Notes under the pieces: generated by a model
What the model was told of the DNA's origin: nothing
Database searches by the model: none
Seen by the model: the letters and a program-made list of their open reading frames with translations, nothing else
Source: Favolaschia claudopus
Lineage: Eukaryota > Basidiomycota > Agaricomycetes > Agaricales > Mycenaceae
Assembly (NCBI GenBank): GCA_037176885.1
Contig: JAWWNJ010000068.1
Span: 1,240,001 to 1,304,000 of the forward strand
Direction of reading: 5' to 3'
DNA: 64,000 bases
Program-made: the position numbers and the translations under genes
Shown: piece after piece, positions 1 to 64,000 of the stretch
Numbering within the stretch: position 1 is the first letter of the stretch
How the letters are laid out: the number at the start of each line of letters is the position of its first letter

Positions 1-345
1 GGCTGCTCATGCTCCAAATTTGACCCAGAAACCCTCACAAATTCGACGGTAATTTTCGTCAGACGTGCATCAATCAAAAGCAAGTGTATAATACTTAGTC
101 GTCGCCGGATAAAATAGTTGTAGCACTCCTTGAACATACTGTCCCTATATACTTATCTTATCGTTGTAGATCGCTCTTTCCGTGGTCCACGCGAATGAGA
201 CCAAGGGGGAAATGATGTTTGAACGCGGGGGCGGAAATCTCTCACGTGATCGCGTCATGTCGCGTTATGGCGCGTTCATGTCGCCATCGACACGCGCGTG
301 TGTTGGTCAGGCTTTGAGATTCTCTTCGCCTTCGACGCTGCATTC
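1..345. other. Upstream region, no gene seen
   Basis: No supported coding exon. It presumably holds the promoter of the F-box-like gene; a CACGTG hexamer (E-box type) lies at about 243-248, roughly 100 bases before the start codon. Nothing else is recognisable. Confidence 0.4.
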
Positions 346-1215
346 ATGGAGTCACTACCCCTAGAGCTTCATTCTCTCATTGCTGAGCTCGTTTGCGACT
401 CACCTTTCGGGAGGGACTCAATCCGATCCCTCTCCCTCACCAACTCACATTTCAGCGCTATCGCGGCGCCGCTTCTCTTCCATACCCTCGTCATACTAGC
501 CCAGGAGGACCTATTTCGCGCACTGTGGCATCTGGAACCCTCCAAATATACCCCCAGGAAATATACCCGCCGACTTTTCATTAGTCCTTCCATAGCCTTA
601 ACGGAACCAGGTTTCATCTTACACCTGCTCCGGCTCATTTCACCAGACTTGCGCGACTTGGTCGCGATATTTTCCTCCCCCTCGACATCCAGTGCCCTGC
701 TCGGGGCCATTTTCCGTATCCGGTTTCCCCAACTAAAATCGTTAACGGTCGACGGTTTCTATCCGTTACCCCGTCCCGGGTTTTTCCCCGCCCTCACCCA
801 TTTGCATCTTGCGGGCAATCGCAGTCCTATCGGACTAACCGCAGTGCTGCCTCTCGCCTGCCCTAAATTAACGCGTTTCCGCGTTTCTGGGTTAAAGGGT
901 GCTCCAGCGTTTGCGAGCGAACTTTCGGAGGCGTTGGAGGAAAATGCTGGGGATTCGTTTCTCCGGCGACTTGACAGTGTGTCTGTGGAGATTCAGAAGC
1001 AGTCTGGCATCAAAAACAAAGCTCAAGTGGCAGCACTGAAAGAAGCGCAGATGCGATGGATGCTTGCGACCCTGGAGCAGGCGGTGGAGATCAACAGGCA
1101 GGAGGCAAAAGAGAAGGGGAAGAGTTTTCCTCACGTTGAAATCGCGGAAGAGAAGGAGAAGGGGTTGGATGTGAATGCCTTGAAAGCGGCTTGGCTCGCC
1201 ATGAGATGCCCTTGA
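346..1215 (+). CDS. F-box-like protein
   Basis: Single-exon gene of 289 codons plus stop. I chose the ATG at 346 because the protein then opens with an F-box-like segment (LPLELHSLIAELV, residues 4-16, then a Leu/Ser-rich SLTNSHFSAIAAPLLFHTL stretch), typical of fungal F-box proteins; an in-frame ATG at 298 would add 16 unremarkable residues. F-box segments bind Skp1 and recruit substrates to SCF ubiquitin ligases. The middle has irregular leucine-rich spacing (FPQLKSLTVDGF, FPALTHLHLAGN) as in LRR-type F-box proteins, and the C-terminal third is charged and helical. The family is very large in agaricomycetes, so the substrate cannot be inferred. Confidence 0.75.
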   Translation: MESLPLELHSLIAELVCDSPFGRDSIRSLSLTNSHFSAIAAPLLFHTLVILAQEDLFRALWHLEPSKYTPRKYTRRLFISPSIALTEPGFILHLLRLISPDLRDLVAIFSSPSTSSALLGAIFRIRFPQLKSLTVDGFYPLPRPGFFPALTHLHLAGNRSPIGLTAVLPLACPKLTRFRVSGLKGAPAFASELSEALEENAGDSFLRRLDSVSVEIQKQSGIKNKAQVAALKEAQMRWMLATLEQAVEINRQEAKEKGKSFPHVEIAEEKEKGLDVNALKAAWLAMRCP

Positions 1216-1539
1216 TAAGTACGGTTATGGTCACTGTGCGATTTACATGTTGATATGACGCCTCAATCTGAGGCTGGCGTTGATTCAAGCCACAATGCAC
1301 TGAATATTGGATGCATATTGTTGAAGTGTATCTTGAATACGGCGCCTCGTACTTAATGTACATGTTTTCTCGAATCTTGAATCTGAAGGAGGTGTATTTT
1401 GAATGCTCGAAACTGGAGGTAATAAAGATTCTAAGGCTACAATGCTATAAGTACATCAAACATAATATCTATAGATCAGACGCGTCACGGTCCTTCACAT
1501 TTTACAGTGCCCTTGAGTTTGATTTCGAGGAAGAGTCCT
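1216..1539. other. Intergenic, convergent 3' ends
   Basis: Lies between the 3' end of the F-box-like gene and the 3' end of the minus-strand orphan gene. AT-rich; no coding signal. The homology of the left inverted-duplication arm stops at about 1,540. Confidence 0.4.
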
Positions 1540-2526
1540 CTACATTCCAACAGAAAGATAATGCGCATTCAACGCCCACTGCGCGCGGAACGTCTTTCCA
1601 TCCTTGGTGTAAAGCTCCACGAGTCGCACCTGGTCGTACATGACGCCGTCGACTCCGAGACGCATCGAGCCGTCGACCTCCATGAATTGCGCGTCCTTGC
1701 GGGTCTAAGATCCAAGTGAGCAGATTAGATTAGAACGCGAATGGAATTAATGAGAGAAGAAAGGATAGGAGAAGGAGGACGTACGTTTGCGAAGTTTTTG
1801 AATAATTGGGTGGCCTGGGCACCGAGCATCGCGCGCGTAACATGACGGCGGGTGTTGGGATCGACCAGCGTGAAGGTGTAGCTTGCTGGTCGGTATCCTG
1901 GCCACTGAAAGGAAACGAGTAGTCAGTGACCGCGATCGAATATAAGGAAACGAAGAGGCGAATTGACACGTACCTCGATGAGAAACTCAGCCTCCGCATA
2001 TCTCATAGTATGGGGTGGCATGAACTCGTTCAAAATATCGTTCCCCGCCACCATATAGTGCGACTGCGAGTACTCCAGATTCAACAGCGCAACGCCGGCA
2101 GTGCACGGCCCCGTTGTCGGTCGGTAGGACACACTGTGCGGGAAATCTTTCGTCAACCCGCGATTGATGGTGAGGAGGTGCTTGTTGTTGTGCCAGTAGT
2201 CCGCGGGACGGCTGTCGATCTGAGTGGGTGCAAGCAGGGGCCGAGGAGGAGGAGGGGGTGGCATCATGTGCGACTGCGAATGAGAGTGTATGTAGTAGTT
2301 CTGTTGCGCTGCCGAGTTGCCACCGGGAAAGCCTTGTGAGGCATAGAAGTCGGCGTTGCTGGGCTGGCCGCCATTGAACCACTATGAACGGAAGGGAGGA
2401 AGGCGCATTTGTGAGAGGCAAGAATTATGGATGGTGGCGCGGATAACTCACAGAAGCATTATTGGGATATGATTGCCCATAACCGCGTTGCGAAAACCCT
2501 GCATTGAAGTGGGAATAGCCGGACAT
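1540..2526 (-). CDS. Pro/Gln/Asn-rich orphan protein (left copy)
   Basis: Four exons on the minus strand: 2526-2452, 2381-1974, 1904-1785 and 1704-1540, coding for 255 aa. The N-terminus is Gly/Tyr/Gln/Asn-rich and low in complexity, followed by a run of six prolines. The second half is an ordered-looking domain with conserved Trp, Tyr and Arg residues (for example ADYWHNNKHLLTINRGLTK in exon 2). I do not recognise a family. The exon lengths are identical to those of the copy at 24,006-24,980 and the protein is nearly the same, which supports real selection on both. A TATA box sits at 2608-2601 and a GC-rich palindrome at 2634-2647. Function unknown. Confidence 0.85.
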
Positions 2527-2600
2527 GGTAAAATTGTAGAGAGACGTTCTAGTAAGTGGAGAGTCGGAGATAGGATGAGTTGAAGAGACGAAAGCCGCCC

Positions 2601-2608
2601 CTTATATA
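2601..2608 (-). promoter_or_regulatory. TATA box of the left orphan gene
   Basis: TATATAAG on the minus strand, 75 bases upstream of the ATG. The same octamer is at the same relative place in the right copy (23,922-23,929). Confidence 0.7.
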
Positions 2609-2633
2609 GCTTGTACAGGAGCCAAATAGTGGC

Positions 2634-2647
2634 GGCCACCGGTGGCC
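2634..2647. promoter_or_regulatory. Perfect 14-bp palindrome in the orphan gene promoter
   Basis: GGCCACCGGTGGCC, 26 bases upstream of the TATA box. A 12-base core (GCCACCGGTGGC) is kept at 23,884-23,895 in the right copy at the same spacing. A dimeric DNA-binding protein is the likely reader; this is inference from symmetry and conservation. Confidence 0.5.
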
Positions 2648-3697
2648 AGCGCTGCATTGTCCCCTCAAATGCTTTGACCCATTATTTTGATTGTCCATTT
2701 CCGGCTTTGAATGAGCAAGCGGGTTTGGTCTGGCCGTCGCAAACAGCGGCTGACATAAAGGCGTCCTCCTGCTTTGACCTTGAAATCGACCCTTCACGCT
2801 TTGAGTCTTGAGGGCTATTTGACACGAAACTGCGCGGTCGCCGCCGGTCGTAAGCTTGTCCGGAAGTGGAGCCAGGTGGTAAGTACAAGGATTCTGATGG
2901 AGTTGAGTTGTAGACTCGTCGACCATGATGCGAAGCTCAAGCGACCGCCATAGTCCTCGCATCGCACTCGCAGAATTGTGAAGGACTTGTCACTGACTTG
3001 TCACTTGCATGCACTCTTCATTAATAGCGGGGTGGGTAGCCCTAGTCTCTTGTAAACAGACGCTACAACATAAAAGTCCTCGTACCTGCGGTATAGGGTA
3101 GCCCATAGTATGTAATGAGAGAGTAACCCTCAAGCGTCTCTAGCTGAGCCTTGTGAAAAATGGCAATATCTCGCTCAGGGATCGACTGGGATCGACCTTG
3201 TGACGAAGACAAGACGAAGAAAAGTTTAAAGAGAAGGACGTGGCAGGTGCCGAAAAAGCCGGATAGGCCTGGGAAATCTCCGGCGGTTGCCGCAAGACTT
3301 TGTCACAGTTGAAGTTAAGTTGAAGTTGCAACAAAGTTATAACTTCTAAGTGCTCTAAGACTGCTTCTACCAAGCGTCATAGACCTTGCTCATCTACCGC
3401 GCCGAATATTCTGGCGTCTAATATCCGATATTTGATTCAGCAACAGTGTCTCGAACAAGACAGAACTTCGTGCAGATTAGGTACATACCTGAAACTAGTA
3501 CGAAGTAAGTACTCAGGTGACCCGGCAATGGAAATGCTATCGATGAAGAACGGGTTTTAGATGTAGAAAGCATACTCTCTATGATTCCTACAAATAACAA
3601 TCGTAGACTAGTAGAACGCGCGGACGTTCATTCAGACGATCGAAAATGCGCATCGTGCCCAGTACTGGTGACGAAGTGCAAATTGCGATTCCATCCG

Positions 3698-5809
3698 TCA
3701 CCAATGAAGTTCAGTAATCGTATTCCCCAATCCATCCACGAGCGCACGAATTGAATTATAGCACTCGCCCTCGGCAACCTCCCCTCTTTCCCGCTGTTCA
3801 TTAAGCTCCTTCATCCGCGCGTGATATATCGGATATGAACACCTCATCGGGAAAACCCTATAATTGTTCCCAATTCCATCGGGAAAAAGCATCACGTCGA
3901 GATTCAACTCCCCCTTTGCATCCTCCGCCCTCTCGACCGTCTCCTTCCAGGGGTATTTTACCTCGTACGACCGCGACGAGACGTCAACGGGAGGCCATTT
4001 ATCTGTTGACTCGAATTTGAGAGCTACTTTCCCTGACGTATAGTCGAAGGTGATGTAGCAGGGGCCGCCGGAGTCTTGGAACAGGGCAAGCAAACGATAG
4101 AGGTACGCGGTTTTTTTGACTCGGAGGTAGTCGTGGTGGACGAGGTACCGCATGAATGCCAATGATCGGGGCGAGATGGTATCTGGGACCGGGGATTTGC
4201 AGACTCTGCGATGATGAGTAATCCAGTCGGTCTCTTGGCATGTTTTGGAGCAATAAGAGACGGAGCGGCAGCGAGAACAGCGCCGAAATTCGGTCTTTCG
4301 GGCGGTTTGACGGCACTATGAATGGCGGCGTCAGAGGATTTCGGGTCGGAGATGGCAGAAGTTACTTTCAGATTGTCACAGAACTTGAGCGGGACATATT
4401 CCGTATCGAACTCTGTTTTTATTTTGATTCGTTCATGGGCCAGATCCATAAAATGGGTCCATTGGGCGAGCAGCGGTGAACGTGGGTGGAGAACGAGTCC
4501 CATATCACGCATCCGCGCCAGTGATTTCTGCATTTGATTCAGAACGGTGTAGTGGCAGAGATAACCAGGGAGAAATAAGCGCAATATGTCGAGGTGCCAT
4601 CCTAGGATACTCTCCGCGCAATCGTGAGGATGCGGTGAATCGTCCATGGGAGCACTGTGGCGAGTGATGAGCGGAAGCAAGCCTGCAGCCAGGGCGTCAA
4701 CGACGCCGTCGATGCCCGGCTCGCAGCGCAGATTTTCGCAAATGAAGGTGATACAGATTAGCAGGACCCGTGATGGGAGGGTATTATCCTCCGAATGATT
4801 GTTGATCCAAGGCTGCAACGCTGTTGCTAGACGAGTGACAACCTTGAGAGCCCCGTGAGGAATAATGTAGCCCCGTCCCTGGTCCATACGTATCTGAAAA
4901 AAGTTCAGACCATGCCAGATAGACTTGAATTGACCATAAGTAAGTTCTCCGTCGTTGACGTCCTCTGTTATACCAGCCATGTGGTCGACGATAAGGCGAC
5001 CGAGATCAAACTCTGTCCCACCAGCGCCTTTGACAATCTCGTCGTGGTATTCCGGGACATCCCACTCCAACATTCGAGCGACAACATGACCCAGATGTTC
5101 GGCGCATGTTCTGCGGGTGCGATCGTCTCGTATAACGTGAGACCAGATCTTGGCTACGACACGGCGGATCCCTGACGTCTCTGTCACGCAAGGTTCGAGT
5201 GTATTCTCTGCGGGAGCCCTGCAAAACGCGATCCCAGCGATCACCCACAAGTGCATCTGAGACATGTAGTTTTCCTCGATGTCGATATCCTCGTCGTCAA
5301 AGTCGTCGGCGTCGGCATCCAGATACGCAAACGAGTTCGCTAGAATTCGGCTGTAGAAGCTTTGAAAGGCGATACAAGGCCAGAGTCGTTGCCAGAGCTC
5401 GTTGATACAGTCCAAAGGGAGAGTGTGGTGGCGAGTATAGGCTGCTATTCCTCGCATGGCTTCTCTCAGCAGCGCTGTCTTCGAAACTGGAAGATCCAAA
5501 ATCGCCGGCTGGTCTGGCATGCGGACATTGAAGGTCCCTGGTGTGGGTATCGCGTCCGAGACAAGATTGTTGTAGAACACAGGAAGAAACTGGATAATAT
5601 GACTGGGAATTGGATCTTCCTCGCAGAGGTCCCAGACATGAGACTGTAGCTCTTCGAGGTCTTTTAGAGAGCCATTGAAAGCTCGTGTTGCCAGAGGCTT
5701 GCATGATGGTCAGAGCCTATACTTAAACGCGGCAAAAGAAAAAAAATGAACATACGATAATATTGCGCGGGAGCTGCCTAATATTCGCGAATCGCAAAGC
5801 GTCGTGCAT
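3698..5809 (-). CDS. MYND-type zinc finger protein (intact left copy)
   Basis: Three exons: 5809-5756 (54 bases), 5697-4366 (1,332) and 4315-3698 (618), with introns of 58 and 50 bases; 667 aa. The MYND finger straddles intron 2: Cys458, Cys463 (C-x4-C, as in agaric MYND proteins), Cys475, Cys478, Cys484, Cys488, His497 and Cys501, with the usual Tyr before the third pair. MYND fingers bind proline-containing peptides. The helical 440-residue N-terminal region has an Asp/Glu stretch (about 124-138) but no domain I recognise. The C-terminus is well conserved among the three copies here. This is the only one of the three with an uninterrupted frame, so it is probably the functional member. Start chosen because exon 1 is conserved in all three copies. 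Confidence 0.9.
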
Positions 5810-6079
5810 GCGGTGGTTGGTAAGAGGTGAGTAGGTCACGGTCACGTTGCGAACAAAGGGCCGCAAGCACATCAGCACAGCATTGCTTCTTGCCTTCCAC
5901 GCTCAACCAAGTACTTGCAGTCAAGCGAAATAGCTTTGTGGGATCGGAGAGTGACTGTTTCTCCGTGCTCTGTTCACCTCTCGTGAGCCAAGCTTCCCAT
6001 TGAACTTCAACGCATAGAAGCAGGTGACGTCACCGTCTTTCGCTTCGAATCTCCCACCACATCGCACGCAGCTTGAGGA

Positions 6080-6802
6080 ATGGTATCAAAAAGAAAAGCA
6101 GAAACTGAGGCGAGGACGGGGGTGGAAGAGACCAAGGATAACTCAAAGCGTCGCACAAAGTCCAATCCGGCTCAACTGGACTCGGACTCGGATACGGAGA
6201 TTCGGGATACCTCCATACCCGAAGGATGGAAACCGTACCCAATCTCCAAAGTCTACCGCCTCATCGAACCCGGGCCCGTCTTGCTCGTAACCACAGGCTC
6301 TCTGACCGACGGCACGCACAACGTCATGACCATCGGCTTCCACATGGTCATGCAGCACGAATCCCCGCCTCTCATCGGAATCTGTCTAGGAACTTGGGAC
6401 GCGAGTTTCGCCGTTCTCAAGAAGCGCCGCGAATGCGTTCTCGCTATACCGAGCGTTGAGATGGCCGACGTCGTCGTTGATGTGGGGAACTGCTCTTCCG
6501 ATGATGAAGGGATGAATAAATGGGAAAAGTTTGGGCTGGAGGCACTACCAGGTGGGAAAGTCGAGGCGCCGCTCGTAGGCGGAAAAGACGTGATCGCAAA
6601 TATCGAATGCGTTGTGGAGGACACGAAGATGGTTTCGAAATATTCGATGTGGGTGCTGAAAGTGGTGGCGGCCTGGGAGAATCCTGTGAAGAAGGAAACG
6701 GCGCGGATGTTTCACCATCGTGGAGATGGTACCTTGGTGATCGATGGAGAGATATTGAATCTCCAGGACAGAATGGTGAAGTGGAAAGAGTATCAAGATT
6801 AA
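6080..6802 (+). CDS. Flavin reductase-like (FMN-binding split barrel) protein
   Basis: Single exon, 240 aa. A basic, charged N-terminal 45 residues precedes a domain with the sequence pattern of the flavin reductase-like family: YPISKVYRLIEPGPVLLVTT, then HNVMTIGFHMVMQ, a PPLIGICLG strand and a SDDEGMNKWEKFGLE helix. Family members bind FMN and reduce flavin or act as flavoredoxins. The substrate and electron donor cannot be told. The Lys/Arg-rich start could be a nuclear or organelle signal or simply disordered. Its 3' end converges with SEC24, with under 100 bases between them. Confidence 0.8.
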   Translation: MVSKRKAETEARTGVEETKDNSKRRTKSNPAQLDSDSDTEIRDTSIPEGWKPYPISKVYRLIEPGPVLLVTTGSLTDGTHNVMTIGFHMVMQHESPPLIGICLGTWDASFAVLKKRRECVLAIPSVEMADVVVDVGNCSSDDEGMNKWEKFGLEALPGGKVEAPLVGGKDVIANIECVVEDTKMVSKYSMWVLKVVAAWENPVKKETARMFHHRGDGTLVIDGEILNLQDRMVKWKEYQD

Positions 6803-6899
6803 CCCAATGACACGGAATACAAAAAATGTGGGGGAATATATACACAATGTTGGACCTGCGCTGGATACTGAATTTGTAGTTATATCGATATTTCACTGC

Positions 6900-9800
6900 T
6901 CAACCCTTCTGTCAGCGTCGGGACGTTCACAAACGAAAACTCTCGTACCTTTGCATTGATTTTCGCCGCTATTTCGCTCAAAAACGCTCGGTAGCTGAAC
7001 CGCACGCCGTCCACATGGTCATGAATGAGACTTTGCACCATGGCATTGCGCAAAGCCATTGGAGATGTGGCGTCGTCCTTCACCACGTATACTGTCGGAC
7101 GAATCACATCTCGATGTTCGCGAATTTTTCCTATGATAGCGGTGATTCGCTGCGAAATTGCAGTATCGAGCTCCGGAAGCTCCATCTTAACGAACGAGTT
7201 AGGCCAAGTATACCCCACACGAAAACAAAGGAGACGAAAACACACCTTGCCGCTTTTAAGCTCTCCGTAATTCTCGACACCAAAGACATCTTGAATGAGA
7301 AGAGGGACTGCGTCAGGAGCGACGACGAGATACATAATCTGCCCGTCGTTGATGAGATACAATCCGTGTCTCTCCCACCAGGTCCCGGTCAGTGGCAGAG
7401 GTGTGGGCATGATAAGAGTGCCTTCGTTACCGACGAAGCCGACCTTGAATGAACGTTCATTGAGAATCGATTACAGAAAGAGGGAGGTTGAAACGACGCA
7501 CCTCCGGAGGCATGTTATGCAGCGAATATATATCAGGATAGATATATCGAATCAACTCCTCCGGGGAGGCTGAGGCGAAGACAACTCGCACGTAAGCGCG
7601 CACGTCGTGTACCGTCTGAGTATCAGCATGGATAGCCAACTGCCTGCAAATTTCAATGCGCATTCGGCAAGTATCTTAGATACAACACAACACACACCTT
7701 CTTAAACGCCCCCAACATCAAGATAGGAAACATCCTCAGGTTTTCTGGAAGCCGAAGCTCCATCCTCGACGACGACGCCTTATCCGCTGTCGCGTACGCC
7801 TCACACACATCTGCGACTTTCTTCGCAAGCTTCTGTCGGCGGAATTCCAAAGCAAAAGCCGAAGATGTGCGCTGTACGGTTTGTTTCAACAGGAGGACCG
7901 TGATAGCCTTGACATCTGACGAGGCGAACACCTCTTGAATGATGCTTGTGGTTGGGAGCGCGAGATTGAGGACGCGGATGCGTCGTTCGCCTAAGAGCAA
8001 GTAATATCGGGAATGAATCAATCCTTGAAAGGGATAAACGGATGAAGCTTGAGTAGAACGCACCAGAAGACGTCGTATGAAGCACCGCCGTCTGGAAAAC
8101 GACTATCGGATCCATAAGCGTCTCCTCAATTTGCAGCTCAACAGCATAAGACTGGTTGACGGCAACGGTAGGCATGATCACGCGGTCGGATTGGATGGAG
8201 AAGAAGTTGCCGTGCATGGATTTGACTGCGATACCTGTAGCATGTTTTCAGTCAAGAATCAAACGAAAAAATACAAGAAACAGAAAGATAGATTGAACGA
8301 GGAATGAACGCGCACCTTTTGAACAACGCACACGCATCTCCGCCTCTAGCATGCGCGGCATCGCCAGCACCCTCACAAACTCGGCGGCGAATTTGACTGC
8401 GTCCTGAGCAACGTCGAAGTTGGGGTAGTAGAAGAGCTGCCCGGAGGTGTAATGCGGAACCGATGCTACAAAAAAATCTCATTTATCATCAATACGATAT
8501 GGAATGAAGTATAAACCCACACAAAGACGAGACGCCCATATACTGATCTTTCCTCCCTGCCAAGAACATATCGACAGAGACGCAGGGCTCGATGCAGGAG
8601 GCGGCGAATGCGTGGTAGAAAGCGGCTGCGGAGTGTTCCGCTTCCGGAAATTCCTACATACATACCATGGGCATTAGCCTTGTCGGAGGTCAAAAGATAA
8701 CATCCAAATGAGCACCTTTTGGGTGTCCTGCCGCCCATATGCCTTGAATTCAAGCTCGCCTCCCTCGAGCGTCGGCGGAGACGCAGATAGAAGGATGATC
8801 TTTCCGCCCGTCGAAGCCTTCAGATGGATATATCAGAAAGGTGGTACGAGCAAAATGGTACAATGAACGACGTACGAGTATAGCTAGCGCGGATTCGAGT
8901 GCAGGACCAAGGGCGCTCGGCGTTGTATGTGCATCGGCGAAAATAGTGGGGAGGCGGTCGAGCAATGCCTCGAAGGAGGGACGAAATTCTGAGAAGTTGA
9001 CGAGGAGCTCTTCCGGGCTTCGTGGGAGGTAGGTTTCTTGCAGGTCAGAGATGACGATCATAGAGAATTGGGCTTTGCGCTAATTGTTGCGGTGGGCGTC
9101 AGTCACTTGGGTTGCCGTCGACACTTATGAAAGACGACGTGAGCTCACAGTCATGACGAAGAAATTGAGCGAGCCATCGTAGCAGACAAAGGCGGCTTTC
9201 GTGTGGTGTTGGGGATCGGGTATGTTATCGAGGTTTTCGGAGATCGTGCGTACTGCGGTTTGGAAGTAGCCTTCATATGGGAATGAGATCCGAGCGAACA
9301 GCAAAGGGAGTCGAAAAGGACGGACCGGAGGTGATAGCACCCTGGCTGACGTCCAGAAGAAACACATATGCAGGCGCCGCGGGCGTGCGATTCGTGTATT
9401 CGGCTGTAGCGACGAATTCGACGACGGGGGAAGTGAGTTCAATGCGATCGCCATTCCCGAGTCCGGCTCGGCGATTCCATTCGAGGGTGTCGTTGGGTAA
9501 GCCACAGAGAGAACATCGCCAGCTGCGGTGCACACGATCAATGAAGGTACTAAACTACTGAGATGATTTACTGACCGACTGCCACCGTCGATAAACTGAA
9601 CGTATGGATTGAGGTAGGCTTTGCAGCCGCGACACCTGGTGATAACACCGTCTTCTATCACAGGGATAGACTCTTCGCCGCCTCTGTAAGGCGAGATGAC
9701 GAGCCCGAGAGGAATTCTTGAGCTGTAGTGCAGGGGCTCTGATTTGGGGACAGCAAGTAGAGTGGGGGATTGGTATAATGTGGCTAGGGATTGATCTGCT

Positions 9801-10048
9801 GAGGCGATCGATGGAGGGAGACGAATTTCTGGTCGCGGAGTATGTAGATCTCGGGGATGGGGCGGATAGGACATGAGATCGACGTAGTTTGGCTCCGCAG
9901 GGGTATCGCCAGGAATGAGCGAATGTGGAACATGGGTATCGACGGACTGTTGGGTCTCAGCTGCGCCATAGTAGACTTGATTTTCGCCCGGAGCGTATTG
10001 GCGCTTTTTTGGGGCGGAGGTCATTGCGGGAGGGGGAGAAGTAGACAT
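6900..10048 (-). CDS. SEC24: Sec24, COPII coat cargo-binding subunit
   Basis: Thirteen exons: 10048-9576, 9522-9326, 9270-9149, 9079-8876, 8817-8716, 8653-8521, 8465-8316, 8234-8064, 7990-7698, 7639-7502, 7443-7246, 7185-6949 and 6908-6900, summing to 808 aa. Sec24 pairs with Sec23 in the inner COPII coat and selects cargo at ER exit sites. The zinc finger is clear: Cys139, Cys142, Cys161 and Cys164, spacing C-x2-C-x18-C-x2-C, with the typical AYLNPYVQFID. The trunk domain follows (YVFLLDVSQGA), then beta-sandwich, helical and gelsolin-like segments (GLYLINDGQIMYLVV; DDATSPMALRN). The N-terminal disordered part is short (about 110 residues). The last exon is only nine bases and is the least certain part. 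Confidence 0.9.
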
Positions 10049-11178
10049 GACTCGAGCTTCGTCAGTGATATAAGATGAATTCTCGATGAGATTCGCTGAG
10101 ACGTGTCCGGTACGTGGACAAGAGATATTATATGTAACGACCTGATGTGGTCCGAAATGGATGGATTCTTAGAAAATTTGGTGCGAGTCAAAAAAAAAAT
10201 TAGACAGACCTACGCTAGATAGCTGCAGGTGCACAGAATGAGTGCCTCTACGATCTTGAACGTGGTGAGTGAAGGACCAGTGTGCTGAATATTGACCTCA
10301 ATGTGGATGACGTGGTCGAGTGGAATATGTGATGGCTGCCTGGGAGATTGCGAAGGCGGCGCAGCCACGTAGTCCGATGGAAAAGAGGGCAACGAATACT
10401 ATGGAGAAGAGTGGAATTTGCGATTAGAGTTAGAGAATCCTAGGAACCCAAAAGGCGCCAAAAATACTCAGTTGTGGGCCGATTTTAGTTGGAAGAAATC
10501 CGGGTAGCCCAGAGTCAAGCGTGATAAAAGCGTAGATTAGAAATTTATGGCCTATAGGGTCCCCGTATCGACAGTTGAGACCAGCGAGGATGGTAGACGA
10601 ACCAGGAGGTGGGCGGCCGAACAAACCCGGAGACTATGGCTCCTCGTCGGCCGACCGGTGTCCGAGCCCTTGTCTGCCACGACCACGCTGTCGACCAGTC
10701 ACCAAGAGTCGTTACTGTACAGAAACGGGAGGATTTTGCTGCTTCTCCTTTGTACCTGCGGATCCTGCTTTGTTGTCTCTTTTACTTCTTCCCAGTCAAT
10801 TCTCGCATCTTGCCATTTCTTGACTTTTTTCGCTCCAAGGCCACTCCGAGAATTCAAGAAACAAGAGCAAGCCTTCCACAGCGCAATACCCCCAGCTGTC
10901 TGAGGCTCGACCTCTCAGTGGCAGAAGCTTGCTTGCAGCGAAATTACATGTCAGCCCTCGTCTGACTCTCAATGAGAAAATTTGTCAGCCTTAGGAATCC
11001 CGCCCGGCGTCGAGAGTTTGGGAAGCAGCAAGGCGGCATCGGGCGGTGAAGCGACATAAACTTCTCATAGCTGGCGGTCCCGGGCGTTGTCTGACTTAGC
11101 TGACTGTATGTGGGAGGAAAATTGAAGCCTCATAAATGTCGCTCCCAATTCACCTTACGCACTCGCACATTCATCTCT
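10049..11178. other. Divergent intergenic region, SEC24 / dehydrogenase
   Basis: Shared upstream region of two divergent genes. A 62-codon open stretch on the minus strand (about 10,398-10,207) begins right after a splice-acceptor-like CCATAG, so a small gene or 5' UTR exon is possible. I could not link it to an upstream coding exon and do not call it. Otherwise nothing recognised. Confidence 0.35.
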
Positions 11179-12647
11179 ATGTCTCTCCCTGACTTTTCGT
11201 TTTCCACCACAGCGGACGAAGTTGTCGATGCGTTCGCGGACAGGATAACTGGGAAGAATGGTACGCCTTACCGTTTCTCCTTTTCTCCAATCTCTATTTG
11301 ATGGCTTTTAGTGCTGGTTACGGGTACTTCGATCAATGGACTTGGTTTTGAAACCGCACGAGCGATAGCCAAGCACGCTAACCTCGTCATCGTAACGGGG
11401 TACAATGCTGAACGGTATGCCACCTTTTTCCTTCCGAGTCTCGTCTTGCACTAATCTACACCTGGAAAGCCTCAAACTCGCAGAAGACGCAATCAAGAAA
11501 GAACATCCTCACGCAAACATCAGGCCACTTGTACTCGACCTGTCCTCGCTCGCAGCAGTCCGCGCAGCAGCAGCCGAAGTCAATTCATACCCAGAGCCTC
11601 TCCACGTCAGAATCCTTCCTTCCCTCCTTCCTCTCTCAACAACCCTCAACTGACACCCTTCCGCCAATCCACCACAGGTCCTCATCAACAACGCCGCAGC
11701 CCTCATCGGCCCCTTCAAACTCACCCTCGACGGCCTCGAATCCCAAATGGCCATCAACCACTTCGGGCACTTCCTCCTCACCTCCCTCCTCACGCCCAAG
11801 CTCCTAGCCAGCCGCACCCCAAGCCTCATCCCGCGCGTCGTATTCCTCAGCAGCGGCGCGCACGCCCTCAGCGACGTCGGAGGGCAGGCTCTGCTTGATA
11901 TCATCGAGCACCCGAGCGCAGAAACGTACGACCCTGGACAGGGATACTACCGCTCGAAGGTTGCGAATATCCTCACCGTGCGCGAGTTGGCGAAGCGCGC
12001 TAGGGGGGCGCTGAAGGCGTATAGTGTGCATCCTGGGGGTACACTTTCTTTCTTCTCCTCGTTTCGTCTACTTCTCGTGCTAATCATCCCATCCCAGCGA
12101 TATACACCAACATCATGGAGAAGGAGGAATCGCGCGAGTACATGCAGTCCATGGGTGCGTCCCGCTGGTATTCGTAAAGTAGTCGAGGGTATCGAAGCAT
12201 ACATCCACACAGGCATCCTTGACGCAGATGGCAACCGCCCTGCAAACCCGCCATGGGAATTCAAAACGCTCGGTCAAGGGGCAGCAACGTGAGTGCTCTC
12301 CTGCGTACCTATCGTCTTTGGCCTGACAAGTACGATACCCCCGCAGCACCGTCGTAGCAGCCTTCGACCCCAGAATCGAGGGTAAGCCCTCCAGCTCACC
12401 CATCCCTTACACAGACCCATACTGACCCGCCGCCTGGCTCTCGCTGACAGACAGATCCGGCGCATACCTCTCCGACGGCGTCGAGGCCAACGCCTCCCTC
12501 ACTCCGCACGCCTCAGATCCCGTGCGTCCCATCCATCCCCGCCGAGTGTACATTACTGACTCGCGCAATGCCCAGGAAACGGCGGAGAAGCTCTGGGCCT
12601 TGACGGAGAAGCTCGTCGGAGAGCCTTTCACTTTCCCGCAGCTCTAA
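11179..12647 (+). CDS. Short-chain dehydrogenase/reductase (SDR)
   Basis: Nine exons: 11179-11260, 11312-11414, 11470-11605, 11678-12038, 12098-12154, 12213-12288, 12347-12381, 12451-12521 and 12576-12647, giving 330 aa. Classical SDR features are visible: the nucleotide-binding TGTSINGLG near residue 31, the structural INNAA, the active-site Ser region (VVFLSSGAH), and the catalytic Tyr-x3-Lys in GYYRSKVAN, followed by VHPG. The C-terminal part with LGQGAATTVVAAFDP is typical of the fungal retinol-dehydrogenase/WW-oxidoreductase-like subgroup. These enzymes use NAD(P)(H) to oxidise alcohols or reduce ketones; the substrate is not predictable. Confidence 0.88.
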
Positions 12648-13075
12648 GGTAGCAGCAATGTACTCTCCACCTAATGTATGTATCACAAACAACCCCCCCA
12701 CTCTTCACATCCATGCATAAGAGGGAGTAGGCAGATAGACGCCGCGCGCGACGGTACGTATGAAAACTAAGGTGCATGCGAACAGGTGCAGGACGGGCAG
12801 GACGAAGTGGACGAAGGGAAATGGTATGCGTATCCACAGATGATGCTGATAATAAGGAAATCGTGAAGAATCAGAATGAGTCGGAATGAATGAGTAAGTA
12901 AGTATATGCGGAACGAAACGAAATCATAAGCATATGAATACGCCGCCTATGCAAAAGGCACAAGCAGCATTGGACGTGCAGCCCTCCACATATCACCCGA
13001 TCCCTGCATCCATCCAATCAATCTTAACGATAAATAACAACGCACGCCCTCCGTATCCTCCTCACTCATCACACC
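12648..13075. other. Convergent 3' intergenic region
   Basis: Between the dehydrogenase and calcineurin stop codons; presumably both 3' UTRs. No coding signal seen. Confidence 0.4.
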
Positions 13076-17620
<4,545 letters not shown>

Positions 17621-18070
17621 CGTATGTAGTCGTGGCGTGGGTCCGTCGTCGTCGTCGTTAACAGCTTTGAGAGCGATTTGCGGATTTGATCATCAGGATG
17701 ATACCTCCATTTGATCGCGCGACACCGCCATCTGATCTTGGATAATTTGTGTTGGTCAGCGTTGAAGCTTGAAGTTGGAGGTGAAGAGGTGTTTGTTTGG
17801 ATGAAGAGGACGACGCAAGCCACGGATTTGCAGATCCGAAGCGGGAGCAGCCATATTTTTCCGTATTTCTTTTTCGAGGAATATTGTACAGAATCAAACT
17901 TGTGCAAGTTCAACGTTCTGACTCGCTACTGCAATAAGTACCTACAGCCTGAGTTGGGGCAAGACAGGCTACAATTCACTTGAATACACATGGGTTTTCA
18001 GTTATATTAAAAGCACAATTACTCTAACCCCCTCCAAATAAAAACCGACAGAACCAGTAATCAATTAAAT
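17621..18070. other. CNA1 upstream region
   Basis: 450 bases between the CNA1 start and the end of the next minus-strand gene. Probably the CNA1 promoter and 5' UTR. No TATA box or other site stands out. Confidence 0.35.
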
Positions 18071-19337
18071 TTAAAACCGCAACTTAAACCTCTCCAACAC
18101 CCGCCGTCCCTCAGAAGACACTGGGTCACCTCTTGGCATCGCAACCCGCTCTCCTCGTTCGTTTGAGTCATCGTCCTCTCCATTCCACGAAAACGACGAT
18201 ATCGGAGGCAACATCGGCGGCGGATTCGAATTATTATTTGCTCCCCGAGTGAATGCCGAAGGATCTCGGGGAAGAGAAACACTACTTTGAGGAAGCAGTC
18301 GTGACGGCCCTGCGACCGATGTTGTGTATCCTCCATTGACACGAAAGATGGGTTGTCCACTGTACAAACCCGCTGGATTATAATTACTCGGCGACCCGGG
18401 ATGATTGATTGAAGTTGAAATCGAAGTCGCAGTTGAACCCGCAGCGGCTGCAGAATCCATAACCCTACTCCTCGTAAATATCCCAGGCGGAACCACAATA
18501 TCATGCAGCAGAGAGTAATGTTCGATAGTGGGAAGCGTCCCTCGATCCGACCACTATCCACGCCAAGTTTTAGCGTAACGAATGGATGAATGAATGAAAG
18601 CAGCACACCACTGTATACGCGACGAGATGCCATTTCCGACTCATCACAGAATTATTATCACCTAAATCTCCGGGGCGCCGAACTTGAAAGCTATAAGTCT
18701 GCTTCGTCAACCCTCCGAACTTCGCCGGTCGTCGATTCCGCGAGGGTGGGGGCACGTTGGTGCCGGGGTTACAGATCCTCTTCACCCTATGTGGCACAAC
18801 GGTAGAAATTAGTAAATGATTTTCAAGCATGAAAGGAAGAGTGGGAAGGAGGGAGGGAGAAAACAAAACTCACCTCCTCAACGCCTTCGCCTCCCTCTCC
18901 TCATCCGTTACCTCAATCTTCTCCTCATAAAACAAACAATCCGCGTGGACTTTACTCTGCGACCTATTTTCATCACATCATTCACGAATCAATCTTTCAT
19001 TTATTCAAGTAAAAAGAAAACCCACTCACCACCTCCTCCCATCAGTCCACCTCACCAACCCACCCCCCTCCGAACTCACACACTCCTCCCAAACAAAAAC
19101 ATTCCCACCCCTTAGCTGCTCGCGCTCCCTCCCCATTCTCGCCGTGATCAAAGGGAGGATCCCCCTGCGCACGGCTTCGAGCAAGCGCAGGGCGTCGTCT
19201 GGGTTTCGAATATCTATAAGTATATGAGACAACAAAATATTCAGTTCCGCGTTGAGAACAGAAGATGAAGGGAAGTTCGTACGAAGCGAAGGATGCGTCA
19301 CACTCAACCGACTCTCTCCCTCTCCTGCTACATTCAT
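18071..19337 (-). CDS. Gti1/Pac2 (WOPR) family transcription regulator
   Basis: Five exons: 19337-19283, 19213-19030, 18963-18874, 18786-18612 and 18553-18071; 328 aa. The WOPR DNA-binding domain is visible in its two halves: first half THPSLHIRNPDDALRLLEAV (about residues 15-34), then VFVWEE and RWTDGRRWSQSKV; second half GGLTKQTYSF and KWHLVAYT. The intron positions restore these motifs exactly, which supports the model. Family members (Gti1, Pac2, Wor1, Ryp1) are switches for morphology, mating or nutrient response. The C-terminal 150 residues are Ser/Pro/Asn-rich and probably disordered. Which phenotype it controls cannot be inferred. Confidence 0.9.
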
Positions 19338-20699
19338 CGATGTTTACCGAACTGAACTTGTCCCCACCAACGCTAACACACCCCGCCTATATACCCCCAA
19401 AACCCTGTTTGCAACCGAACAGATCCTGCCACGCCGAAGCGACGCAGACCCTGCCAGCTCATGTTAATACGGCTGAGCATGCTCCCCATATACACCTATG
19501 TGGCGGATTGACTTAGAACAGACAGCTAGACGGACAGACGGAATATTTTCGAAGCATTGAAGAGGGACGGGTGCAGAGGTATCGATCCGGTTGAGCTTCC
19601 CGCGATTCGTCTGTCCCAATGACTCTGCAAATCAAGTACAGTTATTAGTGAATCAATGCATATCCAAACTTTCGACGAACAAAGCCGGCGATGGACTTAC
19701 AAGCTGCAACTGAAGCGCCCTCTTCCTTGATCTCGATTCTTGAATTTCGCTCGTTATTCGGTCGATTCAAAAAAACAAGCGAATCTCCATACCTCGTGTA
19801 CCCGACAAACAAGGACGATTCTACCGCTCAACGTAAGTAATATTCCTTGTAATGCGTGAAACCGTACGAGATCTCAAATTTGGGATCAACCGCGCCACGG
19901 TCGCCGCTTGAGAATTTTCGATTTGAACAGGGGCAGAGGACCACGGATAGATATTTCAAATTAGGCAAGAGTATGTTGGATTCATGACCGAGTCAGTCCT
20001 AGTCATCTTGCATCAGAGTTACTTACCACAACTTGCTTCTTGGGGAGGAAGAGAGGCGCTTACGATTTAACCTTGAATTATGCTTGCAAAAGCAGATTTC
20101 TACTCCCGACCCAGGAACGCAGTGAGTCTAGACTTTGCATATTGTCATTGGAGACTGGGAAATTCAAATTTTCTCGTGCTATCAGTAAACGACCGTGCTA
20201 TCGGTTGATAGACGACTCACAACGCTCGCGTGTTGGTTTGTGTTGTTTCTAAACTGTCTTCGATAATTGAAGCTTCGAACCAAGATCAACTGGGTTTCGA
20301 CCTGCAAAGCCAATCAATTCATCCCGGAGCACCTACTCCCGGTTTGACACTTCCTTCCTTCCCAATTTAACCGTGACATGGTCCAGACTTTGTACTGTGC
20401 ATATGAAGGGGTTGGTGGCTCTGGCCCTGGAGAGAGTCATAGTGAGTCGGGACGCTGAGGTTCACCTCATTGACGACCCTCTGATACGAGGTTGTCGGCG
20501 GCGGGAAATGAGCAGACTACCTATAATTGCTCGTCAAGCTGTTTTCAGTAGCCCGGATAATTTTGAGTTGTAGACGATTGGGGCGATTCGGCAACCTCTC
20601 AGCCGCTCATCGGAAACGCCGGTTCAAAGCACTGAAGGAGCGGAGAGCGATTTTGCCTTTGATGCATCCCAGCAGATGATAGTTTGAAGCAGCTGACGG
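19338..20699. other. Intergenic region upstream of the Gti1/Pac2 gene
   Basis: 1.36 kb with no supported exon. A TATATA element is at 19,388-19,393, about 50 bases before the Gti1/Pac2 ATG. The right duplication arm begins at its end. The small open frames here have no family resemblance. Confidence 0.4.
19388..19393 (-). promoter_or_regulatory. TATA-like element of the Gti1/Pac2 gene
   Basis: TATATA in the context GGGGTATATAGG on the minus strand, 51 bases upstream of the start codon. Confidence 0.5.
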
Positions 20700-20791
20700 G
20701 GGAAGGCAAGAAGCAATGCTGTGCTGATGTGCTTTGGGTCACCTTTGTTCACAACGTGACCGTGACCAACTCACCTCTTACCAACTACCTT

Positions 20792-22913
20792 ATGCACGAC
20801 GCTTTGCGATTCGCGAATATCAGGCGGCTCCCACGCGATGTTATCGTATGTTCACTTTTTTTGCCGCGTTTATGAGCTCTGAACATCATGCAAGCCTCTG
20901 GCAACACGGGCTTTCAATGGCTCTCTAAAAGACCTTGAAGAGCTCCAGTCTCATGTCTGGGACCTCTGCGCGAAGGAACCGATTCCCAGACATACTATTC
21001 GGTTTCTTCCTGCGTTTTACAACAATCTTGCCTCAGACGATATACCCACACCAGAGACCTTCAAGGTCCGCATGCCAGATCGGCCGCCGATTTTGGATGT
21101 TCCGGTTTTGAGGACAGCACGGCTGAGAACTTCTATGCGGGGGATAGCAGCCTATACTCACTTCCAGGTCCTTCCTTTAGACTGCATTGCCGAGCTTTGG
21201 CAACGACTATGGCCTTGTATCGCCTTTCAAAACTTCTACAGCCGAATTCTAGCGAAATCGTTTGCGTATCTGGACCGTGACGCCGATGACGACGACGACT
21301 TTGACAACGAGGATATCGACATCGAGGAAAACTACATGTCTCAAATTCACTTGACTGTAATAGTTGGGATCGCGTTCTGCAGGGCTCCCGCAGACAATGC
21401 ACTGAGACCTTGCGTGGCAGAGACTGCAGGGAATCCCAGGGATACGCTACGTCCTGGCGAAAATTTGGTCACACGTTGTGCGGGACGACCGGACTCGCAG
21501 AATATGCACCGAACACCTGGGCTATCCTATTGCGCATATGCTGGACTTCGACGTGCCGGAATACCGCGAAGAAATTGTGCAAGGCGTTGGTGGGACGGAG
21601 TTTGATGTCGGTCGCCTCATCGTAGACCACATTGCTGGTATAACAGCGGACGTGAACGATGAAGAACCGACTCATAGCCAACAAAGATCTGTTTTGCATG
21701 GTCTGAACTTTCTTCAAATATGTAGGGACGAGGGACGAAGCTACATTGTTCCTCACGGAGCTATCAAGGTTGTCACTCGTCTAGCAACAGCGCTGCAGCC
21801 TTGGATCAACAATCATTCGAAGGATAATACCCTCCCCTCATACTTCCTGATAGTCTGCGTCACCTTCCTCTACGAAAATCTGCGCTGGCAGCCGGGCATC
21901 GACGGCGTCATTGGCGCCCTGGCTGGGGGCCTGCTTCCGCTCATTGCGCGCCAGAGTGCTCCCATCGACGATTCACCGCATCCTCACGATTGCGCGCAGC
22001 ATTTCCTCGACTGGTTCTTCGACATGTTGCGCACAGTTCTCCCTGGATATCTCTGCCACTACACTGTTTTAAATCGGATGCAAAAATCATTGGAGCGAAT
22101 GCGTGATATGGGACTGGTTTTCCACCCACGTTCACCGCTGCTCCTCAAATGGACCCATTTTTTGGATCTGGCTCATGAACGAATCAAAATCAAAACAGAG
22201 TTCGATACGGAACACGTTCCACTTAAGTTTTGTGACAATCTCACAGTAATTCCTGCCATCTCCAATCCGGATACTTCTGACGACGCTATTCACAGTGCCA
22301 TCAAGTCGCTACAAGGACAGAATTTCGCCGATGTTCTCGCTGCCGCTCCGTCTCTTATTGCTCCAAAAGATGCCAAGAGACCGACTGGATCACTCATCAT
22401 CGCAGAATCTGCGAGTCCCCCGTCCCAGATACCATCTCGCCCCGATCAATAGCTTTCATGCGCCACCTCGTCCACCATGACTACCTCCGACTTAAAACAA
22501 CCGCTTACTTTTATCGTCTGTATTACCTGTTCCACGGCGCCGGCGGCCCCTGCTATATCACCTTCAACTACACCTCGGGGCGAGTGGCTCTTAGATTCGA
22601 GCCCATTGACAAATGGCCGCCTGTCGAGGTCTCGTCGCGGTCGTACGAGGTAAACTACCCTTGGAAGGAGATCGTCGAGAGAGCAGAGGATGCAAAGGGG
22701 GAGTTGAACCTCGACGTGATGCTCTTTCCAGATGGAATGGGGAACAATTATCGGGTTTTCCCGATGAGGTGTTCGTCTCCAATGTTTCATGCGCGAATGA
22801 AGGAGCTTAACGAGCAGCGGTTAAGAGGAGAAGTTTCGGAGGGAGAGGGCCTCGATTTGATTCGTGCGCTAGCGGATGGGTCGAGGGGTACGATTACTGA
22901 GCTTCATTTGTGA
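20792..22913 (+). pseudogene. MYND-finger gene, right copy, frameshifted
   Basis: Exons equivalent to the left copy: 20792-20845, 20895-22245 and 22296-22913. Exon 1 (54 bases) and exon 3 (618 bases) match the left copy in length and frame. Exon 2 is 19 bases longer: nine are an in-frame Asp-coding expansion, and ten (21,429-21,438, GGGAATCCCA) shift the frame. The reading frame before the insertion covers the N-terminal third and the one after it covers the rest, including an intact MYND finger. Unless this is an assembly error or a product starting downstream (in-frame ATG at 21,478) is made, the gene is broken. Confidence 0.8.
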
Positions 22914-23883
22914 TTTAGGAAGCTGGATTTTTCTCAAATGAGTTAGCATCTTGGTTAGCATCTCACTTAGTCCATCGAACACTTATAGATTTATGATTTT
23001 TAATCCATGAGACAATGTAGTTTCAACTTTCTACCTTCGAAACTCACTCTTCACTCGATAGCGTTCGCATTGTCAGCGTCTCGATTTTCGAGTGCTCCAG
23101 TAATTTGCCAGTAATGAGAGGAAGTTCCGGCTTCAAGTTGGCTTCAAGCTTGTTCGTGAAACAGGCTAACAGCTTCTTGCAGTAGAATTTTGGGTGGTAA
23201 GTGCATGACAGACTGCTGCGGCAGATAATCTTAGACTTCTCTTAGCCGGGCCTTTGACAGTCCCGGGGTAGAGCCTTCGAGAGTCTCGCAACTTTGTTGC
23301 AGTTTCAGAGGCACGAGACAGTTGTCGCGGCAATCACCGGGAATTTCTCAGACCTGTCCGGCTTTTTCGGCACCTGCCACGTCCTTCTCTGTTCTTCGTC
23401 GTTCACTGGCTGAGTTTGCCATTCCTCACCAGGCCTCGCTGTATGCGCTATGGGGCTATACTCTCAGCACATACTACAGCTTAACCGTTGGCCCATCCGT
23501 GAAATCACGTCACGGTCAATTTTGACTCAAAATTTCTCTTCAAAAGCTGGACACCTACAAGTTCTTCAAACTTCTGCGAGTGACACTTGGGACGGCGGTC
23601 GCTTGAGATGCAACGAAGTCGACGGATGTAACACTCAACTCCAATTTTACTCTTATACTTGCCGCCTGGTCCAAGTCTCGGACGAGCTCACTACGATCGC
23701 GACGTTTCGTGTCAAACAGTCCTCTAGACTCAAAGCGTCAAGGGTCGATTTCGAGGTCAAAGCAGAATAATGGAGAACGCCTTTATGCCAGCTGCGACGT
23801 CCAGAGCAAATCCGCTTGCTCAAAGCCGGAAATGGACAATCAAAATAATGGGCCAAAGCATTTGAGTGAACAATGCAGCCGTC

Positions 23884-23895
23884 GCCACCGGTGGC
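23884..23895. promoter_or_regulatory. 12-bp palindrome in the right orphan gene promoter
   Basis: GCCACCGGTGGC, 26 bases upstream of the TATA box; the conserved core of the palindrome at 2,634-2,647. Confidence 0.5.
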
Positions 23896-23921
23896 CGCCG
23901 TTATTTGGCTCCTGGACAAGC

Positions 23922-23929
23922 TATATAAG
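23922..23929 (+). promoter_or_regulatory. TATA box of the right orphan gene
   Basis: TATATAAG, 77 bases before the ATG at 24,006, matching the left copy. Confidence 0.7.
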
Positions 23930-24005
23930 GGGCGGCTTTCGTCTCTTCAACTCATCCTATCCCCGACTCTCCGCCTCCTAGAACGTCTCTCTCCACAATT
24001 TTACC

Positions 24006-24980
24006 ATGTCCGGCTACTCCCACTTCAACGGAGGGTTTTCGCAAGGCGGCTATGGGCAATCTTATTCCAATAATGCATCTGTGAGTTTTCTGTGTCACCA
24101 TCCATAGACATTGTCCCTTACAATTCCCCTTCCTCCCTTCCGTTCATAGTGGTCCAATGGCGGCCAGCCCAGCAACACCAATTTCTATGCGTCACAAGGC
24201 TTTCCCGGTGGCAACCGCGCCGCGCAACAGAACTACTACGTGCACTCCCAGTCGCAGTCGCAGATGATGCCACCACCACCTCCACCTCGGCCCCTACTCG
24301 CACCAACTCAAATCGACAGCCGTCCCGCAGACTACTGGCACAACAACAAGCACCTCCTCACCATCAATCGCGGGTTGACGAAAGATTTCCCGCACAGCGT
24401 TTCCTACCGACCGACGACGGGGCCGTGCACTGCCGGTGTTGCGCTGCTCAATCTGGAATACGCGCAGTCGCACTATATGGTGGCGGGGAACGATATTTTG
24501 AACGAGTTTATGCCACCCCATACTATGAGATATGCGGAGGCTGAGTTTCTAATCGAGGTACGTGCCACCCCGCCTCTCTTCGTTTTCTTGAATTCGACCA
24601 CGGTCACTGACTCTTCGTATCCTTTCAGTGGCCAGGATACCGACCAGCGAGCTACACCTTCACGCTGGTCGATCCCCACACCCGTCGTTATATTACACGT
24701 GCGATGCTCGGCGCCCAAGCCACCCAATTATTCAAAAACTTTGCAAACGTACGTGCTTCTGTCCTTTGTTCTCCCATTCCTCCTTCGCATTCTAACTCGC
24801 TCACTCGGATCTTAGACCCGCAAGGACGCTCAGTTCATTGAGGTCGACGGCTCGATGCGTCTCGGAGTCGACGGCGTCATGTACGACCAGGTGCGACTCG
24901 TGGAGCTTTACACCAAGGATGGGAAGACGTTCCGCGCGCAGTGGGCATTGAATGCGCATTATCTCTCTGTCGGAATGTAG
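24006..24980 (+). CDS. Pro/Gln/Asn-rich orphan protein (right copy)
   Basis: Four exons: 24006-24080, 24150-24557, 24629-24748 and 24816-24980; 255 aa. Nearly identical in protein to the copy at 1,540-2,526, with all exon lengths conserved, while the introns and flanks have diverged more. It has the same Gly/Tyr/Asn-rich N-terminus, poly-proline run and C-terminal domain (for example the final ALNAHYLSVGM). The intact frame next to a broken MYND copy suggests this gene is still under constraint. Family and function not recognised. Confidence 0.85.
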
Positions 24981-25253
24981 GTGGTACCGTACTTGTGATT
25001 TCAAAATGAAATCGCTGGCAGAGAAAGCTCTCTGTGAATGAATTTATCGTGTTGGTGCAGCATTGTAGCCTTAGAATGTTTATCAGTATTACTTACGTGC
25101 AGTGACTTTTTCTGCGAGAACTCTATGCTGCCGACTCCCGCCGTCCCGCTACGTCCCGCTCATTTTGATGATCGATCGTGATTTGATCGCGACCCTTTCT
25201 TCCCTCCTCTTTCAAGTGCAAAGCTTTTTTCCCTGAAATTCCTCAAACCTGTG

Positions 25254-27335
25254 ATGCACCAAATCTTCCAATTCGAAAACCTTAGACGCCTTCCAACAGA
25301 GATCAAAGTATGTGCTCCTTTGCCACTCTTTTCGCGTAGTGCCTCTTTGAACGACTCTCTGCAGCCTTTGGCAAGACGAGCTCTCGAGGGCTCCGTAGAT
25401 GACTTAGAAGAGCTACAAGACCATATTGGGACCTCTGCGAGAAGCAGAAGCCGACTCCCAGCCACGTTATCTTCTTTTTGCCCGCATTCTACAACATCAT
25501 TGACACGGACGATTTGCCCACACCGGAAAACTACTACGGCTTGGGGTTACCTCGACAGGTGACTATCTGGGCCATCTCCGACGCCAGGGTGGCACAGATA
25601 CGCGCGGCAGTTCGGGGCATAGTCGTATTTATCCGATATCAGCTCCTTCCTCCCGACGCCATTCCCGAGTTATGGCGGCGGCTCTGGCCATGTATCATGT
25701 TTCAGAATGCTCGCAGCGACTCAGACGACGTCGAGGATATTGATGGAGAAGATGATTACATGTTCCAGAGTCACTTGTGGATAATTGGAGGGATCCTGTC
25801 TTCCCAAACTGCTGCAGAAGCTGACTCCGCATCTCGGCGCGTAAAAGAGACGCCGGGAGTCCGTCGTGTTCTCGCCCAAATCTGGACTCGTGTTGCGCGG
25901 GACCAGTCTTCGCGACGTATCTGTTCGGGGTATCTGGGATATATCCTAGGCCAATTCTTGGATTTCGAAACTCCATCATCTTTGGCCGAGATTCTTGATG
26001 GTGTTGGTGGCACGGAACTCGAACTTGGCATCCTCATTGTCGATCATATCTCTGGGATAACGGATGACCTGCAGGATGAGGAGCCGACCATTCCCCAACA
26101 TATGGGTGTCTGGAGAGTCCTCGATGTTTTGCAGACCCGTATGAAGGAAGGACGCAGCGACGTGATTCCTCACGGTGCTCTTCGAGCCGTCATACGCCTG
26201 GCGTCAGCACTCCAGCCTTGGATCCACAACCACTCAGAGTCTCCCGATCTCCCTTCACAGTTCATGGACACATGCCTTACCTTCATCTACGACAACTTGA
26301 TTTCGCAGCCAGGCATCGAAGGCGTTAACGACGCATTGGCCGCTGGATTACTTCCGCTGATTGTACAGCAGAGTGCTCCCATCGACGACCCTCAACAGGA
26401 GCCAATCTGGACGGACTCTATCTTGGAGTCATGCGGCAACATATTGCGCTCGGTTCTTCCTGGTTATCTCTGCCACTATAGTGTGTTGAATAGAATCAAG
26501 AAGTCTCTATCCCGAATGGAGGCCACGGGCCTGGCCTTTCATCCGCATTCCCCGATTCTCGCCCGATGGAGGGACTTTATGCAACTGGTGAACGAACGTT
26601 TGACACTCAAAGCTGCATTCGAAATGATATATATCCCGACGAAATTCTGTGATAATCTGAGGGTTCGTATATGCGCCATGATTACTGGCGACGTTACTCT
26701 AACATTCCCCTCCGCAGTGCCATACAGTTGCCAACAAAATAACATTCCGCTGCTGTTCGCGCTGCCTCTCCGTCTCTTACTGTTCGAAACAATGCCAGGA
26801 GATTGATTGGAAGGCTCATCACCGTAACCTCTGCGAAGCGGCCATCCCGGACGTTCTTTCGGCACGAACTCTGGGATTCCTGCGTTTCCTCGTTCATTAC
26901 GACTACGGGCAAAATAAAAGCACGGTCTACGGCCTCCGGTTATCGTCAAAATTGACTGGGTCTGGTGGTTCGTGTTACATCAAGTTCGATTACACTTCGG
27001 GGAGGGTCCGTCTAATGTCCGAATCCACGGACAAATGGCCGCCGATCGACCTTTCGCCGAAATCATACGAGGTGAAATATCGCTGGAAGGAGATTCTAAG
27101 CCGGGCAGAGGATGCGGCGGGGGAGCTGAATATCGATGTGGTTCAATTCCCTGATGGCATGGGGAATAACTATCGAATCATCCCGATGAGGTGTTCATTT
27201 CCAGCTTATCACGCGCGGATCGCAGAGCTCGAGAAACAGCGAGAGAGCGGACAACTTCTCACAGAAGAGTGCCATACAAGAATCCACGAGCTTGTTCGTG
27301 GGCTGGGGAATATTATCACCGAGATTCACTGGTGA
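25254..27335 (+). pseudogene. MYND-finger gene, third diverged copy, 1-base frameshift
   Basis: Exons equivalent to the other copies: 25254-25307, 25365-26662 and 26718-27335. Exon 3 is again 618 bases and encodes a complete MYND finger (C-x4-C, C-x2-C, Y-C-x3-C, H-x3-C). Exon 2 is 34 bases shorter than in the left copy: 33 form an in-frame deletion around the acidic stretch, and one base is missing at about 25,423-25,430, where the other copies encode Val-Trp-Asp-Leu-Cys. That breaks the frame 38 codons after the start. Translation from the ATG at 25,478 would give an N-truncated product of 599 aa. Considerably diverged from the two arms, so an older tandem paralogue. Confidence 0.75.
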
Positions 27336-27538
27336 CAGATGAGCTTGATGTTATTGAAGTGCAGGTTCGTTCGTTTTGCATCAATCTCCGTTGACTCAGC
27401 ATTGATCAGTCTCGTTACTCTTTATCTCAGAGGATGGGATGGCACATGGAATAGCACGGAGTGATTTTTCCTTTGCGGTTGTTCTCCTGCAATGCTGATA
27501 AATTCAACTTTTAGTACCTCATTTTGCAACCGATGTAT

Positions 27539-29747
27539 CTAGTTAGTCTCCGCCGTTGAATATCCGATATCGATCCACGCACGCATGCGGTCTCCGTATT
27601 GAATTACCAACCAAATCGCGCTGCAGGTATTGGAAAGTCAGAATTCGGAATGTATAGAGAGAGAGAGAGAGAAAACGCGGGCGATGATATCCAAAGAAAT
27701 GAGCCAAAACTCACATGAATCCGGACCAAGCGATGGCGGAGCCAATGCCGTCTGTTGCGAGAACACCAAAGCGCTCGATGGAGGGGACTATCCCCGCGAC
27801 CACTAAGGCCATAAAGATGGCACGGACGCCCCTGTATGCGCAGTGTAAGCGTATTGTAGTCATGAGAAAGGAAGGAAACGCACGCTGATGCAGCCATAAC
27901 TTCTGCACTGCGAGAATGCAATATATCGACACTATACGCTGAACCGGGGCTCAACACGAGATCGACCTGGAAGCGATCATCAGACCCTGAGACAAAGCAA
28001 CAAGCATGAAAGAACATCCAACGCACCCCGAGACCGTTGAAGAAAAAGCAACATAGATTGAGGGTCAGACCCAGAGGTCCGGGAATATAAGTCGTGATAA
28101 TGCCGGACGCGAGAACCGTGAGCGGGACGATTACTGCACCGAGCTGCGCGCCGCGGAGGCGGTCTTCGGGGACCCAAACGCCGCCGCGCTTGGCCTTCCA
28201 TTTGATTATGGTGCGGTCGGAGAACCAGCCAGCGAGAGGGGCGCCAACTTTCGATTTTGACAAGGACGTGAGGATCTCGCCGAAACGACGAGGGAGGAGA
28301 CATACGGATATTACCGAGGCCCATTGGAATGAAGCACGCGCCGACGAGAGCCTCATTATCGAGGCCATAGCGCTGGCCCTGGACATGGACACAGTTGTAA
28401 GAGCCGAAGTCTCATGATGGAAGGATATCTCACAATTGTTTGGGCCATCGGTATTTGCAAGCCTGTAAGAGATAATGCATTAAGGCATCAGTGAATGTAG
28501 TTCCTTAATCGACTCACCAACTTCGGTTAGAAGCACTGCTCCACCAGAGAAATTCTATACAAGGACGAATCAGAGCCGAACGAACGTATTACCCTTACTA
28601 TTTAACTCACTATTAAGGCTAGATTCGGGCTCCGAAACACCCATATCGACGAGAACGGATTTAACCATACCCAGCGGAATGGAGGTCTGTGATCGCTAGC
28701 GACATATTCTGATTGTTCTTCAACCGCATCGCCCTCAGCCTTGACCAGTTTCTCTAACCCCGTAGTACCGGGATGTGAGGTTTCCGGAAGAAACTTCAGC
28801 ATTGCGAGAAATAGTGTGGTTCCCCAAACGAAGAAACCGTATTGTAGGTAGCGCCATGACGAATAATGCGATACCCAGCCGCCAACGACAGGAGCGAGCG
28901 CGTTGCCGAGTAACGCAGCAGCCAGAAAGATGCCCATTGCGGTTCCACGCTCTGTCAGTTTGTAGATGTCCGCGATGACTCCGCCACCTGGAGCAGAATC
29001 ATTTTGGAAACGCAATAGAAACGAGATGCGACGGGTACTTGCCGACGGACATTCCCCCGGAGGATCCAAAAGCCTGCACAAAGCGCCAAAACATGAGTTC
29101 CGGGACGCGAGTGGAGTTCCCTACGCCTAAGGATCCGATACAGAGTAGAGGAAGGCCGAAGAGGTAGACAGGTCGACGACCGTCTGGGAATGTGTGATGA
29201 ATATTATCATCAACGCGTTGGGACGCAAGATGACTCACAAAAGGTGGAATATGTAGCGAAAATCATGCTGCCAATGGCAGAGCTGAAGATTGACACGCTG
29301 ACTGCGAGACTGGACTCGGCTCGCTCGATACTTTCTCCCCCAAAATATTGTGAATAGAATCCCGCACCTCACGACTTTTGGCGTTGTATCAAGATCGTCC
29401 GCAATATCCGGGATGGCAGGAATGAAAGATGCAGCGGCAAACACTTGAGAAAGAAATGGTCAGATACACAGAATTCTGGGGCTATATCCCGGCAACGCAC
29501 TTGGTATCAGGGCACTGCAGCTCACCAAAGTGCTGATCGTGCGTTTTTGTGATGGCGTGAAGCGGGCATACACCACTTCGTGCAATCTTTCAGCACTGGG
29601 TGCCAATAGAGCTGTTTCCTCGTCTGGAGCAGACATCAGGAAATCACTCTGAGTCTCAGATTGAGGTGGAGGTGGTACGAGAGAAAGCGGTTTCGGCTCA
29701 GATTCGGCGGCTTTAAGTGACCGTTTAACCGAACTTTTTGTGACCAT
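27539..29747 (-). CDS. Major facilitator superfamily transporter, DHA1-like
   Basis: Twelve exons: 29747-29501, 29443-29368, 29309-29239, 29183-29043, 28987-28611, 28554-28518, 28462-28434, 28378-28315, 28247-28027, 27966-27884, 27831-27715 and 27620-27539; 514 aa. The hydrophobic segments fit a 12-TM MFS protein of the drug:H+ antiporter type. Recognisable signatures are FIPAIPDIADDLDTT in TM1, the YGRRPVYLFGLP loop between TM2 and TM3, DIYKLTERGTAMGIFLAA, and GAPLAGWFSD in the second half. Intron 4 uses a GC donor (GCAAGT at 29,042-29,037). The GT alternative leaves the frame broken, whereas the GC donor restores SVGGGVIADIY. Substrate unknown. Intron 8 (28,314-28,248) is the least certain. 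Confidence 0.85.
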
Positions 29748-31071
29748 TAGTGACTCACTCTCGGAGACCCGGGCCGAATAGCTTTTCAGACCAAATTCAA
29801 CCAAATTGGCAGCGTTGGCAGCGACAAGAACCTGAAGAAGTTGGAACATGGGGATACGTGAGTTTTGCGGAGGATGGGACAAATAAAATCTCGAAATCTT
29901 TCTTGGACGAACTGAGAACAAACGTTTGTTTGCAGAATGATTTGTCGGCGGTCGCAGACCGATTGAGTTTAATAATCCGTAACTCCTGCCTCCCATACGA
30001 ACACAGCCGGCGAACCGGCCGGGAGTAGAGTTTCCCATAACCTGAACCGATGAGCAGAAGTAGACTGTGAATTTCACCCGGTCTAACGCCTTTGGCTAGT
30101 TCGAGGACTTTTTAGCACAGCGCAGTGTTGTAGTTGATGAGGTGTTCAGCGCCGAATTTCGCCAGAGTTGCTAAGTTTTCTTTGTGCGAAGAAGGGTGAC
30201 AGTCACGGTCGCTCTTGAGCTGACTTCCAAAGCGACTTCTAAGGAGGATTATGCATTTTCCATTGAAAGAACGACTCACACTGATATCGCCTCTAGGGAA
30301 GAGATTCCGAACAGAAGCGTGTTTCAAGACTCAAGAGCGGTCGCCGCAGCGAACATCATTTCGCAAGGAATATCGGCAACGGTAAGAACGCACAGTAGCG
30401 TAGAAGCCTTGTCAATTCCATGGAATAGAAGTTTCTGAATCGGAATCGCAACGATTGTCTGAGGAACAAAGTACGTCGTCAATCGTTTGGACTTTACTTG
30501 AAGAATTCTCGAGGTCCGAAAGGCACAGCACCAGACTCGGAAATATGCTATCTGCGCGAAATACTCCTGGCAAAGATCCCCCGAGATTCCAGTGTTTGAT
30601 ACGAGAAGGAGCGTCATTTGCGCGGTGACAACTGAGAGAGAAAGACCGAAAGTTGACCGAAAGACCGGATCTATGAGCGTCAACTGGATGTTGGCGTAAC
30701 GCGGAAGGAACCAAGTATAGTCGCACGAGCCGAGGCTTCGAGACTCGCTGAGCCTGGAGATAATCGGCGAAAAATAGCTATCTCTTGTTTATCTCTTGGA
30801 AAAATTCACTATTTGGCGTGAGAGTGAGAAAAAGTGAGGTGCCGTAACTTTCCCTTCGCCTCGTACACACTTCCGCTGCACACGACAACTATGAACGAAA
30901 CGACAGACTGGCTAGAAAGAGGGTTGCCTCACGCATGAATCAGTGAGCTTCCACCAACCTCATGTCCCCTTACTCCCTCCCGAGGTCGCCCACGCTGACT
31001 CCACGTTGCCCACTGTGTGCAGAAACATCCTGTCACCGCCCAAACCCTCGTCTCCCTCCACAAGCTTCGCA
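29748..31071. other. Divergent intergenic region, MFS / BTB gene
   Basis: 1.3 kb upstream of both genes. No exon supported; short open frames on both strands have no recognisable content. Confidence 0.4.
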
Positions 31072-32012
31072 ATGGCCGCCAACATAAGCCCAAGCTCAAC
31101 AACAGCCTATCACCCTTCCTTCGCCGACCCCACAGCAGACACGGTGCTTCGTTCCGCCGAAGGCGCCCTCTTCCGCGTCCCCGCCTTCGTACTTCGCCGC
31201 ACGACAGCTTACTTCGCCGCCACGCTCCCCAGTTCCACCCCATCCGCCGACCCCATCCCCCTCGACACCCCCGTCGCCCTCCTCGTCTACGTCCTCAGCA
31301 TCCTCTGCGGCCTGCCCCCGCCACGCGACACCCCTCCCCTCGACTTCGACACCGCCGAGGCGGTACTCGACCTTGCTGAGCGCTGGACCGCACCCGGCCT
31401 ATCCTCCCGCATGCGCGATGCCATAACGAACCCCGTGTTCCTCGCGGAGCCGCTGAGGTTGTACGTGGTCGCCGTGCGCGCTGGGTGGCGCGAGGAAGCG
31501 AGTCTTGCGGCGCGCGGGACTCTGGTGCTGGGGCTGTACGATGATGTGCATACAGAGCTGTTGAGGCGGCTGCCGACGTTGGATTTGATGGTGTTGTTGG
31601 GGCTGCACCGGCGGAGACGCGATTTGCTGGATCAGATGTTGAGTGGGCGGTGGGAGGATGCGGAGGGGCAGAGTTTTGGGTTCGGGAAGAAAGTGGTGGG
31701 GGGTACGTGTGCCGCGTGTGCGTATGTGACGGATAATCATGTCTGGAGAGAGTATCGTGCGCGCGTGAGTGGATAACACGAACCTCTTGAAAATGACCGA
31801 TTTCCTTACTGATTCGGTAGATTTTTCTCGAGATGGATAGACGGCCGCTTGGAGATACGGTGCTTGGTTCTGCTGTTGATGATTGGTCGGAGGCACAAGC
31901 TTGCTGGAGGGCGAAATGCGCTAGGGAAGGGTGTGATAAGCTTCTGTGGGATAGGGATACCATTATGCCCCAGCTCAAGGCATGCATCGACCGGCTACCT
32001 GACGCGATTTGA
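31072..32012 (+). CDS. BTB/POZ-like domain protein
   Basis: Two exons, 31072-31764 and 31821-32012; 294 aa. The N-terminal 110 residues look like the divergent BTB domain common in basidiomycetes (DTVLRSAEGALFRVPAFVLR, then a Pro-rich insert and DTAEAVLDLAERWTAPGLS). The rest is helical with a DNHVWREYRARIFLEMDRRP motif and several Cys residues near the end (C-x2-C at exon 1's end, CWRAKCAREGC in exon 2). Such proteins dimerise and may serve as cullin-3 adaptors. ATG 31072 is the first in-frame start. The gene is GC-rich at third positions compared with the transposon's BTB gene. Confidence 0.75.
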
Positions 32013-32823
32013 ATATCGAGGTACATCATTTGTGGGTCTTGGAGTTTCTTTATTATGGAATAAATAGAAAGTTCATCAAGCGGTAAATCAGGCGATACAC
32101 CCATGCTCACCTTTCAATTTGTGCGAGTGGTACGATACTTAGATTGATTCCGGCGTCATTCAGAGCAAAATCGAGGGGGCGTGCAGAGGTTTGAGGCATA
32201 TGATCGTTCTCACATCCGTCCAGCCCCACTGACGGAGGCGAAAGCCAGACAACGCGAGCGCCGAGAACATGGGGGTAAAGGGAGAGGAGCAAATGTGTGA
32301 CTGTCACGTATCACATGACACGACGCATCGCGTTTTGCCAGGTTTTGACGACTGATCGGTGATTGCCGATTCCCCCTTTGCTCTCGACCACAACAATCTC
32401 GACTCAGCCCTAGCTTGCTCCGCTCCTCCACAGCCCCGCCGCCACTTCTTCGAATACACTTGAAACCGCAATTTTCATGTATTTGGGCATGTATCTGGTC
32501 CACAGCAACTCGCAACGAAACCCAACGCCCTGCAACGGCTGAAATTCACTCACGGCATGTATTCTCCTCAGTGCGATTCGTTCTCGATTCGTTCGAAAAT
32601 ACCCGATCTAAATGGTCTAGATGGAGTCACCGCCCACCACGCATCGCCGATATCCCGTCTTTTGGCCGCGAATCGACTGGGAACCTTGGAAACTATTCGG
32701 CGACTCGGCCCCACCCAAATACTGTATCCCGCTGGTTCAAAAGGCCGACAGCGGACCGGTAGATCTCAACTTCCATTTCTTTTTCTTCCATCTAATTCCT
32801 TTTTTGTTTTGTTTTTGCACGCA
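32013..32823. other. Intergenic region upstream of the aspartic protease
   Basis: 811 bases. T-rich tract (TTTCTTTTTCTTCC, 32,775-32,820) just before the protease ATG, as in many fungal promoters. No exon supported. Confidence 0.35.
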
Positions 32824-34785
32824 ATGTATTTCTCTGGGGCTGCTCGTCGCACTGCTTCCCTTTTCATATTCCTCGCTCTCGTCAACGCGGATGGTCGCGA
32901 CCAACAGCCAACCCGGCCTGGAGACCCCAGTGTTGTCGGAGACATTTCGAATTTCGGTAACACACGGGTGAGCGATTTGAAGTTCTTCAAAGTTTTTTCA
33001 GCTAATTGGTGTATTGTCTTTAAATTCGTAGTACACTGCTGCGCTGACCATTGGCGGGAAAAGTGAGCGCCAGGAATTTCTATTCGCACCTTATCTTAGC
33101 GTCCGTAGCTGTCAATGTTATTCTCGATACAGGCTCTACTGATCTGTGGATGAATCCCGGTGGCGGAGTCGGGGCATTTGAGAGTACGGGTGTCAAGAAA
33201 AAGATCTCATATGGACAGGGCGATTCCTTTGTCAACGGGACAATTGGGCTGGCTGAAATGACTATCGCGGGGCATACGATCCCGAAGCAAGGTAAGTCAA
33301 GTCGGCAGATCACGATGAATATTTATCTTGAGCTCTTCTATCCGTCTAGCCTTCCTTAACGTTACCGAGGTATGTATGGAATAGTCTTCCTCCTATTGTG
33401 TTCTTACTGAGCCATTGATGATAGATTAGTGCTGGTATGGATGCATGCGGGCGCGGGATTTGCGGGCTCGTGGGGCTTGGGTTCGACAACCCCAACGTGG
33501 GCTTCGAACGAGCGCTCTCCGACGCAGGTCTAGACGGCCCCAAACTCGGCAAATCCGTCCTGACCAGCATATTCGACGCCAACCCCTCCAAAGGCCGCTT
33601 CTTCGCGCTATCCCTCTCCCGCATCGGCGACACCAAGGACTCCGCCGACGCCTCCCTCAGCATCCAAGAGTACGAGGAGCGGTACGCGGACGTGCAGTGG
33701 ATGGCTCGACGTTACGTCCACCCGCCCACCGAGACCAATTGGCGCGTTTTGTTCGACGGTGTCACGGTGAACGGTCAGGCGATTCCGTGGACGGCGAATA
33801 GCAAGGAGACGCCTTCAAAGCAGCTTGTTGTGCTGGTGGATTCGGGGACGACGAATTTCTTGGTGCGGCCGGAGGTGCGGGATCGGATTTATTCTGCCGT
33901 TTCCGGGGCGGTGTTAGCGAAGAATTCGAGCCTGCATAATACGTATTGGAGTGCGGATAAGGATGTTTGGGTGATTCCTTGCGATACGGCAGTTAGTATG
34001 AGCGCTGTGTTTGGGTGAGTTGAATTCTTGTTCGCACATGCCATTACTCAATTGATTTACGCAGTGGCCAGCCGTATCCCGTACATCCGCTCGACATGAC
34101 CACAGTCCGTACTCAGAAGGGACCCGACGGCGTCACCTACACGTACTGCGTCGGTTCGGTCACGAATGGTGGAACTATCGCCACAGGCACAACCGACGCT
34201 GTGTTTGGAGATTCCTTTATGCGCAACGTCTATACATCGTCAGTTCTCTTCTCGTCGAATTTTTATCTTCAATAATACACCGCTGACTCATTCCCCCCCA
34301 TCAAATTCAGCTTCAACTTCGGCGACAACACAACATCCCCATACATCCAATTCCTCTCTCAGACAAACGAGTGGGAGGGAACACAGGACTTTGCGCACGT
34401 CAGGAAGAATCAGCTTGGCAACAGCCCGCATGAAGTTTCGCCTTCTGAGCTCGTCAAAATCTTCGATGGCGTCGAGGTCGCTCCAGTCACCGCCAACAAG
34501 GATTCTGAATGCACTACCGCAGCCAACAGCAACAAAGTACAAGCTGTCGCTGGAAACCTCGCCTCCGAGTCTTCCGACGCGGATTCAACGACGTCCAAGT
34601 ACTTGCCGATCATTCTCGGTCTCCTCATTGCGAACCTCGCCGTGGTGCTCGGCCTTGCTTTGCTCGCGCTGTTCACCCACATTCGAAAGGGCACTGCGCA
34701 CCGCGGGCGTTATGTGACTACCAACACCACCGATGATGCTTTTCGGGTGTCTTTTGCAGAGGACAAGCCGTACTCTGATCGGTGA
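32824..34785 (+). CDS. Membrane-anchored aspartic protease (family A1), copy 1
   Basis: Seven exons: 32824-32967, 33032-33062, 33109-33291, 33350-33369, 33425-34014, 34065-34238 and 34311-34785; 538 aa. A signal peptide (residues 1-22, SLFIFLALVNA) leads into a pepsin-like protease with both catalytic motifs, DTGST (Asp65) and DSGTT (Asp265). Near the C-terminus is a hydrophobic helix (YLPIILGLLIANLAVVLGLA), followed by a basic stop-transfer IRKG and a 36-residue tail, so the enzyme is probably a type I surface or secretory-pathway membrane protein, comparable in topology to yapsins but with a true transmembrane anchor. Several NxS/T sites suggest glycosylation. Paralogue at 57,742-59,742. 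Confidence 0.92.
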
Positions 34786-35189
34786 AAGACGGGTGGTTTA
34801 GTTTAATTTATTTTAGACATAGTTTTATATCGTTGTTTTGTTGAGCATGTTGTTGTTGAATTACACATAGCATGCTATAGAGCGATTGCGATTAGTGAAT
34901 TGAGATTACGTCATAACTTCCTTTCTTGGGTGCGAGGATGAGTATTGCCGGATTTGGATGGTCAATCGCGGTAACGTGACTTCCTCTGTTTCACGTCGGC
35001 TTCGCGTTAAAACTGTTACAAGTAATGAATTTCGACAACAGATACTTACGTAGCGCTGCATACATTCTATTTTTCTAGGTTCGATAGCGAAACTGATATC
35101 AGACTTGACGATATAACTCCTGCATTGCAGTCAGTTGAGACTCTGGAGAAATATAATTCAATTGATCACACTTCGTTGGGTCATAGAAG
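34786..35189. other. Convergent 3' intergenic region
   Basis: Between the 3' ends of the protease and the Zn2Cys6 gene; AT-rich, no coding signal. Confidence 0.35.
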
Positions 35190-37351
35190 TCAAAGCATAC
35201 CGATTAGCACACAGTTCACCGCAAAGCGCTTCATGGCCGTCAAGATCGTTTCGATTGCCTCGATCAACGATTGCTCTTGTTGCAAATTCGCGACATCACC
35301 CAACGACGATACAGACAGTGCATTGTTTATTCTGAGCAGACTCAACTCCGTGATAAAGACTTGACCGGTGGCCATGAGCAGTGTCTGTTCTGTCGTCAGT
35401 GTTCATGTGGCATGGAAAACGATTGGGGAACCGAACGCTGTCAGACCTACCCCCATGATCGGATCGACCGCAGAAAACTCGTCCCCATCTAGATTCAATC
35501 TCTTAAGAAATTCCACCACCGTACGCGCCGAGTCCATGACTCTCAGCCTCGAGGTATCATATTCCATGACAAAGGGATTGTGTAGCTGCATCGTCGCGAC
35601 GTGCGTCAATGCGTGAATTACCAGAATCTCCCGAGCCCTTGGTCCTTCGACAGCGTGGTTGTTGAGAATAGCATGTAGGCTCGTTGACTTGAACTTCTCC
35701 AGTAGAGAGTCTAGAGAGGTGAATGCAGCGCAAAATTCGGTGTTTGGTGCCGTCGACTCTGAGTGCAGGAGACTTCGATCAATCACCGATAAACCTCTCT
35801 AAGTTGAACGCCACCCACCTTCTCGCTTTCTCTCAGCCACTAGCGCCGCCTGTTCGAATAGAATTGCAGCTTTTGAGTGCAACGATCTCAGCGACAGTCC
35901 ATTGCCGTCGTTCTCCGTGCTATCAAGGAAAGCGGTTATCGTGTTGGTCTCTCCGTTCCCAGCCGGCATTCCAGGTTCCACACGCTCTGTATCCCCAGAC
36001 TCATTGAAGTCCGCCGGCCATGGCGTATCAACCCTTGCATTCATGCCTCCTCCACCATTACTTCCCGCCAACAGCATGTTAGGCGGCGACCCGTCGGCCG
36101 TCGTCCAACAGCAGCTCAGCGTCAGAACAGTCCAGAAAGCATTGATGCGTTCGTTCTGCTCTAGTGAATTCTGAGCGGGTGGGAGGAGGGAGGCAGTGGA
36201 AGACGGGCCGCCTAGCAAGTTGACAGTGGACGGTGAATCCACATTCGAATGAGCAGAACCAAGTCGGTGAAGATGCGAGCAGAGGACGAGGGAGACGGCT
36301 GCGCTGATGTGATATTTTGCTGAACAAAAAAATGAGCCTTGTAGACAGCTATACATACTTCTACTAAGTACGTACCTTCGATAATCCTCGCATTCTTGAG
36401 AAAATAATACGACAACAGCACCTCAGCTTGGATCGCGTGAATGATGCTATTTCGATGCTGGTGTGCTCCCGGCGAGAGTGCTTCGACAGACGTGCGGAGG
36501 GCCTGTGAAAGATAGAGTGATTCGTATACAGTGAAATCAGGTGAGCCGGAGAGGCTTATAGCGAGGAGAGCAACAACGTCTATGAGGGCCGCCGTCGGGC
36601 GGGGCTCGGTGCGACCCATCAACGACTCTTCGAGATTCTGGACGTTGAGGAAGAGGCCAAAGTGAGAGCTATGGTTGTAGAGGAAGCTGTGGATACTGAT
36701 GATACGAAGAAATATGAGCAATTGAAGTAAGACCAAGAAGCCGACTTACAGCCTTCCCATTTCAGCAACCGGGATCAGCTATATTCAAACTTCAGCGCCA
36801 TGTATGTCTCAGTACAGGATATGTGAGCTTACCGCAGAGTTCAATACATTCGACAACGAAAGATCAAAAGCCGCGCTCCCAAATATGCTAGCCACGTTGA
36901 GATTTTGAATAGAGACCATCGACTGCTTGCGACGTGACGCGGTTGATCCTTCTTGCGACTGCGTGAAGGGATTCCGAAGAAAAACCGTATCGCTAGGCGA
37001 GGATGGATTTTCCAATTCATGTATCCGAGCTTCGAGAATCGAGATTTGCTCTGTGTAGAAGGTCAGAAGCAAAACCAATTAATTGCTGAGGTTGGTTCAT
37101 TATGCTGACCTTCGAGCATCTGTATTCGGCTAGGACCCGCATCATCATATTCGCAGTCTTGGAAAGCTAGGGACCGCGAACATGGGCCGCACCTTGGACG
37201 CTGCTCATCACATTTCTATCATAGCGTTCAACGAATGATCAAACTTGAAGTCAATCCAGTGTCCACTTACGACTTTGCGTCGCCGGCAATTTGTGCAGGC
37301 TTTGATCTTCGGGGTAGCAAACGAGATAAACTTTGTCTCGTTTTGCGCCAT
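35190..37351 (-). CDS. Zn(II)2Cys6 transcription factor
   Basis: Eight exons: 37351-37271, 37215-37110, 37050-36833, 36778-36750, 36695-36376, 36337-35819, 35758-35451 and 35384-35190; 591 aa. The binuclear zinc cluster near the N-terminus has Cys19, 22, 29, 36, 39 and 48 (C-x2-C-x6-C-x6-C-x2-C-x8-C), split by intron 1, followed by a short coiled-coil segment (EQISILEARIHELE). The middle matches the fungal-specific transcription factor domain: AKYHISAAVSLVL, NERINAFWTVLTL and the typical ARVDTPWP. The regulated pathway is unknown. The neighbouring protease and MFS genes are candidates only by proximity. Confidence 0.88.
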
Positions 37352-38019
37352 TGTGTGTTCTCAGGAGACTGGGTGACAGGACTCGTCGCCCGACGTACTT
37401 ATACCGTCGATCTCCGCGTTCATTGTGGCTGGTCTTCGACGAACAAGACGGAAGCAGAGATAATAAAGATGGGTTGTTCAGCGGCATGAATAGATTTTGA
37501 ACGGATAGTCGGCTAAAGTTCGAGGGAGGGTCACAGCTAGCCCGCCGGGTCCGCTCATGCGCCAGTTACTGCCAATTAGCTTCGAGTTTCGAGTCCGATT
37601 TGGAAGATTCATGGATAGCATCCATTGCTGAGTGTCGTGCCAGGGGAGGACGATTAGCCGTATATCCGGATTTTCAGATTGCGAAGCGCCATGCTCGGGC
37701 ATTACCTGAGCCGATGTCGACGATGCTTGAGCTGTTGGTGGACGCTTGGTGGACGCTGAGGAAGGCGTGAGTAAGCGGGGTCGGGATGACGCGGGATCAA
37801 TTCGGGATGAATAAGCTCCCACATTACTTCACAAGCTGACCAATGATGATTAAGCGTTCAACAATGAGAAGTTGAGAACACAGGCAAATATAAAGTTGCG
37901 TAGACTTTGTGCAAGGTTAACCTCGGAAACATAAGCACAGATTAGAATGAATTCTTGAACGACGTGACAAAAAGTTTCGTTCCAAGCCCTTCTCAAATTC
38001 ATTATTCAGGCTGAAATGC
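37352..38019. other. Intergenic region left of the transposon
   Basis: Holds the Zn2Cys6 gene promoter. A 114-codon open frame on the minus strand (37,822-37,478) has an ATG but no recognisable domain and no paralogue here; I leave it uncalled. The last bases are the transposon target. Confidence 0.35.
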
Positions 38020-38027
38020 AAGGGGGT
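38020..38027. repeat. Target-site duplication, left (8 bp)
   Basis: AAGGGGGT directly abutting the left terminal repeat. An identical octamer abuts the right terminal repeat at 54,270-54,277. Confidence 0.9.
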
Positions 38028-38428
38028 ATGACGTTCCAGGCGTTGCAATAATCAAATGCAACAAATATTTTCCTGTGCAGGAAAAAAAAAACTAAGAAGT
38101 GCCCGTATAGGCCTGGTAGCATAGGTACATGTCTTATATGCCTCTGGGAGGTCTCCGCTCGAACGATTGCGCTCAATTTTCAGCGGAAAGCATCCATCGG
38201 GCCAGGTTGGCCCGATTTGATTGGAATCAGCACAGCCGAAATCTCCGTGAGCCCACGCCTTCATTTTCTTGTGCCTTTCCGCTACGTACCTCAACGTTTG
38301 TACCTCACATACGCGCTTGGTCTCAAGGTGCAGGACCCCGACCTCGCATGCTGGAAGGATGTCACATGTCACAGGACATGAGGGCTGTGACTTGACGCGT
38401 CAAAAAGTGTCCACCGTGGACAATTTCA
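38028..38428 (+). repeat. Left terminal inverted repeat
   Basis: About 400 bases matching 53,869-54,269 reversed, with only a few differences. It contains three palindromes: TTTTCCTGTGCAGGAAAA (38,068-38,085), a 21-base one starting ATCGGGCCA (38,196-38,216), and TGTCCACCGTGGACA (38,408-38,422). Confidence 0.92.
38408..38422. promoter_or_regulatory. Palindrome TGTCCACCGTGGACA, copy 1
   Basis: Perfect 7-bp arms around a central C at the inner edge of the left terminal repeat, preceded by GACGCGTC. The same composite (GACGCGTC, A-rich spacer, palindrome) occurs at 47,108-47,122 and 53,876-53,890. Confidence 0.7.
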
Positions 38429-38592
38429 AGCGCTGTTACGGAGGGATGGGGATGGGGCTCTGTAAGGTGTGTATACCTTTACTCTTTCATTTCACACAGG
38501 GAGCTCACACTCCCTCACAACTTTTCTGTTGCTAGACAGGCAAGAACATCGTTTACTGTTCGTCCCATTACCAGAGGCAAAGGCTGTATATA

Positions 38593-40571
38593 TCAATGAA
38601 AATGAGAAAGAACGTCTAAACCCTGCACCCAAAACCTGGCCCGCTCTAACCAGATAGGATGAGCTAAGGATACAGGAATCTTCTTCTTCATGAGCCGCCC
38701 TGCAGCAAGAACCTCGACATCAGGGTAACCGTCAACGTCAAATTCCTCCGGCAACACCCCGTAGCCTGCTGGCACTACATCTTGCCTAACCACCTCTGCA
38801 AGAACTTCAAAGAAGCTATGCTCCATCTCCTGGTTGTCGCCAAAGGGATTGCGATTGTCGGGCACCTCAATTGCCTCGTGCCGAATCTGGGGATTTTGGT
38901 CACCTCGAATGCGATCTTCAACGTCGTCTTCATCCTCCTCGTCCGGCGGATTCCCTGCACCTGATGTACGCCGCGCTTTTTCCTTGCCGTGAACACCGTA
39001 ATACTTTTCTATGGTATCTGGATGTAAGATACCGCAGTCGTCGCGGTCTCGATAGACTCCGAATTTTGCTTTTCCCCAGAGGCGCATGTCCTAGAGGCGG
39101 ATCAGAGCCGTTGAGACAGACAACTTTGAAACGTACGTTGGGACTCTTGTTGAAGGTCTCCTTCCCGTCCATGGGATGCGCATTCCATTGGGTCTGAAAC
39201 TCAGCGCAGTCTTTGTTAATGGCGTCAAGAAACAACGTGTGCAACAACCACAGATGTTCTGGTTTTCCGACGTCCAAACAATGAAGACGCTCTAAGCGCA
39301 TGAAGAACCCCCGCCAACGCCTAACAAACTGGCTGCCAACTTCAACCCACATGCGCTCTATGCGAGTGTTCCGGGTAGAACTGATTTCGATTCATTGAGT
39401 GAGTAGTCCTATGAAACAAAAACGGCATTCAACTTACGAGCCCCATATGAAACTTGCGCGGTTTGGACCATTTCTCATCACCATGTAGATAGCGCAAGCT
39501 ATGTTCTCCCCGCCACGGTCACCTCGTAGACGGGATGGGAAGCCGTACTTGTCGGCTGCTTCCAACATGACATCCAGCACAGTCGCCGAGGTGTTGTTGT
39601 TGCTTCCCCGTATGCCAGTAAGCTATTGACAGAGTTGAGTCAGGATTCCACCGTATCTGAAACTACTGACCGTCCGACAGTATCCGTCAGCAAATCCGTG
39701 AAGGACCACCCCCCACCGAATCATCTTATGGTGCCCGTCAAGATGCCACAACGCATTCGGTCTTCTGACGTTGTATACCTTTCGCTTGATTATATCCCGA
39801 TGGCGTAAAACACGGCCCAGATTGTCCACGCGCCTCAAGGAATACATGACCCTCCTCCTTTGCATGCGTACTCCTCTGGAGCGAAGAAAACCCATCAAAT
39901 ACCGGAGGCCAGACTCAGGCTTGTCTCGTTTGAATCTTCGCACCAGCTCATCGAGATCATGGTCTGACAGGGCAGAATATTCTCTTGTGAGTCCGAACTT
40001 CTTCATATGGCGATAAAGGGTCGTTCGATGACACCCCAGTAGAGCTGCTAATTCGACTAGCTTGATCTGTCTCTCCGGCCGAATGGCTTCTGCCACGAAT
40101 TGGAGATTCATGGCTTTGGCAGGGCGGCCTCGTTTTCCGGTGCGTACATCCGGCTCAGCCAGCATTGGAAAGTCGATCTTTGCATCCTCCCTAGTAATGT
40201 GTTGAGACAATAAGCTTCAAGTTATCGACATTTCCTTACTTTCCCTTAGCTAGGTCTTTCACGTGCAATAATACAGATACGACGTCGCCAAGGAGTCCTG
40301 CCACCCCATCAAGCCAGCCAGGAGGTAAGGGAGTTTCATCAGAATGTTCAGATTCTCCCAGAGTAACCACAAGCAGCATCGCGTCCGAGGTAAGAGCATC
40401 AATATGATGTGATACTCGCGACGAGTCCAAGTCTTCCTCTTCTGTCACGCCACGAGCATGGTTGTACAATTCCTCTAGAGCCCGGTGACTTGCTAATACG
40501 TTCGCAGACCAACGGTCATAGCCTGGGGGCAGATTCGGAAGCGGAGGAAACGATGCTGGTAGACGGGGCAT
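38593..40571 (-). CDS. Integrase-fold DDE transposase
   Basis: Five exons: 40571-40240, 40190-39671, 39622-39438, 39380-39137 and 39090-38593; 592 aa. Order: a helical N-terminal region, an AT-hook-like GKRGRPAK, a helix-turn-helix (LAALLGCHRTTLYRHMKKFG), an IS3-like linker (SGLRYLMGFLRSRGVRMQRR), and a retroviral-integrase-type catalytic core. The catalytic triad is Asp262 (WHLDGHH), Asp319 (RGDRGGEN) and Glu354 (TRIERMW), with 34 residues between the last two, as in DD(35)E enzymes. The C-terminal region is acidic. The gene reads outward toward the left end. The start is uncertain: an in-frame GTG lies upstream but ATG 40,571 is the first ATG, and the divergent BTB gene begins only 77 bases away. 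Confidence 0.85.
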
Positions 40572-40648
40572 GAAAGGCGTTGTTTGAGCTTGTTGTTGTT
40601 TGGTCTTGTGGGTGCCCCTCACACTCTCTTTGTTTCCGTTCTCCACCT

Positions 40649-41665
40649 ATGGCCACATCTCCTGCTCCTGCACCCATTCGGAGCACCAAGTACTACGATG
40701 ACACTCTTGGTTACCCTGTTTTCCTAGTGAGTCAATGAATTTTTACTTTAACGGAATCATCGTTTTCATGTTATCTCGTCAGGTTGAGAATACCCTGTAC
40801 AAATTGGACCCGCACGCCATCTTTTGCTACTCCCCCGTACTGCAGGACATAGCTTCCATCCCTGGCCCAGGACTTGTACAACAACAGTCCTCAGACACCA
40901 ACCCAATACCTCTTTCGCACCATGGCAAGGCCGAGTTCGAAATGTTTGTACGGGTTGCTTACGGAGAGTAAGGATTTCCTGCAGTCTGAATTGCATGGTT
41001 CTCATTAAATGTACAGTATTCCTGTTGCAGATGACTACGGCAGAGCTGCAACTGGCCTACCTTTAATCGTCAAGTCCCTCGAACTCAGCCAATTCCTCAT
41101 GGCGCCATTGTTTCGCAAGCATTGTCTGACCATGATTCAGCAAAGAACGTGGGCCATTCCCGGGGCCAAGTTGATCTTTCTGTCGTATCACTACCGTACC
41201 AGGCTTTTCTTCGAAACCGCTTTCCACCACCTAGCCTCGTCACCGCTCCGTGACCTCACTGTTGAGGATGTCGACCTCATAGGTTTCCGTGCCTATGTTG
41301 CCTTGGCAAGGCTTAAGGAAGCTCACGCTGAACACCGCAGCATTCTTGCGGCAGAGGAACCAGTTTTCGATCATGATCAGAGGCAACACTCTATGGGATG
41401 CCTGGATCACGAGGCTTGCGAAGAAGACTGGCATCGTGTATGGTGGAACGGGATGGGTCGTTGTTTGTTAGACGGGCGCAAACCCCTCACGTACACGTCA
41501 AGCAGAGAATATCTCGAAAGCATGCATTTTGGTCGGATGAGCCCAGGGTGTAGGATGATAATGCTTCAGAGCATCAAGGACGACGAGGGCAACTCACACA
41601 TTTATGAAATGACCAAGACCGTTGCTACCTTCCTCATGACTGAGATTGTCGAAGATTTGGACTAA
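40649..41665 (+). CDS. BTB/POZ domain protein (transposon cargo)
   Basis: Three exons: 40649-40726, 40783-40967 and 41017-41665; 303 aa. The N-terminus has the basidiomycete BTB pattern: the YYDDTLGYPVFLVENTLYKL entry strand, then PIPLSHHGKAEFEMFVRVAYG and LPLIVKSLELSQFL. The rest is helical with several Cys/His residues (GCLDHEACEEDWHRVWW). BTB proteins oligomerise and can link substrates to cullin-3 ubiquitin ligases or act in chromatin. Divergently transcribed from the transposase with fewer than 80 bases between starts, so the two probably share a promoter. Unlike the BTB-like protein at 31,072 in sequence. Confidence 0.78.
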
Positions 41666-44600
41666 GGGCGATTATTTCTCTCTCTTATTTAGCCATCACA
41701 TAACACACTCATTTAGATACTCTCTACCGTACTCTACACATTACCTTACACAAGGCTTAATTGCATAGATTGGATTTTGCTTCACGACGTTGGCTGAGCG
41801 CAGGGGATTGCCCAATTTGGACTTCTTCCCAATTTGGAAGCCATTACTTCTTCTCTTCCTCCCATCCATTCGCTTGTGTATGCTTTCTAAATCAATCTCT
41901 ATTCATTTCTATCGTGATTACTGAATATATAAGGGTAGCACAGGGATTTACAGTGTAAGTCGAAACATTGTGTGGTATAACATCGAGCATCCAATCCAAG
42001 TCAGTCGGTCATAATTAGTCCTCCCCTCCGCCCCCTCCGAACTACAGACCCCACCCAAAACACACTCAACCAGAACCACCACCGCCGCCACAACCCCAAC
42101 CCTCCTCTCCCCCCCTTTCTCCCCGCCCCATTGCCTCCTCCCCCACACCACAGCGTCGATATGGCGCTGACAGCGTGTATAGCGAGCGAATCTTCGCACT
42201 GAGCACCGATGCAGGCGAATCGGTGTGGTCGAGCATTGTGTTCCCGTCAAAGATGCCGCATGCCGCGTAGTACTGCAAGAAGGCGTAAGGTCTGGAAGAT
42301 AGACCGGTAGTATTCGACGGTGGAGTGACTGTAGCGCGAGGTGGTGATGACAACATGTGGTAAGGGACGAAAGTAGCGGGATGATGTCGTTCCGCATTCG
42401 GGTGGAATCGTGTCGAGCCGAAGAAATCGAGACGCAATGTTGCCGATGGCGACACGGCGAGCTGCGTAAGAGGTGAGGGCAAGGATCAAAGGCTGCGTAA
42501 CGACATACCGTCCTGAGCCCAAGTGGTAGGAGACACCTTGAGCAATGAAGTCGAGGGAGCGAGCAGCAAGCTCGACGATGGCTGCTTGTGTATTTTCTGA
42601 TTGGGAAATGGACGTGGCGCAGTATCGTTCGAGCGCACGGATAGTCGACATCCAACCCGACATTGGCGTAGGACTTGCCTGAGGTGAAGGACGAAAGAAT
42701 AGGTCATAAATGCTACATAAAAGTAAGTAAGAGTCAGTGGATTTGCTTGTAATGAAAACAGCACGGATGCACGCACCTTAAGCTCGCCGCAAATGAGCGA
42801 CAGTCAAGCCGTTTGTATTTTTGTCGCATACCCGTTTGTTGGACCAAGGACGGCGGGCTCGATTCGCGATTTGGCAGAAGGTGTTGACGATGACCGTTTG
42901 TTGATTGATTTGGGAATGCAGGTCCTCCGTAAGCTGTTGTTCCGCGTTCGATGCAAATCGGGTCGTGGAAGACGTGGATTCATGGTGGGGTGGGGGGAAT
43001 GCACAACGGGCCGTTGGAAAGAATATGTTGTTGCCGACGAGAGACACATTGCTTGAACCTTTGTTTGAGTCAGACCAAGATATGCAATAGAAGATGGGAA
43101 TAACTCACACAAGAACACGGCCAAGATGACCTAGTGTATGGGCTTGGTGAAAATCTGCGTGCAAAGCGACTGCGTAATCGACATGAGGGGACCGCTCAGC
43201 TTCGCGTTCTCTGCAAGGTGGGTGTTGGTCTTCCTGATATGCGTCACGACCTCAGTCAATTCCAACCCAGTGATGGACAACATGGGCGGGTCGGTTCGAG
43301 TCAAATCGGGGCAAGTGTAGGTTGAGAGTAAAAGGGCGGCGAGGCGGCGGCACTGCGCGACGTGACGTGACGTCAAGGAAAGAATATTGTGAATGCTAGA
43401 TATGAGTAAGACACTGCATATATTGAAGCCAAAAAAAAGTTTGAATACACGCACCTCGAACTTGCCGCAAACGAGCGACAGTCAAACGGGTTACACCTGC
43501 ATCAACGGTGTATCGACCTTGATTGATGTCGACGTGGCCTCGAGTAGCGGAGAATCGGCGGAGAACGCCGAGCGTAGATGTTGGGCGAGGGTCCGACGAT
43601 GCAGACAGCACAGAGGGTGGCGGTGGGTGGATGGGCCGCAGAAGTGCGACTGATAGTCGCTAGGTCTCCGGCTTGACCATATTTGGCACCTGAGTACTTG
43701 GCGACGGGGAGATCGTAGAAGGCGATGGAAACGTTCGAAACGGCGGTGCCGTAGCTGAGTTGAGAGCGAAGGTGACTGGAGGTGAGGAAGCGGTGGCACA
43801 AAGAAGGAAAGAGATGAGGGAAAACCGCACATCGATGAACCTCGAGGTGTTGACAACGTGCGCAGGACCTTCCTCTCCCACCGCAGATTCGTGGCGCAGG
43901 TCGATGAGGGCGGGGGTTACCTGCGATGCGGGGAAAGAGGAGCGTTAGTTAATTCGGGGTTTGAATCAAGGACGGAGAAGAGAAAAGACGGATAATTGTT
44001 AATTGAGGAAATAGCGGAGGGTAGAGACGCAGACTCGATGCATAAGAATGAAAACGAAGTCGGAAAAGAGCGAATACAAAGTCGCGAAAGAAAGAACGAA
44101 AACTCAGTCAAGAAAACACTCACCACAATCCCCCCAACCCCAACACCTCCTGCACCTCCCTCACTCTATTAACAACCCACCCTCCCGGGGAGTCATGGCG
44201 GGCAGGCGGGATGCCGAGGTTGTGCGGGTCTCCGCAGCTTCCTTAGCGTTGCCGAAGTCGACGCGACTCGCGCTAGATTGATCTGGGTACGTCGGAGAGT
44301 TGATTTTCATTTGTTCGCGTCAAAAAAGAAGCAACTCAATTTATTTTGATTCTAGTGCAAGTCTTTGAGCGAGTCGGCGCGCGTAGCGCCGACATTGACG
44401 TTGTTGTTGTTGGTGTCGACGGAAGGAGGCGGCGCCGACGTTGGCTAGCGCGGAGTTGATCTGTGTAGACAGGTAAGCTATCTCCTTTCGTTCGCTGTGA
44501 AAAACGAGGATACTCACTGAGAATTGGATAGCGCGTTTCTGAGCGAACCGGCGCTAAAAACGCCGAAACGGCGTCGTTATTCTTGAGAGGGTCGAGGAGG

Positions 44601-45442
44601 GCGGCGGCGGCAACTGATGTGGTAGCGGCGTGGCACGGGATGGATAATTGAAGGAGATAGTTGAGTGTGTCGGGAGGGCTGGAAAACGACGGAATACGCC
44701 GGGACGACGCTGTTGGTGAGGTTGCGACGGTCGGGCGGTCGAGATCGAGTGGCGGCGGCGGTTACGAGTCAAAGGAGGAGTGGGGCTAGGGGAGACGGGA
44801 TGTCGTTAGGAAGGCGCGGGAGGGAGGAGTCGATCGGGGACGCACCTTGTATTTACCGCTCTGTAGATATGTACGGGTCGGTGTCGGCTTCGCGAAGCGG
44901 GCGGCGGCGTCGAAGACGCGGGGAGTCGTCGGGTGTACAGTGAAAGAAGCCAGCACTGAGTTCAAAGGTTAGTCAACGCACCGTTTTACAGTAATCGCGC
45001 CGACTCACATTGTTTCAGTTGAGGAGTTGTCCGCGTTGAGGATGGGCACATTCGAGCGCAGTCTTGCAGCGCTCGTAGACGCGCTGGCGGAATATCAGGC
45101 TAAAGATCAACCAAGTCAATGAGCAGCGAGGATTCAAAGGTGAGTAAACACACCAATTTCGTGCTCCTCGGCTAATTTCCCTACAAGCAAGTATGGCGTC
45201 TGAGTCGACGCTACTTGGAAATGTCAGCAAAATCGTAATACGAGGTAAGTGCAGAACCACGTACCTTGAAATTAACTGGATTTGACGGTCGTCTCAGGGC
45301 CGAACGTCCGGAAGGGAACTTGAAAGGAGAGAGGGCGGGAGGGCATGAACGAGTCGCATGGCGGACTGAGGATGGCATGAGGAGCGCGTTTACCCGACGT
45401 TCAGAGACGATGTATCGGCAACGGCCGAAAGCAAAGCGGACT

Positions 45443-45712
45443 TTGCTGACATAAGTATGCAGCCGCAGAGTCGCCCGACACGCGACCAAACACCACGCAA
45501 CCCAACAGTGAAGAGCCACCAAGCCGGTTCGCACCGTGTGCGCCTCCGGCGACCTCACCGGCAGCAAACAGTCCGGGAATGGGCTTGCCGTTCGAGTCGA
45601 TAACGCGCGACTCGGCGTCAATCTCCAAACCGCCCATAGTGTAGTGCAGCACGGGAGTCATGACGGCGACGTGGAAGATGTCATCGTACTTCCACTCGCC
45701 AGAGAAGAACTG
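45443..45712 (-). pseudogene. Captured fragment of a fumarate reductase (FAD-dependent)
   Basis: About 90 codons matching the C-terminal part of the FAD-binding domain of OSM1/FRDS-type soluble fumarate reductases: MTPVLHYTMGGLEIDAESRV, GKPIPGLFAAGEVAGG, HGANRLGGSSLLGCVVFGR. It starts right after a splice-acceptor-like GGTGCAG, so one exon boundary was carried along. The sequence upstream does not resemble the rest of the enzyme, and the match ends after AAYLCQQ, so only this piece is present. Family enzymes regenerate oxidised flavin under anoxia; this fragment cannot do so. Confidence 0.8.
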
Positions 45713-47107
45713 CACCAAACGTCAGTATAAAAAGCTTTAATGGGATAAGCAGGCGGATGACCTCGGAGAGGAGCGTACAGGTATGATGGGGGACGAGTGA
45801 GTGAACGATTTGGCGGAAGGACGTGCGGGTGGGTCTGCAGTGGACTTTGGCAGTTAGCCGAGTTTCTTTCAGCGACGAAGCCAAGGAAGCGAGGAGCATG
45901 GTGGTGTCTATGGCATCGACGAGCGACTGCTGATGCACAAAATCTTCTCTAAGAACCTCAGCGGAGATCCACTCGATCTCGCCTTTCTCTGTGTACACCG
46001 GTGAGTCATTTCGTTGCGTTTGAATCGCGGAAAAACTGACCTAAATATGATTTTGATTTGAGCGCGTTTTTAAGCGCGTCGACGTGGTGCATCGAGACGT
46101 CGGGAGACGATGTCAGCGGCGATGGTAGTGTTTTCGCGTCGCTGAGGCGGCAGTGTGTGAGAGCGGCGTCGGGTGTTGGAGAATTGAGTTGGGGCTGGAA
46201 CAGCGTGGAACGAAGGCAGCGAAACTCAGGACCAAACGATATGGTGAAGGCGGAGGCGGAGATGGGTCAAGGCGGGGAAGAGGTGGGCTAAAGTAGAAAG
46301 GGATGGCGTTAGCAAGGCGCGGGAAGGGAAAGGAAGGGTGGGACGCACTTCTATACTTCTCTGTCATTGTGTATACGCGTCAGCATCGGTGTAGCTACGC
46401 GAACGGGGCCAGCAGCGGTCGGGCGAGGGGTCGGCGAGTGCGAATTAAGAGGAGGCAGGGTAGTTGATTGCAACTTGAGGAAAGGTGTGTCATTGCAGTA
46501 GTCAGGGAGAAGTTGCGAGAAGGGAGTTGGGGGGCGCTGAGGTGAAAGGAGGCTAACGAGAGCGGGGGTGGAGATTCTACGAGTGGAGAAAACGTGTTAG
46601 AATGAAGACGCAGGAAGACGAGGGAAGCACGCACATTCGCGTTACCAGCACCATTCTGCCTGTTTCCTCGCAGCTCGCGTTCTCCTCCTCTGGCGCATAA
46701 TGTTACGCTCGGCCGACATGCCGCAAAGACGTGGAAGGCGAGTAGGGCGATGAAGGCGTTGAGGGACGGGCGAGGAATAAGGTATTGCTACGTTGGTTGC
46801 TTGAGGTTACAAAGACGAGTCGATCGTCATATTCCAGAGACCGGGCGGCATTCAACGCAGTGTTGGCATAAAGGTAGTTGACGTAGGAGGCGGAGGGGGA
46901 GCAAACACACAAAACAGCGGCGGGGTAGGCTGAGAGCGGAAGTGATGGGCGGCCGAAGGTGGTGGCACTGGATGAGAAGAAACCAAGTGTTGTTGGCTAT
47001 TTGCCAGCATCCTCTTGCACTTACTTGCGTCGCGTTCAGACACGGTCCATGGACGCGCCAGTCACCCGTCACACCAACACTGGGGGGTGACTGAACGCGT
47101 CGAAAAT

Positions 47108-47122
47108 TGTCCACCTTGGACA
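47108..47122. promoter_or_regulatory. Palindrome TGTCCACCTTGGACA, copy 2
   Basis: One base off the perfect palindrome, preceded by GAACGCGTCG, 30 bases upstream of the dioxygenase ATG. It matches the composite at the inner edges of both terminal repeats. Likely part of the dioxygenase promoter or a second transposase-binding site. Confidence 0.6.
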
Positions 47123-47151
47123 ATTTTTGACAGCTCACCCACTTTGCGCTC

Positions 47152-50100
47152 ATGTCACCAAAATACTTGCTCAAACTCGACGAGGCTGCTCTTGCTCGGC
47201 TTCTTGAACTCGCTGCTGCCTCCAGTGACCCTGCTGACTCTGAACTGGGCTCTTTTCTGGCTGCTGCTGCTGCCTTGCAGCCCGCTGGCGACGATGAGCT
47301 GGCACAAGATTCTGTCGAACAGCCCTCTTCTGGAATGTCAACCCCAACGGCCATACTTCCGCCGCCTCCACCTCAAATTCAACGAGATCTCCATACTAGG
47401 ACTCAGCATACAGCAGATCGTCCGTCGACGCGTCCGTCGACGCGTCGTCCGCGTTCGTTGAGCTTACCACCTATGCCTGTGTCTACCCCCAAAGGTATAG
47501 TGTATACTGCATCTGACGCTGGACGGCTTGAACAAATGCTTTGTTTTAGATTGGGATTCCAGCGCGTTGTATACACAGCGAGAGCCTCCCCCGCGGGCGA
47601 CACGCACTCCGCTGTTTCTCCCTTCACCAAGCCCTTCGCCATCACGAACTCTTGCACCTTCATCTCCAACTCGTACCTCTCCATCCCCCACGCTTCGTGA
47701 TTCCCCTACCCCCATGTCTGTGGACCAACAACATAAAATGCCACATGGCGCCATCAATCCCAATGGCAAGCGTATAGCAGAGTTGGCCCCCACGTCTCTT
47801 GACCAGCACGCGGTGTCGCCGTCTGGACACAACAACTCGGAGGGAAATTGCGGCGAAGAGGAACATCTTGCTTCGGGTGAGAAACTGATGCTTCGGTTTA
47901 AGATGCCTGAGCATGTTCGGGCGCAGCTGAAGGCTGCCGGAGGAGGTGGAGGTGGTGGGGCCGCTGGTGGAGGAGGTGGAGGTCGCAGCGAGTGCCCGAG
48001 GAAGGGTGATGGAGGATGCGTTGGAGGCGACGGTGATATTGGGCACATCGACTGCGATGACCAGGCATGTGCCCGATGTCATCCCGTCCCACGTATTGCC
48101 CCGAATGATGTAGCTGCGGCAAACATGAGAGCGGCAGCTGAAGCAGCGTTGAACCGTCACCCAGACGGGGAGTCGGAGATTGACTCTGCTGGTCGGGCGT
48201 CGGGCGATATGGACAGCGATATGGACAACGGTGACAACGTCAGTGAAGGGGGAAGGCGGGGGGCAAAAAGAAGGAAGACTGGCTACCGTGCCAACGGTAA
48301 TGGACCACCTTTGACGAAGGATGCTGGATTGCTTCTTTCGGAGTTGGTCGGTGCTATGTTCACCAAGGAGGCGCGCCTTGATTTGGACAATTTTCTTAAT
48401 GGGTTGGGGAATAATAGCAGTTACCGGTTTGATCATCGTGCGCCCCGGGATTTGAAGGAGACAGCCCGCCGTCTGCAACAGCTAGAAAATCAAAACCAGA
48501 TTGGCTCTTTCTGGTACATGGTGACGCTCGTGCAACTGGTCTTGCATGTCGACAGGTGAGTTTTCATGAATGGCTGAAAGGAAATTGCTAAACAGACACT
48601 CAGCATACGCGCAGATGCTAGGCTCAAGCGAATCCATGTACCACCCATGGACCAAATCGCCAAAGATCATGGCATGTCGAGAACCACTTTTGGGAGAAGG
48701 CTCGAGAGCGGCACAAGGCTCATGTCCCTGTGCGCAGCTAGTAGGCACTTCGCTCATATCTGATGAACTTTCACTAATGTCGTTGTAGGCAGTCCATATC
48801 TCCTCGTCTTGATTGCTGTTACCAACAAACAGGAAGACTTCGCTAATAACCGTCGGAGCTCCGATAAAGATATCAAAGCACTCGCTTCGGCTTTGAGAGA
48901 GGTCTCCCGTAAGCTATTATCCTTCACATTATCTGCAAACTCAGCTTTTACTCTTTCTAGATGACAAGTGGGGTACTCTTGTCAGCCGCCTGCGTATACC
49001 TCTACAATATGTCCGGAACAATTCCCCCTTTTTAACTGGCCTCAGCTTCTGCCACCAAATTCCACAACCTCACGGGCAACCAACACGGCGCGAAAATATA
49101 CCGTTCTATAGTGTCATGCAAACGGACTCCGTCTTTCAGAGTATCACAACAAAGTGCGTGATGGCTTGCTTCATCTCATCACCTCTGATTTTTTGTGCAG
49201 TTTCGAAGTTCTACCTCCCCGCTCTCCAGTATGGGGTACCCCTGTGAGCGCCTGGAATGTCTTCAACGACGTTAGCGACCTTCCACTACCCGACGTACAT
49301 GTCATCGAAACGCCTGATGAATTTGTCAAAACACTGTCTCCCGTGAAGGCAAGCACTACCGATCGTTTCACTGAAGAAGCTAGGGCAGCAGCAGAAGATT
49401 CAGATATCGCTCTAGATCTCGAAGACCTAGAGGAAATGGTAAGGGTGTTTCTTCATAGTATCTGTGTCAAACTTAGCGATGCAAAGATTAACGAAAAAAA
49501 CCGGAAGCGCTATATTGAAATAAATACAAGTTTTCTAAACGGGTGAGCTTTCAACATCGTACGTGCATAGTTTACTTATCATTATATAGGAAAATTCTCC
49601 GAATTCAGGACCCGAATGGGAAACTGCTTTCGGACGTATTCACACTCCCCGAACATTTATATCAGAAGCTCAAGGACGCAATCGCTCTCATACAAGGAGC
49701 CATGCCTGGAGAGTGGAAACATGACACGTCTCTTCGCGAGGCTTACCGCTTTCTGTCCTGTCACTACTCGTGGTATGCACGGTACGGAGAGAAGGTATGT
49801 CTGCGTTTATCTTTTCGGTATGCTGTTAACTGTCTACAGGGTCATACGGCACCAACAACAGCAGCTCATATGGACCACGTTCAACGGGGTCATGGGGGCC
49901 GTATCAATTTCTCTCAACGCACTCCTCATCAGTCTAAAGAAATACGTGAAAACGCGCGGGAATATGCAGTCCTTTGTGATGCTTATGAAGAAGTTTTCGA
50001 TTATATTCGTGTCACGGTAAGTGAAGGTCTCTTTTCCAGTCAAGGTCCTGAGTTTTGGATAGCTACAGAAGCGCTTCCCTGACCAATACAAAGGCTTGAG

Positions 50101-50455
50101 CATCTATTGTGACGCTCTGCCAATGAATGCCTCTAGCCCATGCTATCCGTTTGGGGGTTTCGTGCTGAATCTACGTGTGGCTACAACAGCACACCGGGAT
50201 CATGGTGATAAGGACCTTTGTGTCGTCATCCCTTTCGGAGATTTTGAAGGTGGCCAACTCTGCCTTTATGAATTGGGTTATAAGTTTGATTTGAAAATGG
50301 GTGATGTCTTGATTTTTCCGTCTTGTGACTTGACGCATTTCAATATGCATTTCACGGGGAAGAGGGGGACGTTGGTTCTGCATTCGGATAGGCAGGGGGA
50401 TGAATGGGTACGGGATTGTCGTGGTTGGGGGCCATATATTAGTCGATTCTCTTAA
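47152..50455 (+). CDS. TET/JBP-like Fe(II)/2-oxoglutarate dioxygenase
   Basis: Nine exons: 47152-47494, 47550-48555, 48604-48740, 48789-48908, 48961-49153, 49201-49542, 49590-49794, 49840-50016 and 50069-50455; 969 aa. The C-terminal double-stranded beta-helix has the metal ligands His883, Asp885 (THRDxxD context AHRDHGDKDL) and His931 (LTHFNMHF), plus the 2-oxoglutarate-binding Arg940 (GKRG), with IPFGDFEGGQLCLYE and GDVLIF strands as in agaricomycete JBP/TET-type oxygenases. The family oxidises 5-methylcytosine or thymine in DNA. The N-terminal 400 residues are disordered, with Pro/Ser-rich and poly-Gly runs and a basic GAKRRKTG likely for nuclear import. The middle (DARLKRIHVPPMDQIAKDHG) is conserved-looking but unassigned. 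The substrate is inferred, not shown. Confidence 0.85.
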
Positions 50456-50699
50456 TATCATTGTTACTGTCGATTCTCTTAATATCGTTGTTACTCAAAT
50501 CGAAGCTCAATGAACGCAACAGATGAAAAGAGTGACAACCATTATGTGTTTGATTCAAAGTACGGTAGTGGCAGACTATCAGACGAGACCCATAGAGCGC
50601 AGAGAGTGTGTAGTGCAGGTGCAAAGCAAAAAGCAGCAACTATTAGAGAGAGTGGAATAGTAATGATATCAGTGAGAGGACGCCAATGCAACGGCTTGA

Positions 50700-52273
50700 T
50701 TAGAGTCGAGGAAATTTGTAGTCTTTGTGCCAAGGGTTAACGAAGGCAGCCTGGAACAAGTGCCTGTTGTTGGCCTCCCACAGAGGAAGCTCTGTTCCGG
50801 TAATGAAAAGAGGAGGGGGAGACACCAAGCAACGAGCTTGCAAGTCATACAAGAACGCCCCCATGTTGTTCAGACCAGCTGTAAACTCGTGAGCAGCTTT
50901 ACACAAATCGTGGACTAGCTTACCGTGGTCGTCCTCCTTGAAGTTTGATGCGAGTTTGGAGGTGGAAGCCAAGGGAGTCTCCGACTGCTTGCCTTTCACT
51001 TGGACCAAAGAAGTTGAGTAGAAGAAAATATCCATGAGCATAATAACCTACCAGCTAGTTTCACCTTCTTGGATACAGGTGTTTCGTCGTTGTCTGAATC
51101 CGATACTTCAAAAATGTCGAGCTGCCGCTTACGAGAACCTGGGAATGATCTTGGTGAGAAAGAGAGACTCGGTAGTAATACTCAACACACTTACGCGTTA
51201 GCGGTGTAGTGCTCGTGTCAAGATAGTCCTCCTCGTCGTCCATGTTGCCATCATCATCCACTGGCACCTCAGAGGTGTTTTCGACGTCAGAAGAAGGCGC
51301 CTCCTTAGGCGGTCCCTTATACCACGAACGATAGACACTTTGAGGCACGGCTTTCTTCAGTACTGGTGAAGGTGTGTTATCAATAAGTCAAACAAGAGAA
51401 TAGTATGTACCCACCGATGAAGAGAAAGGAACCGCGATCGTTCTTCAGTCGGTGTTGACATAGGGTCTCGCCCGTAGGATTGAGTTCGTCGATGACCTCC
51501 ATGGTCTGATAGTACTTACGGACAACGAACCAGGTACCTTTCCCAGCCTCCACCCCCGCAAAGGCAAAAGCTTTGCGAAACAATTTGGAGAGCTCTGAGG
51601 TGCATTCCGCGTGTGACCAAGTTTTGGAGACCGTCACGTTCTGACTGATACACCCATACGCCCTCCGAACACTGACCTCCTTAGGTGTTGGAGCTTTGGA
51701 ATAACCACGGAGCTGGTGTTTCTAAAAAGGTGGATGTCAATGAAGATGCGCTGGGCGGAAGTACGCTGAGGACTCACGCTGTTAACACCGCAGGTAAGAA
51801 GGATTATCTGGTCAAACTTGACATTGACAGCGGGTTTCTCCTTCGCTGAACCCTGTTGGAGCAGGCTTTTCCAGTCAGGCTATAGAGGAAGACTGATTAC
51901 TTACGGGCTTCTGCTTTGGTGTTTTCTTGGATACCTCTTTGTCTTTAATACGGTAATTCTTGAGGGCATCTTGTTTGGCTTCCTCGATGTCGACGACACG
52001 GTGGATAGCCGGAAGAGCGTCTGTGACATGTTTACTAGCGCGAGCCTCAAAGATAGCTGTTACTGTTGGCCTAGAAGTTTTCGACGGCGGAGGTGTGTCA
52101 TTGTCCTCAGGCTGACGGCGAGGAGGCTGTTGGACTGCGTCAGGTCTCCGTGGACCATGTCGACTCTTGCCATGTCCGCACTCCCGACAAATAGACGGCG
52201 CATTAGGATCGGAGGGAGGATCGTACTCCTCACAAGTACAATGGTTGCCGTTCTCCAATGTCTCTCGACACAT
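50700..52273 (-). CDS. Cys-rich transposon accessory protein
   Basis: Six exons: 52273-51905, 51879-51778, 51721-51415, 51362-51195, 51138-51052 and 50998-50700; 443 aa. The N-terminus has a small Cys/His cluster, C-x9-C-x-C then C-x2-C-x4-H (CRETLENGNHCTCEEYDPPS and SICRECGHGKSRH), likely one zinc-binding unit. A middle region with many aromatic residues (GTWFVVRKYYQTMEVIDELN) and two acidic, basic-patch-flanked linkers (SRKRQLDIFEVSDSDNDE and SKKVKLA, a possible nuclear signal) follow, then a helical C-terminus. I recognise no catalytic domain. Convergent with the dioxygenase gene, with which it may work. Function unknown. Confidence 0.75.
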
Positions 52274-52535
52274 ACTGAAAGACAGTTGGAGAGGAGCAGA
52301 CGAGAAGGCGAGAAAGCAAAAGACGAGAGAAGGAGAAAGAGAGAGAATGAACGACCCTGACGGAGCCTTGGATTTTTTTAGTGCCATCAAATGAACCTTA
52401 CTGAACATAGGATTTGCGGCTTCTCTTCTCACCGCTTGGGACCTCATTCTACCCTGCCCTGCACCTCGATGCTGCGTCAACTGAATCTCCTTCCGGATTT
52501 CGGTCCGTTTCCCTAGCCCTTTGCTCTGTACACCC

Positions 52536-53768
52536 ATGAGCTCCAATCTCCCCCCCGAACTCATAGAGCAGACTCTTGACTGTCTTGAAGAAAGTCAAGA
52601 TTATGCAAATTGCTCTCTACTATGTCGTCACTGGAATCCGTGTGCCCAGGCACGCCTCTTTTGCACCGTAACCCTAGGTGCAGGTATCGATGGCGGGCAG
52701 CCTGATGGTCTCATTGACATCCCTCATCTGGAGTCAACTGTCAACACATTCCTCGCTTTTGACGAGTTGCTTTACGGTTCTCCCCATCTTGGGAGCTACG
52801 TACGCGTCCTCAACGTTGGTATACGGGGACATACATCGCCATTGACTCAGCGGTGGAAGCAGATGGAGGATGCGGTAGCTCGTATCATGCCATTGCTCCT
52901 CAACCTGCACACCCTCGGGCTATTTCCCTGTGCTCCGCTAGCTGGATCACCCATCCACATCCCTGACAAGCTCCGTTATTCGTTTGTAGGCTTCGATCTC
53001 AATGCCCTACGGCTCTCCGGCTGGTGTCTTGCAGATCCGTCTTCACTCATTGCCATCGGACACATTTTACCCAGCTCTTTGCATTTCTTTAATTGCAATT
53101 TTGATGCGCCATTCACTTCTGGACTGTCTCTTCAGTCAGACCTCCCACTACTGGCTAATCAGCTGGTGAATCTGGAGCTTAACCTCTGCAACTACCTCGA
53201 CATTTTTGTGTCAAACTGGCTTTCACGTCGTGGTAGCACAAAGATTCATACTCTGACTGTACACCTCCTTTACAATGGGAGTGTCACAAACTGGACCACA
53301 ATCCGAGCCCTCTACTCCATTGTGCCACTCATCACTGCTAAATTGCGTATTGTTTTTGAAGAAGGTACGTGAATCACCGTCTGTTATCTTTCAATTGCTC
53401 ATATCGACAAAGTCTACACTACAATTCTTCCATCCCTCAATCCTTCGGAAAAGCCACTACTATTCACGCTTGCCCCATTTTCGGGTATCCCTCATCTCCA
53501 CCTTCAATTTCTTGCCGTTGGGTTCAGAATGGTAGAGTCTCCGGAGGTTCATAAGTGGTTCGTGGACGCCTTTTCACAGGTGCACTTGAGAGCTGAGTCC
53601 CAATTGCGCATCTCTTTGGTTGGTCGATTCATGCACAAGCATGCTCCAAACTGGGAACATATTATGGACCATGTTTTGCAGTCAAATTTACGTATGCGTT
53701 TAGACAGTTGTCGCCTAGATTTGTGGCTTCCGGATCGTATCTTAGAGTACTTGTTCTCCGCACGTTGA
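52536..53768 (+). CDS. F-box protein (transposon cargo)
   Basis: Two exons, 52536-53364 and 53413-53768; 394 aa. The N-terminus is a clear fungal F-box (LPPELIEQTLDCLEESQDYA then CSLLCRHWNPCAQARLF), expected to bind Skp1. The remainder has leucine-rich irregular repeats (LLLNLHTLGLFPC, LNALRLSGWCLAD, LVNLELNLCNYLD) like other agaric F-box proteins and would choose the target. It starts 262 bases from the divergent accessory gene and ends 100 bases before the right terminal repeat. Confidence 0.85.
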
Positions 53769-53868
53769 TAGGTTCGAACTACTAATTCATTGCCAAGTCT
53801 CTTCAATGTCTCTATAAAGTACATCTGATACCATCTGTACAAATTTTCAAAGGAAGAATAGTGCACCG

Positions 53869-54269
53869 TGAAAATTGTCCACGGTGGACAGTTTTCGACG
53901 CGTCAAGTCACAGCCCTCATGTCCTGTGACATGTGACATCCTTCCAGCATGCGAGGTCGGGGTCCTGCACCTTGAGACAAGCGCGTATGTGAGGTACGGA
54001 CGTTGAGGTACGTAGCGGAAAGGCACAAGAAAATGAAGGCGTGGGCTCACGGAGATTTCGGCTGTGCTGATTCCAATCAAATCGGGCCAACCTGGCCCGA
54101 TGGATGCTTTCCGCTGAAAATTGAGCGCAATCGTTCGAGCGGAGACCTCCCAGAGGCATATAAGACATGTACCTATGCTACCAGGCCTATACGGGCACTT
54201 CTTAGTTTTTTTTTTCCTGCACAGGAAAATATTTGTTGCATTTGATTATTGCAACGCCTGGAACGTCAT
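53869..54269 (-). repeat. Right terminal inverted repeat
   Basis: Reverse complement of 38,028-38,428 with few differences, including the same three palindromes (53,876-53,890; 54,081-54,101; 54,212-54,229). Confidence 0.92.
53876..53890. promoter_or_regulatory. Palindrome TGTCCACGGTGGACA, copy 3
   Basis: Perfect 7-bp arms at the inner edge of the right terminal repeat, followed by GACGCGTC; mirror of copy 1. Confidence 0.7.
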
Positions 54270-54277
54270 AAGGGGGT
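54270..54277. repeat. Target-site duplication, right (8 bp)
   Basis: AAGGGGGT directly after the right terminal repeat, identical to 38,020-38,027. Confidence 0.9.
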
Positions 54278-55120
54278 ACTGAAACCGAAAAAAAACACCT
54301 CACGCTGCTTTTTTTGTTAGAGACCCTTCGCCGGGAACCACCCTACCACGTGACGTCCATATATGGAATTTACCATAAAAAACAGCTGTTCAGCAGCCAA
54401 TATTTGTCTCAGGCGTCGTAGAGCGGTCTACACAATGTTTTATGAGTGAGATCTCTCATTCAAAAGTATAAAAACACTACTTGAAATTCCAACACATCTC
54501 GGTATTGACGATACCAAATACGGCCAACTTGATTGCCGGTCCCATCCAAATCCGGACAATCCACCAAACAGGCTTCCGAATGGTTCCTGAAGGTCAGAAC
54601 TCAGTGTATACAGTGGTAAAATTGGTTTCTACTCAACCCGAACCCTCACAGACCCATTCAAACCCAAAACATAAGAGGTCATTATTTTTTTTTATCCGGC
54701 TTAGCGGCTGACCCACCCTCCCTGCCCGGTGTGCCGGCTTCTCCGGCCCGCACCCCCTTGCTGAAATGCAACTGAAATGCAAATGGTTGGTGGTAAATAC
54801 AAGGTGAATTTGGATGGAGCCTGGATACAATTGTATCAACTAACGAGCTGAACAAGATATATTGCACGAATCACGAAATTGTCGACTATGTACTCGATTG
54901 AAACGAAGCACTGAACATGCTCAAAACTTGTAATCGAGTTGAGTCCTTTCAGGTTTCGATCGGTCGCAGACTCTCGTAAGATCCCACTATACAACGCGCG
55001 CTAGATAGCGAACGCAAGGCTTAGTATACATAAAATCAGATATGAAAAAGGAACTTACCGATGTGCCATATTCGCATGCGTGTTACCGCTCCTCCACTCC
55101 TCTACCCGACTTCACCCACT
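54278..55120. other. Intergenic region right of the transposon
   Basis: AT-rich, no exon supported. A poly-T/A-rich stretch and a short GC-rich patch (54,700-54,765) are the only compositional features. Confidence 0.35.
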
Positions 55121-55405
55121 TCATGCGAAGAATTCGCGGTGGGTACTAGGCACCCCCGATGGAGGAGCAGGAAGGTCAATCGAGACGACGCTGCTTCTTT
55201 TGCGACGAGGAAGATTTCCTATCGTCGGACCAAGATGACCTTTTGCCATGATGTGTGCAGGCGCGACGGCAGGTGCGAAGGAGATAGTCAGATCCCACCC
55301 GCATCGCTCGCGGAGGGTCCGACTCTCAGCGGGCGGCGGGGTGCACAGATGGGTGGTTGGCGCATTACACTGTGCAGCGAATAATTGAAGTTGGATGTTG
55401 GACAT
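55121..55405 (-). CDS. Hypothetical small protein
   Basis: Single open frame of 94 aa starting with an ATG and ending at a TGA. A TATAATAT-like element lies about 140 bases upstream on the minus strand. There is a basic patch (PRRKRSSVV) and no signal peptide, membrane segment or domain that I recognise. It does not end in a CaaX box, so it is not a lipopeptide pheromone precursor. Low confidence as a real gene. Confidence 0.3.
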   Translation of the reverse strand: MSNIQLQLFAAQCNAPTTHLCTPPPAESRTLRERCGWDLTISFAPAVAPAHIMAKGHLGPTIGNLPRRKRSSVVSIDLPAPPSGVPSTHREFFA

Positions 55406-55884
55406 GGTTCTGCGAATGAGCTAATTGTTTGGACGTAGGGTTGCGATAGGATGGTGGCAATGTACGTTGGGCAATTTAAAGGGTTCAAACTTTTGAGGAC
55501 GATTTTGAAAGTGTGGATGTGGTGTGAAGTCTGCGAATATCTGGGGGATATTATAGAGGCTCGAATAGGAGGAGTGAGACATGACTTATATTACATCCGC
55601 CTCATCCAAAAGAGTGGATCTAGGCCGGCATAGAAAACCTGTGGGTCTCGAATCTTGCGCACTGCTGGAAAGACGACTTTGCAAAATATGGTATGACATT
55701 CAGCAGCATATAGAAGTTTGAACGTGATTAAGGGCGTGGTCAATGAACGGATAAATCAAATTAACGGTGGTAGTAGAACTGGCGCAAGCTCACAAGGCCC
55801 TTTTCCCCTTTCGGCTGCTTTCTTCCATGAAGCAAGATATCTGAAAGCCAGTGAAAAATATGGGGGGAAATCTCAATTGAGCAC
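55406..55884. other. Intergenic stretch
   Basis: No supported exon or recognisable repeat. Confidence 0.3.
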
Positions 55885-56877
55885 ATGTCCAGAATTATGG
55901 GTGAATTACGCCGGACGGGGATCTCGGCGAGCCCAGTTTTCCGCTGTCTCAGAATCTCCGGTCTTGCTCAGCATCGCATCTGGTTTACTATTCAAACAAA
56001 TTCCGAGGTTGCAAGCATTTTCTGTGGATCGATCAAGAGGCCTTGGGCTGGGATGGTGGTGGTTAGAGTCGTCGCCGGCGGTCGGTGTCGCTGGCAAGGT
56101 GATGGCATCATTGGCTGCGTTGCCTTTGTTGACCTTCATCCCTTGCTCCAAGCTCAACCAAATATCACTTCCTGTTGTTCCCAACCGTCACGCTCTCTGC
56201 TCAAACGCCGATACCTCCGTCTTGATACTCTTCGAAACTCCGAGACTCGCTTTTTTTTGCCGGCTCCCTGGGCTCACTTTGCTGGGCATCTGCACGAGAA
56301 CTCTAGTCAGTCGGTCGGTAGGACCACTGGACCAGTCGCCTCCCGGATAACATCAACTCCTCTGCCTCTGGATTGCTGTGGAAATGAGCACACACTCCCT
56401 CGATCATTGGCCTCCGCCTTGTCCCATCGTGGAGTGGCAACTTCGATCCGATTTATCTCGAAACTTGAAAGAGTCGAAATTTCCGGCGCACCACTTGAAT
56501 CTTCCACTGAGTCGTCCCTTTCCTCCAGTCTTCATCCCAGTTCAAATACGCGTGCCCCTAACACTCTTCAAAACACCGAAGCTCGCGGTGATTCGGATCC
56601 CAGACTGACTCAAACGGGTTCAACTCTATCCAGAAATTGCTTGCTTTCCGCGTGCCTTCCTCAACGAACCCAAATAATCCACGCAAACAGGTTCCTTAAA
56701 ACTCGGAGGTTGTGCACGGCAGATCCTGAACTCCTGGGCATCCCTACGGATAACCTTTACGCAGGATTAAGCAGACTCGAGGTTCGACTCCTTGCGCCCG
56801 ACCTGAGCCCTCCCGGCCTCCTCTTCTACCTTTTTTGTTTGCTGGTTGGAGCTTACATTTTTTTTACTAGCCAATGA
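55885..56877 (+). CDS. Orphan open frame of 330 codons
   Basis: ATG-to-stop frame of 330 aa, longer than expected by chance in this AT-balanced stretch. It has no domain I recognise. The middle is Ser/Thr/Leu-rich and the C-terminus ends in a hydrophobic segment (LLFYLFCLLVGAYIFF) that could be a membrane anchor. Its last part overlaps a tRNA-like B-box repeat (56,775-56,802), which argues against a conserved protein. Real gene, gene remnant and chance are all possible. Confidence 0.3.
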   Translation: MSRIMGELRRTGISASPVFRCLRISGLAQHRIWFTIQTNSEVASIFCGSIKRPWAGMVVVRVVAGGRCRWQGDGIIGCVAFVDLHPLLQAQPNITSCCSQPSRSLLKRRYLRLDTLRNSETRFFLPAPWAHFAGHLHENSSQSVGRTTGPVASRITSTPLPLDCCGNEHTLPRSLASALSHRGVATSIRFISKLERVEISGAPLESSTESSLSSSLHPSSNTRAPNTLQNTEARGDSDPRLTQTGSTLSRNCLLSACLPQRTQIIHANRFLKTRRLCTADPELLGIPTDNLYAGLSRLEVRLLAPDLSPPGLLFYLFCLLVGAYIFFTSQ

Positions 56878-57305
56878 TCCAGATTGTTCCCGGGGTGGAC
56901 ATAATATATATCCTATTGTTTCAGGACTGTGCAAAGTTGGATTGAGATCAATACAAGGACCGAGGTGAGTGACTCAATCCGCCAACCGACTTGAACTCGA
57001 CAAACTGACAAACGCTTCAAGGATCATCGTTGTGGGCCCACAAGTCGCACGACTGACGACTTTCGTTGAATCAACACACACGTCGGAAACGGAGAGCATG
57101 ATTGAGTAATCCTAGGTGCTATCTATCGCTCCCTCAAATCTCTGCCCAAACTAAGTATGATTCCCTATTCTTCAGCCATCCAAAGACTACAGTCTACGTA
57201 TATTCGGATACAACACCAGACGTTATGCACGGTGCATCCTTCAATTGAAGAACTGCTGTTACTTATTTCGAGGATCCTCGAGGTTCGACTCCTCGCGTCC
57301 GACAT
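56690..57305 (+). repeat. Pair of diverged tRNA-like (B-box) repeats
   Basis: Two related segments, about 56,700-56,805 and 57,190-57,302. Both contain GTT(G/A)TGCACGG followed about 70 bases later by CGAGGTTCGACTCC, which matches the RNA polymerase III B box and can fold as a T-arm (CGAGG stem, 7-base loop). No matching A box or complete cloverleaf could be drawn, so these look like SINE or decayed tRNA-derived repeats rather than tRNA genes. Confidence 0.4.
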
Positions 57306-57741
57306 GTAGAGTTTAGTACAATCATGCTTTTTCTCTCGTTTCTGCTTGTCGCTTTCCTCCCGCCCGAAGACGTCTGAATCAATCTCACCCAGGCCCGCGT
57401 CGATATCGATCCCAGACGGAATTGGTCGCGATGGTTGGCTTACTGCTTTACATTTATGTTCAGTTTGAGGGCCTCCTGAAGATGCTAAATCAGGTTGAAG
57501 CCTTCGATGGCTATGAGGATGATCGTCCCATCGATTTACAGGTCGGCGAAGTTTTTTCTTGTGTTGAGCGGATACGATACACGTATGCTTTCCGCATTGC
57601 ACCCAAGACTTTTGATGCTCGTCTAATGATTGGATTATCGACAACAAACAGTAGATGATATATAGATAAAGAACGCCGTGTAAAAAAGTCCGTCCCATGA
57701 AATATAAAGTAAAAAACCAAACCCAACTACGGATTTTCCAT
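57306..57741. other. Intergenic stretch before protease copy 2
   Basis: Presumed 3' flank of the protease. No supported exon. Confidence 0.3.
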
Positions 57742-59742
57742 TCACCGATCAGAATACGGCTTATCCTGAGAGAAAGACGTCCGGAACAATGTCGTTGACG
57801 AGGAATCGTCCTTCGTCTTCGTAGGCATATAGCTGTGTCCGCTCGTCTTCCCGCCCTTCCTCACCCAAGTCCATACCGCGATAAATCCAAGCCCGAGCAC
57901 TGCGACGAGGTTCGCTACGAGCAGTCCAAGGATCGCGGGGAGGAATGTTGAGTACGACGAGCCCGAGTCAGAGTCGGAGGAGGCAAGGTTGCCGGAGACG
58001 GCCTGGACTTTGTTGTTGCCTGCGGCAGCGCAGTTGGCGGTGTTGGCAGCAGCTTTGACGGAGGCGGGCGGGGTAACGGTCACGCCGTCGAAGATCTTGA
58101 CAAGCTCAGCGGGGTCGACCTCGTGAGGATTGCTTCCGAGCTGGTCTTTCCGGACGTGGGCAAAGTCCTGCGTTGACTCCCATTCGTTCGTTTGAGCGAG
58201 GAATTGGATGAATGGGGAGGTTTGGTTATCGCCGAAGTTGAATCTGTTCAGAGATTTGATGAGTAGGGCTCCAAACTCAAAACTTGAGTGAAACTGACAC
58301 CGTGTAAACATTGCGGAGGAACGAGTCTCCGAATAAGGCGTCCTTCTTTGCAACAATAGTGCCGCCGTTGGTGACAGAGCCGACGCAGTAGGTGTAGGTC
58401 GTGCCATCGGGTCCCTTTTGCGTGCGGACTGCGGTCATGTCGAGGGGGTGGACGGGATACGGCTGGCCGCTGCAACGAGAATATTAGACCTAGTTGCGTG
58501 AAAACACTTTATCCACACTCACTTGAAGTAGGCGCTCATGCTGATCGGCGTATTACAAGGCACGACCCAAACATCCCGATCCGCACTCCAATGCGAATTA
58601 TGCAAACTCGAATTCTTCGCCAACACAGCGCCGGGAATCTCCGAATAAATCTTCGCCCTAATTGCAGGCGGCACCAAGAAATTCGTCGTCCCCGTATCCA
58701 ACCCCACGACAAGCTGATTCGCTGGCGTCGCCTCGTCGTTCTTCGTCCACGGAATCTTCACCCCATTAACAGTCACACCATCAAACAGAACATGCCAGCT
58801 CTTCCCATTGGGCGGGAAAATATGACGTTTAGCCATCCATTGCACGTTAGGGTAGCGCTCGTCGTACTCTTGGATGCTCAGCGAAGCGGCGGCGGTGTCC
58901 TTTGCGTCGCCGAGACGGGAGAGGGAGATGGCGAAGAAGCGGCCTTTTGATGGGTTCATGTCGAAGATGTTGGAGAGGACGGATTGGCCGAGTTTGGCGC
59001 CGTCGAGGCCAGCGTCGGAAAGCGACTTAACGATGCCTGCGTTGGGGCTGTCGAATCCGAGCCCTACAAGACCGCAGATGCCACCACCGCATTCATCCAA
59101 ACCGACATTCTGAAAGTATCGTCGTTATTCATCATGCACTGGCAAATAAAATAGAAATGGGATTCGTACCTGGGTAACATTGATGAACGCTGAATGCGGG
59201 ATACGATGCGGAATAAGAACAAATGTTGGCTGATGGATGAGAACTCCAGCACACACCTTGTTTGGGAATTTTATGCCCCGCAATGGTCATCTCCCCGAGT
59301 CCGATCGTTCCATTAATGAAAGTAGCTCCCTCCCCGTATCTGATAGTCTTTACGACGCCTGTATCCTCAAACGGCCCAACTCCGCTTCGAGGATTCATCC
59401 ATAAGTCGGTTGAACCGGTATCGAGAAGGACGTTGATAGCTGCAGAAATATTCTAGTGTCAACTCCCAAACGAATGTGCTAAAACCCGGTCGTAGGACAC
59501 TTACATTTATCTCCCATCTTCAGCGCCGTGGTGTACTATGAAAAATGATGTATTAGCCAACGAGAAAAAACAACGCAGGATGAAAGGAAGCAACTCACCC
59601 GATTATTGCTGAAGTTCACAATATCTTCGGCGAACTTGTTATCCCCGGGCATAGTAGGCTGTTGATCGCGCCCATTTGCTTCTACGAGGGCGAAAAATAG
59701 AGAAAGGAGAGCTGTGCGACGAGCAGGGGGCGAAAAAATCAT
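57742..59742 (-). CDS. Membrane-anchored aspartic protease (family A1), copy 2
   Basis: Seven exons: 59742-59599, 59535-59505, 59439-59257, 59189-59170, 59109-58523, 58469-58299 and 58243-57742; 545 aa. Exons 1-4 have exactly the lengths of copy 1 (144/31/183/20) and all intron positions agree. Signal peptide, catalytic motifs DTGST and DTGTT, and the C-terminal membrane helix (FLPAILGLLVANLVAVLGLG) with a WVRKGG stop-transfer are all conserved, and both proteins end in KPYSDR. The C-terminal exon is 27 bases longer. The two genes are in opposite orientation, 23 kb apart, with the transposon between them. Confidence 0.92.
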
Positions 59743-60822
59743 CGTAAGAAAAGAGGCAGGAAAGAAAGAAAGGAAAGGAATAAAAAAGTAAGGAATTGGC
59801 CGTCTGGCCGGTGACTTTATATGTACTGTGCCAAGCCATAATCTAGCCGACGCCAAGCGGCCGCCAGAGTTTCAGAATGAAGCGTCCTGGTCGTAGCCGA
59901 GCGATGGGATGTCGATTGCGGTGCGTGCCGGAACACAGCGACGTGAAGATCCCTGAGCGTTATACGCAGCCACGGGCCTCAATACGCGTCGCAAAATGAA
60001 GGAAATGCAGGTAAAGACAGCGTTTGTATTGACTTGGCATCGAAAAACCTATGTGAGGGATACTAGGAATTGATGTCTGCCTTTTGCCATGAAAGAAGAC
60101 TCTGCACTGGCAAAAGTTCACCGACAAGCTTCATTTGACCGGGGCTAGGGATACGAGTTGCAGGTGAACTGAATGGCAATTGAAACTGTTATGAAAGGGG
60201 GTTCCCCGACTCACCGGCACCACGAATCTGGAATTTCGAGATGCAATCCAGCCTCGAGTTGACGACGAAGAGGGCAGAGCAGCGGGAGTTGCATCATTCT
60301 TGAAAAGTACGGGGAAAGATTCCACTTTCGTGTCTGCGCTCACACTGTAACACAGGGATTTACGGAGGCAGTGGACGAAAGAGAAAGGCGACCAAGCAAA
60401 TACATACTGATTTCCTGATCCGATTGATGCACGGGGAATGACACATTACGGCACGGCGCATCTGACGGCGCATCATTGTGGCGAACATTCACCGCCTAAT
60501 TCTGTTACAAGCAAGTTTAGGGTCCACCTTATCGCTGAAAATACTCTAACATGAGATTAGTTCAATTATTCAATTTCCCTTCCACTTTCTATTATGCTTC
60601 TACCGGTTCGCTGGAACAATGCTATGTACAGTACTAAAAATGCTACATCCAGAAAACAATAACTTTGAACGAGTCTGTCAGTCGAGTACAATCCCCCATA
60701 TGAAAGCAAGAGAATTAGCTGTGGTGAGATAAGTATCGTGTCGATCGATTGAAGGTCGTGATGTAGGACCGAATCCTATTGCATGAAATCCGCGTGCCGC
60801 GCAGTACACAAATCAAAAGCGT
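59743..60822. other. Intergenic region upstream of protease copy 2
   Basis: 1.08 kb; AG-rich tract just upstream of the protease start (reverse of the T-rich tract in front of copy 1). No exon supported. Confidence 0.35.
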
Positions 60823-62028
60823 CTACTTGATCCGCAACCCTCTCAGCGCATTCGCCACATCATCGTAATTCTGGACGTTACCGGCGCCGGCAGTGACCCA
60901 CTCCCCGCTCCAGCCTTGCTCCGCGCGATGCGTACCGCGGGATTCGAAGGAACTCGGTGGGCCGGTAGGAGATGAGGAGGGTGTTGTCGATCGGGATGGT
61001 GCTGCGCGGCGCGACGCGGGGGACGTAGGCAGGGATGCCTCGGAGCGGGAAGGAGCTCTCTCGCTCTGAGGGGGAACTTGTGGCGCGCGACGGGAGGGGG
61101 AGGTCGCTGACGCGGAGCGAATTGGAGCCTCAGGTCTAGTAGCAGCACCGTGGGAGGGAGCGCGAGATGACGCAGAGGCAGAGCGAACTATGTGAGCATC
61201 CGGCCGACGTGGAGCTCTACTACCTGTGGCATTTGAGGGAGCGGGATGACTCTGGGGAGAGGATGCGGATGCGGATGCAGCCAGCACGAAGTCGAGACCC
61301 GGAGGAGTCTTGGGATACTCGACTCCAGATAGCGTCGAATACACACTAGCCGACTCGGCGTCCGATTCCGCCTCCGCCAGTGCCTCCAACGCTGTTTGAT
61401 CAGACGGAGACCCCGCAAGACTGGAGGAGGCGCCTCTCGTCAAAGAATCTCGTCGCGCACGGGAAGCCGCGGACGACGAGCGAACGAGTTTCGAGGACCG
61501 ACGGCGGCGCGAGTTGAGTGTGCTCGTGCGGCGGATGTGCCTCTGCTGCGCGTTGGCGGGGAAGACGAGCTCGGTAGGGACGTTCTCGCCTAGCGTGCGC
61601 ACGATTCGCGCCATTTTACGGGTGCGCTGGCGGTGCTGCTCTTCTGCTGGGGTGGTGGGGAAGACCATGGATGCGGGGGATGGGGCGCAGACCGCGGGAT
61701 CGGAGTCGCGGTTTGGTGGGGGAACGTGGACGCCGAGAAGGGGACGTACGGCAGCGCGGGAGGTGGAAGCGTGCGATGGGTCGGACGAGGAGTCACCAGT
61801 TTGAGCACGCAGAGAGGAAGACCGCGAAGGAGCGGCGATGTAGATTTGCGCATTGCGGGTACGAGTTTTAGGGCCCGTGAACGTGCCAGCGATGGGTGAG
61901 CTGGAGTCGATGAAGAGTGGGGTTTCACCGAGTAGATGACCGACTTTGCGGGTCGAGCGGATGAGACGGACGCGCTGCTCGTGTTTGAGAAAGTGAGTCG
62001 TGACTGGAAGGTTTTTAGGGTGCTCCAT
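60823..62028 (-). CDS. Ser/Ala/Arg-rich low-complexity protein
   Basis: Single exon, 401 aa from the ATG at 62,028. The upstream in-frame extension to 62,217 is rejected as less likely because the protein proper begins with a conserved-looking LPVTTHFLKHEQRVRLIRST (residues 7-26) and LLGETPLFID. The rest is rich in Ser, Ala, Arg and Pro with many RS/SR and SPS motifs, probably disordered and phosphorylated, and ends in a short helical segment (NYDDVANALRGLRIK). The N-terminal block is of a type seen in uncharacterised agaricomycete proteins. No known function. Confidence 0.65.
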   Translation of the reverse strand: MEHPKNLPVTTHFLKHEQRVRLIRSTRKVGHLLGETPLFIDSSSPIAGTFTGPKTRTRNAQIYIAAPSRSSSLRAQTGDSSSDPSHASTSRAAVRPLLGVHVPPPNRDSDPAVCAPSPASMVFPTTPAEEQHRQRTRKMARIVRTLGENVPTELVFPANAQQRHIRRTSTLNSRRRRSSKLVRSSSAASRARRDSLTRGASSSLAGSPSDQTALEALAEAESDAESASVYSTLSGVEYPKTPPGLDFVLAASASASSPQSHPAPSNATGSRAPRRPDAHIVRSASASSRAPSHGAATRPEAPIRSASATSPSRRAPQVPPQSERAPSRSEASLPTSPASRRAAPSRSTTPSSSPTGPPSSFESRGTHRAEQGWSGEWVTAGAGNVQNYDDVANALRGLRIK

Positions 62029-63202
62029 CGCAGAAAACGAGAGTAGACGCTGGTACCAGACCCACGACGCCGGAGGGGAAAGGAAAAAAAATATGAGCGC
62101 TTCTACCGCACCCGCCTTTTGTTCCCCACTCGCGAGTGAATGCAATTTGTTGTCGTCGTTAGGCATGAGCACAAGGGTTCCGTCACCGTCCAATAAAGTC
62201 GTTATCGCCGTCGGCAAGAGTGGGTTAATTAGGTAATTTCAGGTAACTTCTGTTGATTGGCGGCGAGAAACATGGCGACCGACGGACCCGATCCGTGGGG
62301 GTAAAGTAGTAGTAAAGTCCTTGCCTCGATGTTCACGACGTCTACAGCCCCTCGCATTAAATTGGCACCTGAAATATCCCAATGGTCAAATCTGGTCAAA
62401 TTGAAATGCTGTTTTTGAGTAGGAATTTTGCAGTGGAATCCCTGTCGCGATAACCTCTGTGATATAAGTAGTAGGCGAGAAGGTGATTACCGGACGGTTT
62501 TCACCTGCAAAAATACCGTTATTCGAAGCTTGGATCCCCGCGTGTCAATGTCGAACGCCGCCGATTGACACGCAGCTTCGCAGTAAGTATGTAGCTTCGC
62601 GGCGGTTTCCGTGAGTGGCCAGTCTTCTTCAAGTTCTTCGATTAGCTGTTGGAAAAGCTTGCAAAGGAACAAACGTACACTACACCGTAACAGAGAATCT
62701 AGGGGAAAAGGCCGCGCGCTAATTTTGTTTTTGAATGGTTCTGAATCACAGGAGAAAATGTGCTGTCACGAGTTCGACTGCAGCTGTCAGTGAGATTCAG
62801 AGCCCAGTTCTCATCTCATTGTCAAGTAAGGCCAGGTAAGGCCATCGCGAGAGATGGAAGTGGACGTCAAGTGGGGGAAAGCGTGAGTAACTCGAGTCGC
62901 TGTGTGACCTTGTGTGACTGTGATTGTGATGGTGACGGTTCCGTTACCACGGTGACATCCGTGTTTTTCCTCTGCTCTACCCCAACGACTGAAAAGCCGA
63001 ACTGTAATTGTGAGTGCCGCTACCCAGAATCTATTTCATATTTTATTGAAGAAAAAAACCCCCAGAGCTGGAGGCTTGCTTGGCGCAACTCACAGTAAGT
63101 CTGGAAGAATGCCAGTGCTCCAATTGTGCTCCAACTCAGCCAACGAGATTCAAAAGAAATGGTGGCACCCAATCACGATAATAAGTATCTCCGATCCTCT
63201 AT
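62029..63202. other. Intergenic region
   Basis: 1.17 kb. Contains the upstream region of the low-complexity gene and the 3' flank of the RPB1-like gene; an AATAAA at about 63,050 on the minus strand fits a polyadenylation signal of the latter. No coding exon and no heptad-repeat coding sequence found on either strand. Confidence 0.4.
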
Positions 63203-63997
63203 CTAGGTATGCGATATCACTTCAAACACCCCTGTACCCATGTGTGGCATCCGGCCCAATACTGCACTCTCGACAATACCATGACCGCGGATGTCTTCCT
63301 TCTCACCTATCGTCGCACCCTCCAACATGGGCCCAATTGTATCCTCTAAAAAGCATTGTCTCAATGCTCCTGCGCGTGCATAATCCTCACCGTTCCGATC
63401 CAAGGGCGTGATCTGCCCTCTATGCGTCATCCAATCGCATAGCAGGGACAGATGCCTATATCCAACATAGGATCCGTCCCACTCGAGAACATGACGAATT
63501 TCCTTGAGAAGAGCGGCCCTCGCAGCCTCGATTCCAAGAACCTGAAATATCTCCACACAGCTGTTCGAATATGTTCGTCTCCAGTCAACACCGTCGATGG
63601 ACATCACCGTCTTCAAGTTCGAACCGTGAGTCTCAAGCACCCATTCCCCGTTCGGTTTCCACCCAATGTTCCCATCTTCTTCAACGACAATCTTGCTCTG
63701 CTGGAGCATGAGGACCTTGTCAATATCCCTGACACCTCCCAAAACCACGAAGTCCAGAAGTTGATCTGCGAAAAGCCCGAGAAAATCGGGGCCTTGGTGA
63801 GGCAAGCCATCTTGTCTCACAATTCGGCAGCGAATAATAAGTTTATCCGCGTTATCTTCATTCCAGATGCAAAACAGATTCGGTCCGTCGCTGTCCGCGA
63901 TGCACGCGGCGACATGTGCCATGGACAGTGGCCAAACCATTTTCTTACGGTTGAGTTCGAAACGTAACAGCCAAGGAGAGTGAAGATGAAGGGACAA
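63203..63997 (-). CDS. Divergent RNA polymerase II largest subunit-like protein, partial, without CTD
   Basis: 264 codons reaching the right window edge; the 5' part lies outside. The sequence follows the Rpb1 domain 5 region: SPWLLRFELNRKKM, DNADKLIIRCRIV, EWVLETHGSNLKTVMSIDGV, RRTYSNSCVEIFQVLGIEAA, LLCDWMTHRGQI and GTGVFEV. It then stops (TAG at 63,203-63,205) where Rpb1 normally continues to the linker and the YSPTSPS tail. Many positions that are nearly invariant in Rpb1 differ (for example GQITPLDRNGEDYARAGALR). The frame is open throughout, so it may be an expressed, fast-evolving paralogue or a recent remnant. The canonical gene must lie elsewhere. Confidence 0.8.
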   Translation of the reverse strand: MSLHLHSPWLLRFELNRKKMVWPLSMAHVAACIADSDGPNLFCIWNEDNADKLIIRCRIVRQDGLPHQGPDFLGLFADQLLDFVVLGGVRDIDKVLMLQQSKIVVEEDGNIGWKPNGEWVLETHGSNLKTVMSIDGVDWRRTYSNSCVEIFQVLGIEAARAALLKEIRHVLEWDGSYVGYRHLSLLCDWMTHRGQITPLDRNGEDYARAGALRQCFLEDTIGPMLEGATIGEKEDIRGHGIVESAVLGRMPHMGTGVFEVISHT

Positions 63998-64000
63998 CTC

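What the first reader, a model, noticed from the sequence alone, without database searches (positions are those of the whole stretch)
38020..54277. Complete 16.2-kb transposon with an rve-type transposase and a TET/JBP-like cargo gene
Seen: ~400-bp near-identical terminal inverted repeats, perfect 8-bp target duplication AAGGGGGT, and five genes with open spliced frames. Known: fungal TET/JBP genes are reported with KDZ-type transposons. Here the only transposase has an integrase (D-D-E) core, so this association would be a different mobile system for the same class of base-modifying enzyme. Size and cargo are unusual for a cut-and-paste element.
Basis: partly seen in the sequence, partly recalled or inferred. 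Interest (0 to 1): 0.95.

Follow-up and report, generated by a model that had tools for sequence, protein, structure and literature searches.

The report
Mushroom transposon carrying a demethylation-type enzyme
An intact 16-kb jumping gene in a mushroom genome carries, beside its own integrase-like transposase, a TET/JBP-type DNA-modifying enzyme that may help it escape silencing; it is a new five-gene variant of a combination that was reported in other fungi in 2025.

Summary
The transposon is real, but its frame is slightly off. It spans 38027-54270, with 400-bp inverted repeats (98.75%), ends TATGACG..CGTCATA, and a 6-bp target duplication AGGGGG rather than the 8-bp AAGGGGGT. Of 16 paired insertions with these ends, 12 have exact 6-bp duplications and one (the window) fits 8 bp. 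TA..TA ends, 6-bp duplications and a DD34E integrase-like transposase (PF24764) match IS3EU/GingerRoot, not KDZ or hAT. Contig lengths identify the host as Favolaschia claudopus. A diverged sister element (C36, 19.7 kb, duplication GAGCGC) has the same five genes in the same order and orientation: transposase, BTB-like, TET/JBP, unknown, F-box. In all five, amino-acid-changing differences are rarer than synonymous ones. The two TET genes are sisters (100/98). The window copy sits in the end of a repeated MITE; two uninterrupted copies were read, and a homologous locus lacks both. The headline is partly anticipated: Kojima 2025 (PMC12730594) described TET+ IS3EU in rusts and a truffle. New here: an Agaricomycete host, different cargo, and a TET that is not PE-type and lacks the AG-type signature. 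The anti-silencing function is inferred.

The parts
38027..54270 (.). complete IS3EU-type DNA transposon, 16,244 bp, ends TATGACGTTCC..GGAACGTCATA
   Evidence: TIRs and TSD; sister element C36:502073-521800; 45 genome matches to the 30-nt end, control 0
38027..38426 (+). left terminal inverted repeat, 400 bp
   Evidence: 98.75% to the right arm over 400 bp
53872..54270 (-). right terminal inverted repeat
38021..38026 (+). target-site duplication AGGGGG, left copy
54271..54276 (+). target-site duplication AGGGGG, right copy
38593..40571 (-). transposase, 592 aa, 5 exons, PF24764 rva_4 1.8e-56, HTH upstream of the core, D262-D319-E354 (DD34E)
   Evidence: fold of the homologue P0001 matches retroviral integrase cores
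40649..41665 (+). 303-aa gene, 3 exons; BTB-like by eye only (no Pfam hit); conserved in C36 element (55% over 264 aa)
47152..50455 (+). TET/JBP-type 2OG-Fe(II) dioxygenase, 957 aa, 9 exons; HRD..H triad, PF12851 35.5 bits (cut-off 34.9)
50700..52273 (-). gene 4, unknown function, 442 aa in my model, 5 exons; 419 aa in the NCBI record P0091
52536..53768 (+). F-box protein gene (first exon 52536-53364; second exon to 53768 read by eye)
   Evidence: PF12937 1.6e-05, 25.0 bits over cut-off 24.3; C36 homologue 48%
47061..47127 (+). internal copy of the inner end of the TIR, in inverted orientation to 53871-53937, just upstream of the TET start codon
   Evidence: 67 nt, 78%; 41 nt, 90%; the same in C36 514209-514264 vs 521538-521592
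45401..45721 (-). FAD_binding_2 gene fragment, likely captured; no match to it in the C36 element
   Evidence: (4.4e-20)
38019..54760 (.). host context: a ~492-bp MITE (CAAGGGGG at 38019-38026, remainder 54271-54760) split by the transposon; the MITE's own 8-bp duplication CTGAAATG at 38011-38018 and 54761-54768

Best explanation
It is an apparently intact, cut-and-paste type DNA transposon of the IS3EU/GingerRoot kind that has taken a TET/JBP-type DNA-base oxygenase on board as a stable gene. The HTH plus integrase-like D-D-E transposase would bind the long inverted repeats, cut at TATGACG..CGTCATA and join the ends to target DNA with a 6-bp stagger (the ends and the 6-bp duplications are shown; the chemistry is inferred from the protein family). 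The TET/JBP enzyme probably oxidises methylated bases on the element's own copies and so lifts host silencing of the transposase gene (inferred). The BTB-like, unknown and F-box genes travel with it; degradation or redirection of host silencing factors by the F-box protein is a guess.
Against: No enzymatic, expression or transposition data. Transposase not aligned to Repbase IS3EU sequences, which are not on hand. Synonymous sites are saturated, so dN/dS is not measurable for three of five genes. The TET Pfam score barely passes the cut-off and the PDB sequence searches gave no significant hit (best 0.1). Structures are of homologues, not of the window proteins. No empty site for the exact window or C36 junctions was found in the assembly at up to 3 mismatches. 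Four of 16 pairs do not show a 6-bp duplication.
Confidence: 0.85

Rival explanations
1. The TET/JBP gene serves the host or is a passenger without a role in the element's own life cycle; its presence in the transposon is incidental.
For: The genome has many other TET/JBP-like hits (38 matches to PF12851, 22 over cut-off), and two window-type relatives whose surroundings were read (C1, C118) showed no PF24764 transposase match in the stretches fetched. The window element also carries a plain gene fragment (FAD_binding_2).
Against: The same five-gene set in the same order in two elements that differ at saturating synonymous divergence, with constraint on the TET protein (pN/pS 0.35), and sister position of the two TET genes.
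Confidence: 0.2
2. The element is a member of another superfamily with 8-bp duplications (hAT, or Zisupton of KDZ), as the reader's TSD would suggest.
For: The string AAGGGGGT occurs on both sides.
Against: 1 of 16 paired insertions fits 8 bp, 12 of 16 fit 6 bp; the transposase is PF24764 with no hAT or KDZ family among its Pfam hits up to E 1.
Confidence: 0.02
3. Composite origin: the TET-gene 4-F-box block was once a separate element bounded by related inverted repeats and was fused into a transposase-BTB element.
For: An internal copy of the inner TIR lies just left of the TET gene, inverted relative to the right TIR, in both elements (window 47061-47127 vs 53871-53937, 78%; C36 514209-514264 vs 521538-521592, 82%).
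Against: The internal copy is only 41-67 bp and could be a shared regulatory or protein-binding site; no free-standing TET-gene 4-F-box element was found, although the C7 copy lacked a transposase match in the stretch read.
Confidence: 0.25

Closest known systems
TET+ IS3EU transposons of rust fungi and Tuber indicum (Kojima 2025, PMC12730594)
   Same: Integrase-type transposase, TA..TA ends, 6-bp TSD, TET/JBP gene on board.
   Different: Rust elements end TAYGG..CCRTA and all known ones carry an alpha-kinase; this one ends TATGACG, has no alpha-kinase hit in its five gene models, and carries F-box, BTB-like and an unknown gene. Host is an Agaricomycete; the main text lists only Kyakuja, Zisupton, EnSpm, Plavaka and Helitron2 there (its Table S1 was not seen).
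IS3EU/GingerRoot superfamily (PMC10045372)
   Same: TA..TA ends, usually 6-bp TSD, DDE core without HHCC zinc domain.
   Different: 16-20 kb with five genes; 400-bp TIRs. No direct alignment to Repbase members made.
Kyakuja/Zisupton (KDZ) elements with AG-type TET, relatives of CcTET
   Same: Mushroom DNA transposons carrying a TET/JBP enzyme; the window TET's closest solved fold is CcTET.
   Different: Transposase of another family, 7-8-bp TSDs; the window TET lacks the Gly/Asp signature at H+5 and H+11 by ungapped spacing.

Membership tests
IS3EU/GingerRoot | TA..TA termini | tested here: met
   TATGACG..CGTCATA in all 16 pairs examined, which were chosen by that end
IS3EU/GingerRoot | 6-bp TSD | tested here: met
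   12 of 16 pairs; 9 of 13 distinct contexts
IS3EU/GingerRoot | integrase-like DDE core without HHCC zinc domain | tested here: met
   PF24764 and weak rve; Pfam hits upstream are HTH types, no zinc-domain family up to E 1
IS3EU/GingerRoot | transposase clusters with Repbase IS3EU in a tree | not testable with these tools
   Repbase is not on hand
TET+ IS3EU of Kojima 2025 | alpha-kinase gene in the element | tested here: not met
   no alpha-kinase family for the five gene models; a shared trait of the published families, not a definition of the superfamily
KDZ (Zisupton) | KDZ transposase and 8-bp TSD | tested here: not met
   PF24764 transposase, 6-bp TSDs
TET/JBP dioxygenases | Tet_JBP domain with Fe(II) triad HxD..H and 2OG-binding Arg | tested here: met
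   PF12851 35.5 bits vs 34.9; H, D, H, R invariant in 10 homologues (roles assigned from motif)
TET/JBP dioxygenases | TET fold | tested here: met
PE-type TET/JBP | HxE in place of HxD | tested here: not met
   HRD
AG-type TET/JBP | Gly/Ser and Asp at the CcTET 331 and 337 positions | tested here: inconclusive
   ungapped spacing gives D and V; L021 of the same genome has G and D at those spacings; no CcTET alignment made
PU-type TET/JBP | conserved residues of the rust type | not testable with these tools
   no rust sequences fetched

The most novel reading that the evidence does not exclude
A Mycenaceae lineage of IS3EU transposons acquired, independently of the rust and truffle elements, a fourth type of TET/JBP enzyme, and has kept it as part of a conserved five-gene module with an F-box protein, possibly a two-part anti-silencing kit assembled by fusion of two elements.
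Probability: 0.4. Interest if true: 0.62.

Novelty: new variant of a known kind. Interest (0 to 1): 0.5.

Why it matters
It extends the link between integrase-type transposons and DNA-base oxygenases to mushrooms, with two complete diverged copies in one genome under constraint. That makes a testable system for the idea that transposons carry their own demethylation machinery, and the F-box gene raises the question whether they also remove host silencing proteins.

Tried and rejected
8-bp TSD: rejected by other copies. In one search I first set the window's right end one base too far and got no TSD; corrected. KDZ or hAT placement: rejected. AlphaFold models were made for homologues P0065 and P0001 because spliced window proteins may not be accepted. 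PDB sequence searches with the TET gave nothing significant. Ends of the C215 transposase-TET pair were not found (shuffled control mean 0.5 chance pairs). For C7 the transposase end was not found in the stretch read. Exact empty sites for the window and C36 junctions: no match. BTB identity of gene 2: no Pfam hit. Contexts of the C29, C100 and C4 TET relatives (66%) were not read. Literature absence rests in an open-access library only.

Full report
Observation. The window holds two arms, 38027-38426 and 53872-54270, that are 98.75% identical over 400 bp in inverted orientation. That 8-mer is present on both sides, but it has two readings: an 8-bp duplication around ATGACG..CGTCAT, or a 6-bp duplication AGGGGG around TATGACG..CGTCATA. 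One copy cannot decide between them, because the host happens to have A before and T after the site.

Other copies decide. A scan of the window's own assembly (264.6 Mb, 460 contigs) with the 30-nt end, up to 3 mismatches, gave 45 matches (23 forward, 22 reverse) and none for the reversed-pattern control. I paired 32 of the 45 into 16 insertions (the window, one of 19.7 kb and 14 of 0.3-2.6 kb); 13 ends stayed unpaired. Of the 16, 12 have an exact 6-bp duplication, C86 has 7 bp, C85 a 10-bp direct repeat, C18 and C58 none. Four of the 12 (C250, C208 twice, C135) share one target context, which leaves 9 of 13 distinct contexts. The 8-bp frame fits only the window.

Host. The NCBI protein P0091 (gene 4) lies on a contig of 1,374,801 bp, the length of C68, and P0001 on one of 1,750,385 bp, the length of C36; both are named Favolaschia claudopus, a Mycenaceae mushroom.

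Sister element. C36:502073-521800 (19.7 kb, TSD GAGCGC, TIR of about 82 bp at 96%) has the same five genes in the same order and orientation: transposase (67-73% by segment), BTB-like (51-55%), TET (52%), gene 4 (30-44%) and F-box (48%). Over aligned codons, leaving out columns near gaps, pN/pS is 0.17, 0.32, 0.35, 0.48 and 0.46 (558, 270, 733, 310 and 236 codons). Synonymous sites are saturated (dS infinite in three genes), so these are only signs of constraint. In a tree of 35 TET rows (26 of the 28 homologues, the window and 8 loci of this genome) the window and C36 are sisters at 100/98. In the transposase tree the window, P0001 and P0002 form a clade at 100/100; within it the window is closer to P0002, a shorter record on a 20-kb contig, than to P0001. 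A third, incomplete copy on C7 has the right end (flank AGGGGG), TET and gene 4 in the same arrangement; no transposase match was found in 3174500-3181500. C117:370292-371650 is a truncated right end, 94.6%. On C215 a transposase (51%) and a TET (54%) lie 3 kb apart on one strand, ends not found. TET relatives on C1 and C118 had no PF24764-type transposase match in the stretches read.

Mobility. The right flank 54280-54760 belongs to a repeat with 40 matches scored of 286 candidates. Two of them were read (C141, C196): both run uninterrupted through the site, C141 as CAAGGGGGTACTG and C196 with one changed base. The element thus sits in the 5' end of a ~492-bp MITE, which has its own 8-bp duplication CTGAAATG. 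On C63 the sequence matching 35996-38001 (96%) continues directly into that matching 54760-55974 (93-98%), so this homologous locus lacks MITE and transposon; whether it is an allele or a paralogue is open. The target of the C250/C208/C135 group is found empty, with 2-3 mismatches, on C52 and C114. Exact junction patterns for the window and C36 had no match.

Comparison with print. Kojima 2025 (PMC12730594; abstract, sections 3.2, 3.4, Discussion part 1, Methods, legends and passages read, not the supplement) reports TET+ IS3EU with 6-bp TSDs in seven Pucciniales species and in Tuber indicum, all with an alpha-kinase gene, and for Agaricomycotina names Kyakuja, Zisupton, EnSpm, Plavaka and Helitron2. 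So the association is known; the Agaricomycete IS3EU carrier and its gene set are not in that main text. PE-type TETs have HxE; the window has HRD, so it is not PE. AG-type has Gly/Ser and Asp at CcTET 331 and 337; by ungapped spacing the window has D and V, whereas L021 in the same genome has G and D. PU could not be compared. The same paper notes that the function of transposon-borne TETs is not experimentally validated and proposes escape from methylation-based silencing, which I adopt as the likeliest role.

Internal repeat. A 41-67-bp copy of the inner TIR lies just upstream of the TET start codon in both elements, inverted relative to the right TIR. It may be a relic of fusion of two elements or a shared binding site.

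Noticed in passing
window 38011-38026 and 54271-54768: High-copy ~492-bp MITE, ends CAAGGGGG..CCCCCTTG, 8-bp duplication CTGAAATG; 286 candidates in the genome (40 scored). The ends look hAT-like (recall).
   Followed up: partly
window 45401-45721 (-): FAD_binding_2 fragment (4.4e-20) inside the transposon, absent from the C36 element; looks like a captured host gene piece (fumarate-reductase-like, recall).
   Followed up: partly
window 1422-5905 and 20694-25083: Large inverted gene duplication, 83-96% in twelve segments, outside the element; two of its long ORFs gave no Pfam hit.
   Followed up: no
L023, L024, L028-L030 and others (G000): Other TET/JBP-like genes in identical or near-identical copies, several close to contig ends (e.g. 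C5:45391, C34:41136, C28:54478, C32:42319), with an HPD motif unlike the window type.
   Followed up: no
L055-L056 (C215:215210-222028): Second PF24764 transposase-TET neighbourhood, same strand, 3 kb apart, TIRs not found.
   Followed up: partly
L059/L015 (C85:908435-911039): Insertion with the same ends but a 10-bp direct repeat GATGGTATGA instead of 6 bp.
   Followed up: no
P0093 (Scleroderma citrinum): Gene-4-like protein whose C-terminus resembles the start of the window's BTB-like gene (by eye), hinting that the two genes also travel together elsewhere.
   Followed up: no
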